A stretch of DNA of 64,000 nt, from assembly GCF_008831285.2 (NCBI RefSeq), contig NC_045138.2, positions 1,563,143 to 1,627,142 on the forward strand, given 5' to 3'. Position 1 is the first letter of the stretch; each line of letters begins with the position of its first letter. A program made the position numbers and the translations under genes. The notes under the pieces were generated by a model. It was not told the DNA's origin. It worked only from the letters and a program-made list of their open reading frames with translations, and made no database searches. The stretch comes from Nymphaea colorata (taxonomy: Eukaryota > Streptophyta > Magnoliopsida > Nymphaeales > Nymphaeaceae). Shown piece by piece: positions 1 to 64,000 of this stretch.

Positions 1-33
1 GAGAAAACATTTATTTATTTATTTTTTTAAATT

Positions 34-53
34 GGGGGGGGGGGGGGGGGGGG
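34..53. repeat. Poly-G run (about 20 G)
   Basis: An uninterrupted run of about 20 G lies in an AT-rich flank, directly after a T/A-rich stretch. It is seen directly. Such runs are length-unstable and error-prone in sequencing, so the exact count is not reliable. No gene is visible around it. Confidence 0.9.
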
Positions 54-169
54 AGGGTGTGACCCCTAGGGGGCTCTTGACCACACAGGCTAGGTGGGAC
101 CCACACGTGGGTCCCACGTAGCATTCTAGACTGAATTAGATCTAATTTTTGGATTTAGGTTAAAATTTG

Positions 170-345
170 AATTTTGCAATTGGATTTGGATTTTAAATGA
201 CATTTGCAATTCGATTTGGATGTCAAATGATATTTGCAATTGGATTTGGATGTCAAATAACATTCGCAATTAGATTTATATTTCAAATGACATTTGCAAT
301 TAGATTGGATTTCAAATGACATTTGCAATTGGATTGGACATGTAA
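170..345. repeat. 30-bp tandem repeat, about six units
   Basis: The motif TTTGCAATTGGATTTGGAT, followed by TCAAATGACA-like sequence, recurs at 30-bp spacing. The GCAAT core ends near 180, 210, 240, 270 and 300, and the last unit is slightly shorter. Units differ by a few substitutions, so the array is old or diverging. It encodes nothing recognisable. Confidence 0.85.
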
Positions 346-857
346 TCCTGCATTGGGATTTGTGTCGTAGGTTAAATTGAACTTAAATTATTCTTTAGAT
401 CCGAAATTAGCTTTGAAATTGCAATTTTTCACAATTCTTTTGTAAAATTTTCACATTGTTTCAATGTTGATGTGGAAAAATTTGGGGTGGTAAAGAAGGC
501 TCAACCAAACTGGGCTTGATGTGCTCAAGCTTGGCTTCCTTAGTGGAGCTTAACTGCGCTCAAGCGCATCAAGGGCTGTAGTGCATAATAGAGCCTCATT
601 AAGCTCATTTCTCCTGAAGTTGTTGAACTTAGAATCCCTTTTCCCCCCTTTTTAGCTTGTAGAAGCGTAGCATTAGCTGGTTCTAATAAGAGACACACAA
701 AAGACACACCTTGAGCAGGTGCTACTTATTTGGACTTAAAAACAGTGGCATATGTGTGACGCTTGAGTTGAATGGTGTACTATCAAGAATATTGATGAAT
801 GATGAGAGTGTGATCACATTAATCAAATTTCTGTCAAACAACTAAATTGCTTTATTG
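346..857. other. Intergenic, no gene recognised
   Basis: This stretch is AT-rich with short ORFs only. Around 475-495 the text resembles the end of a long LTR (AATTTGGGGTGGTAA), comparable to but not the same as the LTR ends at 8830 and 13485. No coding region, RNA gene or complete repeat is seen. Confidence 0.5.
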
Positions 858-1111
858 GATCCCTAATGATCTCATGAAATGTTGTTTTGGATCTGGGCAT
901 GCATTTTAACGTACTGGATCTCTAACTAAAGAACGCCTTTCAAGCCGACTACACACCTGGTTTCACCTTTATATCATCAAAAGAATTAACTTTTCCGGAC
1001 TAACCTATGGTCAATTCATCAAATGGTTATTACGATATTGTGCATGGATTTGTTTGGATCTGTGTTATACTAGCCATTATGGCATCTGACTAATTGGACA
1101 TTGGTGAAACA
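858..1111 (+). repeat. Dispersed ~250-bp repeat, third copy
   Basis: This block matches 19349-19592 and 40569-40812 almost base for base, running from GATCCCTAATGATCTCATG to CATTGGTGAAACA. It differs from them by a few substitutions and a short ATTAACTTTTC-type insertion near 985. The other two copies belong to the large duplication A/B. Finding it here outside that duplication shows the segment is an independent dispersed repeat. No ends typical of a transposon are evident. Confidence 0.85.
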
Positions 1112-1739
1112 GGAAACTGCCCTTAGTAAGTTAAACATGTTTTCTTACTATTACAAAAATTTTTACCTCTATGTTTCTAAAGTTTTACTCCAATAATACA
1201 TGTGTACAATGGGAAAGAGGCAGGATTAGTACTCAAAAGTCCAGCCAATGTAGCCCTTCCCACTTGACAAGGAGTTTTCTTTAGAAATCGAAGACTAATC
1301 TAAGATCTGCACCACGTATTAAAAAGAAAAAAAGGACATTGATTTGATGTATGATTGGATGGGGGTTGATGGATTGCCCTGGATCGATCGATTCTCAATT
1401 AAGATTCTCACGATTTCAGATCCATGGATTCATGATCAGAGCTTTCTCTCACTAGTCTTAAATAAAATAAGGATGTCACGAGTAGATATTAGGTTTACCC
1501 TGAAATCCTTACTTCAAAGAACCATCTATGTTGTTATAACAGTAAAAGCATATCACATTGATCCATGGTCGAAGCCAAAGGGGCCCTGCATGAGCCCTAG
1601 CCACACCTCAATTTAAAAAAAAAAATTACATGTAAATTTTAAAAAATTTTACTTGTCATATATAAAATTTTGAAATTTAAGTTAGGAGCCAAATTCTCAT
1701 CACGTCTCCATTGCCAACATTCAATAATGTTTGCCAAAC
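1112..1739. other. Intergenic with a MITE-like tail
   Basis: No gene is recognised. At about 1570-1680 the pattern GGGGCCCTGCATGAGCCCT, followed by poly-A/T and ACATGTAAATTTTAAAA, matches sequences at 14920-15010, 36140-36200 and 54080-54180. These are remnants of a common plant non-autonomous repeat. The 90-residue ORF at 1344-1616 has no recognisable domain. Confidence 0.5.
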
Positions 1740-2280
1740 CATACAATGTGAACATGCTCGCCGTTAGTGACTCAAATGAGAAGCTAGCATGTCATGTACA
1801 AGCGACAACATCAAAAACTGATTTAAAAAATAGTGGTGGAAATAATTTTCAGCACAACCAAAACAAGATGTGGTGCACATATTATAAAAAAAGGACATCT
1901 CAAGGAAAAATGTTGGGATCTGATTGGACATTCCACAAGGGAGAAGCCAATGTCCTTCATCACAGCATACTTTGTTACTAAGGAAGAAATAGAAAATTTT
2001 TTGCAGAACTTTTCAAAGACAAATCTGATGTCAACACAGCCCTTTGGAAATATGGCAGAAAGTAAATCCCAACCTCTTTTTACTCAAGAAAAAAATTCTG
2101 ATTGGATTATCGACTCCGGTGCTATGGAACACTTGACATTTGATTCTTCTAGGCTAACTAATTTTATTAAAAACATTGGTAAGCATGCTTATACAGCTGA
2201 TGGCTCTCCAATATTGGTTGACTAAGTTGGAGAGGTGAGTTTTCTTGGGAGGAACAAAAGATCTAGTGTTGTTTACACAC
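1740..2280 (+). pseudogene. Ty1/Copia gag-protease remnant (5' part)
   Basis: This is the end of a Copia gag and the start of its protease. A zinc knuckle of the CX2CX4HX4C type is readable near 1868-1915 but is spread over two frames. Its second cysteine reads as tyrosine (WCTYYKK), and the GHLKEKCWDLIG part needs a frame change. The aspartic protease signature WIIDSGA is intact near 2101-2121. The reading frame reaches 2223 (stop TAA) and the coding sense continues to 2280, where a long LTR interrupts it. The rest of this polyprotein resumes at 4935. The copy cannot encode a functional product. Family assignment rests on the zinc knuckle and DSGA motif. Confidence 0.85.
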
Positions 2281-4929
2281 TGTTATCACCCCAAATTTTT
2301 CCAAAAATACTGTATTCGCATTTAATCCTACACCCAAAACAAATTTGCAACTATTCGATCTAAAACAAATTTTTAAACCTAAGTCTCGATCCAAATCAAA
2401 CATTTCAAACTCAAAATCCCAAATTGAGTTGAAAATGACAAAGTCTGGTGCTATGAGTACCGCTCACATGCAGAGACCATCCTCTTGTCTTATGCTTCAA
2501 CTGAATCCGCACTCAAAACGATCTCGGAGTAGCTTAAAACAGAGTCGGCCGCCCACTTCTAACAAAAAACTTTCTTTACACATTTTAAATTAAAAAAAAT
2601 GTTTTACGTTTCTTATATAGACCACATTTTTTTAATTTTGTTTTATTAGATTTTATTTTTTTAAATGAATTTGTGCGTCCTGCGAGGCTCGCGTCCGATC
2701 GCACACACGCGCTGCCGAGGCGTCCTCTGGGACCTACTTAGTGCGCAGGCCCCATTTTTCTTCGAAAACTGATCTTTGGAGGGCATTTTTGAACTTTTTA
2801 AGTGGGCATTAGCTCTACCTACACATCAGCCATGGATTTTCAGGCCTAGTGGCCAATCATACCCATTTCAAACCCTTTTTTTTCAAAATAATTAAAAATC
2901 ATTTGAAATTCACATGAAAATCTTGTAAAATTCAAAAGAATTTAAATTTTGAGTTTTGGCTCCAAAACTCCCTATAAATACTCCCACAATCCTCCCTCTT
3001 CAACATGAGCCAACCATAGAGGAACCTCTTGTGCTTCCTCACTTGAAATTCTAAATTTTCCTTAGCTCTTTCTTTCCATTTCTCTCTTCTTCTCCAACCT
3101 TGGGAGCAAATATTCTCCAAGTTCAAATTCTTCAAAAGAGCACAAAGAAATCTCTTTGTGATTCATCATCTTAGAGCTTCATCTTAGGTGACTCCAAGAT
3201 CATTCAAAAGAGAGAGCTTATTTGTAATAATATTCACATTCGAGGTGTGTAATCTTCCTCTTTTTCTCTTACCACCTTCCCATGGCCATGCAAGAAAGCT
3301 CATCTTATCTGGAATCGAGAGTTATATCTTGAGTGCATTGGGATTATGAACAAGACAAAATAAATTCTATTTCTCCATTTATCTCCAAAAATATGCTTGC
3401 TACATTGTCTTACTCCGTATATATGCTTGAGACGATGTTCATGCATGATATTCTAGTTTTTCCTTAATTAATGAGCAAATGCACAATGAGAATGAGTGCT
3501 TGGGATTGAGATTTGTTCATTCTTGGGTTGATTTTTGAGGTTGGGACTAGTCCAACCTGGGAAAGCCCTTTACAAATTTGTACATGTTAAAGTGCATCTT
3601 CATGTTATTTTCACGCTTAGTTTATTTGTTAATCACCCGATTAGGAACCCTAATGAGTGCTTCGTCATTCCCCATTTCATGTATTTTTTATTTTCTTTCG
3701 TACCCAATCGTGGGAGAAATCAATTTTCTTGTAATGCTTGTGGTTTTTATTTACACACAAAAATATTTGGAATCATGTTTTCCAAAAGATTTTCAAAACC
3801 AAATACCCTATTTAATACGGCTTTGGAGACTTAACTTTGGTTCTTGCATGAGCCCAAGTTTCTCTCCGGCTTATATTAAAAATTGAAGTCGGTTATTTTC
3901 AATTCATTTCTTGATTTTAATACTCATGAAGACATATGTGTATATACATGTTATATATGTACATGTGCACATGAATATCTTTTTTCGTCTTTCTCTCTTT
4001 ATGATTTAACATGATTTTATAAACTCTTATATACGTATATATGAATATATATACGTGTATTACATTTTAAAATCTTTCTTTCTTTTAAATCTTTGATTTT
4101 TTGATTTTCAAGATCTCTTTCTCTCTCTCCTTCTCTATATTTCTCTTGTTATAAAATTTTTCATATTTTCAATTCTTTTGAATATTTTTCTCTTATGATC
4201 TTTTCGTTTACCGAATTCATCAAGACCAAAACTCAAACAATGACCCAATATTGGAATCATGCTTAAGGGTCTACAACCCCATTCCATTTTCAAAAACTTT
4301 TCTTTTTTCATCAAAATGTTTATTATAAAAATCTTAGATGTATGTTATGTTAGGAATGTTTCTAAATGAATGTTGTGGTAGGAATGAATTATTTCCTTTT
4401 AATCATATAGGATCAATGCATTCATGCATTCTCACTTACTCAATATCACTTATGATCATAAGCACCTCTCTAAAGAACTTAAGTCAGATGAGATAGAGCT
4501 TTAACTAGGTAATAATCAAATTAGAGCAAAATCTCAAACCAACTTAAAATCTTCAGAGAACACTAAAATGACTTTACAATGATTTCACAAGCTTTTCAAA
4601 CGATAATTGCAAAGATTTCCCAACTCTAGTTTTCTCTAAAATGTTTCACATTCTCAAGTAATTCTTCAAGAATCTTTTTAAAGTTTGAACAATCAAACTT
4701 TCAACATTTCTCTCAAACACTACACCGCATATAAAATGAAAAATATGTTTAAGCCAAAATGAAGTGCATCAAGGATAAACATAGGCCTTGGATTGATTAC
4801 CCCCTGCAAAGGCACCAAGAACGGTCGATCCTCGTATCGACGGGCAAATACCTTTCTCTCTCATTAAAAAAAAAAACTCATTTTTCTGGAGCACTCCAAA
4901 AAGCAACCAAAATTCTTGGGATGCAAACA
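2281..4929 (-). mobile_element. Solo LTR of a long-LTR family (L1), with TSD
   Basis: This 2.65-kb LTR lies in minus orientation: its 5' end (TGTTTGCAT on the minus strand) is at 4929 and its 3' end (TGATAACA on the minus strand) is at 2281. It is flanked by the direct repeat CACAC at 2276-2280 and 4930-4934, the 5-bp duplication expected of LTR-retrotransposon integrase. The interrupted Copia frame resumes immediately after the second CACAC. It has no coding capacity; ORFs inside it are incidental. It shares sequence along its length with the LTRs at 5639, 11826, 32311 and 59442. A solo LTR forms by recombination between the two LTRs of a full element. The family is most likely Ty3/Gypsy-derived, but no pol sequence is present to prove that. 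Confidence 0.85.
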
Positions 4930-4934
4930 CACAC

Positions 4935-5638
4935 CTAAACCCTCTGCTAGTCTTGTATCTGTGAGCAAGATTATTGAAGCTTATCATAACTGATTAGCCA
5001 TTTTTTCCCACGAGAATGTGATTTTCCAAGATCGGAGACAAAGAGGGAAATTGGTAGACGTTGAGAGCATAATGGGCTGTATGTCATGGACAGCTTCAAG
5101 CCAATTCGTTCTATGAAAGTCACCAGTAGTTAAAGAGCTTCAGAGTATGATCTGTGGCATTCACGCTTAGGTAAACATTAAACTCGCTTGTTCCAAGCAT
5201 CATTTTTTATGGTCACGCCCGTGATGCTTGTGAATTCCCTATGTCCATTAGACTCCATTTTCAAAGTACTCGCTAAAGATTTATTGGGTTGTTTTGTTTA
5301 GCTCATTCTGATATTTCGGCCTTGTCCCCATGAATTTTCATTTTGGATACAAGTATTATGTTTTCTTTATTGGTGGCACGAGTCGCATGACATGCTTATA
5401 CTTTCCCAAAATTTAAAATTGAAGTTGCTAAAGTTTGTGAGGAATTTTATGTACTTTTACACACTCATTATGATGCAAAGATAAACTCTAATTGGATAAG
5501 AGATGAGAATATATTAATAATATTCTACATGACTTTATTAAAAGGAAAGGCACTCAACCTCAGCTCACTACTGTTGGAACTCCACAGCAAAATGGAGTTG
5601 CCAAACGAATAAACCAGCAGCTGCTTGAAGTAGCTAGA
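4935..5638 (+). pseudogene. Ty1/Copia protease end and integrase remnant
   Basis: This continues the Copia polyprotein cut at 2280. Recognisable pieces are a protease/integrase linker, the integrase zinc-binding entry (WHSRLG near 5156-5175), a region where Copia integrases carry SDNG-type core sequence, and the conserved GTPQQNG motif near 5575-5595. The last is followed by the usual LLEVAR segment. Many stops and frameshifts make it dead. It ends at 5638, where a plus-strand LTR begins. The RT and RNase H parts of this element are not found next to it. Confidence 0.85.
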
Positions 5639-6817
5639 TGTTCGCATCCACAAATATTTTTGGTTTTTGGAGTGCTCTAGGAAATGAGGTTTTGTTTTGA
5701 AATGAAAAAGTAAGGGACTCGCCCGTTGGTACGAGGATCGACTCTTCTTGGCCCTTTTACGAGGGTTAATCAATCCAATGGCTATGTTTATTTTTTATTG
5801 TAATTCATTTTTGCTTAAACATCTTTTTCATTCTAAGTGTGGTGCAGTATTTGAAAAAATATTGAAGACTTGATATTTCAAATTTTTGAGAATATTTTGA
5901 AGAATCATTTGAGGGTCTAAAACATTTTTGATTTGGAAAATCCTGAATTGATAAATCATTACAAATATTGTTTGAAAACATTTGAAGATCATCTTTTAGA
6001 AATCACTTTGGTGTTCTCTTTAGACTTTAAACAGGTTTGAGGTTTTGCTCTAATTTGGTTACTACCTAATTAGAGCTTTATCTCATATTGCTTAAGTTCT
6101 TTTAAAGATATGTTTGTAATCATTTATGATGCTAAGTGAATGTGAATGTACGAATGTCTTGATCCTATATTATTAAAATGGAATCATTCATTCCTACCAT
6201 GACATTTATATAAGAGCATTTCTACCACCACATACATCTAAGATTTTTGTTTCATAATTGTCATAAATATTTTTATGAAAAAAGAAAATTTTTTGAAAAT
6301 AGAATGAGGTTGTAAATCATCAAGCATGAATCCAATATTGAATCATTACTTGAGTTTTGGTCTTTGTGAAGTTGGTAAATAAAAAGATCTTGAGAGAAAA
6401 ATATTCTAGAGAATGAAAAAGATGAAAGACTTGAATGTAAGAGAATGTGGAGAAAAAGAGAGAGAATGAGATTTTGAAAATCACAAAATAAAATATTTTT
6501 TAAAAGGAAGAGAAATACATATACATATACATATTTATATATATGTATATCAAAGCTTTATAAAAAGAAAGTATCAAATCTAATGGAGACAGAGAAGAAG
6601 AATTTAAAAAGAGAGAGAGAGAGAGAGAGAGATTTTATATAAAAGAGATTTGTAGAGGAAAAGAGACTCTAGAGAGAGAGGGAGATTCTAAAGAGATAGA
6701 GAGAAAGATACACGTATATATATTTATATATATGTGTATGAGATTTTGTAAAAGAATATGTTGAATCATAAAAAAAGAAAGACAAAGGATAGACAGTCAT
6801 GTGCATGTATACATATA

Positions 6818-6864
<47 letters not shown>

Positions 6865-8846
6865 AAGCATTGAAATCGAGAAATGATTTAAAAATATCCA
6901 ACTTCAATTTTTATGTAGGTCAAAAAGGAACTTGGACTTATGCAAGAGCCTAAGCAAACTCTCCAATGCCGCATTAAAAATGGTATTTGCTTTTGAAAAT
7001 CTTTTAAAAAATATGATTTCAAATATTTTATATATTAACATAAAATCATGATTGTTTGTCAGAAAAGAACATATCTCTTCCACCATTAGGCATGGAAGAA
7101 AATCAAATATACATGAAAAGAAGAGCAACATGACAAAACACTCATTAAGATCCCTAATTGGATTATTAAAAAAGAAACTAATCATGAGAATGACAAGAAG
7201 AATGCATATTAACATGTACATATATGTGAAGGGTTTTCTTGAGTTGGACAAATCCCAACCTAAAAAATTAACATAAGATAAAGTAACTCCAACTCACACT
7301 CATTCTTGCCGTGCATTTGCTCATTACTCAACAAAATTAGTATATCACGCATGAACATTATCTCATACATATAACAAGCATATTTTTGGAAAGAAATTAA
7401 AAATTAGAATTTATTCCACCTTGATCATACTCCCAGTTCACTGAAGAATAGCTCTTGACTCCAGAAAGGAAATCATTTGAGCTTTCTTGCACAACCATGA
7501 GGAGGTGGCAAGAGGCAATGAAAATAAAGATGGAGGATTACATACCTCGAATATAGATGAGCCTCATCCTTTGAATGATTTTATGATCACCTCGAATGAA
7601 TCTCCAAAATCATGAAAATATCCCTTCAAGAGGTCTCCTTGCACTCTTTTGAAGAGTTTGAACTTGAAGAACTTTGCTACCAAGGTTGGAGAAGAAAAAA
7701 AAATGGAAAGAGATAGGCAACGGAAAATCAAAAATTTCAAGTGAGGAAGCATTAGAGATTCCTCTATGCTTGGTTTATGCACAAGTGGAAGGATTGTGGG
7801 GGTATCTATGGAGCGTTTTGGATCCAAAATTCAAAATTCAATTTTTTTTTGAATTTAACAAGATTTTCATGCGAATTTCAAGTATTTTTGAATGATTTTA
7901 ATTTTTTTAATTGAAAATTGGTTTAACCAAGTGAGATTGACCATTAGCCCTGCCAATACCCTTTGGGATGAGGGCAAGTCTATTGCCTACCCCAAGAGAC
8001 CAAAACCACCCCTGCGTAGTCGGTTTGGACACTGTTGTGCGCCAGTGCACAACAGCGCCCAGCACTGTGTCGAGGGGCATGTGGCAGCGCTCGTCGCACG
8101 ACACACGGTCGGGTGACTGCACGTCTTGTGACACGCCATTATTTAATTTAAAAAAAAAGAAATAGCATGAAATAAAAATGGTATAAAATGAGATAAAATG
8201 AAATAAAAGAAGATAAAATAAGTAAATAAATAAAAAATTATGTTCATATAAAAGACATAAACTATTATTTCTTTATTTAAAAGGTGTATAAAATTGGTTT
8301 TTCTTATAAATGTGTGGCCAACTCTATTTTGAGTCACTTCGGGCTGGTTTTCAATCTAGACTGGGTTCAAATTGTCGTAGATGCATTCTACTCAGTGATT
8401 TAAGCTCAAAAACATATTTTTAGCACAAGGACGAGATATAAAACAAAGGAAAGGTTTGGGTGTGCATGTGCGGTGCTCAATAGCATCAAATTTCGTTGTT
8501 TTGATATTGATTTTAGATCTTGAGTTTGAAATTCTTGATTTGGAACTAAACATGGATTTTGGGTCTAATTTGGATTCGATAGTTGGATTTTTGGTCGAGG
8601 TCTCAAAACCAAAAGGGCATGGAAACATATAAGAAGTTTGAATCTCGCATCTAGAGTTGGGTTTTGAATTTGAATTTTGTGTTTGGGTTTAGACAAGGGT
8701 TTAGAAATTCATTATGGATTGAATAGTCGGAATTTGTTTTGGGTCTAGGATAGGGCTTAAGGCCCAGAAATTAAATCCAGATGAAATAATTGAGATTTGA
8801 GAGAAAATGAAGTACACACCTTTTTTGAAAAATTGGGGTGATAATA
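5639..8846 (+). mobile_element. Long LTR, plus orientation (L2, 5' LTR)
   Basis: This 3.2-kb LTR starts TGTTCGCATCC at 5639 and ends at a degenerate TGATAATA at 8846, where intact copies read TGATAACA or TGACAACA. It matches the reverse complement of the solo LTR 2281-4929 and the LTRs at 11826, 32311 and 59442. It is followed directly by internal sequence, so it is a 5' LTR and not a solo LTR. It contains the family's conserved block (GGGACTCGCCCGTTGGTACG at about 5713). It also carries GA, CA and TA microsatellites at 6611-6864 and a pyrimidine-poor middle. It cuts the Copia integrase at 5638. No ORF in it is a believable gene. Confidence 0.8.
6611..6864. repeat. Microsatellite cluster (GA, CA, TA) inside LTR
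   Basis: An AG run of about 22 bp at 6611-6632, further GA-rich sequence to 6710, a CA run at 6819-6844 and a TA run at 6844-6864 lie close together. The related LTR at 60430-60650 is also GA-rich here but lacks the long CA run, so these tracts expanded in this copy. Confidence 0.85.
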
Positions 8847-11825
8847 GATGTCTCACTTTGTTACTAAGCTGGCATTTGCTGCGCTTAGTGGCAAAGATAA
8901 GCACCACAAAATTTGAATAATGAAAATTTTGGCTAAAAAGCTTAAAATGTCGGAACTACATTTCAAGTTTAACCCTTTGCCCTGAATGGGTTGTTTGACC
9001 TTATGTAAACCCTTGCCTGAGGTTTGCCGAAATTGAATTTAATTTAACTCCCTTGAATTGATTGCCTTGGCTTGTATTGCAATATTAACTCCTTACCTAC
9101 GTGGGTTGCTCTGGCTTGCATTACAGGTTTAACCCCTTACCTGCGTAGGTTGTTTTAGCTTTGCATTGCAGGTTTAAACCTTTACTTGTATGGGTTGCTC
9201 TTTTGTCCATAATTTCAGGCTTAACCTCTTTCTTCAATGGGTTGCTCGATAACAAGTGTCAATGCTAGGAAAGAATCTTCATCACCTTGAATACCTTTGT
9301 TGAAGCTGAGAATGAAACCCTATTGCTCTTCCAATGGTTGTGACAAGAAAACTTCCTGTCACCTCGAGTGCTTTTGGGGGAAATTTTTGTTTTCACGAAA
9401 AGCTCGATTTTGAACTTGCTTAGGAAAATTCCCCAAACCAGCGCTTGGGCTGAGCTTGCTTTGAAAAGCCATTGACCAAATGACCAAGTTGTGCTTGTTC
9501 CATAAGTTTCCCTTGTCCAATGACATAGTTGAGCTAACTTCGGAATGCTCTAAATCTAGAGGTGGGATTGCGCTTGATCAGATCTTTAGCTTAGTAGCTG
9601 AATTGGTTTGATTGAGATATGACCTACACAAAGAAAGAGGGTAGTTTCAAAATATATGTCACAAAAGCAATTTAGAAGTGCCTCAAAATATTCATAATTT
9701 AAAAAATACCCCAGTGTTAGCAATTGTCATGATTGATAAGTGATAGGATATGATTTAAAACAGAATGTGCTAATGTACTCGGTAAAAGAAGGTGGTTGAA
9801 TCTTAGATTGGGACTGAGGAGAAGAAAATAATGGAAAATGCCTTGGTGTTAACAATTGTCATGACTGAAAAGTGATAGGATATGATTCAAAACAGAATGT
9901 GATAAGTACTAGGTAAAAGATAAATGGTTGATATCTTGGATTGAGACTGAGCCAAAAAAAAGAAGGAAAATGCCCCTTTCAAAGAAGGTGTGGACACAAC
10001 TATATAAAGAAACTTTATATATTTCTTGCTAATAAGGAAATGAGAATGAAAGGTAATAACATGTGTACAAACTCAGATATGAAAGAATTTTCGATTTGTA
10101 TTTAATGACAAGCAATTGGGACAAAGCCTGCAGAAAAGGCAATTGGGACAAAGCCTACAGAAAAGGAATTTGTTGTAAGAATATGATTGGTAAATAGTGA
10201 TTTTCATAGCGAGATATCAAGTTGATAATATTTCAAATTAATATAGAAAAACAAAAAAAATACGAGTGATTTATTACTTGTGAAGAATTTTAATTTTGAA
10301 AGGATTAAATTTTAAGCAGAGTGTAAATATATGAGGTTTGATTCATGAAGATATTGACTCAATAGGTGTGAATGAATAAGTCAAACTCAAGTGTTGGACA
10401 ATTGAAAATAGAATATACTGGAGTAAAGCAAAGATTGGCATTCAACTTGAAATAAATGATGACCCAATCAAATCACAGAAGTAATAAAATAGGAGGAAAG
10501 ACATATTATGGGTATTGAACCTAGAAAATTATTTGGCTAAATTTAAATGAAGAAAAATGCATGACCTGAGTCAAGCAAAGTTGGTAATTGAGCCAATAGA
10601 TGGGTATCATGTTCAAGAATAGAAGGTTTAACAAATAAATAAATGAGAGATTGACAAGATATGATAAAATGTAGATTTTGAAGTAATTCTAGAAAAGGGA
10701 CTTGCCAAGGAATAATTGATGACCTACCAAAATTATGAAAGTAGTAAAATTGGAGGGAAGTCACACTATAGGTATTGAAGCTAAAAAATTTTTGGCTAAG
10801 TATAAATGAGGGGAAAAAATGAATGACTTGGGTCAAGCAAAGTTGGTAATTGAACCAATAGATGACTCTCATGTTCACTAATAGAATGTTAGATAGATGA
10901 ATAAGTGAGGGATTGCCAAGGTATGATAAAATATAGATTTTGAAGCAATTTAGAAAAAAATGGACTTTTTGAATGGTAGTATTTGGATAATCAATGTCAC
11001 TTAGGTAGTAGGGTTGAAGCACGATTTTATGACGTGGTCATGTTGAAGACTATAGAAATTATCAAAGAAGACAAGACATTAATTCAAATGATGAAGATGA
11101 AATGTAAAATTGTTGAATTGATCAAGGAGTGCTTGGAAGGCACACATGCACTCATCATATAATGATAAACAACCAATATTTTCTAAAGTCACATTTACCA
11201 TCCATCATGTAGCTTAGTTTGATCAATTATGAATATTCCATATAAAATATGCCAATATACCTTCAACAGTGGCCCTAGTACGAGCATAGACTCTACCATT
11301 AACCAAATAAGATCTGGGTTTCTCATGTCTCCTTGGTCACCCGTCAATATACCATAAGTTATCACTCATAGTATGAACGAGAGAGTTTTCCCGCCCAATG
11401 TATGGTCCAGTTGTAAGGCTTAGTCTTTTGCTACCACCTAAGACCAAGACAACATGATAACTGAGAGAAATAGGTATTGGAAGTTTTTGAAATATGAGCA
11501 AGCATGCAAAACCGGTTGTCTCTAATACAATGTTTTCTATTGACAATGATTAAAATAAATAGAAGATCAAAGATTATTTTCAATCAAGTCTTAAATTGAA
11601 GAGGATTATATTTCATCTTAGATCTATGTAAATATGATTAATCTTCCTCAATTAGACTAAATGCAAGACAGCAAACAATAAGGAATGTAATGAAATTCTG
11701 ATGCAGTCAAGGTCAAAGAAAGGAATATGCTTTATCATCAGCAATATATGAGATGTTCAAGTTTGTCAAAATGCATCAATGATAATCATAGCCCCACAAT
11801 GACGAGTCCCATCACGGTCGTCATC
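8847..11825 (+). mobile_element. Non-coding internal region of long-LTR element (I1)
   Basis: About 3 kb lies between the 5' LTR at 5639-8846 and the LTR beginning at 11826. No gag, protease, RT, RNase H or integrase motif is visible, so the element looks non-autonomous, in the style of a large retrotransposon derivative (LARD). The first ~70 bp (CTTAGTGGCAAAGATAAGCA) are repeated, diverged, right after the LTR at 13499 and after that at 34795, as expected for sequence just inside a 5' LTR. The rest recurs at 30393-32310 and 57134-59441. No clear primer-binding site complementary to a common plant tRNA, and no purine tract before 11826, could be recognised. Confidence 0.65.
8961..9245 (+). 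repeat. Degenerate tandem repeat, ~45-60 bp units
   Basis: The phrase TTTAACCCCTTACCTGCGTA followed by GGTTGCTC-like text recurs about five times (near 8969, 9085, 9127, 9171, 9221) with variable spacing. It lies at the 5' end of the internal region. It encodes nothing recognisable. Confidence 0.7.
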
Positions 11826-13499
11826 TATTTGCAACTCCAAAAATTTTTTGTTTTTTGAGTGCTCCAAGAAAATGAGGTTTTGTTTTGAAATGAAAGAGAA
11901 AGGGACTCACTCGTCGGTACAAGGATCGACCATTCTTAGAGCCTTTGTCGGGGATAATCAATCCAAGAGCTATGCTTATTTTTTATGCATTTCACTTTTG
12001 CTTAAACATCTTTTTCATTCTAAATATCGTGCAGTGTTTTGAGAAAATATTTAAGATTTGATATTTCAAAATTTTGAGCATGTTAAAAAGAATCATTTGA
12101 GGTTGTATGATTTGGAAAATCTTGAATTGAAAGATCTTTACAAATATTGTTTGGAAACATTTGAAGATCATCATTTGGAAATCACTTTGGCATTCTCTTA
12201 AGACTTCAAGTAGGTTTGATGTTTTCTTCGAATTTGGTTACTACCTAATTAGAGCTTTATCTCATCTTGCTTAAGTTGTTTTAGAAATGTGTTTGCGATC
12301 GTTTGTGATGTTAAGTGAATGTGAATGTATGAATGCATTGATCTTACATGACTAAAATGGAATCATTCATTCCGACCATAACATTCAATTAAGAGCAGTT
12401 CTTCTATTACATACCTCTAAGATTTTTGTTTTATAATTGTCATGAATATTTTTAAGAACAAATATTTCATTTATTGTAAGGAAAGTTATATCTCCCACAT
12501 TGGGTATTGGAGAAAAACAAGCATACATAAAATAGAAAGTTAATAATATACAAAATTTGTCATTGGGATCCCTAGTCAGATGACTAAAAGAAACGATAAA
12601 TGTAAGAATCGCATGAAAACACAATTTAACATGTTCACATTCATTAGGGTTCACATTCGTAAGGGTTTTCTTGTGATGAACAAGTCTCACTTGGGGGTGT
12701 TAGCAGGGCTAGTGCCCACCCAACAGACCCAAAATTTTAGCCCAAAACAGGGCTTGCATTGGGTGCAGGCCATGCCAGGGTGCGCATGGCCAGGATTGGC
12801 CAGACGCGAGGCTAAGGTGTGGTTTCCCCATATTGGCTCATTTTTTGGGCCAACGAGGGGGGTTTAAAGCTCCTTGGCCCCCTCGGGTAGGGTTCACTAA
12901 AAAAATTTAATTTTTATTTTAAATGCACATTTGAAAAGGCAAAATGGTCCTTTTGTTAAAATGGGTCCAGTTTCAATTTGGGAGGTTTTGGGTACGTTTT
13001 AGACTGGGATCTGGTTCGCTCGATCGCAAATGCGTTCTAATCGATGCCCAAGGCTTGACTCAAGGGTTAGATGTGTGTTTTGAGCTCAGAACATATTCTT
13101 AAAAGTTTTTGGCATAAGGTTGTGACGAAAAACAAAATGGAGGTTTGCAAGGACACATGCGACGTTAAAAAGTATCGAAAATTGTTGTGGATCTGTTTCT
13201 TAATATGGACTCAATTTTGACTGGCCGGGCTTGATTATGGATCTTGGATATGTATTTCAGCTTGAAGTGCAAATATTGGATCTCTGACTTGGATTTTGAT
13301 CTAAATTTGTGTTTGAAGTTGGATTTTGGATTTAAAAGTGCTTTTGGATTTAAATATGGGTCTAGAGGTCCGTTTTGGGGCAAAATTGGGTCCAAACTCT
13401 ACAATTTGAAAAAAAATTGCCATAAACATGATTGAAATGACTGAAATAGTGTTTAAAAAGATGGAGTGTAATCTTTTGGAAAAAATTGGAGTGACAACA
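11826..13499 (+). mobile_element. Long LTR, shortened (L3)
   Basis: It begins TATTTGCAACTCC (family start TGTTTGCA) and ends TGACAACA at 13492-13499. It is followed by GCTGCCCTTCTTTGCTATTA, which is also found after the LTR of copy B. Compared with its duplicate at 32311-34795 it has lost about 880 bp after 12690. The lost segment is bounded by a short CTCA microhomology, typical of end-joining or slippage deletion. The conserved block GGGACTCACTCGTCGGTAC is at about 11902. Because internal-type sequence follows it as well as precedes it, the array is LTR-internal-LTR-internal, not one simple element. Confidence 0.75.
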
Positions 13500-15809
13500 G
13501 CTGCCCTTCTTTGCTATTAAGTAGGTGTATGTCGTGCTTAATGGCAAAGATAAGCATCAGATTTTGAAAACAAAACATCCCTTACCCAAGTGGTCTGGAA
13601 GGTACCACATTATATGCTTGATCTCAATGCTAGAAAAAAGAGTAGCGATCGAGGGGAGTGAACAATAGGAGAAGATTTAATTAATTAAGTCGAAATTAGG
13701 TAACATGCTATCACAAAGGGAATCATCAGATGTGATTGGAAACCAGCTTGTATTGAAAAGCACATAATCATCTCCCAAAGACTAGACATTGTGGTGGTCA
13801 AGGAGCCTACTCCAGGTCATCTAAGCTCAATGGACTCAGCTCAAACAAGAATTGTTAAGTGATCAAGTTTGGGAAATTTGTCTGAAATTGACTCATACAA
13901 AGGGATTTAACATTCCTATTAAGAAGGTCAAGCCCAGGGATGTCAATATATCGAATTTGAATTGGATGTATATTTTTCCATATTTGATTTATTGTGTATT
14001 GACCTGTTCAAATTTTAAGACGAATATATAAAAGTCTACTATATCATAATTCAATTTTTAAATTCATAACCCGAGTCCGATTCGAAACCCACATTTATTT
14101 TTTGCATCCAAATCCAAATCCAAATCTGACTTTTAAATTTGCAAATTGAATCCCAACCATATTGTATATGTTAAAAATTAACTTTCAAAATGTATGGATA
14201 ATGGATATAAGATATTTGTTTGAAACTGAATCCAGATCCAGATCTAAGCCTGATTCGATATTTTTTAAAATTGTATCCACATCCAATAAAATTTTTTCTT
14301 ACATCTGAATTTGATATGATTCATTAATCATATGTTAATTCTTTTTCTCTACATCAAGGTTATTTGAAAACGGTTGTCCAAATTCTATTGATTTACATCC
14401 CCATTCAAGATAGACTTCCTTTTTGAACTTATGTTCTAAAAATTAAAGTAAAAGAAGTATCCCCCTTTTATGAATAGCAAGTCAAGGCGAGCAATTTTCA
14501 GTCTCAATGGTGTAGCATAACTAGTCTGGTGAGAGCCTGTTTCTGTTCATTTCACGTAGGAACTACTCTTCTAGGTCCACTCATGTCCTGAAGTAGTAGG
14601 CGAGGAGAAGGGGGGAGCTTCGATCCTTCGGTTGCTTCTGCCTTCAGATACACTTTCCAACCTACTCTATACCCGTCTATGTTGCCGGTTGTGATGTTCA
14701 ATCGATAGTTTAGTGGCACACAAGGATACGCCATCTTGATCGTGCCAAAGTAAGAACTTCTCAATGGGATTTGAGGTAGCAAGCAGTGGTGGAGCCACTT
14801 GCTAGCTGGTGTCGGCAATTGCCTACGTCAGCCGAACAAAACTTTTATTATAGCATCTCAAGATCACATTGTCATGACTCAAAAATTACATGCTATGCCC
14901 ACATGCAAGGGCAAAGCCAAAAGGGGGGTCTGCATGGGCCCTGAGACCACCTTAATTTTTTTTAATTTACATGTAAATTTTAGAAAATTTATTTTGTCTT
15001 ATATAAAATTTTTGAAAAATGATATTTCAGCCTCTATCAAAATTTAAAAACTTTAATTTGGCCCCTGTGACACATTTAAGAGATTGCAATCATCTTATTT
15101 CATTTAATTTCCCCTATGGTAGTATGAAATGTCAAATCCATTTTGTCTTAAGCTAATTAGTTCCACATTATAATTTAGTTAGTTGGTTAAGGTCCATAAT
15201 AAAACATTTTCCATGATATTTTCTTATGAAAATATCATTAAAAATGCATCTAGAATTGAAGCTGAGAAACAGTCTTTCAAACATATTTTCATGTTCAAAT
15301 TCAAGAAACAAGAGTTTGTTCAGTTTAAGTCAACGGCATCAAAAGAAGAACTAGATGGTGGCTAAATCATTTGTAGGACAGCAGACCCCTCGACATGCAT
15401 GGGCCAATATCAATATCAGGGCCCCAACCAATAGTCCCATTAGACCCAGGGTGGAGCGAAGCATAGTCATTGGGTCGGGTACCCGGCCTAACTCGGGCTC
15501 GAGAAAAAGAAATCGGGTCGGCCCTACTAAGCCCAGTTTGACTCAATAAAATTTTTTAATATTAATTATATTGATTTTCACTTATAATATTTTATTACAA
15601 TTAATTATATTTTATATGATATTTTATATTAAAAATGTATATATTTTAATTTAATCGGTCTGTGTTCGGGTTTTGGGTGTCGGGTTGGGTTCGGGTAGCT
15701 TTCTCATAGTAACGTCCTGCATAATCTGCCTAAGGTGCTAGTGGATTGGATTTTTTTCCAACTAGTGACACAAATCCCTATCTTTAGGTATCGCTAGCGA
15801 TGTCCACCT
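13500..15809. other. Unassigned TE-derived sequence after L3
   Basis: The first ~100 bp is 5' internal sequence of the long-LTR family. The remainder is AT-rich with WCCAAATCCAAATCC-like runs (14030-14330), a hAT-MITE-like start at about 14784 (CAGTGGTGGAGCCAC), the ACATGTAAATTTTAGAAAA tail at 14960-15000, and a GGGTCGGGTACCCGG motif at 15470-15535 and 15665-15700. No gene with recognisable domains was seen. Copy B is 34796-37028. Confidence 0.6.
14552..14818 (-). pseudogene. Unidentified ORF fragment, conserved in copy B
   Basis: An 88-residue reading frame whose first ~12 residues come from a MITE end (CAGTGGTGGAGC read in reverse). The remainder (IPLRSSYFGTIKMAYPC... and GYRVGWKVYLKAEATEGSK) has ordinary protein-like composition but matches no family I recognise. 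The duplicate at 35804-36052 keeps the frame for about 70 residues and then shifts by a G insertion. This could be a host gene scrap or chance. I assign no function. Confidence 0.25.
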
Positions 15810-16139
15810 GGAGATATAATCTAACGTTTGATTCATATGCAGATTTGACTGGTTGGATTCCATAAGAAAATTCAGATCTAATTAGGAAAACTGGATGCAA
15901 GTTTGTTATCGTATTTCATACCCAATTTCAGTGGACAACTGAATCAGACTACCTGGAAAAAATTGGATATATTTGTAATCCCAAATCTGAATCTGAACTC
16001 TGATACTAATAAACAACACCAGATTACTCAATTATGCTGATGTTATATCCGATCCAAATCTAATTAGTTGACGTCCAATGATTCTATTTCTTTATATTAG
16101 AAGTTCTCTGCATTTACTAAAAAAAATAAAAGACATTTG

Positions 16140-16463
16140 AATGCCGCAAAATCAGCCACGGTTCATTTCCGTGGCGAACAAGCGAGTGGCCCCCACCATT
16201 TGAGAGATAAAAGGGAGCAAAGTTTTTCAATAGATATTCACCCACGCGCATATTTGAGCCCATAGAGAGAGAAAGAGAATCAATCCATCATTGATCGAGA
16301 GAAAGAGAGGGACAGAGGGAGGGCTTTGCTTGAACCAAGGAGTTCACAGACTTCATTTTCACGCTTCTTCTCTTCTCTTCTATTGTTCACAGCTCTCGAT
16401 TGCAGGTTTCTTCTTCTCGAGTTCTCCTCTCTTCTTCGATCACAAAGGGAACTCCACGGGTGA
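16140..16463 (+). promoter_or_regulatory. Promoter-like block with CT-rich leader and donor site
   Basis: The stretch reads like the start of a plant transcription unit. It has a GC-richer upstream patch (GCCACGGTTCATTTCCGTGG, a small dyad, then GTGGCCCCCACC), a TATA-like GATAAAAGG near 16206, and a GA- and then CT-rich leader with TTCTTCTCTTCTCTTC at 16365-16440. It ends in a good splice donor (CACGG|GTGAGG) near 16458. No ATG-initiated coding exon follows, so the donor would open a 5'UTR intron. It lies 1.8 kb upstream of the RLCK-V inverted repeat on the same strand. It is identical in copy B at 37360-37683. The role is inferred from composition only. Confidence 0.45.
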
Positions 16464-18288
16464 GGGATGATATATTGGTTCCATCTAATGAGCTAGAGAT
16501 TGAGCATAAGGTCTAGCTGGTTGAAGGAGGTTTAGAGTCCAATATTTGGAGTGTACCTTTTGGGCTCAATATGATGTTATACCTAGTGCCAGGTCGTCAG
16601 ACCAAAAAAAAAAAGGAAAAGGTTTGGAAAATCTATAAAATAGACATCCGCAATCTATGATGGAGTCGATATCTGGATGCAAGTAAAACTTTTGGGGATA
16701 ATACAGATAAGACTGTCAATGACGTCATGTTAACAATATAAGCTCAAGTTTGAATATGATGTAAAGGAGGCTTTAGTCTAATGTCTAAAGAATAGTTATC
16801 ACAAATTATATATTGTATTCATTTCCAACTCTTTGGTTACTCCTTCTGGTTATCTGTATGTTAGCTAGGTTTTTCACTAGATAGTTATTTGAGAAACTAC
16901 TTGTTTAGGTAGTCTAGTCACTAATCTAGGGTTATGACTACCACTACAACAGCTAAAAGTAATTTCCTTTCACTTTTCCAAAAGTTTTTTTCTTTTTAAA
17001 TTTAGTGACATTTTAATCTTCTATCGTCTATTCTAATTTCTAAGTATTGACAGGAGATCTTTCCAACAGCTATTATAAAGGATGAATGAACCCTTTTAAC
17101 ATCATCATGGATTAGAGGAAGCCTACTCCATGATGATGACATGGGCATGACTCAAGCCCACGTCCCAATGCTGATCATGTGTTTCTATGTACATTATTAT
17201 TATTATTATTTAAAATGAACTGTCACATCCACAATATCCTAAAATATCATCAAGTGGCATCTTTTATGGATATAATTATGTTTCAAAATCTCACATTTTC
17301 TTAGAAATAATACAGCAATAGAGGCAATATTTTCTCTTTGGCATAATATAATTTATTGAAAAATACAACCTAAAAAGGAAAGGCATCTTCACCCCAAGGT
17401 GCAGTGACAGAGATCGCAAGGATATATAGAGGCTCAAGTAATTGCTTTGACCAATCCAAGGACATTGGGAGAGAGAGAGAGAGATACCTCATACCGTTTT
17501 CTATCATTTCTCTTATTCTTCTTTTATATGAATACTTTTTCTGTGGTTCTTTCATGCCACTCGTCTTGTTTTTTCCCTTTAGGTTGTGTTTGATCTTGGC
17601 GATACACGCTTGGGACACGACGAGGAGATTACCGAGCGGGACACGTCCAACAACGGGGTGACATGAGGTGGCTGGACGCGGATCCGAATTTGTGAATGTG
17701 GGATGGCCCCTCCAATATTGAAAACCCAACCCGGGGTGAGAACGCACAGGTTGGGTATTGGATCATCTTTGGGCGATCTGGGGCAGAACCCGGATCCATT
17801 TTTTGTGTATCGGTCGATTAAACCAGGTCTACTAAAAACCAGGCGAGTTTTTTTGAGCAGATTCGGTTCGACATGCCAGACTCGGTTGTCGAACTGAGTC
17901 AGTGGGCAGACAGCTTGCACACGTGAGGCCGCCTGCATCCCTCTTCCTCTCCCGCTCCTTCAAAAACCAGCGACGTGAAGGAGCTTGGGCCTTTCAATCG
18001 AAATTTTACCTATTAATAGGGTATTTTTGTCTTTAATTTGAAACAACAAACTGTCTGGGCCTGACAGTATATATATATACACTGTATTATCCCACCAGTT
18101 TGGCCTTGCCCTTTTTCTAGTGATACATTATCGTAGGGCCTACGAAACCTCATGTCGGGTGCATTTACATGTATAGCTAGCTTTAAATGAGATGAAATTT
18201 TGACGCAGTACTATGTTTATAAAACTCTGGTTAAAATCATTTTCTAACATGTCAATGGAGAAGCTGTCCTGTAACCATATGATGAAGA
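16464..18288. other. No gene seen; conserved non-coding spacer before hairpin
   Basis: This stretch links the promoter-like block to the RLCK-V inverted repeat and is identical in copy B except for an A-run (16603-16613, 11 versus 12 A). It holds an ATT microsatellite near 17190, a short GA run near 17470 and a GC-richer part at 17590-17990 with CCCGG/GGGTT motifs. The short ORFs there (for example 17579-17938 minus) have no recognisable domain and look like chance. A TATATATATACACTGTAT stretch is near 18070. Confidence 0.55.
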
Positions 18289-18720
18289 TCTGATACATCG
18301 GGTAAACCTGTCATTGGAGAAGCTGTCCTGTAACCAAGTGATGAAGATGGGTTATGGACATGCCCCGAGCTTCCATCATCACCTGACTGTGAACTGCCAG
18401 CTCTCTCCCGCTGATAAACTGAACTGCACTGACTGATATTATCGGCATCACTTGATCTGCCCCTGCCCAAATGCACTGACATCTTCTCTGAGTCATTTGT
18501 GCTAGACTGATCATGCAAATTGAAGGCAACACCATCATGATTTCGGAAAGCTGTATTCAGATTATGAGCAGCCACTCTGTCAACTTTTATCTCCTTGGAT
18601 ACACTGGGGATTTGAGATAGTGGGAATTTATCCAGTGTTCTTGTGGCTTTCTTTTGAGAGGCCAACCACATAGCCAAAATAGACAAAGCCAATGCTATGA
18701 ATATCCCAACTGAGATACAG
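18289..18720 (-). pseudogene. RLCK-V receptor-like kinase fragment, minus arm
   Basis: Read on the minus strand, this is the N-terminal part of a plant receptor-like kinase of the RLCK-V group (At3g59110 / At2g42960-like, from memory of the family). A membrane segment (LWVVICISVGIFIALALSIL) is followed by a juxtamembrane part with SLSQIPSVSKEIKVDRV-like text, SDADNISQCSSVYQRE, AGSSQSGDDGSSG and TASPMTGLPDVS. The frame is open through this part. The fragment stops where the family would continue into HLGWGHWFTLRDLE and the kinase domain, which is absent, so no kinase can be made. Just outside, at 18243-18288, the last ~55 bp is tandemly repeated. The matching plus-strand arm follows at 18822. 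Confidence 0.85.
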
Positions 18721-18821
18721 ATCACGACCCATAATTTGAGACCAAAGAGAGCTGTCTCTTACAAGACAATCCGAGATGCGACTCTTAAGTCTGTCTCTGT
18801 TAGTCTGTTAGTCTCTGAAAG

Positions 18822-19250
18822 CTGTATCTCTGTTGGGATATTCATAGTATCGGCTTTGTCTATTTTGGCATTGTGGTTGGCCTCTCAAAAGAAATCCAAA
18901 AGAACACTGGATAAATTCCCTCTCTCTCAAATCCCCAGTGTTTCCAAGGAGATAAAAGTTGACAGAGTGGCTGCTCATAATCTGAATACAGCTTTCCGAA
19001 ATCATGATGGTGTTGCCTTCAATTTGCATGATCAGTCTAGCACAAAAGACTCAGAGAAGATGTCAGTGCATTTGGGCAGGAGCAGATCAAGTGATGCCGA
19101 TAATCTCAGTCAGTGCAGTTCATCAGCTGGAGAGAGCTGGCAGTTCACAGTCAGGTGATGATGGAAGCTCGGGGCATGTCCATAGTCCATCTTCATCACA
19201 TGGTTACAGGACAGCTTCTCCATTGACAGGCTTACCCGAAGTATCACATC
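18822..19250 (+). pseudogene. RLCK-V receptor-like kinase fragment, plus arm
   Basis: This is the same RLCK-V N-terminal segment on the plus strand: ISVGIFIVSALSILALWLAS, FPLSQIPSVSKEIKVDRVAA, a serine-rich stretch with SSDADNLSQCSS, then a frameshift near 19120 caused by a small deletion. The downstream text continues in another frame as GSSQSGDDGSSGHVHSPSSS and TASPLTGLPEVS. It pairs with 18289-18720 over about 430 bp with roughly 5 percent differences. It has no kinase domain. Because of the frameshift it is more decayed than the minus arm as protein, but not as an RNA duplex. Confidence 0.85.
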
Positions 19251-19348
19251 ACATGGTTTAAATTTTTCTTACATATTTTGTTTTTTGGTGGTTATTCTAT
19301 AATAATTCCATGATTGGGAAATGAACCTTTTAAAATACACCAACTAAA

Positions 19349-19592
19349 GATCCCTGATGATCTCATGGAATGTTGTTTTGGATCTGGGCATGCATTTTAA
19401 CATATTGGATCTCTAACTAAAGAACGCCATTTAAACCGACTCCACACCTGGTTTCACCTTTATATCATCAAAAGAATCGGACTAACCTATGGTCAATTCA
19501 TCAAACGGTTATTACGATATTATGCATGGATTTGTTTGAATCTGTGTTCTACTAGCCATTATGGCATCTGACTAATTGGACATTGGTGAAAC
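19349..19592 (+). repeat. Dispersed ~250-bp repeat (copy in A)
   Basis: Matches 858-1111 and 40569-40812. It starts about 100 bp beyond the RLCK-V inverted repeat. No terminal repeats were recognised. Confidence 0.85.
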
Positions 19593-20816
19593 AAATCCAA
19601 AACCCGGCTAAGATTCACATAGAAAAATGCTTAAAAACTAAACCAGGTTACTCATACGTACGTGAAAGGCTGATTATTAATCAAGGCTGATTATTAATCA
19701 GACCCTGGATTTCTGAAATATCCAAACATAAATTTGTATTTGATATCTGAATCAATTCCTAATAGTCTATATATATTCGTATTTGGCGGTAAATGTTGCT
19801 TTCAAATTTCCAATCACCCTAAAAACTATGGGAATTTTGTTTTTCGAGCTTATGTTTTTCTTATAATTGCAATCACACTTCATAAAACACTGCCAAATAA
19901 CGGTACAAAGTAAAAACCAGTTGAACCAAAAAAAAAAATCGATGGATCAATGGGTTTTTAAAGTGCTTAAAATCCTGTTTGTTTGAACAGAAATGAAATT
20001 CCAAAGACGGATTTGAGTCTAGAACCAGAGGCTGGCGAAGAAGATCAGGATGGAGACGACTCCGAATCTAAGGCTATTGACGGATCTCAAGAACGGATCT
20101 GAGATCTGCAGCTTTTCATGGATTTAAGGTCAGACCCCACCCTGCAATCCGACCATAAATCCATGGTTTTTTAACACATAGCATGAATTTTAAAAAGTGA
20201 TCAAGGTTGTGTTTGTTTCAACAGGGATCTGAGATCCGTAACGCTCCATGGATTTAAGATCAGAACTTGATCCATAATTGTTTAACATGCAGCATGAATT
20301 TTGAAAGCCAAGCTAATGAACTGAAGATCTCTGAAAACGTACTCATTTTTATATAGCCTTAGGTTTAAGATCTGAGACTAAACGCAACCCACATGAAATA
20401 GGCCACTGAATGTGTCATTGAAAGGGAAGTAAGTGGTTAGGGTTGGGATTTAATCTACTGATCACAATTTTTGAATTAATCAGATATTTCTTAATTGAAT
20501 CCGTGCTTGGGCTCAGAACTGGAGTTGAATTTTTGAAGCCGAACCCGAATCTGTCAATGATAAGACAACAGGTTCAGATCCGCATTCACTGAGTTATTGA
20601 TCACATCGGTCATACAAACTCTACAATTAATGAATCGAATTAGGATCCAAATCAGTTTCTCTTACGGGATGCTACTAAATGGATGTGGTTTTGGACTGAA
20701 ATAGGATCTTATCCACCCATTAAGATCCTAGTCAAGAAGTAATAATTTTTTTTGCTAGCAATGCTACAACTCATTTACGAAAAAGTTCTGAAGCCCTGAT
20801 CCCCTTTCCCTTGTCA
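19593..20816. other. No gene seen
   Basis: AT-rich sequence with repeated GGATTTAAGRTCAGA / GATCTGAGATC phrases around 20070-20330, where a ~100-bp unit seems to be present twice in diverged form (20095-20190 and 20225-20300). It is shared with copy B at 40813-42021 with percent-level substitutions. No domain, RNA gene or transposon end was recognised. Confidence 0.5.
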
Positions 20817-21002
20817 ATATGGTCAGTAGCGGAGATGGGTGCAGGCTGGTGTAAGTAATTGCCAACGCCAACCAACACATATGGTCAGTAGCAGAGCTGG
20901 GTGCAGGCTGGTGTAAGTAATTGCCAACGCCAACCAACACATATGGTCAGTAGCGGAGCTGGGTGCAGGCTGGTGTAACTAATTGCCAACGCCAACCAAC
21001 AC
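20817..21002 (+). repeat. 62-bp tandem repeat, three units
   Basis: Units start at 20817, 20879 and 20941 (ATATGGTCAGTAGCGGAGMT..., ending GCCAACCAACAC). They differ by one to three bases. Each unit contains AGTAGCGGAGCTGGGTGCAG, similar to the hAT-MITE ends nearby, so the array probably arose from one MITE end. Copy B has only two units (42022-42145), so the unit number changed after the duplication. Confidence 0.92.
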
Positions 21003-21295
21003 AAGTTCTTGAAAAAGTTTACTACGAGGTAGTTGGATGTAATGTCCACTCTAGACTCACGTCAATGCCCCATAAGCACCAAACCTTCTAAAGTTAGTGC
21101 CCATTTAATAAAATTTTTCTGCTCTGCCACTTTATATGGTTTAAGGCCGCTTTAAAGTTTGTGTGAACCCATGGTATACCCATCAATTAGAGGATCGTAT
21201 TGTCATTGTTTGCTGTTGAGCTACGTAACAACCATAGAAATAAAATTGATGATCCAACTCTTGCCAACCGCCAGCCCGACTAACTACACTACTAC

Positions 21296-21478
21296 CAGTG
21301 GCGGTGCTACTTGTAGGCTGGTGTGGGCAATTGCCCGCATCAGCCAAACAAAAATCTTATTATAGCGTATCAAGATCACATTGTCATGACTCACAAATTA
21401 CATGTTATGCGGACACCAAACTTGTGTTGCCAACTCAAGTGTCCCTTAGCGAAAAAATTCTGGCTCTGCTGCTGACTG
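21296..21478 (+). mobile_element. hAT-like MITE (~183 bp)
   Basis: It starts CAGTGGCGGTGCTAC and ends with the diverged complement CTGGCTCTGCTGCTGACTG. Plant hAT-type MITEs commonly have CAGTGGCGGAGC ends; the assignment rests on these ends. No clear 8-bp target duplication is visible. It has no coding capacity. The copy at 42438-42620 keeps the canonical CAGTGGCGGAGCTAC. Confidence 0.6.
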
Positions 21479-22226
21479 CAACATATTTGATCTTCAAAGT
21501 TCACAAAGGTTATCCACACCAAAAACATAAGCCGTCAAACAATCTTAGTTTGTGATATCATATTCATTGTTCGCGACAAAGTTTCAACCTTTTTCTAGCA
21601 AATAAACTGGTACGGATCTGCCTAACTCCAACCGAAAAAATAAAATTAAATTAAGAATGTCAATGTTGATATGCCACCAAGAATAGATCCAAGAAGTCTA
21701 AATTAAGTTTTTTTAGGACATTTTGTCAATATTGATCTAAAATTTTCTTAGACCAAGAAAGAGGAAGTTTGTTCAAATAAAAATATTTCAAAAAGAAAAG
21801 AGAAAAAAGTATTATTCTACCAGCGGCTTTTGAGATTTTTTTAACGTATCTGAAAGCGTGTGGAATTGGGTATTCATCCACCGGATTCAAACTTTTGTAT
21901 ATAACATATCCCCATATAGAGGTCTGGCAATTGGGAATTGTAAATGATAAGAATTGGTAAGAAGGGCTTTGTCATTTTTTATTGTACTGGATCAGCTTTA
22001 GACCGGACGACCGGTTCATGCGGTGCACGTCCAGCCGTTCCCGTTGAATGGAATATATGATAACCACTAGGTCTGTCCTTTTATCATGAATGAACACCAT
22101 TTGGTTGGTGGATTGCTGGTCTTAACTTCTGTGAGACCTAAAAGTGATTAATTATGTATGAGAAGTTGATGTCTTGACCAATGAACATAAGAAGGCTTTT
22201 TTTTGTGAGAATATTTTGGATAATGC
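21479..22226. other. No gene seen
   Basis: AT-rich, non-coding to the eye. In copy B this interval contains two extra segments (43013-43225 and about 43524-43690). It is not clear whether A lost them or B gained them. Confidence 0.5.
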
Positions 22227-22338
22227 CAGTGGCGGAGCTATATGATGATTGGTTTGGGCAGTTGCCCACACTAGTCTCTTTAAAATTTGTTTATTTTTAA
22301 ATGGGCATTTCCACCCAACTTTTCTGGCTCCGCCACTA
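22227..22338 (+). mobile_element. Short hAT-like MITE (112 bp)
   Basis: Terminal inverted repeats CAGTGGCGGAGC and GCTCCGCCACTA enclose about 90 bp containing GGGCAGTTGCCCACACTA, itself a small dyad. The flanking 8-mers do not match, so the target duplication has decayed. The duplicate at 43730-43842 has a mutated left end (CAGAGGCAGAGC). Confidence 0.75.
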
Positions 22339-22623
22339 GAGAAAGGTATGCCGTGGCCGGAAACAGACTGGTATCGAGCAGCTCAGCAATTGACTTGGTT
22401 CAGTTAGCTCGTTCGCATACATGGTGTTCAGATCAGGCTGGATCTTGTACGTATTCATGTCACCTGTGACATTTCTTGTTTAACTTGTTCACTCATTTAA
22501 CTAATTCAAGCTATGCTGAAGCGGTTTTCTGTAGTCAAACTGAGTTGAGTTCAAATAGGTCAAGTTCTTACAACTTGAACTCAACTCAGTTAAAATTTCA
22601 AGTTATCAAGTTGTGTTTTTTCA

Positions 22624-22957
22624 TGCATGTTCAAGTTTGGCTCGTTGTGCAGAAAGAAAGTTATGTGAGCCTGGGTGCACCATGCACAGTAAAGGAGGGG
22701 AGGACATTTTGGTAATTTATTAAAAAGTCCTCCATAGTCCTTTTACTTTGTTCATTTTCAATTTTGACTTTTACAAAAAGTTTTCTTTTTCAGTTTTTTC
22801 AGTTTGAACTCAGGATATTTTAGTCATTAACAACACGGGCACACGAAAAATAGTGCACTAGTATGACCCATATAACCAGGTTCTGGGTCAGTCAAGACTG
22901 GGATATGGTTGAAGCAGTAAGAGGCATGTTTCCCACGGTGAGATAAGCACCACAAGT
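22624..22957. other. No gene seen; beyond end of duplication A
   Basis: The sequence continues uninterrupted past the point where copy B stops matching. There is no coding or repeat signature except short T/A runs. Confidence 0.45.
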
Positions 22958-23745
22958 GATGCCTTAATTATATGTCTGCATTCTAACAAGTTACCTGCAG
23001 AGATAAAGGCCATGTCCCTGTGTGATTCTTGTCCTGTCAAACACTTCGTTCCCATTTTAGGCACCTTTGGCAATTTATCACAATGAGAAATCATGATTTT
23101 AAAGTTAACATGTCTGATTTTTTAGGTTGAAGAATGGTTGCCGTGCAAAAAAACTGTTCGTGGCTTTTCTTGTTGTTTTTTGCCAGATTCCTGCGACATC
23201 CATCCTTCTCCATCTGAGCTAACAGAGAAGGAGAGAGAGTGATCAAGATCAAAAGAGAGATGAAGATTGGCTTGGTTTCATTAGAGAGAGAAGAGAGGAG
23301 TGGGGGAGAATACATGGTTTAATCCTTTTCTCTTTTTTTTTTTTCCGTCCGGCGAAATGCCCATTGCATGATTAGATGATGTTTTTAATCACATCTAAGC
23401 AGTCATGAATTAGTATTGGCCACGGTTTTTAGCTACAGAATGCAGGTATTAGAAACAAAAGAAACCAAACGGAAAGCGAAGGTCAATTCTACTTGCTTTG
23501 TTTGCAGAACAACAAAACAGAGAACTCATACCACGGAAAATATTATGCAGTCAACGGAGATCATAACGCAGCAGATTCCAGAAACAGTACAGAACCGAAA
23601 TTCTTGTAGCCTAAGAAAAGCCTCTACAACTATAAAAAAGATGTACCTTGATTTTGCAGCAACCGACCTTGATCAATAAAATCTGAGGGGAAAACAACAC
23701 AAAGAAGAAGCAAGGATCAGATAACCCACCAGGAACATGCCTAGT
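22958..23745 (-). pseudogene. Unidentified host gene 5' fragment (copy 1)
   Basis: On the minus strand a CT-rich leader (23230-23310) precedes an ATG at 23213. That opens a short frame with MEKDGCRRNLAKNNKKSHEQ. Farther down, a coding-like segment KMGTKCLTGQESHRDMAFIS ends exactly at a CAG|GTAACT splice donor near 22996. These look like first exons of a plant gene, but I do not recognise the product. The same 0.78-kb block occurs at 55874-56647, where the ATG reads ACG and the encoded peptides differ slightly. Both copies begin abruptly at GATGCCTTAATTATATG, so the fragment was moved as a unit. Neither can make a complete protein. Confidence 0.5.
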
Positions 23746-24305
23746 TATAATACTATTAGACACTAAAAATTTACCACTTGAAAGAAAGCGTGAAAATTAT
23801 AAGTCTAGTAGTCATAATAATTCAAGTAATATACAAAATTAGAAGCACGCAGAAAAAGAGAGAGCACCCCCCTGCAAATGTATTTGTCAGCGAAAGCCAA
23901 AAAACCCCATACCTTTTACCATGATTTTCCTAAAATGTAACAAGAAAAGAGCCAGGATACAAAGAATCATCGAATGGGCTTCTTCCCAAGGAAACAAAGA
24001 CCAGGAAGGAATTCCTACCAATTTAGCAGAACATGCGAGCTTGGAAACAAAAAAGTAAAGTGAAGCAGAGGCCAAGTCTAGTGACTTTATGAATAAAATA
24101 GACCACTTGCAAAGAACCAATCTCATGGCAAAAGCAGCCTAAACAAAGAGACAAAGCCAAGCAAATGTAATTAAAGAAAAACAATAAAAAATGAAAGACA
24201 AAAGGAAAGCAAAGGACAGATGGAAAATTTCCCTCATGCATACACAAACGAATATGCCCCAAACAGGATCATGTTCATGCTAAATTATTGAATCCAAACC
24301 TTAAT

Positions 24306-24674
24306 TGTAACGGAAGCGTACCTGAATCCATTTGAAGGGCACAAACGGTAGATCGCAATAGGATCTTCCAGGGTTTGTGCGGCGCACGTGCAGTCGCTCT
24401 CAGATGGGGAAGACAACCCTAGAAACCAATGTTTCTGGTAACCATTTGCACGATCACAGGGACTACCATTTTATATTATGGGCAATTATGGATTCAACCC
24501 ATCAAAGAGTCCGTAATTGCGTATAGGTATTTATACATTACAAAATTACCCCATACCATATAAAATGACGTCATATCCCAAAACGCAATCACTTAAGCAA
24601 ATATTTACATTAAAACAGCCACAATGTCTGAAATTTCTCATAGACATATGCCGGCCCACCAAATGGTCCTTACA
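24306..24674 (-). mobile_element. Copia 3' LTR (369 bp) with purine tract
   Basis: On the minus strand the LTR starts TGTAAGGACC at 24674 and ends GTTACA at 24306, giving matching TGTAA...TTACA termini. It is preceded by the purine tract GTGGGAGAT (24675-24683), as expected upstream of a 3' LTR. RNase H coding sequence lies 300 bp farther upstream in the same orientation. A second, 5'-truncated copy is at 27471-27825. No target duplication could be fixed. Confidence 0.7.
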
Positions 24675-24976
24675 ATCTCCCACATTGGCCAAATATGTCT
24701 TTATACATTCAGACATTACATAAAACCTTAGGAGCTCATAACTGCTATCTTATTAAACATCATTTTCACCAATCTCGTGCATGATCATATCAACACAGAA
24801 CCAAAGCGACTTTAGCTATATAAAAATTAGTTAAACGTTCAATGATCACAAATGTTAGCACAATAAAAAATCTTATGGAGATCAAAAACATAAACACAGA
24901 ATGGAACCAAAGAACTTTAAACTGTATTGTGCAGAAAACTTAATATGTATTCATGCAAACAAAAAACAAACTCTCA

Positions 24977-25762
24977 CTAAACCAGCACATTATCCAAGGA
25001 TAACACCACCATATGAACAACATGTTCGTAAAAGACTTTAGGTGTTAAACCCTTAGTAAATGGAACCGCAATCATAGAGTTTGTCCTAATATGCTCTAAA
25101 GACACTTGATCATTCTGTATCATCTCTTTAATAGCCAAAAACTTAATGTCGATGTGCTTCGACTTTGACAAACTGCGGCTGTTATTAGAGTATATGACTA
25201 CTGAATTATTGTCACACAATAACTTTAGTGGTCTTTCTACATCATTTACAATACGCAGCCCCGTCACAAAATTCCGTAACCACAAAGCATGATTGGATAT
25301 CTCGTAACATGCTATGAATTTCGATGTCATGGTTGAAGGGGATCTTATTAACCAAAGAAATACGACTTTGCGCTATGGTGAGTTCAGCACCAATCAGGAA
25401 TCCCCAATAGCTACAAGTGTCTGTTTGACACTCCTCTAGGATATAGCTCCTCCATCCAATAGAAATACATAGCCTGGAGCAGACTTGCAACTGTTTTGGC
25501 ACCCTGCAAAGTCAGAATCTGAATACCCAATGATCTCCAACTGGTTTGACTTCCTGTATGTGAGCATAAAATCTTTTGTTCTTTGTAAGTACCGCAATAC
25601 TCTTTTGGCTGCTTTCCAATGATCCATATCAGGATTACGTAAGTATCTGCCTAACATTTCCTCGATAACTGCAATATTCAAACGAGTACAAACCTGAGCA
25701 TACATAAAGCTTCCCACAACAGACGAATAAGGAATCATTTCTATTTCCTTAGATTCGATCAT
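24977..25762 (-). pseudogene. Ty1/Copia RNase H remnant (3' end of pol)
   Basis: Minus strand. The start holds the RT/RNase H junction (SSVVGSFMYAQVCTRLNIA, then DHWKAAKRVLRYLQRTKD) and [12 protein letters not shown], the first RNase H catalytic region. After a frame break near 25440 the end of RNase H follows (LLCDNNSVVIYSNN, SKSKHIDIKF, and a degraded form of the usual ADPLTKG). In the middle about 80 bp of foreign-looking sequence (25335-25415) replaces the usual SWKSAKQTLVA segment. RT proper is absent upstream of 25762. It is dead, and its sister is 27826-28440. Confidence 0.88.
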
Positions 25763-26640
25763 TTAACTTAGGAATAGTACTCAAATTTGCATATATCATG
25801 GAAGCAAAATGCATCGTACAAAGAACAAAATTACCAAAACATGCTCATAATCAATACATGTACAAAGATGAAATAACAAATATAAATGAATTTAAATACA
25901 ATGGCCTAAATCCCATCACAAGGTACCGGTGCAACGTTAATATCAAATCTTTGGATTGAAATATTAACTGAAAGTGGTATTCTTGGTCAACAATGAATAT
26001 AGATAATTAGCTCTGTCAAATAACGAGCCCATCTTTGGATTGACTCACTATTCACATGGAAACCTGAAAACTATCACAAATTTATTGCCCTATATGCTTG
26101 AACCTGACCAAACAACAATCCTCCTTTGAGTTGATCATTACCTGCTTGGATTTAGTACACCATCATCTATGGTTCAAAACTGGCAAATTCGTACCATAGA
26201 GGTCCGTTTTGCGATATGAAGTACAAACCTACTCATTTCAAACAATAGACATGACGAAAGATCAAATTCATGGTCCAAACATTCATCTAAAGTATATCCA
26301 CAATCTTAATAACATGCAAAACATGATACATGAATTAAAATTCACATACAAAATTTTGCCCTACATTGAATCCAAAACCAAATGATTTAATGAAATAAGC
26401 CCAAAATAGTCCAAAATTTTATAAAACGGTACCATAATTGTCCTTAAGTAGGTCAAGAACCACTAAATCAGCCTTAAAATAGCCCATATTGTTCTTAAAC
26501 CACAACTAAAACACCCACATGGCCCTAAATAGGGCTGAACTAGTTTAAAAATTGCATGAACCAGTAAAAAATAGACCGAATCGGCCCCAAAACCCACTTA
26601 ACATGTTGAAAAATGGCTAAAATCGGTTTCAAAACTGAAT
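25763..26640. other. No gene seen; shared by both tandem units
   Basis: AT-rich sequence matching 28441-29330. There is no retroelement domain or host gene signal. Short ORFs are chance. Confidence 0.5.
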
Positions 26641-26900
26641 GAACCAACCTAAAAAGCTCTGAACTGGTTAGAAAAATCAACTGAACCGGTCAAAAATTCA
26701 ACTGAATCGGTTTGAAAACAACTGAATTGGTTTGAAAAGCAACTGAACCGGTCTAAAAATCAACTGAACCGGTCTGAAAATCAAATGACCGGTTTGAAAA
26801 GGGTCCGAATCAGATCCAAAAAGTACGAACCAGTTCCAAAAAGTTCTGAATCGAGTTGAGTGGTCTGAAACTGAATGAACCGGTTCAAATCTCTTCAGAA
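26640..26900. repeat. ACCGGT-rich ~21-bp tandem repeat
   Basis: The phrase CAACTGAACCGGTCTGAAAA recurs about ten times with small changes (26645-26800 clearest). The matching array in tandem unit 2 is at 29340-29570, with a different number and order of variants. In one minus frame it gives a repetitive FRPVQL-type peptide, which I regard as a by-product. Confidence 0.8.
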
Positions 26901-27470
26901 CCGGTTTAAAAGAAAAGGAACCGTTTTTCAAAATTTAAACCGAATAGATAGTGTGAAAATGATCAGTCTAGTAGTCATAATAATTCAAGTAATATACAAA
27001 ATTAGAAGCATGCAGAAAAAAAGAGAGCACCCCCCTTGCAAATGTGTTTGCCAGCGAAAGCCAAAAAACACTAGCCCTTTTACCATGGTTTTCCTAAAAT
27101 GTAACAAGAAAAGAGCCATGATACAAAGAATCATCGAATGGGCTTCTTCCCAAGGAAACAAATACCATGAAGGAATTCCTACCAAGGTCGCAGAACATGC
27201 GAGCTTGGAAACAAAAAATTAAAGTGAAGCAGAGGCCAAGTCTAGTGACTTTATGAATAAAATAGACTACTTGCAACGAACCAATCTCATGGCAAAAGCA
27301 GGCTAAACAAAGAGACAAAGCCAAGCAAATGTAATTCAAGAGAAACAGTAAAAAATGAAGGACAAAAGAAAACCAAAGGACTGATGGGAGATTTCCCTCA
27401 TGCATACACAAAACGAATATGCCCTAAACAGGATCATGTTCATGCTAAATTATTGAATCCAAACCATAAT

Positions 27471-27825
27471 TGTAGAGGAAGTGTACCTGAATCCATTTGA
27501 AGCGCACAAACGGTAGATCACAGTAGGATCTTCCAGGGTTTGTGCTGCGCACGTGCAGTCACTCTCAGATGGGAAAAAGACAACGCTAGAAACCATTGTT
27601 TCTGGCAACCATTCACACGATCACAGGGACTTCGATTTTATATTATGGGCAATTATGGATTCAACCCATCAAAAAGTCTGTAATTGCGTATAGGTATTTA
27701 TACATTACAAAATTACCCCATATCATATAAAATGACGTAATATCCCAAAACGCAATCATTTAAGCAGATATTTATATTAAGACAGCCACAATGTCTGAAA
27801 TTTCTCATAGACATATGCCGGCCCA
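27471..27825 (-). mobile_element. Truncated Copia LTR (unit 2)
   Basis: Matches 24306-24659. Its inner terminus is changed (TGTAGAGGAAG instead of TGTAACGGAAG). The 5' tip was removed by the deletion at 27825. Confidence 0.7.
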
Positions 27826-28440
27826 TCATAGACATGTGCTTCGACTTTGACGAACTGCAGCTGTTATTGGAATACATGGCTACTGAATTATTGTCACACA
27901 ATAACCTTAGTGGTCTTTCTACACCATTCACAATGCGCAACCCCGTCACAAAATTTCGTAACCACAAAACATGATTGGATGCCTCATAACATGCTATGAA
28001 TTCCGCTGCCATGGTTGAAGGGGATCTTATTAACCAAAGAAATACGACTTTGCGCTATGGTGAGTTCAGCAAAAATCAGGAATCCCCAATGGCTACAAGT
28101 GTCTGTTTGACACTTTTCTAGGGTATAGCTCCTCCAGCCAATAGAAATACATCGCCTGAATCCGACTCGCGACTGTTTTGACACCCGACAAAGTTAGAAT
28201 CTGAATACCCAATGATCTCCAACTAGTCTGACTTCCCGTATGTGAGCATAAAATCTTTTGTTCTTTGTAAGTACCGCAATACTCTTTTGGCTGTTTTTCA
28301 ATGATCCATACTAGGAATACCTAAGTACATGCCTAACATTCCCTCGATAAATGCAATATCTAGATGAGTATAAACCTGAGCATACATAAAGCTTCCCACA
28401 ACAGACGAATAAGGAATCATTTCCATTTCCTTAGATTTGA
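27826..28440 (-). pseudogene. Copia RNase H remnant (unit 2)
   Basis: Minus-strand copy of the 25148-25762 part of the RNase H remnant. It contains [20 protein letters not shown] and LLCDNNSVAMYSNN, preserved better here than in unit 1, including AAEFIACYEASNHVLW. Stops and frame breaks remain. The C-terminal part is deleted. Confidence 0.82.
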
Positions 28441-29624
28441 TCATTTAACTTATGAATAGTACTCAAATTTGCAGATATCATAGAAGCAAAATGCATTGTA
28501 CAAAGAACAAAATTACCAAAATATACTCATAATCAATACATGTACAAAGATGAAATAACAAATATAAACAAATTTAAATACAATGGCCTAAATCCCATCA
28601 CAAGGTACCAGTGCAACGTTAATATCAAATCTTTGGATTGAAATATTAACTGCAAGTGGTATTCTTGGTCATCAATGAATATAGATAATTAGTTCTGTCA
28701 AATTACGAGCTCATCTTTGGATTGACTCACTATTCACATGAAAACCTAAAAATTATCACATATTCATTGCCCTGTATGCTTAAACCTGACCAAGCAACAA
28801 TCTTCCTTTGGGTTGATCATTACCCGCATGGATTTAGTATACCATCATCTAAGGTTCAAAACTGGCGAATTCATACAACAAATGTCACTTTTGCGACATG
28901 AAGTACAAACCTACTCATTTCAAACAATAGACATGACAAAAGATCAAATTCATGGTCCAAACATTCATCTAAAGTACATCCACAATCTTAATAACATGCA
29001 AAACATGATACATGAAGTAAATTTTACATACAAATTTTTGCCCTACATTGAATCCAAAACGAAATGATTTAATGAAATAAGCCCAAAAGAGTCAAAAATT
29101 TTATAAACCGGTACCATAATTGCACTTAAGTAGATCTAGAACCACTAAATCAGCCTTAAAATAGCCCGTATCATTCTTAAACCGCAACTAAAACACCCAC
29201 ATGGCCCTAAATAGGGCTGAAATGATTTAAAAATTGCACGATCAGTCAAAAATATGCCAAATCGGCTCCAAAACCCACTCAACATGTTGAAAAATGGCTA
29301 AAATCGGTTCCAAAACTGAATGAACTAGACTAAAAAGCCTTGAACTGGTCTGAAAAATCAACTGAACCGGTCAAAAAATCAACTGAACTGTTCAAAAAAT
29401 CAACTAAATCGGTCTAAAAACAACTGAATCGTTTTAAAAAAGCAACTGAACCGGTCTGAAAATCAAATAACCGGTTTGAAAAGGGTCCGAATCAGTTCCA
29501 AAAAGTACGAACCAGTTCTGAATCGAGTTGAATCGGTCTGAAACCGAATGAACGAGTTCAAATCTCTTCAGAACCGGTTTAAAAGAAAAGGAACCGTTTT
29601 ACAAAGTTTAAACGGAATGGATAC

Positions 29625-30392
29625 GGGTCGGGTACAAAATGACTGACCCGGATTCGAGAAACCATATTTTCAAAATTTAAACCTTATGAATACGGGTCTG
29701 GCCAATGCAACCCGACTCGAACCCGAAATCCAAAATGTAAACTGAATGGATACGCGTCGGGTTTGACATGACCTGACCTGGATCCGAAATAATTGTATGG
29801 ATTCGGGTTAGGTCAGCACGACCCGATCCGAACCCGAAATCCAAAAATGTAAACCAAATGGATCTGGGTCGGGTTTGACATGACCTGACCCGGATCCGAA
29901 GGAACTGTATGGATATGGATCGGGCCAACATGACCTGATCCGGATCCAAAATAACTTAAGCGCATGCGGGCGGCAAAAAGGAATTTTTTTTTGAAATCCT
30001 TATGGATCCGGGTCGGGTCTGCCATGACCCGACCCAAGTCCGACCCTCTTGCCGTGCTCGACGGTTCGCAGGCAGCAGAGACCTTGGGTGGGCGCCGTCC
30101 GGCGACGGGGGACTCGCTGGCGTGGCCGGATGGAGGCGGTGGAAGCTCTTTTCTACTGCTCATCTGCCTGCTCCTTCAATCCTTTGGGTGGCTACAATGG
30201 TGGCAAGAGAGCCACCGGGACGCCACCCAACAACGTGGGTGGCCCCCAGCGGGTCGCGCCAGGACGGCCGGAGGTCGGCCGTTGCCTAACGGCCGGTAGA
30301 CGCACGCCTAGACGGCCTGAAACCAGCCGCCCCTTCCTTTTACCCTTTCTGCAATTGCAACGGAAGGCTGACACCTTCCATCAGCTTCAACA
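29625..30392. repeat. GGGTCGGGT-rich degenerate repeat and GC-rich LTR-like end
   Basis: From 29625 to 30045 the paired phrases GGATCCGGGTCGGGT and GACCTGACCCGGATCCGAA recur about six times at ~60-70-bp spacing and form small dyads. From 30045 to 30340 the DNA turns GC-rich. Reading the minus strand, the segment starts TGTTGAAGCTGATGG at 30392, exactly where duplication B begins. That suggests the end of an LTR inserted there. ORFs in the GC-rich part (for example 30049-30411 plus) have no recognisable domain. Confidence 0.5.
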
Positions 30393-32310
30393 GATTCAAA
30401 ACAGAATGTGATAAGTACTAGGTAAAAGATAAATGGTTGATATCTTGGATTGAGACTGAGACAAAAAAAAAAGAAAAATGCCCCTTTCAAAGAAGGTGTG
30501 GACACAGCTATATAAAGAAACTTTATATATTTCTTGCTAATAAGGAAATGAGAATGAAAGGTAATAACATGTGTACAAACTCAGATATGAAAGAATTTTC
30601 GATTTCTATTTAATGACAAGCAATTGGGATAAAGCCTGTAGAAAAGGAATTTGTTGTAAGAATATGATTGGTAAATAGTGATTTTCATAGCGAGATATCA
30701 AGTTGATAATATTTCAAAATAATATAGAAAAACAGAAAAAAATACGAGTGATTTATTACTTGTGAAGAATTTTAATTTTGAAAGGATTAAATTTTAAGCA
30801 GAGTGTAAATATATGAGGTTTGATTCATGAAGATATTGACTCAATAGGTGTGAATGAATAAGTCAACCTCAAGTGTTCGACAATTGAAAATAGAATATAC
30901 TGGAGTAAAGCAAAGATTGGCATTCAACTTGAAATAAATGATGACCCAATCAATAACAGAAGTAATAAAATAGGAGGAAAGACATATTATGGGTATTGAA
31001 CCTAGAAAATTATTTGGCTAAAATTAAATGAAGAAAAATGTGTGACCTGAGTCAAGCAAAGTTGGTAATTGAGCCAATAGATGGGTATCATGTTCAAGAA
31101 TAGAAGGTTTAACAAATAAATAAATGAGAGATTGACAAGATATGATAAAATGTAGATTTTGAAGTCATTCTAGAAAAGGGACTTGCCAAGGAATAATTGA
31201 TGACCTACTAAAATTATGAAAGTAGTAAAATTGGAGGGAAGTCACACTATACGTATTGAAGCTAAAAAATATTTGGCTAAGTATAAATGAGGGGAAAAAA
31301 TGAATGACTTCGGTCAAGCAAAGTTGGTAATTGAACCAATAGATAACTCTCATGTTCACTAATAGAATGTTAGACAGATGAATAAGTGGGGGATTCCCAA
31401 GGTATGATAAAATATAGATTTTGAAGCAATTTAGAAAAAAATGGACTTTTTGAATGGTAGTATTTGGATAATCAATGTCACTTAGGTAGTAGGGTTGAAG
31501 CACGATTTTATAACGTGGTCTTGTTGAAGACTATAGAGATTATCAAAGAAGACAAGACATTAATTCAAATGATGAAGATGAAATGTAAAATTGTTGAATT
31601 GATCAAGGAGTGCTTGGAAGACACACATGCACTCATCATATAATGATTAACAACCAATATTTTCTAAAGTCACATTTACCATCCATCATGCAGCTTAGTT
31701 TGATCAATTATGAATATTCCATATAAAATATGCCAATATACCTTCAACAGTGGGCCTAGTACGAGCATAGACTCTACCATTAACCAACTAAGATCTGGGT
31801 TTCTTATGTCTCCTTGGTCACTCATCAATATACTATAAGTTACCACTCATAGTATGAACGAGGGAACTTCCCCGCCCAATGTATGGTCCAGTTGTAAGGT
31901 TTAGTCTTGTGCTACCACCTAAGACCAATCTTGGCAACATGATAACTGAGAGAAATAGGTATTGGAAGTTTTTGAAATATGAGCAAGCGTGCAAAACCGG
32001 TTGTCCCTAATATAATGTTTTCTATGATAATGATTAAAATAAATAGAAGAGCAAAGATTATTTTCAATCAAGTCTTAAATTGAGGAGGATTATAATTCAT
32101 CTTACATCTATGTAAATATGATTAATCTTCCTCAATTAGACCTAAATGCAATTGAGCAAACAGTAAGGAATGTAATGAAATACTGATGCAGTCAAGGCCA
32201 AAGAAAGAAATATGCTTTATCATCGGCAATATATGAGATGTTCAAGTTTGTCAAAATGCATCAATGATAATTATAGCCCAACAATGACGAGTCCCATCAC
32301 GGTCGTCATC
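30393..32310 (+). mobile_element. Non-coding internal region of long-LTR element (copy B)
   Basis: Matches 9894-11825 and 57537-59441. No retroelement protein motif is present. The repetitive ORFs here on the minus strand (for example 31165-31503) recur in all copies because the DNA is repeated, not because they are genes. Confidence 0.75.
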
Positions 32311-34795
32311 TATTTACAACTCCATAAATTTTTTGTTTTTTGAGAGCCTTTGCCGGGGATAATCAATCCAAGAGCTATGCTTATTTGTTATGCATTTCAC
32401 TTTTGCTTAAACATTTTTTTCATTCTAAATATCGTGCAGTGTTTTGAGAAAATATTTAAGATTTGATATTTCAAAATTTTGAGGATGTTAAAAAGAATCA
32501 TTTGAGGTTGTATCATTTGGAAAAACTTGAATTGAAAGATCTTTACAAATATTGTTTGGAAACATTTGAAGATCATCATTTGAAAATCACTTTGGTATTC
32601 TCTTAAGACTTCAAGTAGGTTTGATGTTTTCTTCGAATTTGGTTACTACCTAATTAGAGCTTTATCACATCTTGCTTAAGTTGTTTTAGAAATGTGTTTG
32701 CGATCGTTTGTGATGTTAAGTGAATGTGAATGTATGAATGCATTGATCCTACATGACTAAAATGGAATCATTCATTCCGACCATAACATTCAATTAAGAT
32801 CAGTTCTTCTATTACATACCTCTAAGATTTTTGTTTTATAATTGTCATGAATATTTTTAAGAACAAATATTTCATCTATTGTAAGGAAAATTATATCTCC
32901 GACATTGGGTATTGGAGAAAAACAAGCATACATAAAATAGAAAGTTAATAATATACAAAAGTTGTCATTGGGATCCCTAGTCAGATGACTAAAAAAAATG
33001 ATAAATGTAAGAATCGCATGAAAACACAATTTAACATGTTCACATTCATTAGGGCTCACATTTGTAAGGGTTTTCTTGTGGTGAACAAGTCTCAATTTCA
33101 AAAATCAACATAATAACAAAGAAATCTCAACCCAATCACTCATTCTTTCACATATTAATTTGAAAAATCAGTAAACTATGCATGGAGATCATTTTAAGAT
33201 TAAACAATGCACACATTTAATGAGCAAAGAAAAGAACTCATGTCAATCTTAGAAAGAAAAATGATGTTCTATTTCACCTTGCTCATACTTTCTGTGCACT
33301 CAAGAACATTTCATGACTCTGGATAGAGGATTTTAGAGCTACCTTATATGGCCAAGGGGAGACGAAAATAAGAGAAAAAAAAAAGAAAAAATGATTGAGG
33401 TATTGACTACATACCTCTAAGTAACTGGTTAGAGAACTAAGCTTCTTATCTAGATGATTCCAAAGCCTTCCCAAGTGAATTTTGAAAGTGTTGAGAATAT
33501 CTCCCCAAGAGGTCTTTTTGTGCTCTCTTGAAGAATGAAAGTTGAAGAAAAAACTTGTTCCCAAGGTTTAAGAAGAAGAGGAATGAGAAGAAGAGAGTTG
33601 GGGAGAGCCAAGGGAATAACTTCAAAATCTCGTATGGAAAAACTCTATAAATTCTCTTAGGGTTAGATCATACCCAAGAGAAAACATTTGAAGGGTATTT
33701 ATACATAATTTAATAGCCAGAATTCAATATTTAATTTTTTTTTAATTTAACAAGATTTTTATGCCAATTACAAGTATTCTTTTAATTATTTTTAATCATT
33801 TTAATAGGTCTTGACCAAAGGAGATAGGCCCTTAGTCCTGTAAACATCCATTTGAGGGTGTTGGCAGGGCTAGTGCCCACCCAACAAACCCAAAATCACC
33901 CTCAAATGAGTGGATTTAGCCATTTTTTTTAATGGGCCACTAAAGGGAATTGACCCTTAGTCCTGCAAACACTCACTTGGGGGTGTTAGCAGGGCTAGTG
34001 CCCACCCAACAGACCCAAAATTTTAGCCCAAAACAGGGCTTGCATTGGGTGCGGGCCCTACCTTGACCATGCCAGGGTGCACATGGCCAGGATTGGCCAG
34101 ACGCGAGGCTAAGGTGCGGTTTTCCCATATCGGCTCATTTTTTGGGCCAACGAGGGGAGTTTAAAGCTCCTTGGCCCCCTCGGGTAGGGTTCACTAAAAA
34201 AATTTAATTTTTATTTTAAATGCACATTTGAAAAGGCAAAATGGTCCTTTTGTTAAAATGGGTCCAGTTTCAATTTGGGAGGTTTTGGGTACGTTTTAGA
34301 CTCGGATCTGGTTCGCTCGATCGCAAATGCGTTCTAATCGATGCCCAAGGCTCAGATCAAGGGTTAGATGTGTGTTTTGAGCTCAGAACATATACTTAAA
34401 AGCTTTTGGCATAAGGTTGGGACAAAAAACAAAATGGAGGTTTGCAAGGACACATGCGACGTTAAAAAGTATCAAAAATTGTTGTGGATCCATTTCTTAA
34501 TATGGACTCAATTTTGACTGGCCGGGCTCGATTATGGATCTTGGATATGTATTTCAGCTTGAAGTGTCAATATTGAATCAAGGACTTGGTTTTTGATCTA
34601 AATTTGTGTTTGAAGTTGGATTTTGGATTTAAAAGTGCTTTTGGATTCAAATATGGGTCTAGAGGTCCGTTTTGGGGCAAAATTGGGTCCAAAGTCTACA
34701 ATTTGAACCGAATTGCCATAAAAATCATTGAAATCACTGAAATAGTGTTTAAAAAGATGGAGTGTAATTTTTTGGAAAAATTTGAAGTAACAACA
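32311..34795 (+). mobile_element. Long LTR (L4)
   Basis: Duplicate of L3 but longer: it keeps 33094-33974, which L3 lost. It has its own deletion of about 90 bp near 32342, where the conserved GGGACTCGCC...GGATCGACC block of the family should be. It ends CAACA at 34795 and is followed by GCTGCCCTTCTTTGCTA. The part at 33860-34030 repeats GGGTGTTRGCAGGGCTAGTG twice, a short internal duplication. Confidence 0.75.
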
Positions 34796-37028
34796 GCTGC
34801 CCTTCTTTGCTACGAAGTAGGTCTATGTCGTGCTTAATGGCAAAGATAAGCATCAAATTTTGAAAGCAAAACATCCCTTACCCAAGTGGTCTGGTAGGTA
34901 CCACATTATATGCTTGATCTCAATGCTAGAAAAAAGAGTAGCGATCGAGGGGAGAGAACAATAGGAGAAGATTTAATTAATTAAGTCAAAATTAAGTAAC
35001 ATGTGATTGGAAACCAGCTTGTATTGAAAAGCACATAATCATCTGCCAAAGACCAGACATTGTGGTGGTCAAGGAGCCTACTCCAGGTCATCTAAGCTCA
35101 ATGGACTCAGCTCAAACAAGACTTGTTAAGTGATCAAGTTTGGGAAATTTGTCTGAAATTGACTGATACAAAGGGATTTAACATTCCTATTAAGAAGGTC
35201 AAGCCCAGGGATGTCAATATATCGAATTTGAATTGGATGTATATTTTTCCATATTTGATTTATTGGGTATTGACCTGTTCAAATTTTAAGACGAATATTC
35301 TACTATATCATAATCCAATTTTTAAATTCATAATCCGAGTCCGATTCAAAACCCACTTTTATTTTTCCCATCCAAATCCAAATCCGACTTTTAAATTTGC
35401 AAATTAAAAATTAACTTTCAAAATGTATGGATAATGGATATAAGATATTTGTTTGAAACTGAATCCAGATCCAGATCTAAGCCTGATTGGATATTTTTTA
35501 AAGTTGTATCCACATCCAATCAATTTTTTTCTTACATCTGAATTTGATATGATTCATTAATCATATGTTAATTCTTTTTCACTATATCAAGGTTATTTGA
35601 AAACGGTTGTCCAAATTTGATTGATTCACATCCCCATTCCAGATAGACTTCCTTTTTGAACTTATGTTCTAAAAATTAAAGTAAAAGAAGTATCCCCTTT
35701 TTATGAATAGCAAGTCAAGGCGAGCAATTTTCAGTCTCAATGGTGTAGCATAGCTAGTCTGGTGAGAGCCTGTCTCTGTACATTTCACGTAGGAACTGCT
35801 CTTCTAAGTCCACTCTTGTCCTGAAATAGTAGGCGAGGAGAAGGGGGGGAGCTTCGATCCTTCGGTTGCTTCTGCCTTCAGATGCACTTTCCAACCTACT
35901 CTATACCCGTCTACGTTGCCGGTTGTCATGTTCAATCGACAGTTTAGTGGCGCACAAGGATACGCCATCTTGATTGTGCCAAAGTAAGAACTTCTCAATG
36001 GGATTTGAGGTAGCAAGCAGTGGTGGAGCCACTTGCTAGCTGGTGTGGGCAATTGCCTACATCAGCCGAACAAAACTTTTATTATAGCATCTCAAGATCA
36101 CATTGTCATGACTCAAAAATTACATGCTATGCCCACATGGGCCCTGAGACCACCTTAATTTTTTTTAATTTACATGTAAATTTTAGAAAATTTATTTTGT
36201 CTTACATAAAAATTTTAAAAAATGATATTTCAGCCTCTATCAAAATTTAAAAACTTTAATTTGGCCCCTGTGACACATTTAAGAGATTGCAATCATCTTA
36301 TTTCATTTAATTTCCCCTATGGTGGTATGAAATGTCAAATCCATTTTGTCTTAAGCTAATTAGTTCCACATTATAATTTAGTTAGTTGGTTAAGGTTCAT
36401 AATAAAACATTTTCCATGATATTTTCTTATGAAAATATCATTAAAAATGCATCTAGAATTGAAGCTGAGAAACAGTCTTTCAAACATATTTTCATGTTCA
36501 AATTCAAGAAACAAGGGTTTGTTTAGTTTAAGTCAACGGCATCGAAAGAAGAACTAGATCGTGGCTAAATCATTTGTAGGACAGCAGACCCCTCAACATG
36601 CTTGGGCCAATATCAATATCAGGGCCCCAACCAATAGTCCCATTAGACCCAGGGTGGAGCGAAGCCTAGGCATTGGGTAGGGTACCCGGTACCCGGCCTG
36701 ACTCGGGCTCGAAAAAAAGGCATCGGGTCGGCCCTACTAAGCCTAGTTTGACTCAATAAATTTTTTTAATATTAATTATATTGATTTTCACTTATAATAT
36801 TTTATTACAATTAATTATATTTTATATGATATTTTATATTAAAAAAAGTATATATTTTAATTTAATCGGTCTGTGTTCGGGTTTTGTGTGTCGGGTTGGG
36901 CTCGGGTAGCTCTCTCATAGTACATTCATAACGTCCTGCATAATCTGCCTAAGGTGCTAGTGGATTGGATTTTTTTCCAACTAGTGACACAAATCCCTAT
37001 CTTTAGGTATCGCTAGCGATGTCCACCC
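34796..37028. other. Unassigned TE-derived sequence after L4
   Basis: Copy B counterpart of 13500-15809, with percent-level substitutions and several short deletions (for example near 35400 and 36135). No gene is recognised other than the ORF scrap at 35804-36052. Confidence 0.55.
35804..36052 (-). pseudogene. Unidentified ORF fragment (copy B)
   Basis: Duplicate of 14552-14818. The frame agrees for about 70 residues and then an extra G shifts it. Its N-terminal end derives from a MITE terminus. No family recognised. Confidence 0.22.
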
Positions 37029-37359
37029 GGAGATATAATCTAACGTTTGATTCATATGCAGATTTGACTGGTTGGATTCCATAAGAAAATTCAGATCTAA
37101 TTAGGAAAACTGGATGCAAGTTTGTTATCGTATTTCATACCCAATTTCAGTGGACAACTGAATCAGACTACCTGGAAAAAATTGGATATATTTGTAATCC
37201 CAAATCTGAATCTGAACTCTGATACTAATAAACAACACCAGATTACTCAATTATGCTGATGTTATATCCGATCCAAATCTAATTAGTTGACGTCCAATGA
37301 TTCTATTTCTTTATATTAGAAGTTCTCTGCATTTACTAAAAAAAATAAAAGACATTTGA

Positions 37360-37683
37360 ATGCCGCAAAATCAGCCACGGTTCATTTCCGTGGCGAACAA
37401 GCGAGTGGCCCCCACCATTTGAGAGATAAAAGGGAGCAAAGTTTTTCAATAGATATTCACCCACGCGCATATTTGAGCCCATAGAGAGAGAAAGAGAATC
37501 AATCCATCATTGATCGAGAGAAAGAGAGGGACAGAGGGAGGGCTTTGCTTGAACCAAGGAGTTCACAGACTTCATTTTCACGCTTCTTCTCTTCTCTTCT
37601 ATTGTTCACAGCTCTCGATTGCAGGTTTCTTCTTCTCGAGTTCTCCTCTCTTCTTCGATCACAAAGGGAACTCCACGGGTGAG
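37360..37683 (+). promoter_or_regulatory. Promoter-like block with CT-rich leader (copy B)
   Basis: Identical to 16140-16463: GCC/GTGG dyad, TATA-like GATAAAAGG, CT-rich leader and a GTGAGG donor. It lies 1.8 kb upstream of the RLCK-V inverted repeat of copy B. Complete identity of a block with no coding sequence is notable when the rest of the duplication has diverged. Confidence 0.45.
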
Positions 37684-39508
37684 GGATGATATATTGGTTC
37701 CATCTAATGAGCTAGAGATTGAGCATAAGGTCTAGCTGGTTGAAGGAGGTTTAGAGTCCAATATTTGGAGTGTACCTTTTGGGCTCAATATGATGTTATA
37801 CCTAGTGCCAGGTCGTCAGACCAAAAAAAAAAAAGGAAAAGGTTTGGAAAATCTATAAAATAGACATCCGCAATCTATGATGGAGTCGATATCTGGATGC
37901 AAGTAAAACTTTTGGGGATAATACAGATAAGACTGTCAATGACGTCATGTTAACAATATAAGCTCAAGTTTGAATATGATGTAAAGGAGGCTTTAGTCTA
38001 ATGTCTAAAGAATAGTTATCACAAATTATATATTGTATTCATTTCCAACTCTTTGGTTACTCCTTCTGGTTATCTGTATGTTAGCTAGGTTTTTCACTAG
38101 ATAGTTATTTGAGAAACTACTTGTTTAGGTAGTCTAGTCACTAATCTAGGGTTATGACTACCACTACAACAGCTAAAAGTAATTTCCTTTCACTTTTCCA
38201 AAAGTTTTTTTCTTTTTAAATTTAGTGACATTTTAATCTTCTATCGTCTATTCTAATTTCTAAGTATTGACAGGAGATCTTTCCAACAGCTATTATAAAG
38301 GATGAATGAACCCTTTTAACATCATCATGGATTAGAGGAAGCCTACTCCATGATGATGACATGGGCATGACTCAAGCCCACGTCCCAATGCTGATCATGT
38401 GTTTCTATGTACATTATTATTATTATTATTTAAAATGAACTGTCACATCCACAATATCCTAAAATATCATCAAGTGGCATCTTTTATGGATATAATTATG
38501 TTTCAAAATCTCACATTTTCTTAGAAATAATACAGCAATAGAGGCAATATTTTCTCTTTGGCATAATATAATTTATTGAAAAATACAACCTAAAAAGGAA
38601 AGGCATCTTCACCCCAAGGTGCAGTGACAGAGATCGCAAGGATATATAGAGGCTCAAGTAATTGCTTTGACCAATCCAAGGACATTGGGAGAGAGAGAGA
38701 GAGATACCTCATACCGTTTTCTATCATTTCTCTTATTCTTCTTTTATATGAATACTTTTTCTGTGGTTCTTTCATGCCACTCGTCTTGTTTTTTCCCTTT
38801 AGGTTGTGTTTGATCTTGGCGATACACGCTTGGGACACGACGAGGAGATTACCGAGCGGGACACGTCCAACAACGGGGTGACATGAGGTGGCTGGACGCG
38901 GATCCGAATTTGTGAATGTGGGATGGCCCCTCCAATATTGAAAACCCAACCCGGGGTGAGAACGCACAGGTTGGGTATTGGATCATCTTTGGGCGATCTG
39001 GGGCAGAACCCGGATCCATTTTTTGTGTATCGGTCGATTAAACCAGGTCTACTAAAAACCAGGCGAGTTTTTTTGAGCAGATTCGGTTCGACATGCCAGA
39101 CTCGGTTGTCGAACTGAGTCAGTGGGCAGACAGCTTGCACACGTGAGGCCGCCTGCATCCCTCTTCCTCTCCCGCTCCTTCAAAAACCAGCGACGTGAAG
39201 GAGCTTGGGCCTTTCAATCGAAATTTTACCTATTAATAGGGTATTTTTGTCTTTAATTTGAAACAACAAACTGTCTGGGCCTGACAGTATATATATATAC
39301 ACTGTATTATCCCACCAGTTTGGCCTTGCCCTTTTTCTAGTGATACATTATCGTAGGGCCTACGAAACCTCATGTCGGGTGCATTTACATGTATAGCTAG
39401 CTTTAAATGAGATGAAATTTTGACGCAGTACTATGTTTATAAAACTCTGGTTAAAATCATTTTCTAACATGTCAATGGAGAAGCTGTCCTGTAACCATAT
39501 GATGAAGA
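37684..39508. other. No gene seen; spacer identical to copy A
   Basis: Counterpart of 16464-18288, differing only by one A in the run at 37823-37834. See that entry for content. Confidence 0.55.
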
Positions 39509-39940
39509 TCTGATACTTCGGGTAAACCTGTCATTGGAGAAGCTGTCCTGTAACCAAGTGATGAAGATGGGTTATGGACATGCCCCGAGCTTCCATCATC
39601 ACCTGACTGTGAACTGCCAGCTCTCTCCCGCTGATAAACTGAACTGCACTGACTGAGATTATCGGCATCACTTGATCTGCCCCTGCCCAAATGCACTGAC
39701 ATCTTCTCTGAGTCATTTGTGCTAGACTGATCATGCAAATTGAAGGCAACACCATCATGATTTCGGAAAGCTGTATTCAGATTATGAGCAGCCACTCTGT
39801 CAACTTTTATCTCCTTGGATACACTGGGGATTTGAGATAGTGGGAATTTATCCAGTGTTCTTGTGGCTTTCTTTTGAGAGGCCAACCACATAGCCAAAAT
39901 AGACAAAGCCAATGCTATGAATATCCCAACTGAGATACAG
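39509..39940 (-). pseudogene. RLCK-V kinase fragment, minus arm (copy B)
   Basis: Duplicate of 18289-18720 with about two substitutions (DVS to EVS at the end; one in the NISQ/NLSQ codon). The membrane segment and the serine-rich juxtamembrane part are open. The kinase domain is absent. The text LPEVS at its end is the canonical form of the family, so copy B is slightly closer to the source gene at that position. Confidence 0.85.
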
Positions 39941-40041
39941 ATCACGACCCATAATTTGAGACCAAAGAGAGCTGTCTCTTACAAGACAATCCGAGATGCG
40001 ACTCTTAAGTCTGTCTCTGTTAGTCTGTTAGTCTCTGAAAG

Positions 40042-40470
40042 CTGTATCTCTGTTGGGATATTCATAGTATCGGCTTTGTCTATTTTGGCATTGTGGTTGG
40101 CCTCTCAAAAGAAATCCAAAAGAACACTGGATAAATTCCCTCTCTCTCAAATCCCCAGTGTTTCCAAGGAGATAAAAGTTGACAGAGTGGCTGCTCATAA
40201 TCTGAATACAGCTTTCCGAAATCATGTTGGTGTTGCCTTCAATTTGCATGATCAGTCTAGCACAAATGACTCAGAGAAGATGTCAGTGCATTTGGGCAGG
40301 AGCAGATCAAGTGATGCCGATAATCTCAGTCAGTGCAGTTCATCAGCTGGAGAGAGCTGGCAGTTCACAGTCAGGTGATGATGGAAGCTCGGGGCATGTC
40401 CATAGTCCATCTTCATCACATAGTGACAGGACAGCTTCTCCATTGACAGGCTTACCCGAAGTATCACATC
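40042..40470 (+). pseudogene. RLCK-V kinase fragment, plus arm (copy B)
   Basis: Duplicate of 18822-19250. It shares the frameshift after SQCSS, so that lesion predates the duplication. A few substitutions differ (GAT to GTT near 40226; AAA to AAT near 40266; TGGTTA to TAGTGA near 40423). Together with 39509-39940 it forms the second hairpin-capable inverted repeat. Confidence 0.85.
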
Positions 40471-40568
40471 ACATGGTTTAAATTTTTCTTACATATTTTG
40501 TTTTTTGGTGGTTATTCTATAATAATTCCATGATTGGGAAATGAACCTTTTAAAATACACTAACTAAA

Positions 40569-40812
40569 GATCCCTGATGATCTCATGGAATGTTGTTTTG
40601 GATCTGGGCATGCATTTTAACATATTGGATCTCTAACTAAAGAACGCCATTCAAACAGACTCCACACCTGGTTTCACCTTTATATCATCAAAAGAATCAG
40701 ACTAACCTATGGTCAATTCATGAAACGGTTATTACAATATTATGCATGGATTTGTTTGAATCTGTGTTCTACTAGCCATTTTGCCATCTGACTAATTGGA
40801 CATTGGTGAAAC
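40569..40812 (+). repeat. Dispersed ~250-bp repeat (copy in B)
   Basis: Matches 19349-19592 and 858-1111, with several substitutions relative to copy A. Confidence 0.85.
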
Positions 40813-42021
40813 AAATCCAAAACCCAGCTAAGATTCACATAGAAAAATGCATAAAAACTAAACCAGGTTACTCATACGTACGTGAAAGGCTGATTATTAA
40901 TCGGACCCTGGATTTCTGAAATATCCAATCAACATAAATTTGTATTTGATATCTGAATCAATTCCTAATAGTCTATATATATTCGTATTTGGCAGTAAAT
41001 GTTGCTTTCAAATTTCCAATCACCCTAAAAACTATGGGAATTTTGTTTTTCGAGCTTATGTTTTTCTTATAATTGCAATCACACTTCATAAAACACTGCC
41101 AAAATAACCGTACAAAGTAAAAACCAGTTGAACCAAAAAAAATTCGATGGATCAATGGGTTTTTAAAGTGCTTAAAATCCTGTTTGTTTGAACAGAAATG
41201 AAATTCCAAAGACGGATTTGAGTCTAGAACCAGAGGCTGGTGAAGAAGATCAGGATGGAGACGACTCCGAACCTAAGGCTATTGACGGATCTCAAGAACG
41301 GATCTGAGATCTGCAGCTTTTCATGGATTTAAGATCAGACCCCACCCTGCAATCCGACCATAAATCCATGGTTTTTTAACACATAGCATGAATTTTAAAA
41401 AGTGATCAAGGTTGTGTTTGTTTCAACATGGATCTGAGATCCGTAACGCTCCATGGATTTAAGATCAGAACTTGATCCATAATTTTTTAACATGCAGCAT
41501 GAATTTTGAAAGCCAAGCTAATGAACTGAAGATCTCTGAAAACGTACTCATTTTTATATAGCCTTAGGTTTAAGATCTGAGACTAAACGCAACCCACATG
41601 AAATAGGCCACTGAATGTGTCATTGAAAGGGAAGTAAGTGGTTAGGGTTGGGATTTAATCTACTGATCACAATTTTTGAATTAATCAGATATTTCTTAAT
41701 TGAATCTGTGCTTGGGCTCAGAACTGGAGTTGAATTTTTGAAGCCGAACCCGAATATGTCAATGATAAGACAACAGGTTCAGATCCGCATTCACTGAGTT
41801 GTTGATCACATCGGTCATTCGAACTCTACAATTAATGAATCGGATTAGGATCCAAATCAGTTTCTCTTACCAGATCCTACTAAATGGATGTGGTTTTGGA
41901 CTGAAATAGGATCTTATCCACCCATTAAGATCCTACTCAAGAAGTAATAATGTTTTTTGCTAAAAATGCTACAATTCATTTACGAAAAAGGTCTGAAGCC
42001 CTGATCCCCTTTCCCTTGTCA
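40813..42021. other. No gene seen
   Basis: Counterpart of 19593-20816; no coding or RNA signal recognised. Confidence 0.5.
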
Positions 42022-42145
42022 ATATGGTCAGTAGCAGAGATGGGTGCAGGCTGGTGTAAGTAATTGCCAACGCCAACCAACACATATGGTCAGTAGCGGA
42101 GCTGGGTGCAGGCTGGTGTAACTAATTGCCAACGCCAACCAACAC
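42022..42145 (+). repeat. 62-bp tandem repeat, two units
   Basis: Units start at 42022 and 42084. Copy A has three units. The last unit carries the GTAACTAATT variant that is also last in A, so the middle unit is the one gained or lost. Confidence 0.92.
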
Positions 42146-42437
42146 AAGTTCTTGAAAAAGTTTACTACGAGGTAGTTGGATGTAATGTCCACTCTAGACT
42201 CACGTCAATGCCCCATAAGCACCAAACCTTCTAAAGTTAGTGCCCATTTAATAAAATTTTTCTGCTCGGCCACTTTATATGGTTTAAGGCCGCTTTAAGT
42301 TTGTGTGAACCCATGGTATACCCATCAATTAGAGGATTGTATTGTCATTGTTTTCTGTTGAGCTACGTAACAACCATAGAAATAAAATTGATGATCCAAC
42401 TCTTGCCAACCGCCAGCCCGACTAACTACACTACTAC

Positions 42438-42620
42438 CAGTGGCGGAGCTACTTGTAGGCTGGTGTGGGCAATTGCCCACATCAGCCAAACAAAAATCTT
42501 ATTATAGCGTATCAAGATCACATTGTCATGACTCACAAATTACATGTTATGCGGACACCAAACTTGTGTTGCCAACTCAAGTGTCCCTTAGCGAAAAAAT
42601 TCTGGCTCTGCTGCTGACTG
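42438..42620 (+). mobile_element. hAT-like MITE (copy B)
   Basis: Left end CAGTGGCGGAGCTAC is canonical; right end CTGGCTCTGCTGCTGACTG is diverged. Same insertion as 21296-21478, so it predates the duplication. Confidence 0.62.
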
Positions 42621-43012
42621 CAACATATTTGATCTTCAAAGTTCACAAAGGTTATCCACACCAAAAACATAAGCCGTCAAACAATCTTAGTTTGTGATAT
42701 CATATTCATTGTTCGCGACAAAGTTTCAACCTTTTTCTAGCAAATAAACTGGTACGGATCTGCCTAACTCCAACCGAAAAAATAAAATTAAATTAAGAAT
42801 GTCAATGTTGATATGCCACCAAGAATAGATCCAAGAAGTCTAAATTAAGTTTTTTTAGGACATTTTGTCAATATTGATCTAAAATTTTCTTAGACCAAGA
42901 AAGAGGAAGTTTGTTCAAATAAAAATATTTCAAAAAGAAAAGAGAAAAAAGTATTATTCTACCAGCTGCTTTTGAGATTTTTTTAACGTATCTGAAAGCG
43001 TGTGGAATTGGG

Positions 43013-43139
43013 TAAGTTAAACTTTTACGTGCCGTCTCTTGTTTAGACCCAGCTAATCGATCGACCTCCTTTTTTTTATTTTCAAAGGATCAAATTATGA
43101 AAGAAGACAGTGATTTAACTTCCATTCAGCTGCCGGCTT

Positions 43140-43202
<63 letters not shown>

Positions 43203-43225
43203 CAATTGGCAACATCTAATCACCT
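43013..43225. repeat. Segment present only in copy B, with (TA)29
   Basis: Between AATTGGG and CACCTGGCGGATTC, copy B carries about 210 bp that A lacks. It includes a TA microsatellite at 43144-43201. Copy A has only GTATTCATCCACCGG at that place. No terminal repeats or target duplication were recognised, so whether it is a gain or a loss cannot be decided here. Confidence 0.75.
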
Positions 43226-43729
43226 GGCGGATTCAAACTTTTGTATATATACATATCTCCATATAGAGGTCTGGCAATTGAGAATTGTAAATGATAAGAA
43301 TTGGTAAGAAGGCTTTTGTCATTTTTTGTTGTACTGGATCAGCTTTAGACCGGACGGCCGGTTCATGCGGTGCACGTCCAGCCGTTCCCATTGAATGGAA
43401 TATATGATTACCACTAGATCTGTCCTTTTATCGTGAATGAACACCATTTGGTTGGTGGATTGCTGGTCTTAACTTCTATGAGACCCAAAAGTGATTAATT
43501 AAGTATGAGAAGTTGATGTGTTGAGCAATGAAGAGTTTCATATTCTCAAGCTTCCATAATGTCATGCTGCCCACATCAATGTGGTACTGTTGAAAATGAG
43601 GAGGAGAAGATGGTTGGTTGAACAACAAAGCAGACTCAGAAAGTGGATTAGCTATTGCACCAGCTTTCCTTTTCAAAGCACTCTAGTCAATGCATAATAT
43701 TTTTTTTGCGAGAATATTTTGGATAATGC

Positions 43730-43842
43730 CAGAGGCAGAGCCATATGATGATTGGTGTGGGCAGTTGCCCACACTAATCTCTTTAAAATTTAATTATATC
43801 TTAAATGGGCATTTCCAATCAATTTTTCTGGCTCCGCCACTA
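43730..43842 (+). mobile_element. Short hAT-like MITE (copy B)
   Basis: Duplicate of 22227-22338. The right end GCTCCGCCACTA is intact; the left end is mutated to CAGAGGCAGAGC. Confidence 0.7.
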
Positions 43843-44050
43843 GAGAAAGGTATGCCGTGGCCAGAAACAGACTGGTATCGAGCAGCTCAGCAATTGACTT
43901 GGTTCAGTTTGCTGTGAGCTTGGTCATGGTCAGCAAAACTATGCTGAAGCAGTTTTCTGTAGTCAAACAGAGTTGAGTTCAAATAAGTCAAGTTCTTACA
44001 ACTTGAACTAAACTCATTAAAATTTCAAGTTATCAAGTTGTGTTTTTTCA

Positions 44051-46460
44051 TTGGTTCATTGTCTAACTAATTTTTAGTCGGTTCATTTTCTGACTGTTCC
44101 TTATACTATTCCTGCTCAGTTGGTTCATTTCTAAACTGACCTCCAATCAGTTCATTACCAGTCTGACCTCCAGTCGGTTCATTACCAGATTGTTCCTCTG
44201 AGTAAATCAGATCATCTAGTGTATCATTTTGATATTCCATTGGATCAAAATCTTTATTATTGAGTTTTTTTATAAACTCTACATCTCTTTCTATAAGTCC
44301 CGTAGATGAATGATACAATTTGTGACTCTTGGATCCTTTAGGATATCCAACAAATATACATCTCACTGATCTGTTATCTAGTTTATCTAGTTTTGGATCT
44401 AGAATTTTTATGTGTGCTATAGATCCCTATCTCCTTAAATTTCTCAGATCTAGTTTTACACCAGTCCATCTTTCATAAGGAGTAGTTGGGACTGCTTTGC
44501 AGGACACTCAGTTTATTGTATACATAGCTGTTAACGCAGCTTCTCCCCAAAAAACTTTTGGTAAATGTGCTCCTGCCAACATGGATCTCACCATGTTCAA
44601 GAGGGTTCTGTTACACCTCTCAGTCACACCATTTTGTTGTGGTGTCCTAAGAATTTTCTTTTGCTTATTAATTCCAAGGTCTTTGCAGTATTCGGAGAAT
44701 TCACTAAAAGTGTATTCTCCTCCTCGATTAGACCCTTACAATTTTGATGTTTCTTCCAAGTTGCCTCTCAACTTCAGATTTGTATTCCTTGAATTTCTCA
44801 AATGCTTCTGATTTATGTCTAATTAAGTATATGTAACCAAATCTTGAGAAGTCGTCAATAAACGTGATGAAGTATAACTTGCCACCATGAGTTTGGATTC
44901 TGAAAGGTCCGCAGATACCACTATGAATTATCTCCAATAATTCAATGGCCCGAATTACTTCAAACGAAAATGGTTTTCTTGTCATTTTTTCGTATACACA
45001 TTACTTGCATTTTGTAAAATCATTTATATTTATGTCAGGTATTAAACCTTATTGTGCTAGAGTCCGCATCTTTTTTATGCTTATATGGCTTAATCTTTTA
45101 TGCCATAAGTTTGTGTTTACACTCATTGCACAATCAAAATAAGCAGAACTGAAAGCTTCATTCATATAATTCAGTTTGAACATACCATGTTCTTTTAAAA
45201 ATTTTCCACCAAACATGAACATTCAATGTTTTCCCACTGTTACTTTTCCTGAAATAAAACGTACTTCAAAACTTTTCCTAGTCAGTGCTGGAATAGACAC
45301 TAGATTCCTCCTCATGGAAGGGACATACAAAACCTCGTTAAGTACAACACTTGTACCCTCAACATTTAGATGATATGCCCCAATTCTCATGACATCACAA
45401 TATGAGTTGTTTCCCATATAGACCTTGTGGGTTCCTGGACTCAGATTTTCCATGTGGATCACTCTTTTTTTTTGTCTTTGCAATGTGATGAATAGCTCCC
45501 GAATCAACCCACCATCCAGTTAGATCTCCATATGCAAACAGACATTCTGACACGACACAGATGACTTCTCTATCAGAGTCCCCTTGAGGCTTCCTTTTGT
45601 TGTAGTTGCCTTGACCATTGTTGTCTTTCATATTTGAGAATTTTGTCCTGTAGTTTTTCCTTATATGTTCAAGCTTTTCGCATCTGGAGCATTTCACTAC
45701 AGTTCCTTGAAATTTCTTAGTACCTGCAAAATTGCCCTTGAACTTGCCATCATTTCAATTTTTAAATTGTTTTGGTTTTAAAGGCACATGACTACTAGCA
45801 GGTTTTTCCTGGACTGTCATCAATTCTATTCTATTTCTCTTGGTCAGACGTTGTTGCTATAGAGCTAACTGTATAGGAAGTTTTTCTAAAGTAAGATTAT
45901 CAAATTGGACACTGAAGACAGTAACTGCCACATCTCAAGAATGAGGTAGGCTATTCAGGATTGTGCTGATCTGCATATTGTCAGATATGACATTCCCCAC
46001 CACGGCTAAATCTTTAGCCATGACCAACATTTTATTAACATGGTCCATTACGTTGTCTGACTCTTTCATCCTATAGAAATTATACTGTTCTAACAGTAAT
46101 TGTACGTGCATCGCGGTCATAGTATTGTATTTGGAAGAAATAGTATCAAAACATTTCCCTGGTAGTTGGACAATCCTCAAATACTCTGATCTGATCATCT
46201 TTCATGAAGGCTAACATGATGGTTTTAGCCATTAGATCATCAGTGGTAAAGGACTCATATGCCCTTTTTTCTTCATTTGGAGGTTTGTCTCTTAAAGTAT
46301 GAAAAGACTGGTTGATCACATAAATGAGTCTTTCCAAAGTCAATGTCATCATTATCCTACGCTTTCATGCATGGAAATTTGTCCCATTCAGCTTTTCAGT
46401 CTTAGCTAATTCAAAGGCTCCCACTCTTGATGTCATTTCTTTTTCGGACGTTGATCTCTT
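44051..46460 (-). pseudogene. Ty1/Copia gag, protease and integrase half (inverted)
   Basis: Minus strand, in order from 46460 downward. Gag with a UBN2-like part (YRMKESDNVMDHVNKMLV near 46075-46020). A zinc knuckle near 45697-45650 (CSRCEKLEHIRKNY, last Cys lost). Protease with WWVDSGA near 45515. Protease to integrase (VLYVPSMRRNLVS near 45330). Integrase core (FITFIDDFSRFGYIYLI near 44870). Integrase C-terminal part (RCIFVGYPKGSKSHKLYH near 44360). A stretch of ~9-residue repeats (SGNEPTGGQ-like, 44100-44200) precedes the break at 44051. Stops and frameshifts separate the parts. The RT half of the same element lies on the opposite strand from 46577. Confidence 0.9.
44060..44200 (-). repeat. 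~27-bp coding minisatellite between integrase and RT
   Basis: GGTTCATTACCAGTCTGACC-like units recur four to five times, giving SGNEPTGGQ / TGNELIGGQ / FRNEPTE on the minus strand. This is the hinge region that varies in Copia elements. It lies exactly at the rearrangement breakpoint. Confidence 0.75.
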
Positions 46461-46473
46461 GGCTCTGATACCA
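46461..46473 (-). other. Copia primer-binding site
   Basis: On the minus strand this reads TGGTATCAGAGCC, complementary to the 3' end of initiator tRNA-Met, the usual Copia primer. It lies one base inside the LTR end (CAACA at 46475-46479 on the complement). It fixes the orientation of this half element as minus. Confidence 0.92.
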
Positions 46474-46474
46474 C

Positions 46475-46576
46475 TGTTGGAGCAAACCATGTAGCAGCGG
46501 AAGATGCACGTCTGGAGGTTGCACGTCGTCTCCTTTCATTAGGTGTTCCCCACAACCAAGTGCAGCAGTCACGAAC
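46475..46576 (-). mobile_element. Inner 102 bp of Copia 5' LTR
   Basis: Reverse-complement match to 48566-48667, the last 102 bp of the 3' LTR, with a few substitutions. The outer ~270 bp of the 5' LTR is missing. At 46577 the sequence switches abruptly to plus-strand RT-side sequence. Confidence 0.9.
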
Positions 46577-48175
46577 AGTCGTCATCTCAGACGTTATCAG
46601 GTCATAAAAGACCTAGAGCTCCTCCTTCATATTTGAATGATTATTATATATGTCTGGCAGATGAGCTATGGTATTTAGCAGATATTGATGAAATGTATGA
46701 CAATCTGACATATGATGAAGCCATTAGCTCGCATAAATCATCAGATTGGGTGAATGCTATGGATGAAAAAATTGAATCCATAAAAAAGAATAAAGTTTGG
46801 GAATTAGTAGATCTTCCTAATGACAGAAAGCTCATTGGATGTAAATGGGTGGTGAGGAAGAAGTATAAAGCTGACAAATTAGTCGAAAAATTCAAAGCCA
46901 GACTGGTAGTGAAAGATTTTTCCCAAAAGAAAGGAATTGATTACTCAGAGACCTATTCACTGGTTGCAAAGTTTGCATCAATCAGAATAATTTTGGCTAT
47001 CGCGGCATTCTATGACTTGGATATTTGTCAGATAGATGTGAAGACTGGTTTTCTGAATGGTGAATTGAAAGAAACTATATATATGACTCAACCACAGGGA
47101 TATGTCATCAAGGAAAAAGAAGACAAAGTATACAAGTTGAATAAATCGTTGTATAGACTGAAACAGTCTCCTAGACAATGGTATTTTGTTTTTGAGAAAG
47201 CATTTACAAAACTTGGGTTCGTTGCAAACCAACTAGGCCACTGTGTTTATGTTTGGAAAAGTGGGAGTCTTTTCTGTATTCTATCATTATATGTTGATGA
47301 CATATTGCTAACAAGAAATGATAACAATATTATATTCAAAACGAAGACTTGGCTGAACAAAAACTTCTAAATGAATGACTTGGGTGAAGCATCCTATATA
47401 TTAGGAATAAAAATCACTTGAGATAGAAACTCAAGAATCCTGAGTTTAAGCCAGGAATGGTATATTAATTATATCTTGAAGAAATTTCATATGTTAGACT
47501 ACAAACCAATTGGGACTCCTATAGCTGAAGTAGCAAACTTAAACATGAGTGATTGTCCTGGTGAAGGACAACAAAAATTAAATGTTCCATATGCACAAGC
47601 AGTTGGCAGTCTGATGTATTTAATGCTTTGTACTAGACCAGACATAAGTTTTTCCATTGATCTGGTAAGTTGTTATCAAAGTAATCTTGGATGGTCTCAT
47701 TGGCAAGCAGTCAAAAGAATTTTTTGGTATATTAAAGGAACGAAAGGACTGAAATTGTCTTATCAAGCAGATGAGCTAAATTTAGTTGGCTATTCCGATG
47801 CAGATTTTGCAAGCTGTAAAGATTATAATAAATCCACTTCGGGGTATGTTTTTCTCTTTGAATGTAGGGCGATAGCCTGATCCTGTAAGAAACAGGGATG
47901 TGTTGCTCAGCACACACAGGAAGTAGAGTATCTTGCTTGTCTTTTGCTGTATAGATAAACCGGTTCCTAAAAGAATTGAAATTAAATCTTGATCATAAAC
48001 CTGTTCAATTGTACTGTGATAATCAGGCAGTGATATCTCTTATGAAGAATGGAGTTGTTAGCTCAAAGAGTAAACATATAATAGTGAAATATCATTATGT
48101 TAATGAAATGATCGAGAAAAATGAAATCTCAGTTGATTACTTGCCTACCAATGAATGGAAAACCTCGCTATAAAC
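46577..48175 (+). pseudogene. Ty1/Copia RT and RNase H half
   Basis: The plus strand starts in the linker before RT (PSYLNDYYICLA). It carries the RT core: WELVDLPNDRKLIGCKWV, the KARLV segment, IDVKTGFLNGEL, SLYRLKQSPRQW and the catalytic YVDD at 47290-47301. In-frame stops occur at 47368-47370 and 47419-47421 and again at 47878. RNase H follows (YAQAVGSLMYLMLCTRPDI, YSDADFASCKDYNKSTSGYV, LYCDNQAVISL, SKSKHI). RT keeps its active-site residues but the polyprotein is broken. It belongs to the same element as the inverted 44051-46576 half, judging by the matching LTR ends. Confidence 0.92.
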
Positions 48176-48294
48176 ATTGAAAAAGGTTTAGGTTACGTTG
48201 GATAAACCAATTAAGGAAAACCACGTAACAAATTGAATATAGAAAACCCACAGAAAGTGGAAGCAAACTGACGGTCTCATGGCAAAGTAGGAGA

Positions 48295-48667
48295 TGTTGG
48301 ATAGTAGCCATTGAGCCCTATCCAGATATCTAGTAACTGCAAAGCAGTTATTAGATTTTATTTTAAAACTGTTCCTAAAAAATCTCCCAAGGAACCGCAA
48401 CTAGGGTTTGGGGAAAACCTAAGGGGCTGGACTTCATATTCCTAGCAAGCTTTCTTGAACATATCAGCCGTGAGAAACCCCTTGGAAGGAAACCCCAAAA
48501 ACTAATATCTGCTTCTTCCTCCTTCTCTTGCACTTGTTCTGTTTCTCTCATTTACAGAGGTACCCGTTCGTGACTACTGCACTTGGTTGTGGGGAACACC
48601 TAACGAAAGGAGACGATGTGCAACCTCCAAACGTGCATCTTCCACTGCTACATGGTTTGCTCCAACA
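48295..48667 (+). mobile_element. Copia 3' LTR (373 bp)
   Basis: Starts TGTTGGATAG right after the purine-rich AAAGTAGGAGA tract and ends CTCCAACA, giving TGTTGG...CCAACA termini. Its last 102 bp match the inverted 5' LTR piece. The bases after it are AGAGC; the partner target duplication is not found at 44051, consistent with rearrangement or loss of the other end. Confidence 0.88.
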
Positions 48668-49368
48668 AGAGCATCTTCACTCTGACTTCCATGGCCTGAG
48701 GCGAAGCAACCTCCACCTCTTCCATCACCAACAGCTTGCCTGCCTCCCATGCAACAGCAGCTAACACCAACACAAGCAGACATACATATCAGATGAAAGC
48801 GTCTCAACAAAAGACAGGAAGAACTACCATCTAAAACAAAGGTTCCCCTCATTTTGATCTGGATCACCTCCATTAAAATCTAATCTAAAAGAATCCCAAA
48901 ACCTTGCAGCAAACTTCGCCGCATACCCACGAGAAGGAAATCTTCAAACGTCAAAACAGACCAAGATTAAAATCCTTTTCTTCATTCTAAAACAGCACAA
49001 AAGAAACTAGAAAACTAATGATAATCCAACGTCTATCAGACCAAAACCTTGAAAGCCCACAAAGTAAGCAACAAGATTTTTTTCAATCAGACAGTCCATA
49101 CCTTTGCATCGGATCTCCTGACCAGCAGTAGGCTAGTAGCCATTTCGCTTCAACAGAGATGAACAAGTTATAAAGATCTGCATTTCTTGAACAATCTGAA
49201 TCACTTCGATGTCCAGAGTGTAGGAGCTCAGAGTTATTTATAACTTTAGCATAGGGGGCTTAAACGGAGAGAAAGAAAGAGAGGACTGCACTTGTTTTTT
49301 GGGGAGGAAGCACGCTAACTTCAATTCATTTGGCTGATTTAAGGTTGCCAAACAGGGGCTATCCACTT
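48668..49368 (-). pseudogene. Possible host gene start, truncated by Copia
   Basis: The minus strand shows a TATA-like TTATAAATA near 49230, then a leader, then ATG at 49143 opening a 14-codon exon (MATSLLLVRRSDAK) that ends at a GGTATGG donor (49102/49101). This looks like the start of a gene for an organelle-targeted protein. A downstream patch near 48920-48890 can read SRGYAAKFAARFWDSF in one frame, reminiscent of mitochondrial presequences, but the splice phase does not obviously connect. The Copia LTR cuts the sequence at 48667. No product is recognised, and the gene call rests on promoter and splice grammar only. Confidence 0.3.
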
Positions 49369-51141
49369 TCCCAATGACAACAACAGCCCTGAGAGTACTA
49401 CTTTGGAGGAGGGCGAAGTAACCACCAATGTCGAACCTCAACTAGGACTAAGACGTCCTTCTAGAGTAACTCGGCCTCCATCCAAGTTAAGTGATTACTA
49501 TATTTACTTATCTGCTGACAATCTTCATTCAATAGAAAATTATCTCTCGTTTGAAGCTCTCTCTCATAACTACAAATCATACATTTTTGCCACTTATGGG
49601 CATCAACAGCCAAGAAACTTTAATGAAGCTAGTGCAGACTTAGGATGGAGGGCAGCCATGGAAGAAGAAATCAAGGCACTTGAAAAGAATCATACTTGGG
49701 ATCTTGTTCCTCTACCAGATGAAAAAAAATTGGTAGGATGTAAATGGATCTACAAAATAAAGTTCAAGAACAATGGAGAAGTGGAGCGATATAAGGCATG
49801 CCTCATTGCAAAGGGCTTCTCTCAGACAGAAGGAATCGATTACAATGAAACCTTTGCTCCAGTAGCAAAAATGAACACGGTGAGAGCGCTCCTTGCAGTT
49901 GCATCTACAAAAAGGTGGAACCTCCTTCAACTTGACGTAAAAAATGCATTTCTCCATGGCGAATTAGAAGAAGAAGACTACATGAAAGCCCCACAAGGAA
50001 TTAACTGTCAATCTGGACATGTTTGCAAACTAAGGAAAACTCTTTACAGATTAAAGCAATCACCTCATGCCTGGTTCGCTTGTTTAAGGACAACACTCAT
50101 CAAGTATGGATTTCAGCAAAGTTCTGTCGATTACACCATGTTCACATTCACTAGAAAAACCAAGGTAACCATTTTGCTTGTGTACGTAGATGATATCATT
50201 ATTACTCGAGATGATTCTGAGATCATGCAGTCTATAAAGAAATTTTTAAATAGTGAGTTTGAAATCAAAGACCTTGGTCTCTTGCGGTACTTGGAATAGA
50301 AGTGGCTCACTCAGACAAAGGAGTTTTTATATGTCAACGCAAATACACAATTGATCTTCTGAAAGACACTGGATATCTTGGAGCTAAGCCTGCAAATACG
50401 CCCCTTGAGATGAACTACAAACTAAGAAAGAAGATGGTGATATTGTCAAAAACAAAGAAAGTTTTCAAAAACTAGTTGGAAAATTTATATATTTGACTGT
50501 TACACGGCTTGGCATCATGTATGCTGTTAGTGTAATTAGCCAATTCATGCACCAGTCGAGATCCCATCATATTGAAGCAACTCATCGGACCCTAAGGTAT
50601 TTAAAAGGGACACCAGGAAAGGGAATGCTAATGAGACAAGATCAACCTCATCATCTTCTTGGCTATTGTGATGCAAATTGGGTTGGAGACCCAAATGACA
50701 GACGATCAACATTAGATTTCTGTACATTTATTGGAAGAAATTTGATCACTTGGCGAAGTAAAAAGCAAGCTGTTGTAGCTCGATCCAGTGCTGAGGCTGA
50801 ATACCAAGCCATGGCCATATGTGCGTGTGAATTGATTTGGCTTAAGCACCTCCTTAAGGACATGAAGGTTGAAATTCACTCTCCAATGGAACTTAAGTGA
50901 GACAACATGGCTGCTATTCATATTGGCGCGAACCCCGTATTCCATGAACGAACCAAACATATCAAAGTTGACTGCATTTTGTTCGAGAAAAAATTCAAGA
51001 TGGCACCATTACAACTTCTCATGTCAGAAGCGAATACCAACTCGCAGACATCTTCACAAAAAGTTTGGGGAAAGAAAGACATAGGACGATTGTGGACAAG
51101 TTGGGGCAGACTAATGTTTGACTACCAACTTGAGGGGGAGT
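49369..51141 (+). pseudogene. Second Ty1/Copia RT and RNase H remnant
   Basis: Truncated at its 5' side within the integrase/RT hinge. RT is open from 49403 to 50299: LVGCKWIYKIKFKNNGEVER, KGFSQTEGIDYNETFAPVAK, LDVKNAFLHGEL, LYRLKQSPHAWF and the catalytic YVDD at 50183-50194. A one-base frameshift near 50290 and another near 50425 break it. RNase H follows (YCDANWVGDPNDRRST, SSAEAEYQAM) with a stop at 50898-50900 and more shifts beyond. The polypurine tract TGAGGGGGAG precedes the LTR. The lineage differs from the 46577 element by sequence. Confidence 0.92.
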
Positions 51142-51565
51142 TGTTAGCGCATTTGGAAGGAAGCACTATCAACGTCTCTACCTTGGAAAGAAATCTTCAG
51201 CAGTTTCTTTGAAAAGAAATCCTCAACTTTGAAAAGAAATCCTCAACAGTTAACTTTTTTGGATTGAGGACATGGGAACGAGAATTGGCGTCAATCTAAT
51301 TCTGCCAATCTCGTCTTTCCCTTTCTTATAATTGTTGCCTTTTTTATGTAATTCCCTGATTTCCAGGGATCTTGAGATTGTTGGGACCTGTATTGGAAGA
51401 AGGGGTTGTAATCCATATAAGGAGATGACTCCCACATTATCAGTGTGAGAGAATATGAAAAAGAGAGACAAAACAGAGGTAACTTTAATGCCGAACCACG
51501 TTAAAATCTGAGTTCTTTCTTTCTTCCTCTTCTTCATCCATGAATTTCATCCACGAATTTCAACA
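51142..51565 (+). mobile_element. Copia 3' LTR (424 bp)
   Basis: Starts TGTTAGCGC after the purine tract and ends TTTCAACA at 51565. Near its middle it repeats AAAGAAATCCTCAAC twice (51215-51250). It abuts the intron side of the plastid-protein exon at 51614, so this element landed in that gene or gene fragment. Confidence 0.85.
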
Positions 51566-51613
51566 GTCCGCACCTGAAAAAGAAGGCGAGAGATGGTGGA
51601 ACGAGAAGCTTAC

Positions 51614-51891
51614 TCATAATAAGAGTGGGAGTTCTTGAGCAGATTATTGAGCATCTGCCTCACGTCTTCCTTCTCGCCCTCGTCCTCTGCCTCCCTCTTC
51701 CCTCCTATCCATCCTTCCTCTGGATTATCCCAGTGAATCCTGGTGTCGATGCCCGGAAACAGTTGCCTCCGGCGCCGGTCGACCGTGCCGATGTGTGCGG
51801 AGATCAGCAGCCGGCAAGGTCTGAGGAGCTTGGGCTTTGCCTTCTTCCAAGTTGCAGGGAAGGTGGGGATTGCTGTGGTAGCTGACGCCAT
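51614..51891 (-). pseudogene. First exon of a plastid-protein gene (NdhT-like?)
   Basis: On the minus strand ATG at 51891 (an upstream in-frame ATG is at 51948) opens MASATTAIPTFPATWKKAKP, an alanine/threonine/basic start typical of a chloroplast transit peptide. The conserved-looking FPGIDTRIHWDNPEEGWIGG follows, then an acidic/lysine stretch and NSHSYY, ending at a GTAAGC donor (51613-51608). The RIHWDxPxEGWIG motif ahead of an SHYxFLG-type J-domain start recalls the thylakoid NDH subunit NdhT (CRRJ). That identification is from memory and tentative. Upstream, a TATATATATA stretch (about 51964) and a CT-rich leader look like a promoter. The next exon is missing because a Copia LTR lies 48 bp into the intron. 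Confidence 0.4.
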
Positions 51892-53378
51892 GGATGCCCA
51901 AAAAAGCAAACAGTTGAATAACAAGTACTGGTTCATCGATGGCTCCAACTTTCTCCTGAGCTGTATATATATATACAGAGAGAGTGAGAGATTTGAGTTG
52001 GTATAGAGAGAGTGAGAGAGAGAGAGAGAGAGAGACTAACTTGAATTGGGAAACTTGAAACAATGGGAGGAGAAGCGAGTCCATTGTTTTTTCAAGGAAA
52101 AAAAATTACATTGGGCGTTCATTAAAGAGCGCATATTGGCAAAACATTGTCAGATACGAAGATATTTACATATTGGCTGTTGTGGAATTCTTGTTCGCAG
52201 AACAAATCTCAGGATGATGGAATGTCTCTTAATTGGTTGTTTGGTTTCTGTTTTTACACTATAAGGAAACAAATATCATGATAGAAATATGATTCTTGTA
52301 CTTGAAAATCCATGGTAGATTTGTAGTCTTATAATTAGTAAATGGTTTGGTATTTATGGTGACATAAAATCCCGACTTATATATATGGATTTTAGTACTG
52401 AAGTTGGACTTAGTACAGCTTGGATCCGAATCCGTTTTACCATACCAGATCTAGTAACAGACTACCTCGTGTGGTTTGGATTTGGATCGACCTGGCTGTG
52501 ACGGATCTCTCAGTGGGATTTGGTTTTTAGAGAGGGATGCCCTCGCAGCAAAAACTGTGCCGTTTTAAGAATGTTAACGGCTTTTCAGTAAATACCATCC
52601 AAAATTGTACTCATTTGGTAATTTCCTTTCCTTTCTCTCTGCCGCCACGTCCATAAAATCTTTAAGTAAACATACTTTGCTTTTTTTATTAATGCTTATT
52701 TAAGGAAAAACATATTGAGTATAAAATCTCACAGTCATATCTCTATATAAAGAAGGCGGAATCAAGGGAGGGCCGGCAGGGACCCCCACCTGCTCCCCCA
52801 ACTTATTTATTTTTTTTAATTTACAAGAAGATTTAAAAAAATTCTGTTGTTTTATATAAAAGTTTTTTAAAAAAGTATTTTAACTCGTAAAAATTTTAAA
52901 CCTGTAATTTTATCCCTCATTTGTTTGAAGGTTGTATAGACTGATAGTACATTATTCAACTCGGGTATTACCGCTTCCCTGCTTAAGCAAATAACAAATA
53001 GTAACACATCATAATGTAATACCAACCATGAGTTTTGAACACCAAATCTCCTTAAATGTGAATTGCTTTGCGTTAAAAAAAAATTAAGACAATCTTGAGA
53101 TTTGAGATTGAGATGATGTCAATATTTTTTAAAAAATAAACATAATCTCGTTTTCTATTATTCTTTACATGTTTTTTATGTTTCTTAAAATTTCCTGACA
53201 TGCTAAGAGAACTAATAAATTTTGAAACAAAGATTACAAAAAAAGCCCGGCCAAGAAAATATTTGAGGACCATATTGTGACAAAATCAGAAAGAAACTTT
53301 GGCTAGTCAAGTGTGAATGTTTGCGTATGTGACGTCTGTGTGTACGTATGGGTGCGAATTGTTCTTTAATTTTTAAAA

Positions 53379-53390
<12 letters not shown>
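51892..53390. other. Upstream of exon: leader, then no gene seen
   Basis: 51960-52040 holds TA and GA tracts (CT-rich on the coding strand of the exon). Beyond 52100 the DNA is AT-rich. At 52760-52920 a CCCCCACCTGCTCCCCCAAC then T/A-rich pattern resembles the MITE-like tails seen elsewhere. No gene recognised. Confidence 0.45.

Positions 53391-53445
<55 letters not shown>
53391..53445. repeat. TA then GA microsatellite
   Basis: An AT run (53391-53409) is followed directly by a GA run (53412-53445). It sits at the left border of the tRNA-bearing duplicated segment. Confidence 0.9.
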
Positions 53446-53448
<3 letters not shown>

Positions 53449-53809
53449 TGAATCCAATCGAACTGCTTAAAAAAAAATTAAACATGAAATGAGTTTAATA
53501 TCTTATTAAGAAATTAGATGGAATGGAACTGAATAAAAAACTGTATAATCGAATTCAAATTCAGGTACAAATTCAATTTTAAATAAATATCCTCTAAATA
53601 AATCAGTTTTTAACATACCATAATAGAATTCAGGTTCTAATCTATTGTGTGTTATTAGAGTTGGATTCGGATTAGATGTAAAGCTAAAAGTCAGATTCAT
53701 GTCGGATTTTTAGATTGTAAATTTAAAAATCGAATTCAGATGTGGTATTAGACTTTTCTTCATCCATATTTGGATTTGAACGCACAAACACCGGATAGAT
53801 TGGATACAG

Positions 53810-54606
53810 TAAAGGATACACCCGATTTCACTTGAATCCGTTGGCATTCTCAATTAAAGAATACTTACTGAAATTGAATAAGCCGATTTGCCAATTTAAC
53901 TGAATAAATGGTAAATTGGCCAAAAATATATATAAATTATTTTTGAAAATATAAATGAAAAAAATAAAAGAATACAAAAAATCAGAAAATATTTAGAAAT
54001 TGACATGTCACACTCTTGAATCCGTCACAAAATCAGAATCGCCAATTCAAACTAATTTTGATATATCAGCACCATTGGCAGAGCCAAAAGGATCTCGCAT
54101 GGGCCCTGAGCCCACTTCAATTTTTTTTTTAAAAAAGTTACATGTAAATTTTAAAATTTTTACTTATATAAAATTTGAAAATGATATTTTCGGCCGTGTC
54201 AAAATTTGAAACTGTAATTTGACCTCCCTCATGAAAAATTTCCAACTTCAGAGAGAGTCGAAACTTCCTGCCGATCGAGTTTAGGGTTGTGTAGGTGTCT
54301 CGCGCACTGCATGTCGACTAGTGCATCGCTATGTCCCGATGCATCAAAGTTTGGTTTTGGATTCGGAACTTACTTTTTGAAACTGAAGTTTGAAACCGAC
54401 TGATATGTGATCCAAATCTAATATTTATCTGAAGACTGATTGGAAAGTTTACAGGATCCTAGTCTGATATTAGACTTAGATTTGGATTCGGTTATGGAAC
54501 GTTACCTGATTAACATATTAGGAAATTGCATGGATATCCGATCCACTCGAGCCTCCGGACTTGTTTAATGCAAAAGTTAAAAACAATAGAGGAACGGAAA
54601 AAAATT
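53810..54606. other. Interval absent from the second copy
   Basis: About 800 bp lies between GATTGGATACAGT and ATGAAATTATCCACG and has no counterpart at 62589. It contains the GAGCCAAAAGGATCTCGCAT GGGCCCTGAG MITE-like text. No gene seen. Either an insertion here or a deletion in copy 2. Confidence 0.7.
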
Positions 54607-54675
54607 AATGAAATTATCCACGACCGAAAGATACAGGAAAAAGGGAGGGAAAATGTTGGGGGTAAGGAAGAGAAG

Positions 54676-54748
54676 TGGAGATGCGTGGGATCGAACCCCG
54701 TGCCTCTCGCATGCAAAGCGAGCGCTCTACCATTTGAGCTACATCCCC
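54676..54748 (-). tRNA. tRNA-Ala (UGC), one T-stem mismatch
   Basis: 73 bp on the minus strand. Acceptor stem GGGGATG/CATCTCC with discriminator A. D arm GCTC-AAATGGTA-GAGC. Anticodon stem CTCGC/GCGAG with loop TTTGCAT, giving anticodon TGC (alanine). Variable loop AGGCA. T arm CGGGG-TTCGATC-CCACG, where one pair is G-A instead of G-C. A-box and B-box (GGTTCGATCCC) are intact. A short T run follows downstream on the minus strand, after CATTTT at about 54653. It has no intron and no encoded CCA, as expected for a nuclear gene. The mismatch may reduce stability; the copy at 62657 lacks it. Confidence 0.93.
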
Positions 54749-55330
54749 TGATTGTTTTATAACCTCTCTTTTTTTCTCCTTTTAAAATAGGATGCCTGCC
54801 AAAAAGTTTCTAACACACATTGTTTGTTCAAATTTACAGCATAAAAAATTGAACAGAAATACTTTGTAACGGGAACAAGAAAAATAGACTTTTTTTTCTC
54901 AATTTACATACAAAAAGATTCAAAAAGGCCCGAAGATGTGGTAGAAACATATGCATAACAATCTCCTCTTGTTCTGGACGCATTGGGTAGAACAGAAAAA
55001 TAAGAGAAAACAAAAAGAAGGTGAAAAATGTCGTTATATATTCAGAATATGAATTAAATTCTATGCTATTTTTAATGTATCACGATGATACTGTCCTCTC
55101 TGTTTTAATGTTGGAACTAAATTTTCATTTTTTGAGGTTATTATATCAATTTATATATATTTTTATATAATATTGAACAAAAGTTTTGTTATATAGGATA
55201 TATAGATCATGGAAATGACTTGAGGAGAAAGAAAATTTAACAAATATTATTCAAAAGGTGAAATGAAATGATTGAATTCGATGAACACTTGCGAGAATGC
55301 GGTAGGAGAGGGACCCACCTATTAAGGCAA

Positions 55331-55639
55331 AAAAGAGGACTAACGTTGACACAAAAGAAATTTAAATTACATATAAAAATTTATATATTTTTTTAACTTT
55401 ATATAAAAAATTAAAAAAATGATATTTCAACCCCTATCAATATTTTGAAGATAAAATTTGGCCTCATATGAAATGATATTTTATAAGGATGATTTGAGGA
55501 GTATGGCTAAAAGTTACTATGGTTTCAATAATATTGATATTAATATATATATATATATATATATGCTACAAAGAAGAGGCTTCTCAATGGCGACTAATGG
55601 ACAGAAACGTAATGTTTTTGTGTGTCTGCACGAGAAAAA
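55331..55639. other. No gene seen
   Basis: AT-rich sequence with the ACATATAAAAATTTATATATT and GATATTTCAACCCCTATCAA text typical of the MITE-like tails, and a TA run at 55545-55563. Confidence 0.45.
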
Positions 55640-55873
55640 GAAGGTGAGAGACGGTGGAACGAGAAGCTTAGTGTTCTTGAGCAGATTATTGAGCATCTGC
55701 CTCACGTCTTCCTTCTTCTCGCCCTCGTACTTTGCCTCCCTCTTCCCTCCTATCCATCCTTCCTCCGGATTATCCCAGTGAATCCTGGTGTCGATGCCCG
55801 GAAACCGGCGTCGGAAACCGTTGCCTCCGACGCCGGCCGACCGCGCCGACGTGCGCGGAGACCAGCAGCCGGC
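55640..55873 (-). pseudogene. Second copy of the plastid-protein exon, chimeric
   Basis: Matches 51596-51812 on the minus strand. It retains DTRIHWDNPEEGWIGG but carries a 13-bp insertion (TTTCCGACGCCGG) before it that shifts the frame. It has also lost the bases around the splice donor (LLKN|TKLL instead of LLKNSHSYYE), and the transit-peptide part is replaced at 55873/55874 by another gene fragment. It cannot encode the exon's product. Confidence 0.6.
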
Positions 55874-56647
55874 GATGCCTTAATTATATGTCTGCATTCT
55901 AACAAGTTGCCTGCAGAGATAAAGGCCAAGTCCCTGTGTGATTCTTCTCCTGTCAAACACTTCGTTCCCATTTTAGGCTCCTTTAGCAACTAAATCACTG
56001 CGAGAAATCATGATTTTAAAGTTAACATGTCTGATTTTTTAGGTTGAAGAATGGTTGCCGTGCAAAAAACTGTTCGTGGCTTTTCTTGCTGTTTTTTGCG
56101 GGATTCCGGCGACCTCCGTCCTTCTCCGTCTGAGCTAACAGAGAAGATGAGAGAGTGATCAAGATCAAAAGAGAGATGAAGATAGGCTTGGTTTCATTAG
56201 AGAGAGAAGAGAGGAGTGGGGGAGAATACATGGTTTAATCCTTTGCTCTTTTTTTTTTCCTGTCCGGCGAAATGCCCATTGCATGATTAGATGGTGTTTT
56301 TAATCACATCTAAGCAGTCATGAATTAGTATTGGCCATGGTTTTTAGCTACGGAATGCAGGTATTAGAAACAAAAGAAACCAAACAGAAAGCGAAGGTCC
56401 ATTCTACTTGCTTTGTTTGCAGAACAGCAAAACAGAGAACTCATATCACGGAAAATATTATGCAGTCAACGGAGATCACAACGCAGCAGATTCCAGAAAC
56501 AGTTCTTGTAGCCTAAGAAAAGCCTCTACAACTATAAAAAAGACGTACCTTGATTTTGCAGCAACCGACCTTGATCAATAAAACCTGAGGGGAAAACAAC
56601 ACAAAGAAGAAGCAAGGATCAGATAACCCACCAGGAACATGCCTAGT
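55874..56647 (-). pseudogene. Unidentified host gene 5' fragment (copy 2)
   Basis: Matches 22958-23745 at a few percent divergence. The minus strand shows a CT-rich leader, EKDGGRRNPAKNSKKSHEQ (the start codon of copy 1 reads ACG here) and KMGTKCLTGEESHRDLAFIS ending at a CAG|GTAACT donor. It is fused at 55873/55874 to the plastid-exon fragment. The product is not recognised. Confidence 0.5.
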
Positions 56648-57133
56648 GAGAGAAACTCACCTCCCACGGTCCATCTGTCCATCTTTTTTACTCGCCTGGC
56701 CCTTGAGCTCTCCCCCTCTGATTACGTGAGGTGCAGCAGGTTCTACTTACAAGCCTCGGATTGTGCAGTGAATTTTCAACCAGAAGATGGAACAAGGGTA
56801 CCTTTGCCACTGGTAACTGTATTCAAGGAAAAGGGCAGCTGCTAGTCTTTGTCTGTAAAGAGAAGACGAAGAATTTTCTCCAATAAGCTCTACTTTTTGG
56901 CATTCATTTCATGGCTGCCCTTTGATCGCACGTGAACATCTTATCGTCGATAGCTGTTTGGCTTGATGCATACATGTGATCGTAGCCGACGGATTGGAAC
57001 ACAGTCGAAGATTCTTTTGCAGCGACAATTAAGGGCTCAACTCCGATTATATCAACCACTTGTATTCGTGGCATAGTTTTGATCTTTTTTTCCTTTTCAA
57101 TTAGATAAATGTTTTACACATCGAAGTAGACCG
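56648..57133. other. No gene identified
   Basis: A 68-residue ORF (56639-56845 plus) contains RLALELSPSDYV and CAVNFQPEDGTRVPLPLV, with coding-like composition. It matches no family I know and ends at 56845. It may be another gene scrap. The rest shows nothing. Confidence 0.35.
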
Positions 57134-59441
57134 ATTGTGCTTGTTCCATAAGTTTCCCTTGTTCCCAATGACATGATTGAGCTAACTTTGGAATGCTCTG
57201 AATCTAGAAGTGGGATTGCGCGATCAGATCTTTAGCTTAGTAGCTGAATTGATTTGATTGAGATATGACTTACCCAAAGAAAGAAGGTAATTTCAAAATA
57301 TATGTCGCAAACGCAACTTAGAAATGCTTCAAAATATTCATAATTAAAAAAATGCTCCAGTGTTAGCAATTGTCATGATTGATAAGTGATAGGATATGAT
57401 TTAAAACAGAATGTGCTAATGTACTCAGTAAAAGAAGCTGGATGATATCTTGGATTGGGACTGAGGCGAAGAAAATAATGGAAAATGCCCTGGTGTTAAC
57501 AATTATCATAACTGATAGGATATGGTTCAAAACAGAATGTGATAATTACTAGGTAAAAGATAAATGGTTGATATCTTGGATTGAAACTGAGACAAAAAAA
57601 AAAACAAAGGAAAATGCCCCTTTCAGAGAAGGTGTGTACACAACTATATAAAGAAACTTTATATATTTCTTGCTAATAAGGAAATGAGAATGAAAGGTAA
57701 TAACATGTGTACGAACTCATATATGAAAGAATTTTTCGATTTGTATTTAATGACAAGCAATTGGGACAAAGTCGGTAGAAAATGAATTTGTTGTAAGAAT
57801 ATGATCGGTAAATAGTGATTTCATAGCGAGATATCAAGTTGATAATATTTGAAAATAATATAGAAAAACAGAAAAAAATACGAGTGATTTATTACTTGTG
57901 AAGAATTTTAATTTTGAAAGGATTAAATTTTACGCAGAGTATAAATATATGAGGTTTGATTCATGAAGATATTGACTCAATAGGGGTGAATGAATAAGTC
58001 AAAATCAAGTGTTCGACAATTGACAATAGAATATACTGGAGTAAAGCAAAGATTGGTATTCAACTTGAAATAAATGATGACCCAATCAAATCATGAAAGT
58101 AATAAAATAGGAGGAAAGACATATTATGGGTATTGAAGCTAGAAAATTATTTGGCTAAATTTAAATGAATAAAAATGCATGACATGAGTCAAGCAAATTT
58201 GGTAACTGAGCCAATAGAAGTGTATCATGTTCAAGAATAGAATGTTTAACAAATAAATAAATGAGAGATGGACAAGGTATGATAAAATGTAGATTTTGAA
58301 GTAATTATAGAAAAGGGACTTGCCAAGGAATAATTGATGACCTAATAAAATTATGAAAGTAGTAAAATTGGAGGGAAGTCACACTATAGGTACTGAAGCT
58401 AAAAAATACTTGGCTAAGTACAAATGAGGGAAAAAAAATGCATGACTTGAGTCAAGCAAAGTTGGTAATTGAACCAATAGATGACTCTCATGTTCACTAA
58501 TAAAATGTTAGACAGATGAATAAGTGGGGGATTGCCAAGGTATGATAAAATATAGATTTTGAAACAATTTAAAAAAAATGGACTTTTTGAATGGTAGTAT
58601 TTGGATAATCAATGTCACTTAGGTAGTAGGGTTGAAGCACCATTTTATGACGTGATCATGTTGAAGACTATAGAGATTATCAAAGAAAACATTAATATAA
58701 ATGATGAAGATGAAATGTAAAATTATTGAATTGATCAAGGAGTGCATGGAAGACACACATGCACTCATCATATAATGATAAACATCCAACATTTTCTAAA
58801 ATCACATTTATCATCCATCATGTAGCTTGGTTTGATCAATTATGACTATTCCATATAAAATATGCCAATATACCTTAGACAATGGGCCTAGTACAAGCAT
58901 AGACTCTACCATTAACCAACTAAGATTTGGGTTTCTCATGTCTCCTTGGTCACCCGTCAATATACCATAAGTTACCACTCATAGTATGAACGAGGGAGCT
59001 TTTTCGCCCAAGGCGTGGTCCAGTTGTAAGGCTTAGTTTTGTGCTACCACCTAAGACCAATCCTGGCAACATGATAATTGGGAGAAATAGGTATTGGAAG
59101 TTTTTGGAATATGAGCAAGCATGCAAAACTGGTTGTCTCTAATACAATATTTTTTATGATAATGATTAAAATAAATAAGAAGCAAAGATTGTTTTCAATC
59201 AAGTCTTAAATTGAGGATGATTATATTTCATCTCAGATCTATGTAAATATGATTAATCTTCCTCAATTAGACCTAAATGCATGAGAGCAAACAATAAGGA
59301 ATGTAATGAAATACTGTTGCGGTCAAGGCCAAAGAAAGGAATATGCTTTATCATTGGTAATATATGAGATGTTCAAGTTTGTCAAAATGCATCAATGATA
59401 ATCATAGCCAAACAATGACGAGTCCCATCACGGTCGTCATC
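57134..59441 (+). mobile_element. Non-coding internal region of long-LTR element (third copy)
   Basis: Matches 9491-11825 and, from 57537, also 30393-32310. It is the most diverged of the three by eye. No retroelement protein motif. It leads directly into LTR L5. Confidence 0.75.
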
Positions 59442-62191
59442 TGTTTGCAACCCAAAAAAATTTTTGTTTTTAGAGTGCTCCAAAAAAATGAGGTTTGGTA
59501 TTGAAATGAAAGAGAAAGTGACTCACTTGTCGGTACGAGGATCGACCGTTCTCGAAGCCTTTGCCGGGGATAATCAATCCAAGGGCTATGCTTATTTTTT
59601 ATGCACTTCACTTTTGCTTAAACATCTTTTTCATTCTAAATGTAGTGCAGTGTTTGAGAAAATATTGAAGATTTGATATTTCAAATTTTTGAGAATGTTT
59701 TAAAAAATCATTTGAGGTTGTAAAACATTTTGATTTGGAAAATCTTGAATTGAAATAACTTTACAAATGTTGTTTGAAAACATTTGAAGATCATCTTTTG
59801 GAAATCACTTTGTTATTTTCTTAAGACTTCAAGTAGGTTTGATGTTTTCTTCGAATTTGGTTACTACCTAATTAGAGCTTCATCTCATCTTGCTTAAATT
59901 CTTTTAGAAATGTATTTGTAATCATTTGTGATGTTAAGTAAATGTGAATGTATGAATGCATTGATCCGTCATGACTAAAATAGAATCATCCATTCCTACC
60001 ATGACATTCTTCTAAGAGCAGTTATTCTATTACATACCTCTAAGATTTTTGTTTTATAATTGTCATGAATATTTTTAAGAAGAAATAAAAGTTTTTGAAA
60101 ATATAATGAGATTGTAGACCATCAAGCATGAATCCAATATTGGATCATTACTTGAGTTTTGGTTTTCATGAAGTCCATAAATAAAAAGATCTTAAAAGAA
60201 AAATATTCAATAGAATGAAAAAGAGGAAAGACATGAATGTAAGAGAATGTGGAGAAAAAGAGGGAGAATGAGATTTTAAAAATCACAAAATAAAATATTT
60301 TTGAAAAGAAAGAGAGATACATATACGTATACATACCTACATAGGCATATATATACATACATATATGTATATAAAAGCTTTATAAAAAGAAAGTATAAAA
60401 TCTAATGGAGAGGGAGAAGAAGATTTTAGAAAGAGAGAGAGAGAGAGAGATTTTAGGGAAAGTGAGATTTGTGGAGAAAATGAGACTCTAGAGAGAGAGA
60501 GATACTAAAGAGATAGAGAGAGATAGATACAAGTATATATGAATATATATACATGTATGAGATTTTATAAAAGAATATGTTAAATTATAAAAAAAAGACA
60601 AAGAGAGATAGTCATGTGCATATATACGTATATAACATGTATATAAATATATGTCATCATGAGCATTGAAATCGAGAAATGATTTAAAAATATCTGACTT
60701 CATGTAGACCTGAGTGCAACTTGGACGCATGCAAGAGCCTAAGCTAAGTCTCCAAGGCCGCGTTAGAGAGAAAAATTGCTTTTGAAAATATTTTGAAAAA
60801 CATGGTTCCAAATATTTTATATATTAACATAAAATCATGATTGTTTGTCACAAGAGAGCATATCTCTTCCACCATTAGCTATGGAAGAAAATCAAACATA
60901 CATGAAATGAATAGCAATGTGGGAAAGCACTCATTAGGATCCCTAATTGGGTGATTAAGAACGAAATTAAGCATGAGAATGACAAGAGGAATGCATATTA
61001 ACTTATTGGGCTTTCTCGGGTTGGACAAATCCCAACCTGAAAAATGAACATAAGATGAAGAAATCTCAACCCACACTCATTCTTGCCGTGTATTTGCTCA
61101 TTATTCAAGAAAATTGGTATATAATATGTGAACATCATCTAAAGCATATAACAAGCATATTTTTGGAAAGAAATGAAGGAATGAAATTTATTTTGCCTTA
61201 TTCATACTCCCGGTGCACTCAAGAGTAGCGCTTGACTACGGAGAGGAAATCATTTAAGTTTTCTTGCACGGCCATAGGGATGTGGCAAAGAGAAATGAAA
61301 ATAAAAATGGAGGATTACATACCCTGAATATAGATGAGCCCCCTCCTTTGAATGATCTTAAGATCTCTTCGAGAGGTCTCCTTGTGCTTTCTTGAAGAGT
61401 TTGAACTTGAAGAACCTTGCTTCCAAGGTTGGAGAAGAAGAAAAAAATGGAAAGAGATAGCTAAGGGAAAATAAAAAATTTCAAGTGATGAAGCATTAGA
61501 AGTTCCTCAATGGTTGGCTCATGTCCAAGAAATAGGATTGTGAGGGGATTTAGAGAGTGTTTTAGAGCCAAAATTCAAAATTCGAAATGTTTTGAATTTA
61601 ACAAAATTTTCATGAGAATTTCAAATATTTTTGAATTATTTTAAATTTTTATTTTAAAATAAAATTTGACCATGTACCCTACCAACAACCCTTTGGGCTG
61701 TGGGAGGGTCTATTGCCCACATAAAAAGACCAAAACCGGCTCTCAAGGGGTGGTTTAGACATGAAAACTGTGCAGGCCTCGGTTTGGGCACTGTGGTGAA
61801 TGGCGTGCTGCAGCGTGCAGAGATCGCGTGCGCGTCGCATGACACGCGGTCGCGTGCATGTTGCGTGACAAGCGGTCGCGTGACAAGCGGTCGCGTGACT
61901 GTGCATCACTTGACGCATGATTATTTATTTATTTTTAAATGAAATAACATAAACATGGTATAAAATGAGATACAATGAAATAAAGAAGATAAAATGAGCA
62001 AATAAATAAATAAAAAGGTATGTTCATATAAAAGGCATAAACTATTACTTTTTTATTTAAAAGGTGTATAAAATTGGTTTTTATTATAAATGGGAGGCCG
62101 ACTTCTTTTTGAGTCACTCTGGGCTGGTTTTGAATCCAGATTGGTTTCAAATTGTCACCGGTTCATTTTACTGAGTGATTTAAGCTCAAAA
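59442..62191 (+). mobile_element. Long LTR, 3'-truncated (L5)
   Basis: Starts TGTTTGCAACCC at 59442, the best-preserved family start. It runs parallel to L2 (5639-8420) and ends within the phrase TTTAAGCTCAAAAA at 62191, where tRNA-bearing segment copy 2 begins. The conserved block (GTCGGTACGAGGATCGACCG) is at about 59529. It contains GA microsatellites near 60430 and a GTCGCGTGACAAGC small tandem repeat at 61850-61890. Confidence 0.78.
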
Positions 62192-62225
62192 AGCCAACAA
62201 CTTTATTGGTTCGGATTCAAAAATA

Positions 62226-63335
62226 TCCAATCGAACTGCTTAAAAAAAATTAAACATGAAATAAGTTTAATATCTTATTAAGAAATTAGATGGGATCGGA
62301 ATTAAAGAAATGACATCTTAATAAAAAAACTAGATAATCGGATTCAAATTCAATTTTAAATAAATATGCTCTAAATAAATCAGTTTTTAAGCATACCATA
62401 ATAGAATTCAGGTTCTAATCTATTGTGTATTATTAGAGTTGGACTCGGATAAGATGTAAATCTAAAAGTCAGATTCGTATCGGATTTTTAGATTGTAAAT
62501 TTAAAAATCGAACTCAGATGTGGTATTAGACTTTTCTTCATCCATATTTGGATTTCAATGTACAAACACCCGATAGATTGGATACAGTATGAAATTATCC
62601 ACGATAGAAACATGCAAGAAAAGAGGGGAGGAAAAAAGTTGAGCAAGGAAGAGAAGTGGAGATGCGGGGGATCGAACCCCGTGCCTCTCGCATGCAAAGC
62701 GAGCGCTCTACCATTTGAGCTACATCCCCTGATTTGTTCTAACACTTTTCTCTTCCTTTTTCGTTTCCAAATGAGATGGATGTCCTGCCAAAATGTTTCC
62801 AAACACACCTTGTTTGTTCAAATTTACAGCATCAAAAACTAAAGAAATAATTTGTTACGGGAACAAGGAAAAATATTGATTTCTTTTTTCCATTTTACAT
62901 AAAAATGAGCAGAATCATTCAAGAAGGCCCAAAGATGTGGTAGAAACGCTCCTCTTTTTCTTAATGCATCGCGTACAACAGAAAAATAAGAGAAAACAAA
63001 AAAAAAAGGTAAAAAATGTCGTCATATATTCGGAATATGAAGTAGATCTTACGCTGTTTTTAATCTATCACGATGATATGGTCCTCTCTATTTTAATGTT
63101 GGAACTAAATTTTCTTTTTTGCGCTTGTTATATCCGTTTATATATTTTTATATGATCTTGAACAAAAGTTTTGTTATATAGGATATATGGATTATACAAA
63201 TGACTTGAAGAGAAAGAAAATTTGACAAATATTATTCAGGAGGTGAAATGAAATGATTGAAATCGATTAAGACTGGTGCATAGATTTTCTCTCTTGCGAG
63301 AATGCGGTAGGATAGGGCCCCAACAATTGAGGCAT
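62226..63335. repeat. tRNA-bearing duplicated segment, copy 2
   Basis: Counterpart of 53446-55330 without the 800-bp interval. It abuts the broken end of LTR L5, so it is in a different flank context from copy 1. Confidence 0.88.
62657..62729 (-). tRNA. tRNA-Ala (UGC)
   Basis: 73 bp on the minus strand, all stems paired. Acceptor GGGGATG/CATCTCC (one G-U), D arm GCTC/GAGC, anticodon arm CTCGC-TTTGCAT-GCGAG with anticodon TGC, variable loop AGGCA, T arm CGGGG-TTCGATC-CCCCG, discriminator A. Internal promoter boxes are intact. A run of six T follows on the minus strand (about 62631-62636), a good Pol III terminator. No intron. This looks functional. Confidence 0.96.
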
Positions 63336-64000
63336 GTAAAAATTCTGAAAAGTGACCGGCAGAAAATAGAGAAAGGAAAAAAAAATAAGAGGGCTAAGAA
63401 GAAATTAAAAGGCACGAGGCATTTGATAGTTTTTGAGCTCATCTGTTCAATATGTGCCTCCTCATTAGTACAAATGTTTCACATCTTTAACTCTAATCAT
63501 CTTAGATGGTTAATATTGTAAGTACAGCCCAAAGAGAGACGGGTAAAGCGGATTGAACTTCGTCAAGTAGTCATGAAGATCCCTTTGGAACTTGCATTGA
63601 ATGGGATATCTATATAATCCAGTAGATAGCTTTTAATTTATAGATGCCATTATTGTGCACAAACTTTAAGTGGTCATAGACCTTCAAGGTAAAAGGGTTT
63701 AGCCTGGAAATTCTATGCTTCCAAAAAAAGTACAACCAAATCTCACATTCAAATGCAGTTTTCTTTTTTCGTGTCAAAAACCAAAAAAGAAGCTCTAAGA
63801 CAAGCTTGCAGCGGAGAAGTGGGTGCATATGCACCAAGGATTGCCTTCTTAATAGGAAGAAACAAACAAACATCTTGGTAATTAGTTTACCAACAAGCGT
63901 ATAAAAAAGGGATTTTTTTTAGCCGGTAAATGAGTCGGAAACGGCAAGCTTTGATCGTAACGGCGACATGCAGAACTGCAGCAGGAATTCAGTTGGGAAT
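63336..64000. other. No gene seen
   Basis: AT-rich. Short ORFs on both strands without recognisable domains. No repeat shared with the rest of the window was noticed. Confidence 0.5.

Follow-up and report, generated by a model that had tools for sequence, protein, structure and literature searches.

A promoter-like cassette followed by changing inverted repeats in Nymphaea colorata, with a candidate hairpin siRNA locus matching a kinase gene

Introduction

Plant small-RNA regulators are thought to arise by inverted duplication of pieces of genes. The SULF locus of snapdragon, whose small RNA targets a pigment gene, and the YUP locus of monkeyflower arise from gene-derived duplications and, in the part of the account available, are single loci with demonstrated small RNAs and a phenotype (PMC12371187). 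The arms of young Arabidopsis MIRNA genes keep extended similarity to their protein-coding gene of origin, and in the available parts of the reports nearly all of them are single genes with miRNA-type foldbacks (PMC1790633, PMC3237417). Siren loci, the 24-nt siRNA loci of ovules, contain embedded gene fragments homologous to genes elsewhere, as far as the available text describes them (PMC9448652, PMC13232879). In hairpin RNA transgenes, which are engineered, a promoter precedes an inverted repeat of the target gene, and both the repeat and the promoter become methylated according to the accessible part of the source (PMC9263138).

Here, we describe a locus in a 64,000-nucleotide stretch of the Nymphaea colorata genome (C1:1563143-1627142; "the window" means this whole stretch), analysed against a genome of 407.8 Mb in 783 contigs. 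Like the young MIRNA genes, the locus has arms similar to a protein-coding gene of origin, but these arms are about 430 bp long, many loci have a common 5′ cassette, and individual arms are in some cases pieced together from several sources. Like a hairpin RNA transgene, it has a promoter, here putative, followed by an inverted repeat of a possible target gene, although this arrangement is known from sequence alone. In contrast to SULF and YUP, the promoter-like cassette recurs with different inverted repeats. It is this recurrence that differs from the known relatives, and a literature search by title and opening of the abstract, with most subscription journals outside its scope, found no description of such a cassette family. 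Whereas the named known cases are single loci, a cassette family with many arm identities and origins would make it possible to follow how hairpin loci are born, decay, and choose their targets, and to test whether selection or a mutational hot spot is the driver.

Results and Discussion

An inverted repeat of a kinase gene fragment

The earlier note had described two inverted copies of an N-terminal kinase gene fragment, with arms of about 430 bp, a loop of about 101 nt, and complementarity of about 95%, and had attributed them to capture and inverted duplication. This anatomy was borne out by a repeat search and by alignment of the arms, the identity of the fragment by its 95% match to one gene on C11, and the capture by the alignment of the arms to this donor (Table 1). 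The captured kinase presumably belongs to the RLCK-V subfamily. The pairing arms, 18287-18720 and 18822-19250, formed two blocks, of 301 nt (96% complementarity) and 140 nt (93%), around an unpaired centre of 101 nt. The two arms differed at 24 of 434 aligned sites when the short tail was included (94.5% identity) and at 21 of 429 sites without it. A strand of 1,002 nt was predicted to fold essentially into one long hairpin of -808 kcal/mol. The arm duplex, about 430 bp and about 95% paired, differs from the short imperfect foldback with one defined small-RNA duplex that characterizes a MIRNA gene. As seen here, natural inverted-duplication small-RNA loci have a pair of inverted arms that resemble a single protein-coding gene over an extended length. 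An Rfam scan of the window at gathering scores gave no miRNA match, the only matches being to two tRNAs.

Table 1. Features of the promoter-like cassette and inverted repeat in the two tandem copies (window coordinates; donor positions are those of L011)
Feature	Position	Strand	Remarks
Conserved 5′ cassette, copy A	15740..17596	+	18 related loci outside the window, on C1, C2, and C11
Highly conserved 28 bp of cassette	16185..16212	+	Holds GATAAAA (TATA-like) and GTGGCCCCCACC
CT-rich leader-like stretch	16260..16459	+	
Acceptor-like pyrimidine tract and AG	17569..17582	+	AG at 17581 conserved in 9 of the 11 relatives that align here
Tail: second, partial copy of arm 1 outer end	18246..18289	-	Donor 3924-3963
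Arm 1, antisense kinase fragment, copy A	18285..18757	-	Donor 3515-3987 reversed, 95.6%
Loop segment, sense	18758..18806	+	Donor 3374-3422, 96%; just 5′ of donor's first coding exon
Filler at junction	18807..18821	+	
Arm 2, sense kinase fragment, copy A	18822..19250	+	Donor 3552-3985, 94.9%
Arm 2 short tail repeating CATCACATGGTT	19247..19258	+	Matches start of arm 1 tail
Cassette, tandem copy B	36959..38816	+	
Arm 1, copy B	39505..39977	-	99.5% to copy A
Arm 2, copy B	40042..40470	+	99.1% to copy A

Repeated tails derived from one donor region were present at both outer ends, with lengths of 44 nt (arm 1) and 12 nt (arm 2), and we therefore infer a single capture with its tail, followed by inversion. 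At the loop junction, positions 18814-18827 resembled arm 1 positions 18543-18556 at 13 of 14 sites, a likeness that may be a template-switch signature.

Capture of gene fragments is known for elements of the Pack-MULE, Helitron, and MITE types, and the arms might be the terminal inverted repeats of such a transposon, flanked as they are by imperfect direct repeats of 10-11 bp. These direct repeats are weak, however, since 91 of 200 random flanks gave a 9-mer with at most one mismatch. Among the matches listed, the arms matched only the two tandem copies and the donor, with no dispersed copies of the unit; no further flanking inverted repeat was found. In addition, neither the kinase locus nor any of six fetched sources of other family repeats contained an inverted repeat. 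The match list, the source loci, and the weakness of the direct repeats all disfavour a transposon, which we consider very unlikely.

The repeat lies in a tandem duplication with a 21-kb period, in which 9884-22409 corresponds to 30393-43913 at 93-99% identity by segment. The matching locus that the earlier note had placed at 37360-40470 falls inside the second unit. A partial third unit starts at about 57384. Over the repeat-bearing segment, copies A and B are about 98-99% identical, and the second unit begins only 8 kb further on, as a false inverted or tandem duplication introduced during assembly might appear. However, the window contains no runs of N, the arms differ from each other by 5%, and other family loci carry different inverted repeats, so that an assembly artefact is scarcely credible.

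A conserved cassette upstream of the repeat

A similarity search with a query that includes the TATA-like stretch of the cassette listed 21 matches, which we grouped into 20 loci, two of them inside the window. At the C2 loci and one C1 locus, the query match spanned only about 60-104 nt, and longer alignments were obtained from fetched DNA, except at L048 (about 143 nt). The upstream promoter-like block proposed in the earlier note exists, and its TATA-like box, which lies about 2 kb upstream of the inverted repeat on the same strand, is among the most conserved windows of the cassette. Across all copies, 16185-16212 diverged by 1.4% from the consensus against a median of 6.5%, the lowest value of 873 windows. 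The cassette loci had been found with a query covering the TATA-like stretch, which favours its apparent conservation, and for this reason the scan was repeated with the C1 and C11 copies only. In this rescan, the same stretch diverged by 1.8% against a median of 6.3% and ranked sixth of 1,106 windows, the lowest value lying near 17345. The splice donor that had also been proposed for the block did not hold up: the GT at 16460-16461 was rejected as a conserved feature, as GC is present at 16460 in seven of eight relatives, which makes the splice-donor reading doubtful.

Analysis of the DNA downstream of the cassette showed R2R3-MYB sequence in L012, L013, L015, L020, L026, L028, and L032, partly as fragments only and in inverted orientation at L015. 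Four of 14 loci (L013, L014, L028, and L032) contained MYB sequence in both orientations. At C1:385300, a MYB gene with intact-looking exons is preceded, at a distance of 1.3-2.7 kb, by the 3′ part of the cassette; neither an inverted repeat nor the promoter block was found in the 8.3 kb fetched there. For the window copies, a peptide search of the whole window gave no MYB match at E 0.01, and a DNA search of 15001-31000 for MYB likewise gave none. We infer that MYB loci, now mostly degenerate, gave rise to the cassette loci, in which the cassette may be either the distal promoter of the MYB gene itself or a separate unit. Within the stretches fetched, many loci had MYB sequence that was incomplete or inverted, or yielded none, which is what inert debris would look like: the MYB-derived arrays would be a hot spot of error-prone template-switch repair, leaving mosaic inverted repeats with no meaningful expression. 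Divergence within the cassette argues against debris, the TATA-like stretch being several-fold more conserved than the cassette median.

Inverted repeats at most cassette loci

The survey for inverted repeats took in 15 of the 18 cassette loci outside the window (L012-L015, L020, L024-L032, and L048; the cassette of L027 itself sits in the adjacent L023), all but C2:4952901, C2:5070545, and C2:5075679. With a self-BLAST criterion of at least 60 nt at 78% and a spacer of up to 4.5 kb, a downstream inverted repeat was present in 12 of the 15 loci and absent at L030, L031, and L048, the last represented by a stretch of 6.4 kb only. Such a repeat was absent from all eight 8.4-kb control segments, including four that lie within the C1 and C2 spans of the cassette loci (Fisher p = 0.0003), which makes chance an unlikely cause. 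A stricter criterion left 10 of 14 loci positive (p = 0.0017). The loci are not fully independent, as the repeat regions are homologous between L015 and L024 and between L020 and L028, and the 12 include weak positives, namely L026, with arms of about 69 nt, and L025 and L015, with spacers of 2.6-2.7 kb. L021, fetched for another reason and outside the count, also carries an inverted repeat.

The four controls without inverted repeats inside the C1 and C2 spans of the cassette loci speak against debris from a mutational hot spot. On the other side, one of six window tiles lacking the studied repeat did contain an inverted pair (46475-46576 and 48566-48667), and this tile is without a cassette, which counts against a cassette-linked reading. 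With controls and window tiles pooled, the proportion was 1 of 14, compared with 12 of 15 cassette loci (p = 0.0001). Few of the family repeats resemble each other, and most are unrelated in sequence. The locus belongs to a family in which most examined copies carry mostly unrelated inverted repeats.

Sources of the repeated sequences

A genome search with seven repeat regions, the window included, identified clear unlinked sources, mostly at 86% identity or more, for three of them: the window, L012, and L032. The window repeat derives from C11. The arms of L012 match C8, mostly at 92-94% with one piece at 79%, and its loop matches C9 at 91%. The outer arms of L032 match C4 (86-89%), its inner arms match C2 sequence that lies a few hundred bases 5′ of a SAM-synthetase reading frame (86-95%), and a spacer piece matches C9 (88%). 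For L028, a C6 match of 126 nt at 88% was found, the spacer resembled a nearby C2 stretch (87%), and the rest was local or repetitive. The arms of L027 matched C13, C6, and C7, mostly at 77-82%, and a further piece, of 55 nt, matched C3. The L014 and L020 repeats gave no more than short or weak distant matches, namely 43 nt on C12 for L014 and, for L020, 39 nt on C11 plus a C1 stretch of about 118 nt at 71%. The L024 repeat may have a local source, as it resembles, at 81-90%, sequence lying about 6 kb from the MYB at C1:385300. The mosaic junctions and the filler would suit debris of template-switch repair.

Fragments of unlinked loci are embedded in the window locus and its relatives, as they are in siren loci. 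In the accessible parts of the accounts, embedded gene fragments are reported as the main origin of siren siRNAs, which are said to methylate the genes homologous to them (PMC9448652, PMC13232879). A Pol IV locus of this kind, in which gene fragments feed hairpin-independent 24-nt siRNAs that methylate homologous genes in trans, would account for the embedded fragments. However, siren loci are defined by the abundance of Pol IV siRNAs and not by inverted repeats, and the phrase "inverted repeat" is absent from the available text of PMC12270911. The CLSY3/CLSY4 motifs given in the available part of that source (PMC12270911) were neither enriched here nor nearer in family loci than in controls, the best motif-1 matches having 4-6 mismatches alike in family, window, and controls; these motifs are Arabidopsis derived and may differ in this species. 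We regard a siren-like locus as improbable, though less so than a transposon.

The kinase donor and divergence of the arms

The earlier note's expectation that a similar kinase gene exists elsewhere in the genome was confirmed on C11. Among the matches listed, C11:16369373-16369986 was the sole match of the arms outside the window; this donor is open over the 221 codons read, is about 95% identical to each arm, and is followed by further kinase exons, as read by eye. The next paralogue, on C10, has 61% protein identity. The PDB matches of the donor exon are mostly kinases, with alignments starting at about residue 163, where the captured part (about residues 12-169) ends. Of the 489 21-mers in arm 1, counted with its tail, 187 match the donor exactly, as do 206 of the 409 in arm 2; 149 of the 409 arm 2 21-mers also occur in arm 1. 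The sequence potential for silencing the donor is large.

Changes relative to the donor that are common to all four arms comprised seven synonymous and one non-synonymous, whereas arm-specific changes comprised seven synonymous and 16 non-synonymous (Fisher p = 0.011); one more non-synonymous site fits neither class. This contrast suggests that the donor is constrained and that the arms are free. Of the 21 sites at which the two copy A arms differ, 15 are transversions, indicating that G:U pairing is not being kept. Such drift of the arms without preserved pairing is in keeping with debris. C-to-T changes affected four to six of 194 C/G sites per arm, with no strong scar such as long-lived methylation might leave. 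Both the loss of pairing and the lack of such a scar weigh against a hairpin siRNA source.

A candidate source of hairpin siRNAs

In most copies examined, a conserved cassette is followed by an inverted repeat, and several of these repeats consist of pieces taken from other loci or from MYB. We consider the best explanation to be that a MYB-derived cassette locus gained a gene-fragment repeat and became a source of hairpin siRNAs against the C11 kinase donor, and we assign this a probability of roughly 0.4. Its support consists of the repeat anatomy, the conservation of the promoter-like block, and the match to the donor. Inert debris is a close rival and nearly as likely. The query ascertainment of the TATA-like stretch and the extra inverted pair in the window slightly lowered our confidence in a hairpin siRNA source and raised that in debris.

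For a hairpin siRNA source, an R2R3-MYB gene would have multiplied, mainly on C1 and C2, and its 5′ region would have given rise to the locus. A fragment of the C11 kinase would then have been copied in and have gained a partial tail duplication, and an inversion around an asymmetric centre, probably mediated by microhomology-dependent template switching, would have produced the two arms before the larger unit was duplicated. RNA polymerase II would start near 16230 and read through the repeat, the transcript would fold into a hairpin of roughly 430 bp, and Dicer-like enzymes would cut it into 21-24-nt siRNAs, which might lower the kinase mRNA or methylate the first coding exon of the donor.

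A broader proposal is that the roughly 20 loci form a lineage-specific family of hairpin-RNA genes. In such a family, a common promoter cassette linked to an R2R3-MYB region would repeatedly gain unrelated gene fragments as inverted repeats, and its members would be evolvable sources of trans-acting siRNAs with changing targets (the kinase, the SAM-synthetase upstream region, and MYB itself). We hold this to be unlikely, if less so than a siren-like locus.

Other features of the window and of family loci

Among the family repeats listed, the highest arm identity was found in L013 (C11:13888500-13897500), where a 436-nt inverted repeat (1633-2068 and 2850-3285, 99.5%) includes MYB 5′ sequence. 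At L032, 3616-6849 (C2:5064715-5067948) holds nested inverted repeats made of C4 sequence and of the C2 sequence that precedes SAM synthetase, separated by pieces from C9 and C10. In the window, the 102-nt inverted pair at 46475-46576 and 48566-48667 (95%, 1,989 nt apart) lies near copia-type retrotransposon reading frames at 46543-47880 and 49403-50900, which were named by eye from their translations. A 78-bp element at 20117-20194 has matches of about 80% at dozens of sites across many chromosomes and is possibly a MITE-like repeat. The two tRNA matches are on the minus strand, at 54676-54748 and 62657-62729. Finally, the substitutions in the arms (18287-19250 and copy B) comprised 11 transitions, 15 complement-type transversions, and six other transversions, against 223, 73, and 59, respectively, elsewhere; the complement-type share, 15 of 32 in the arms and 73 of 355 elsewhere, was noticed post hoc.
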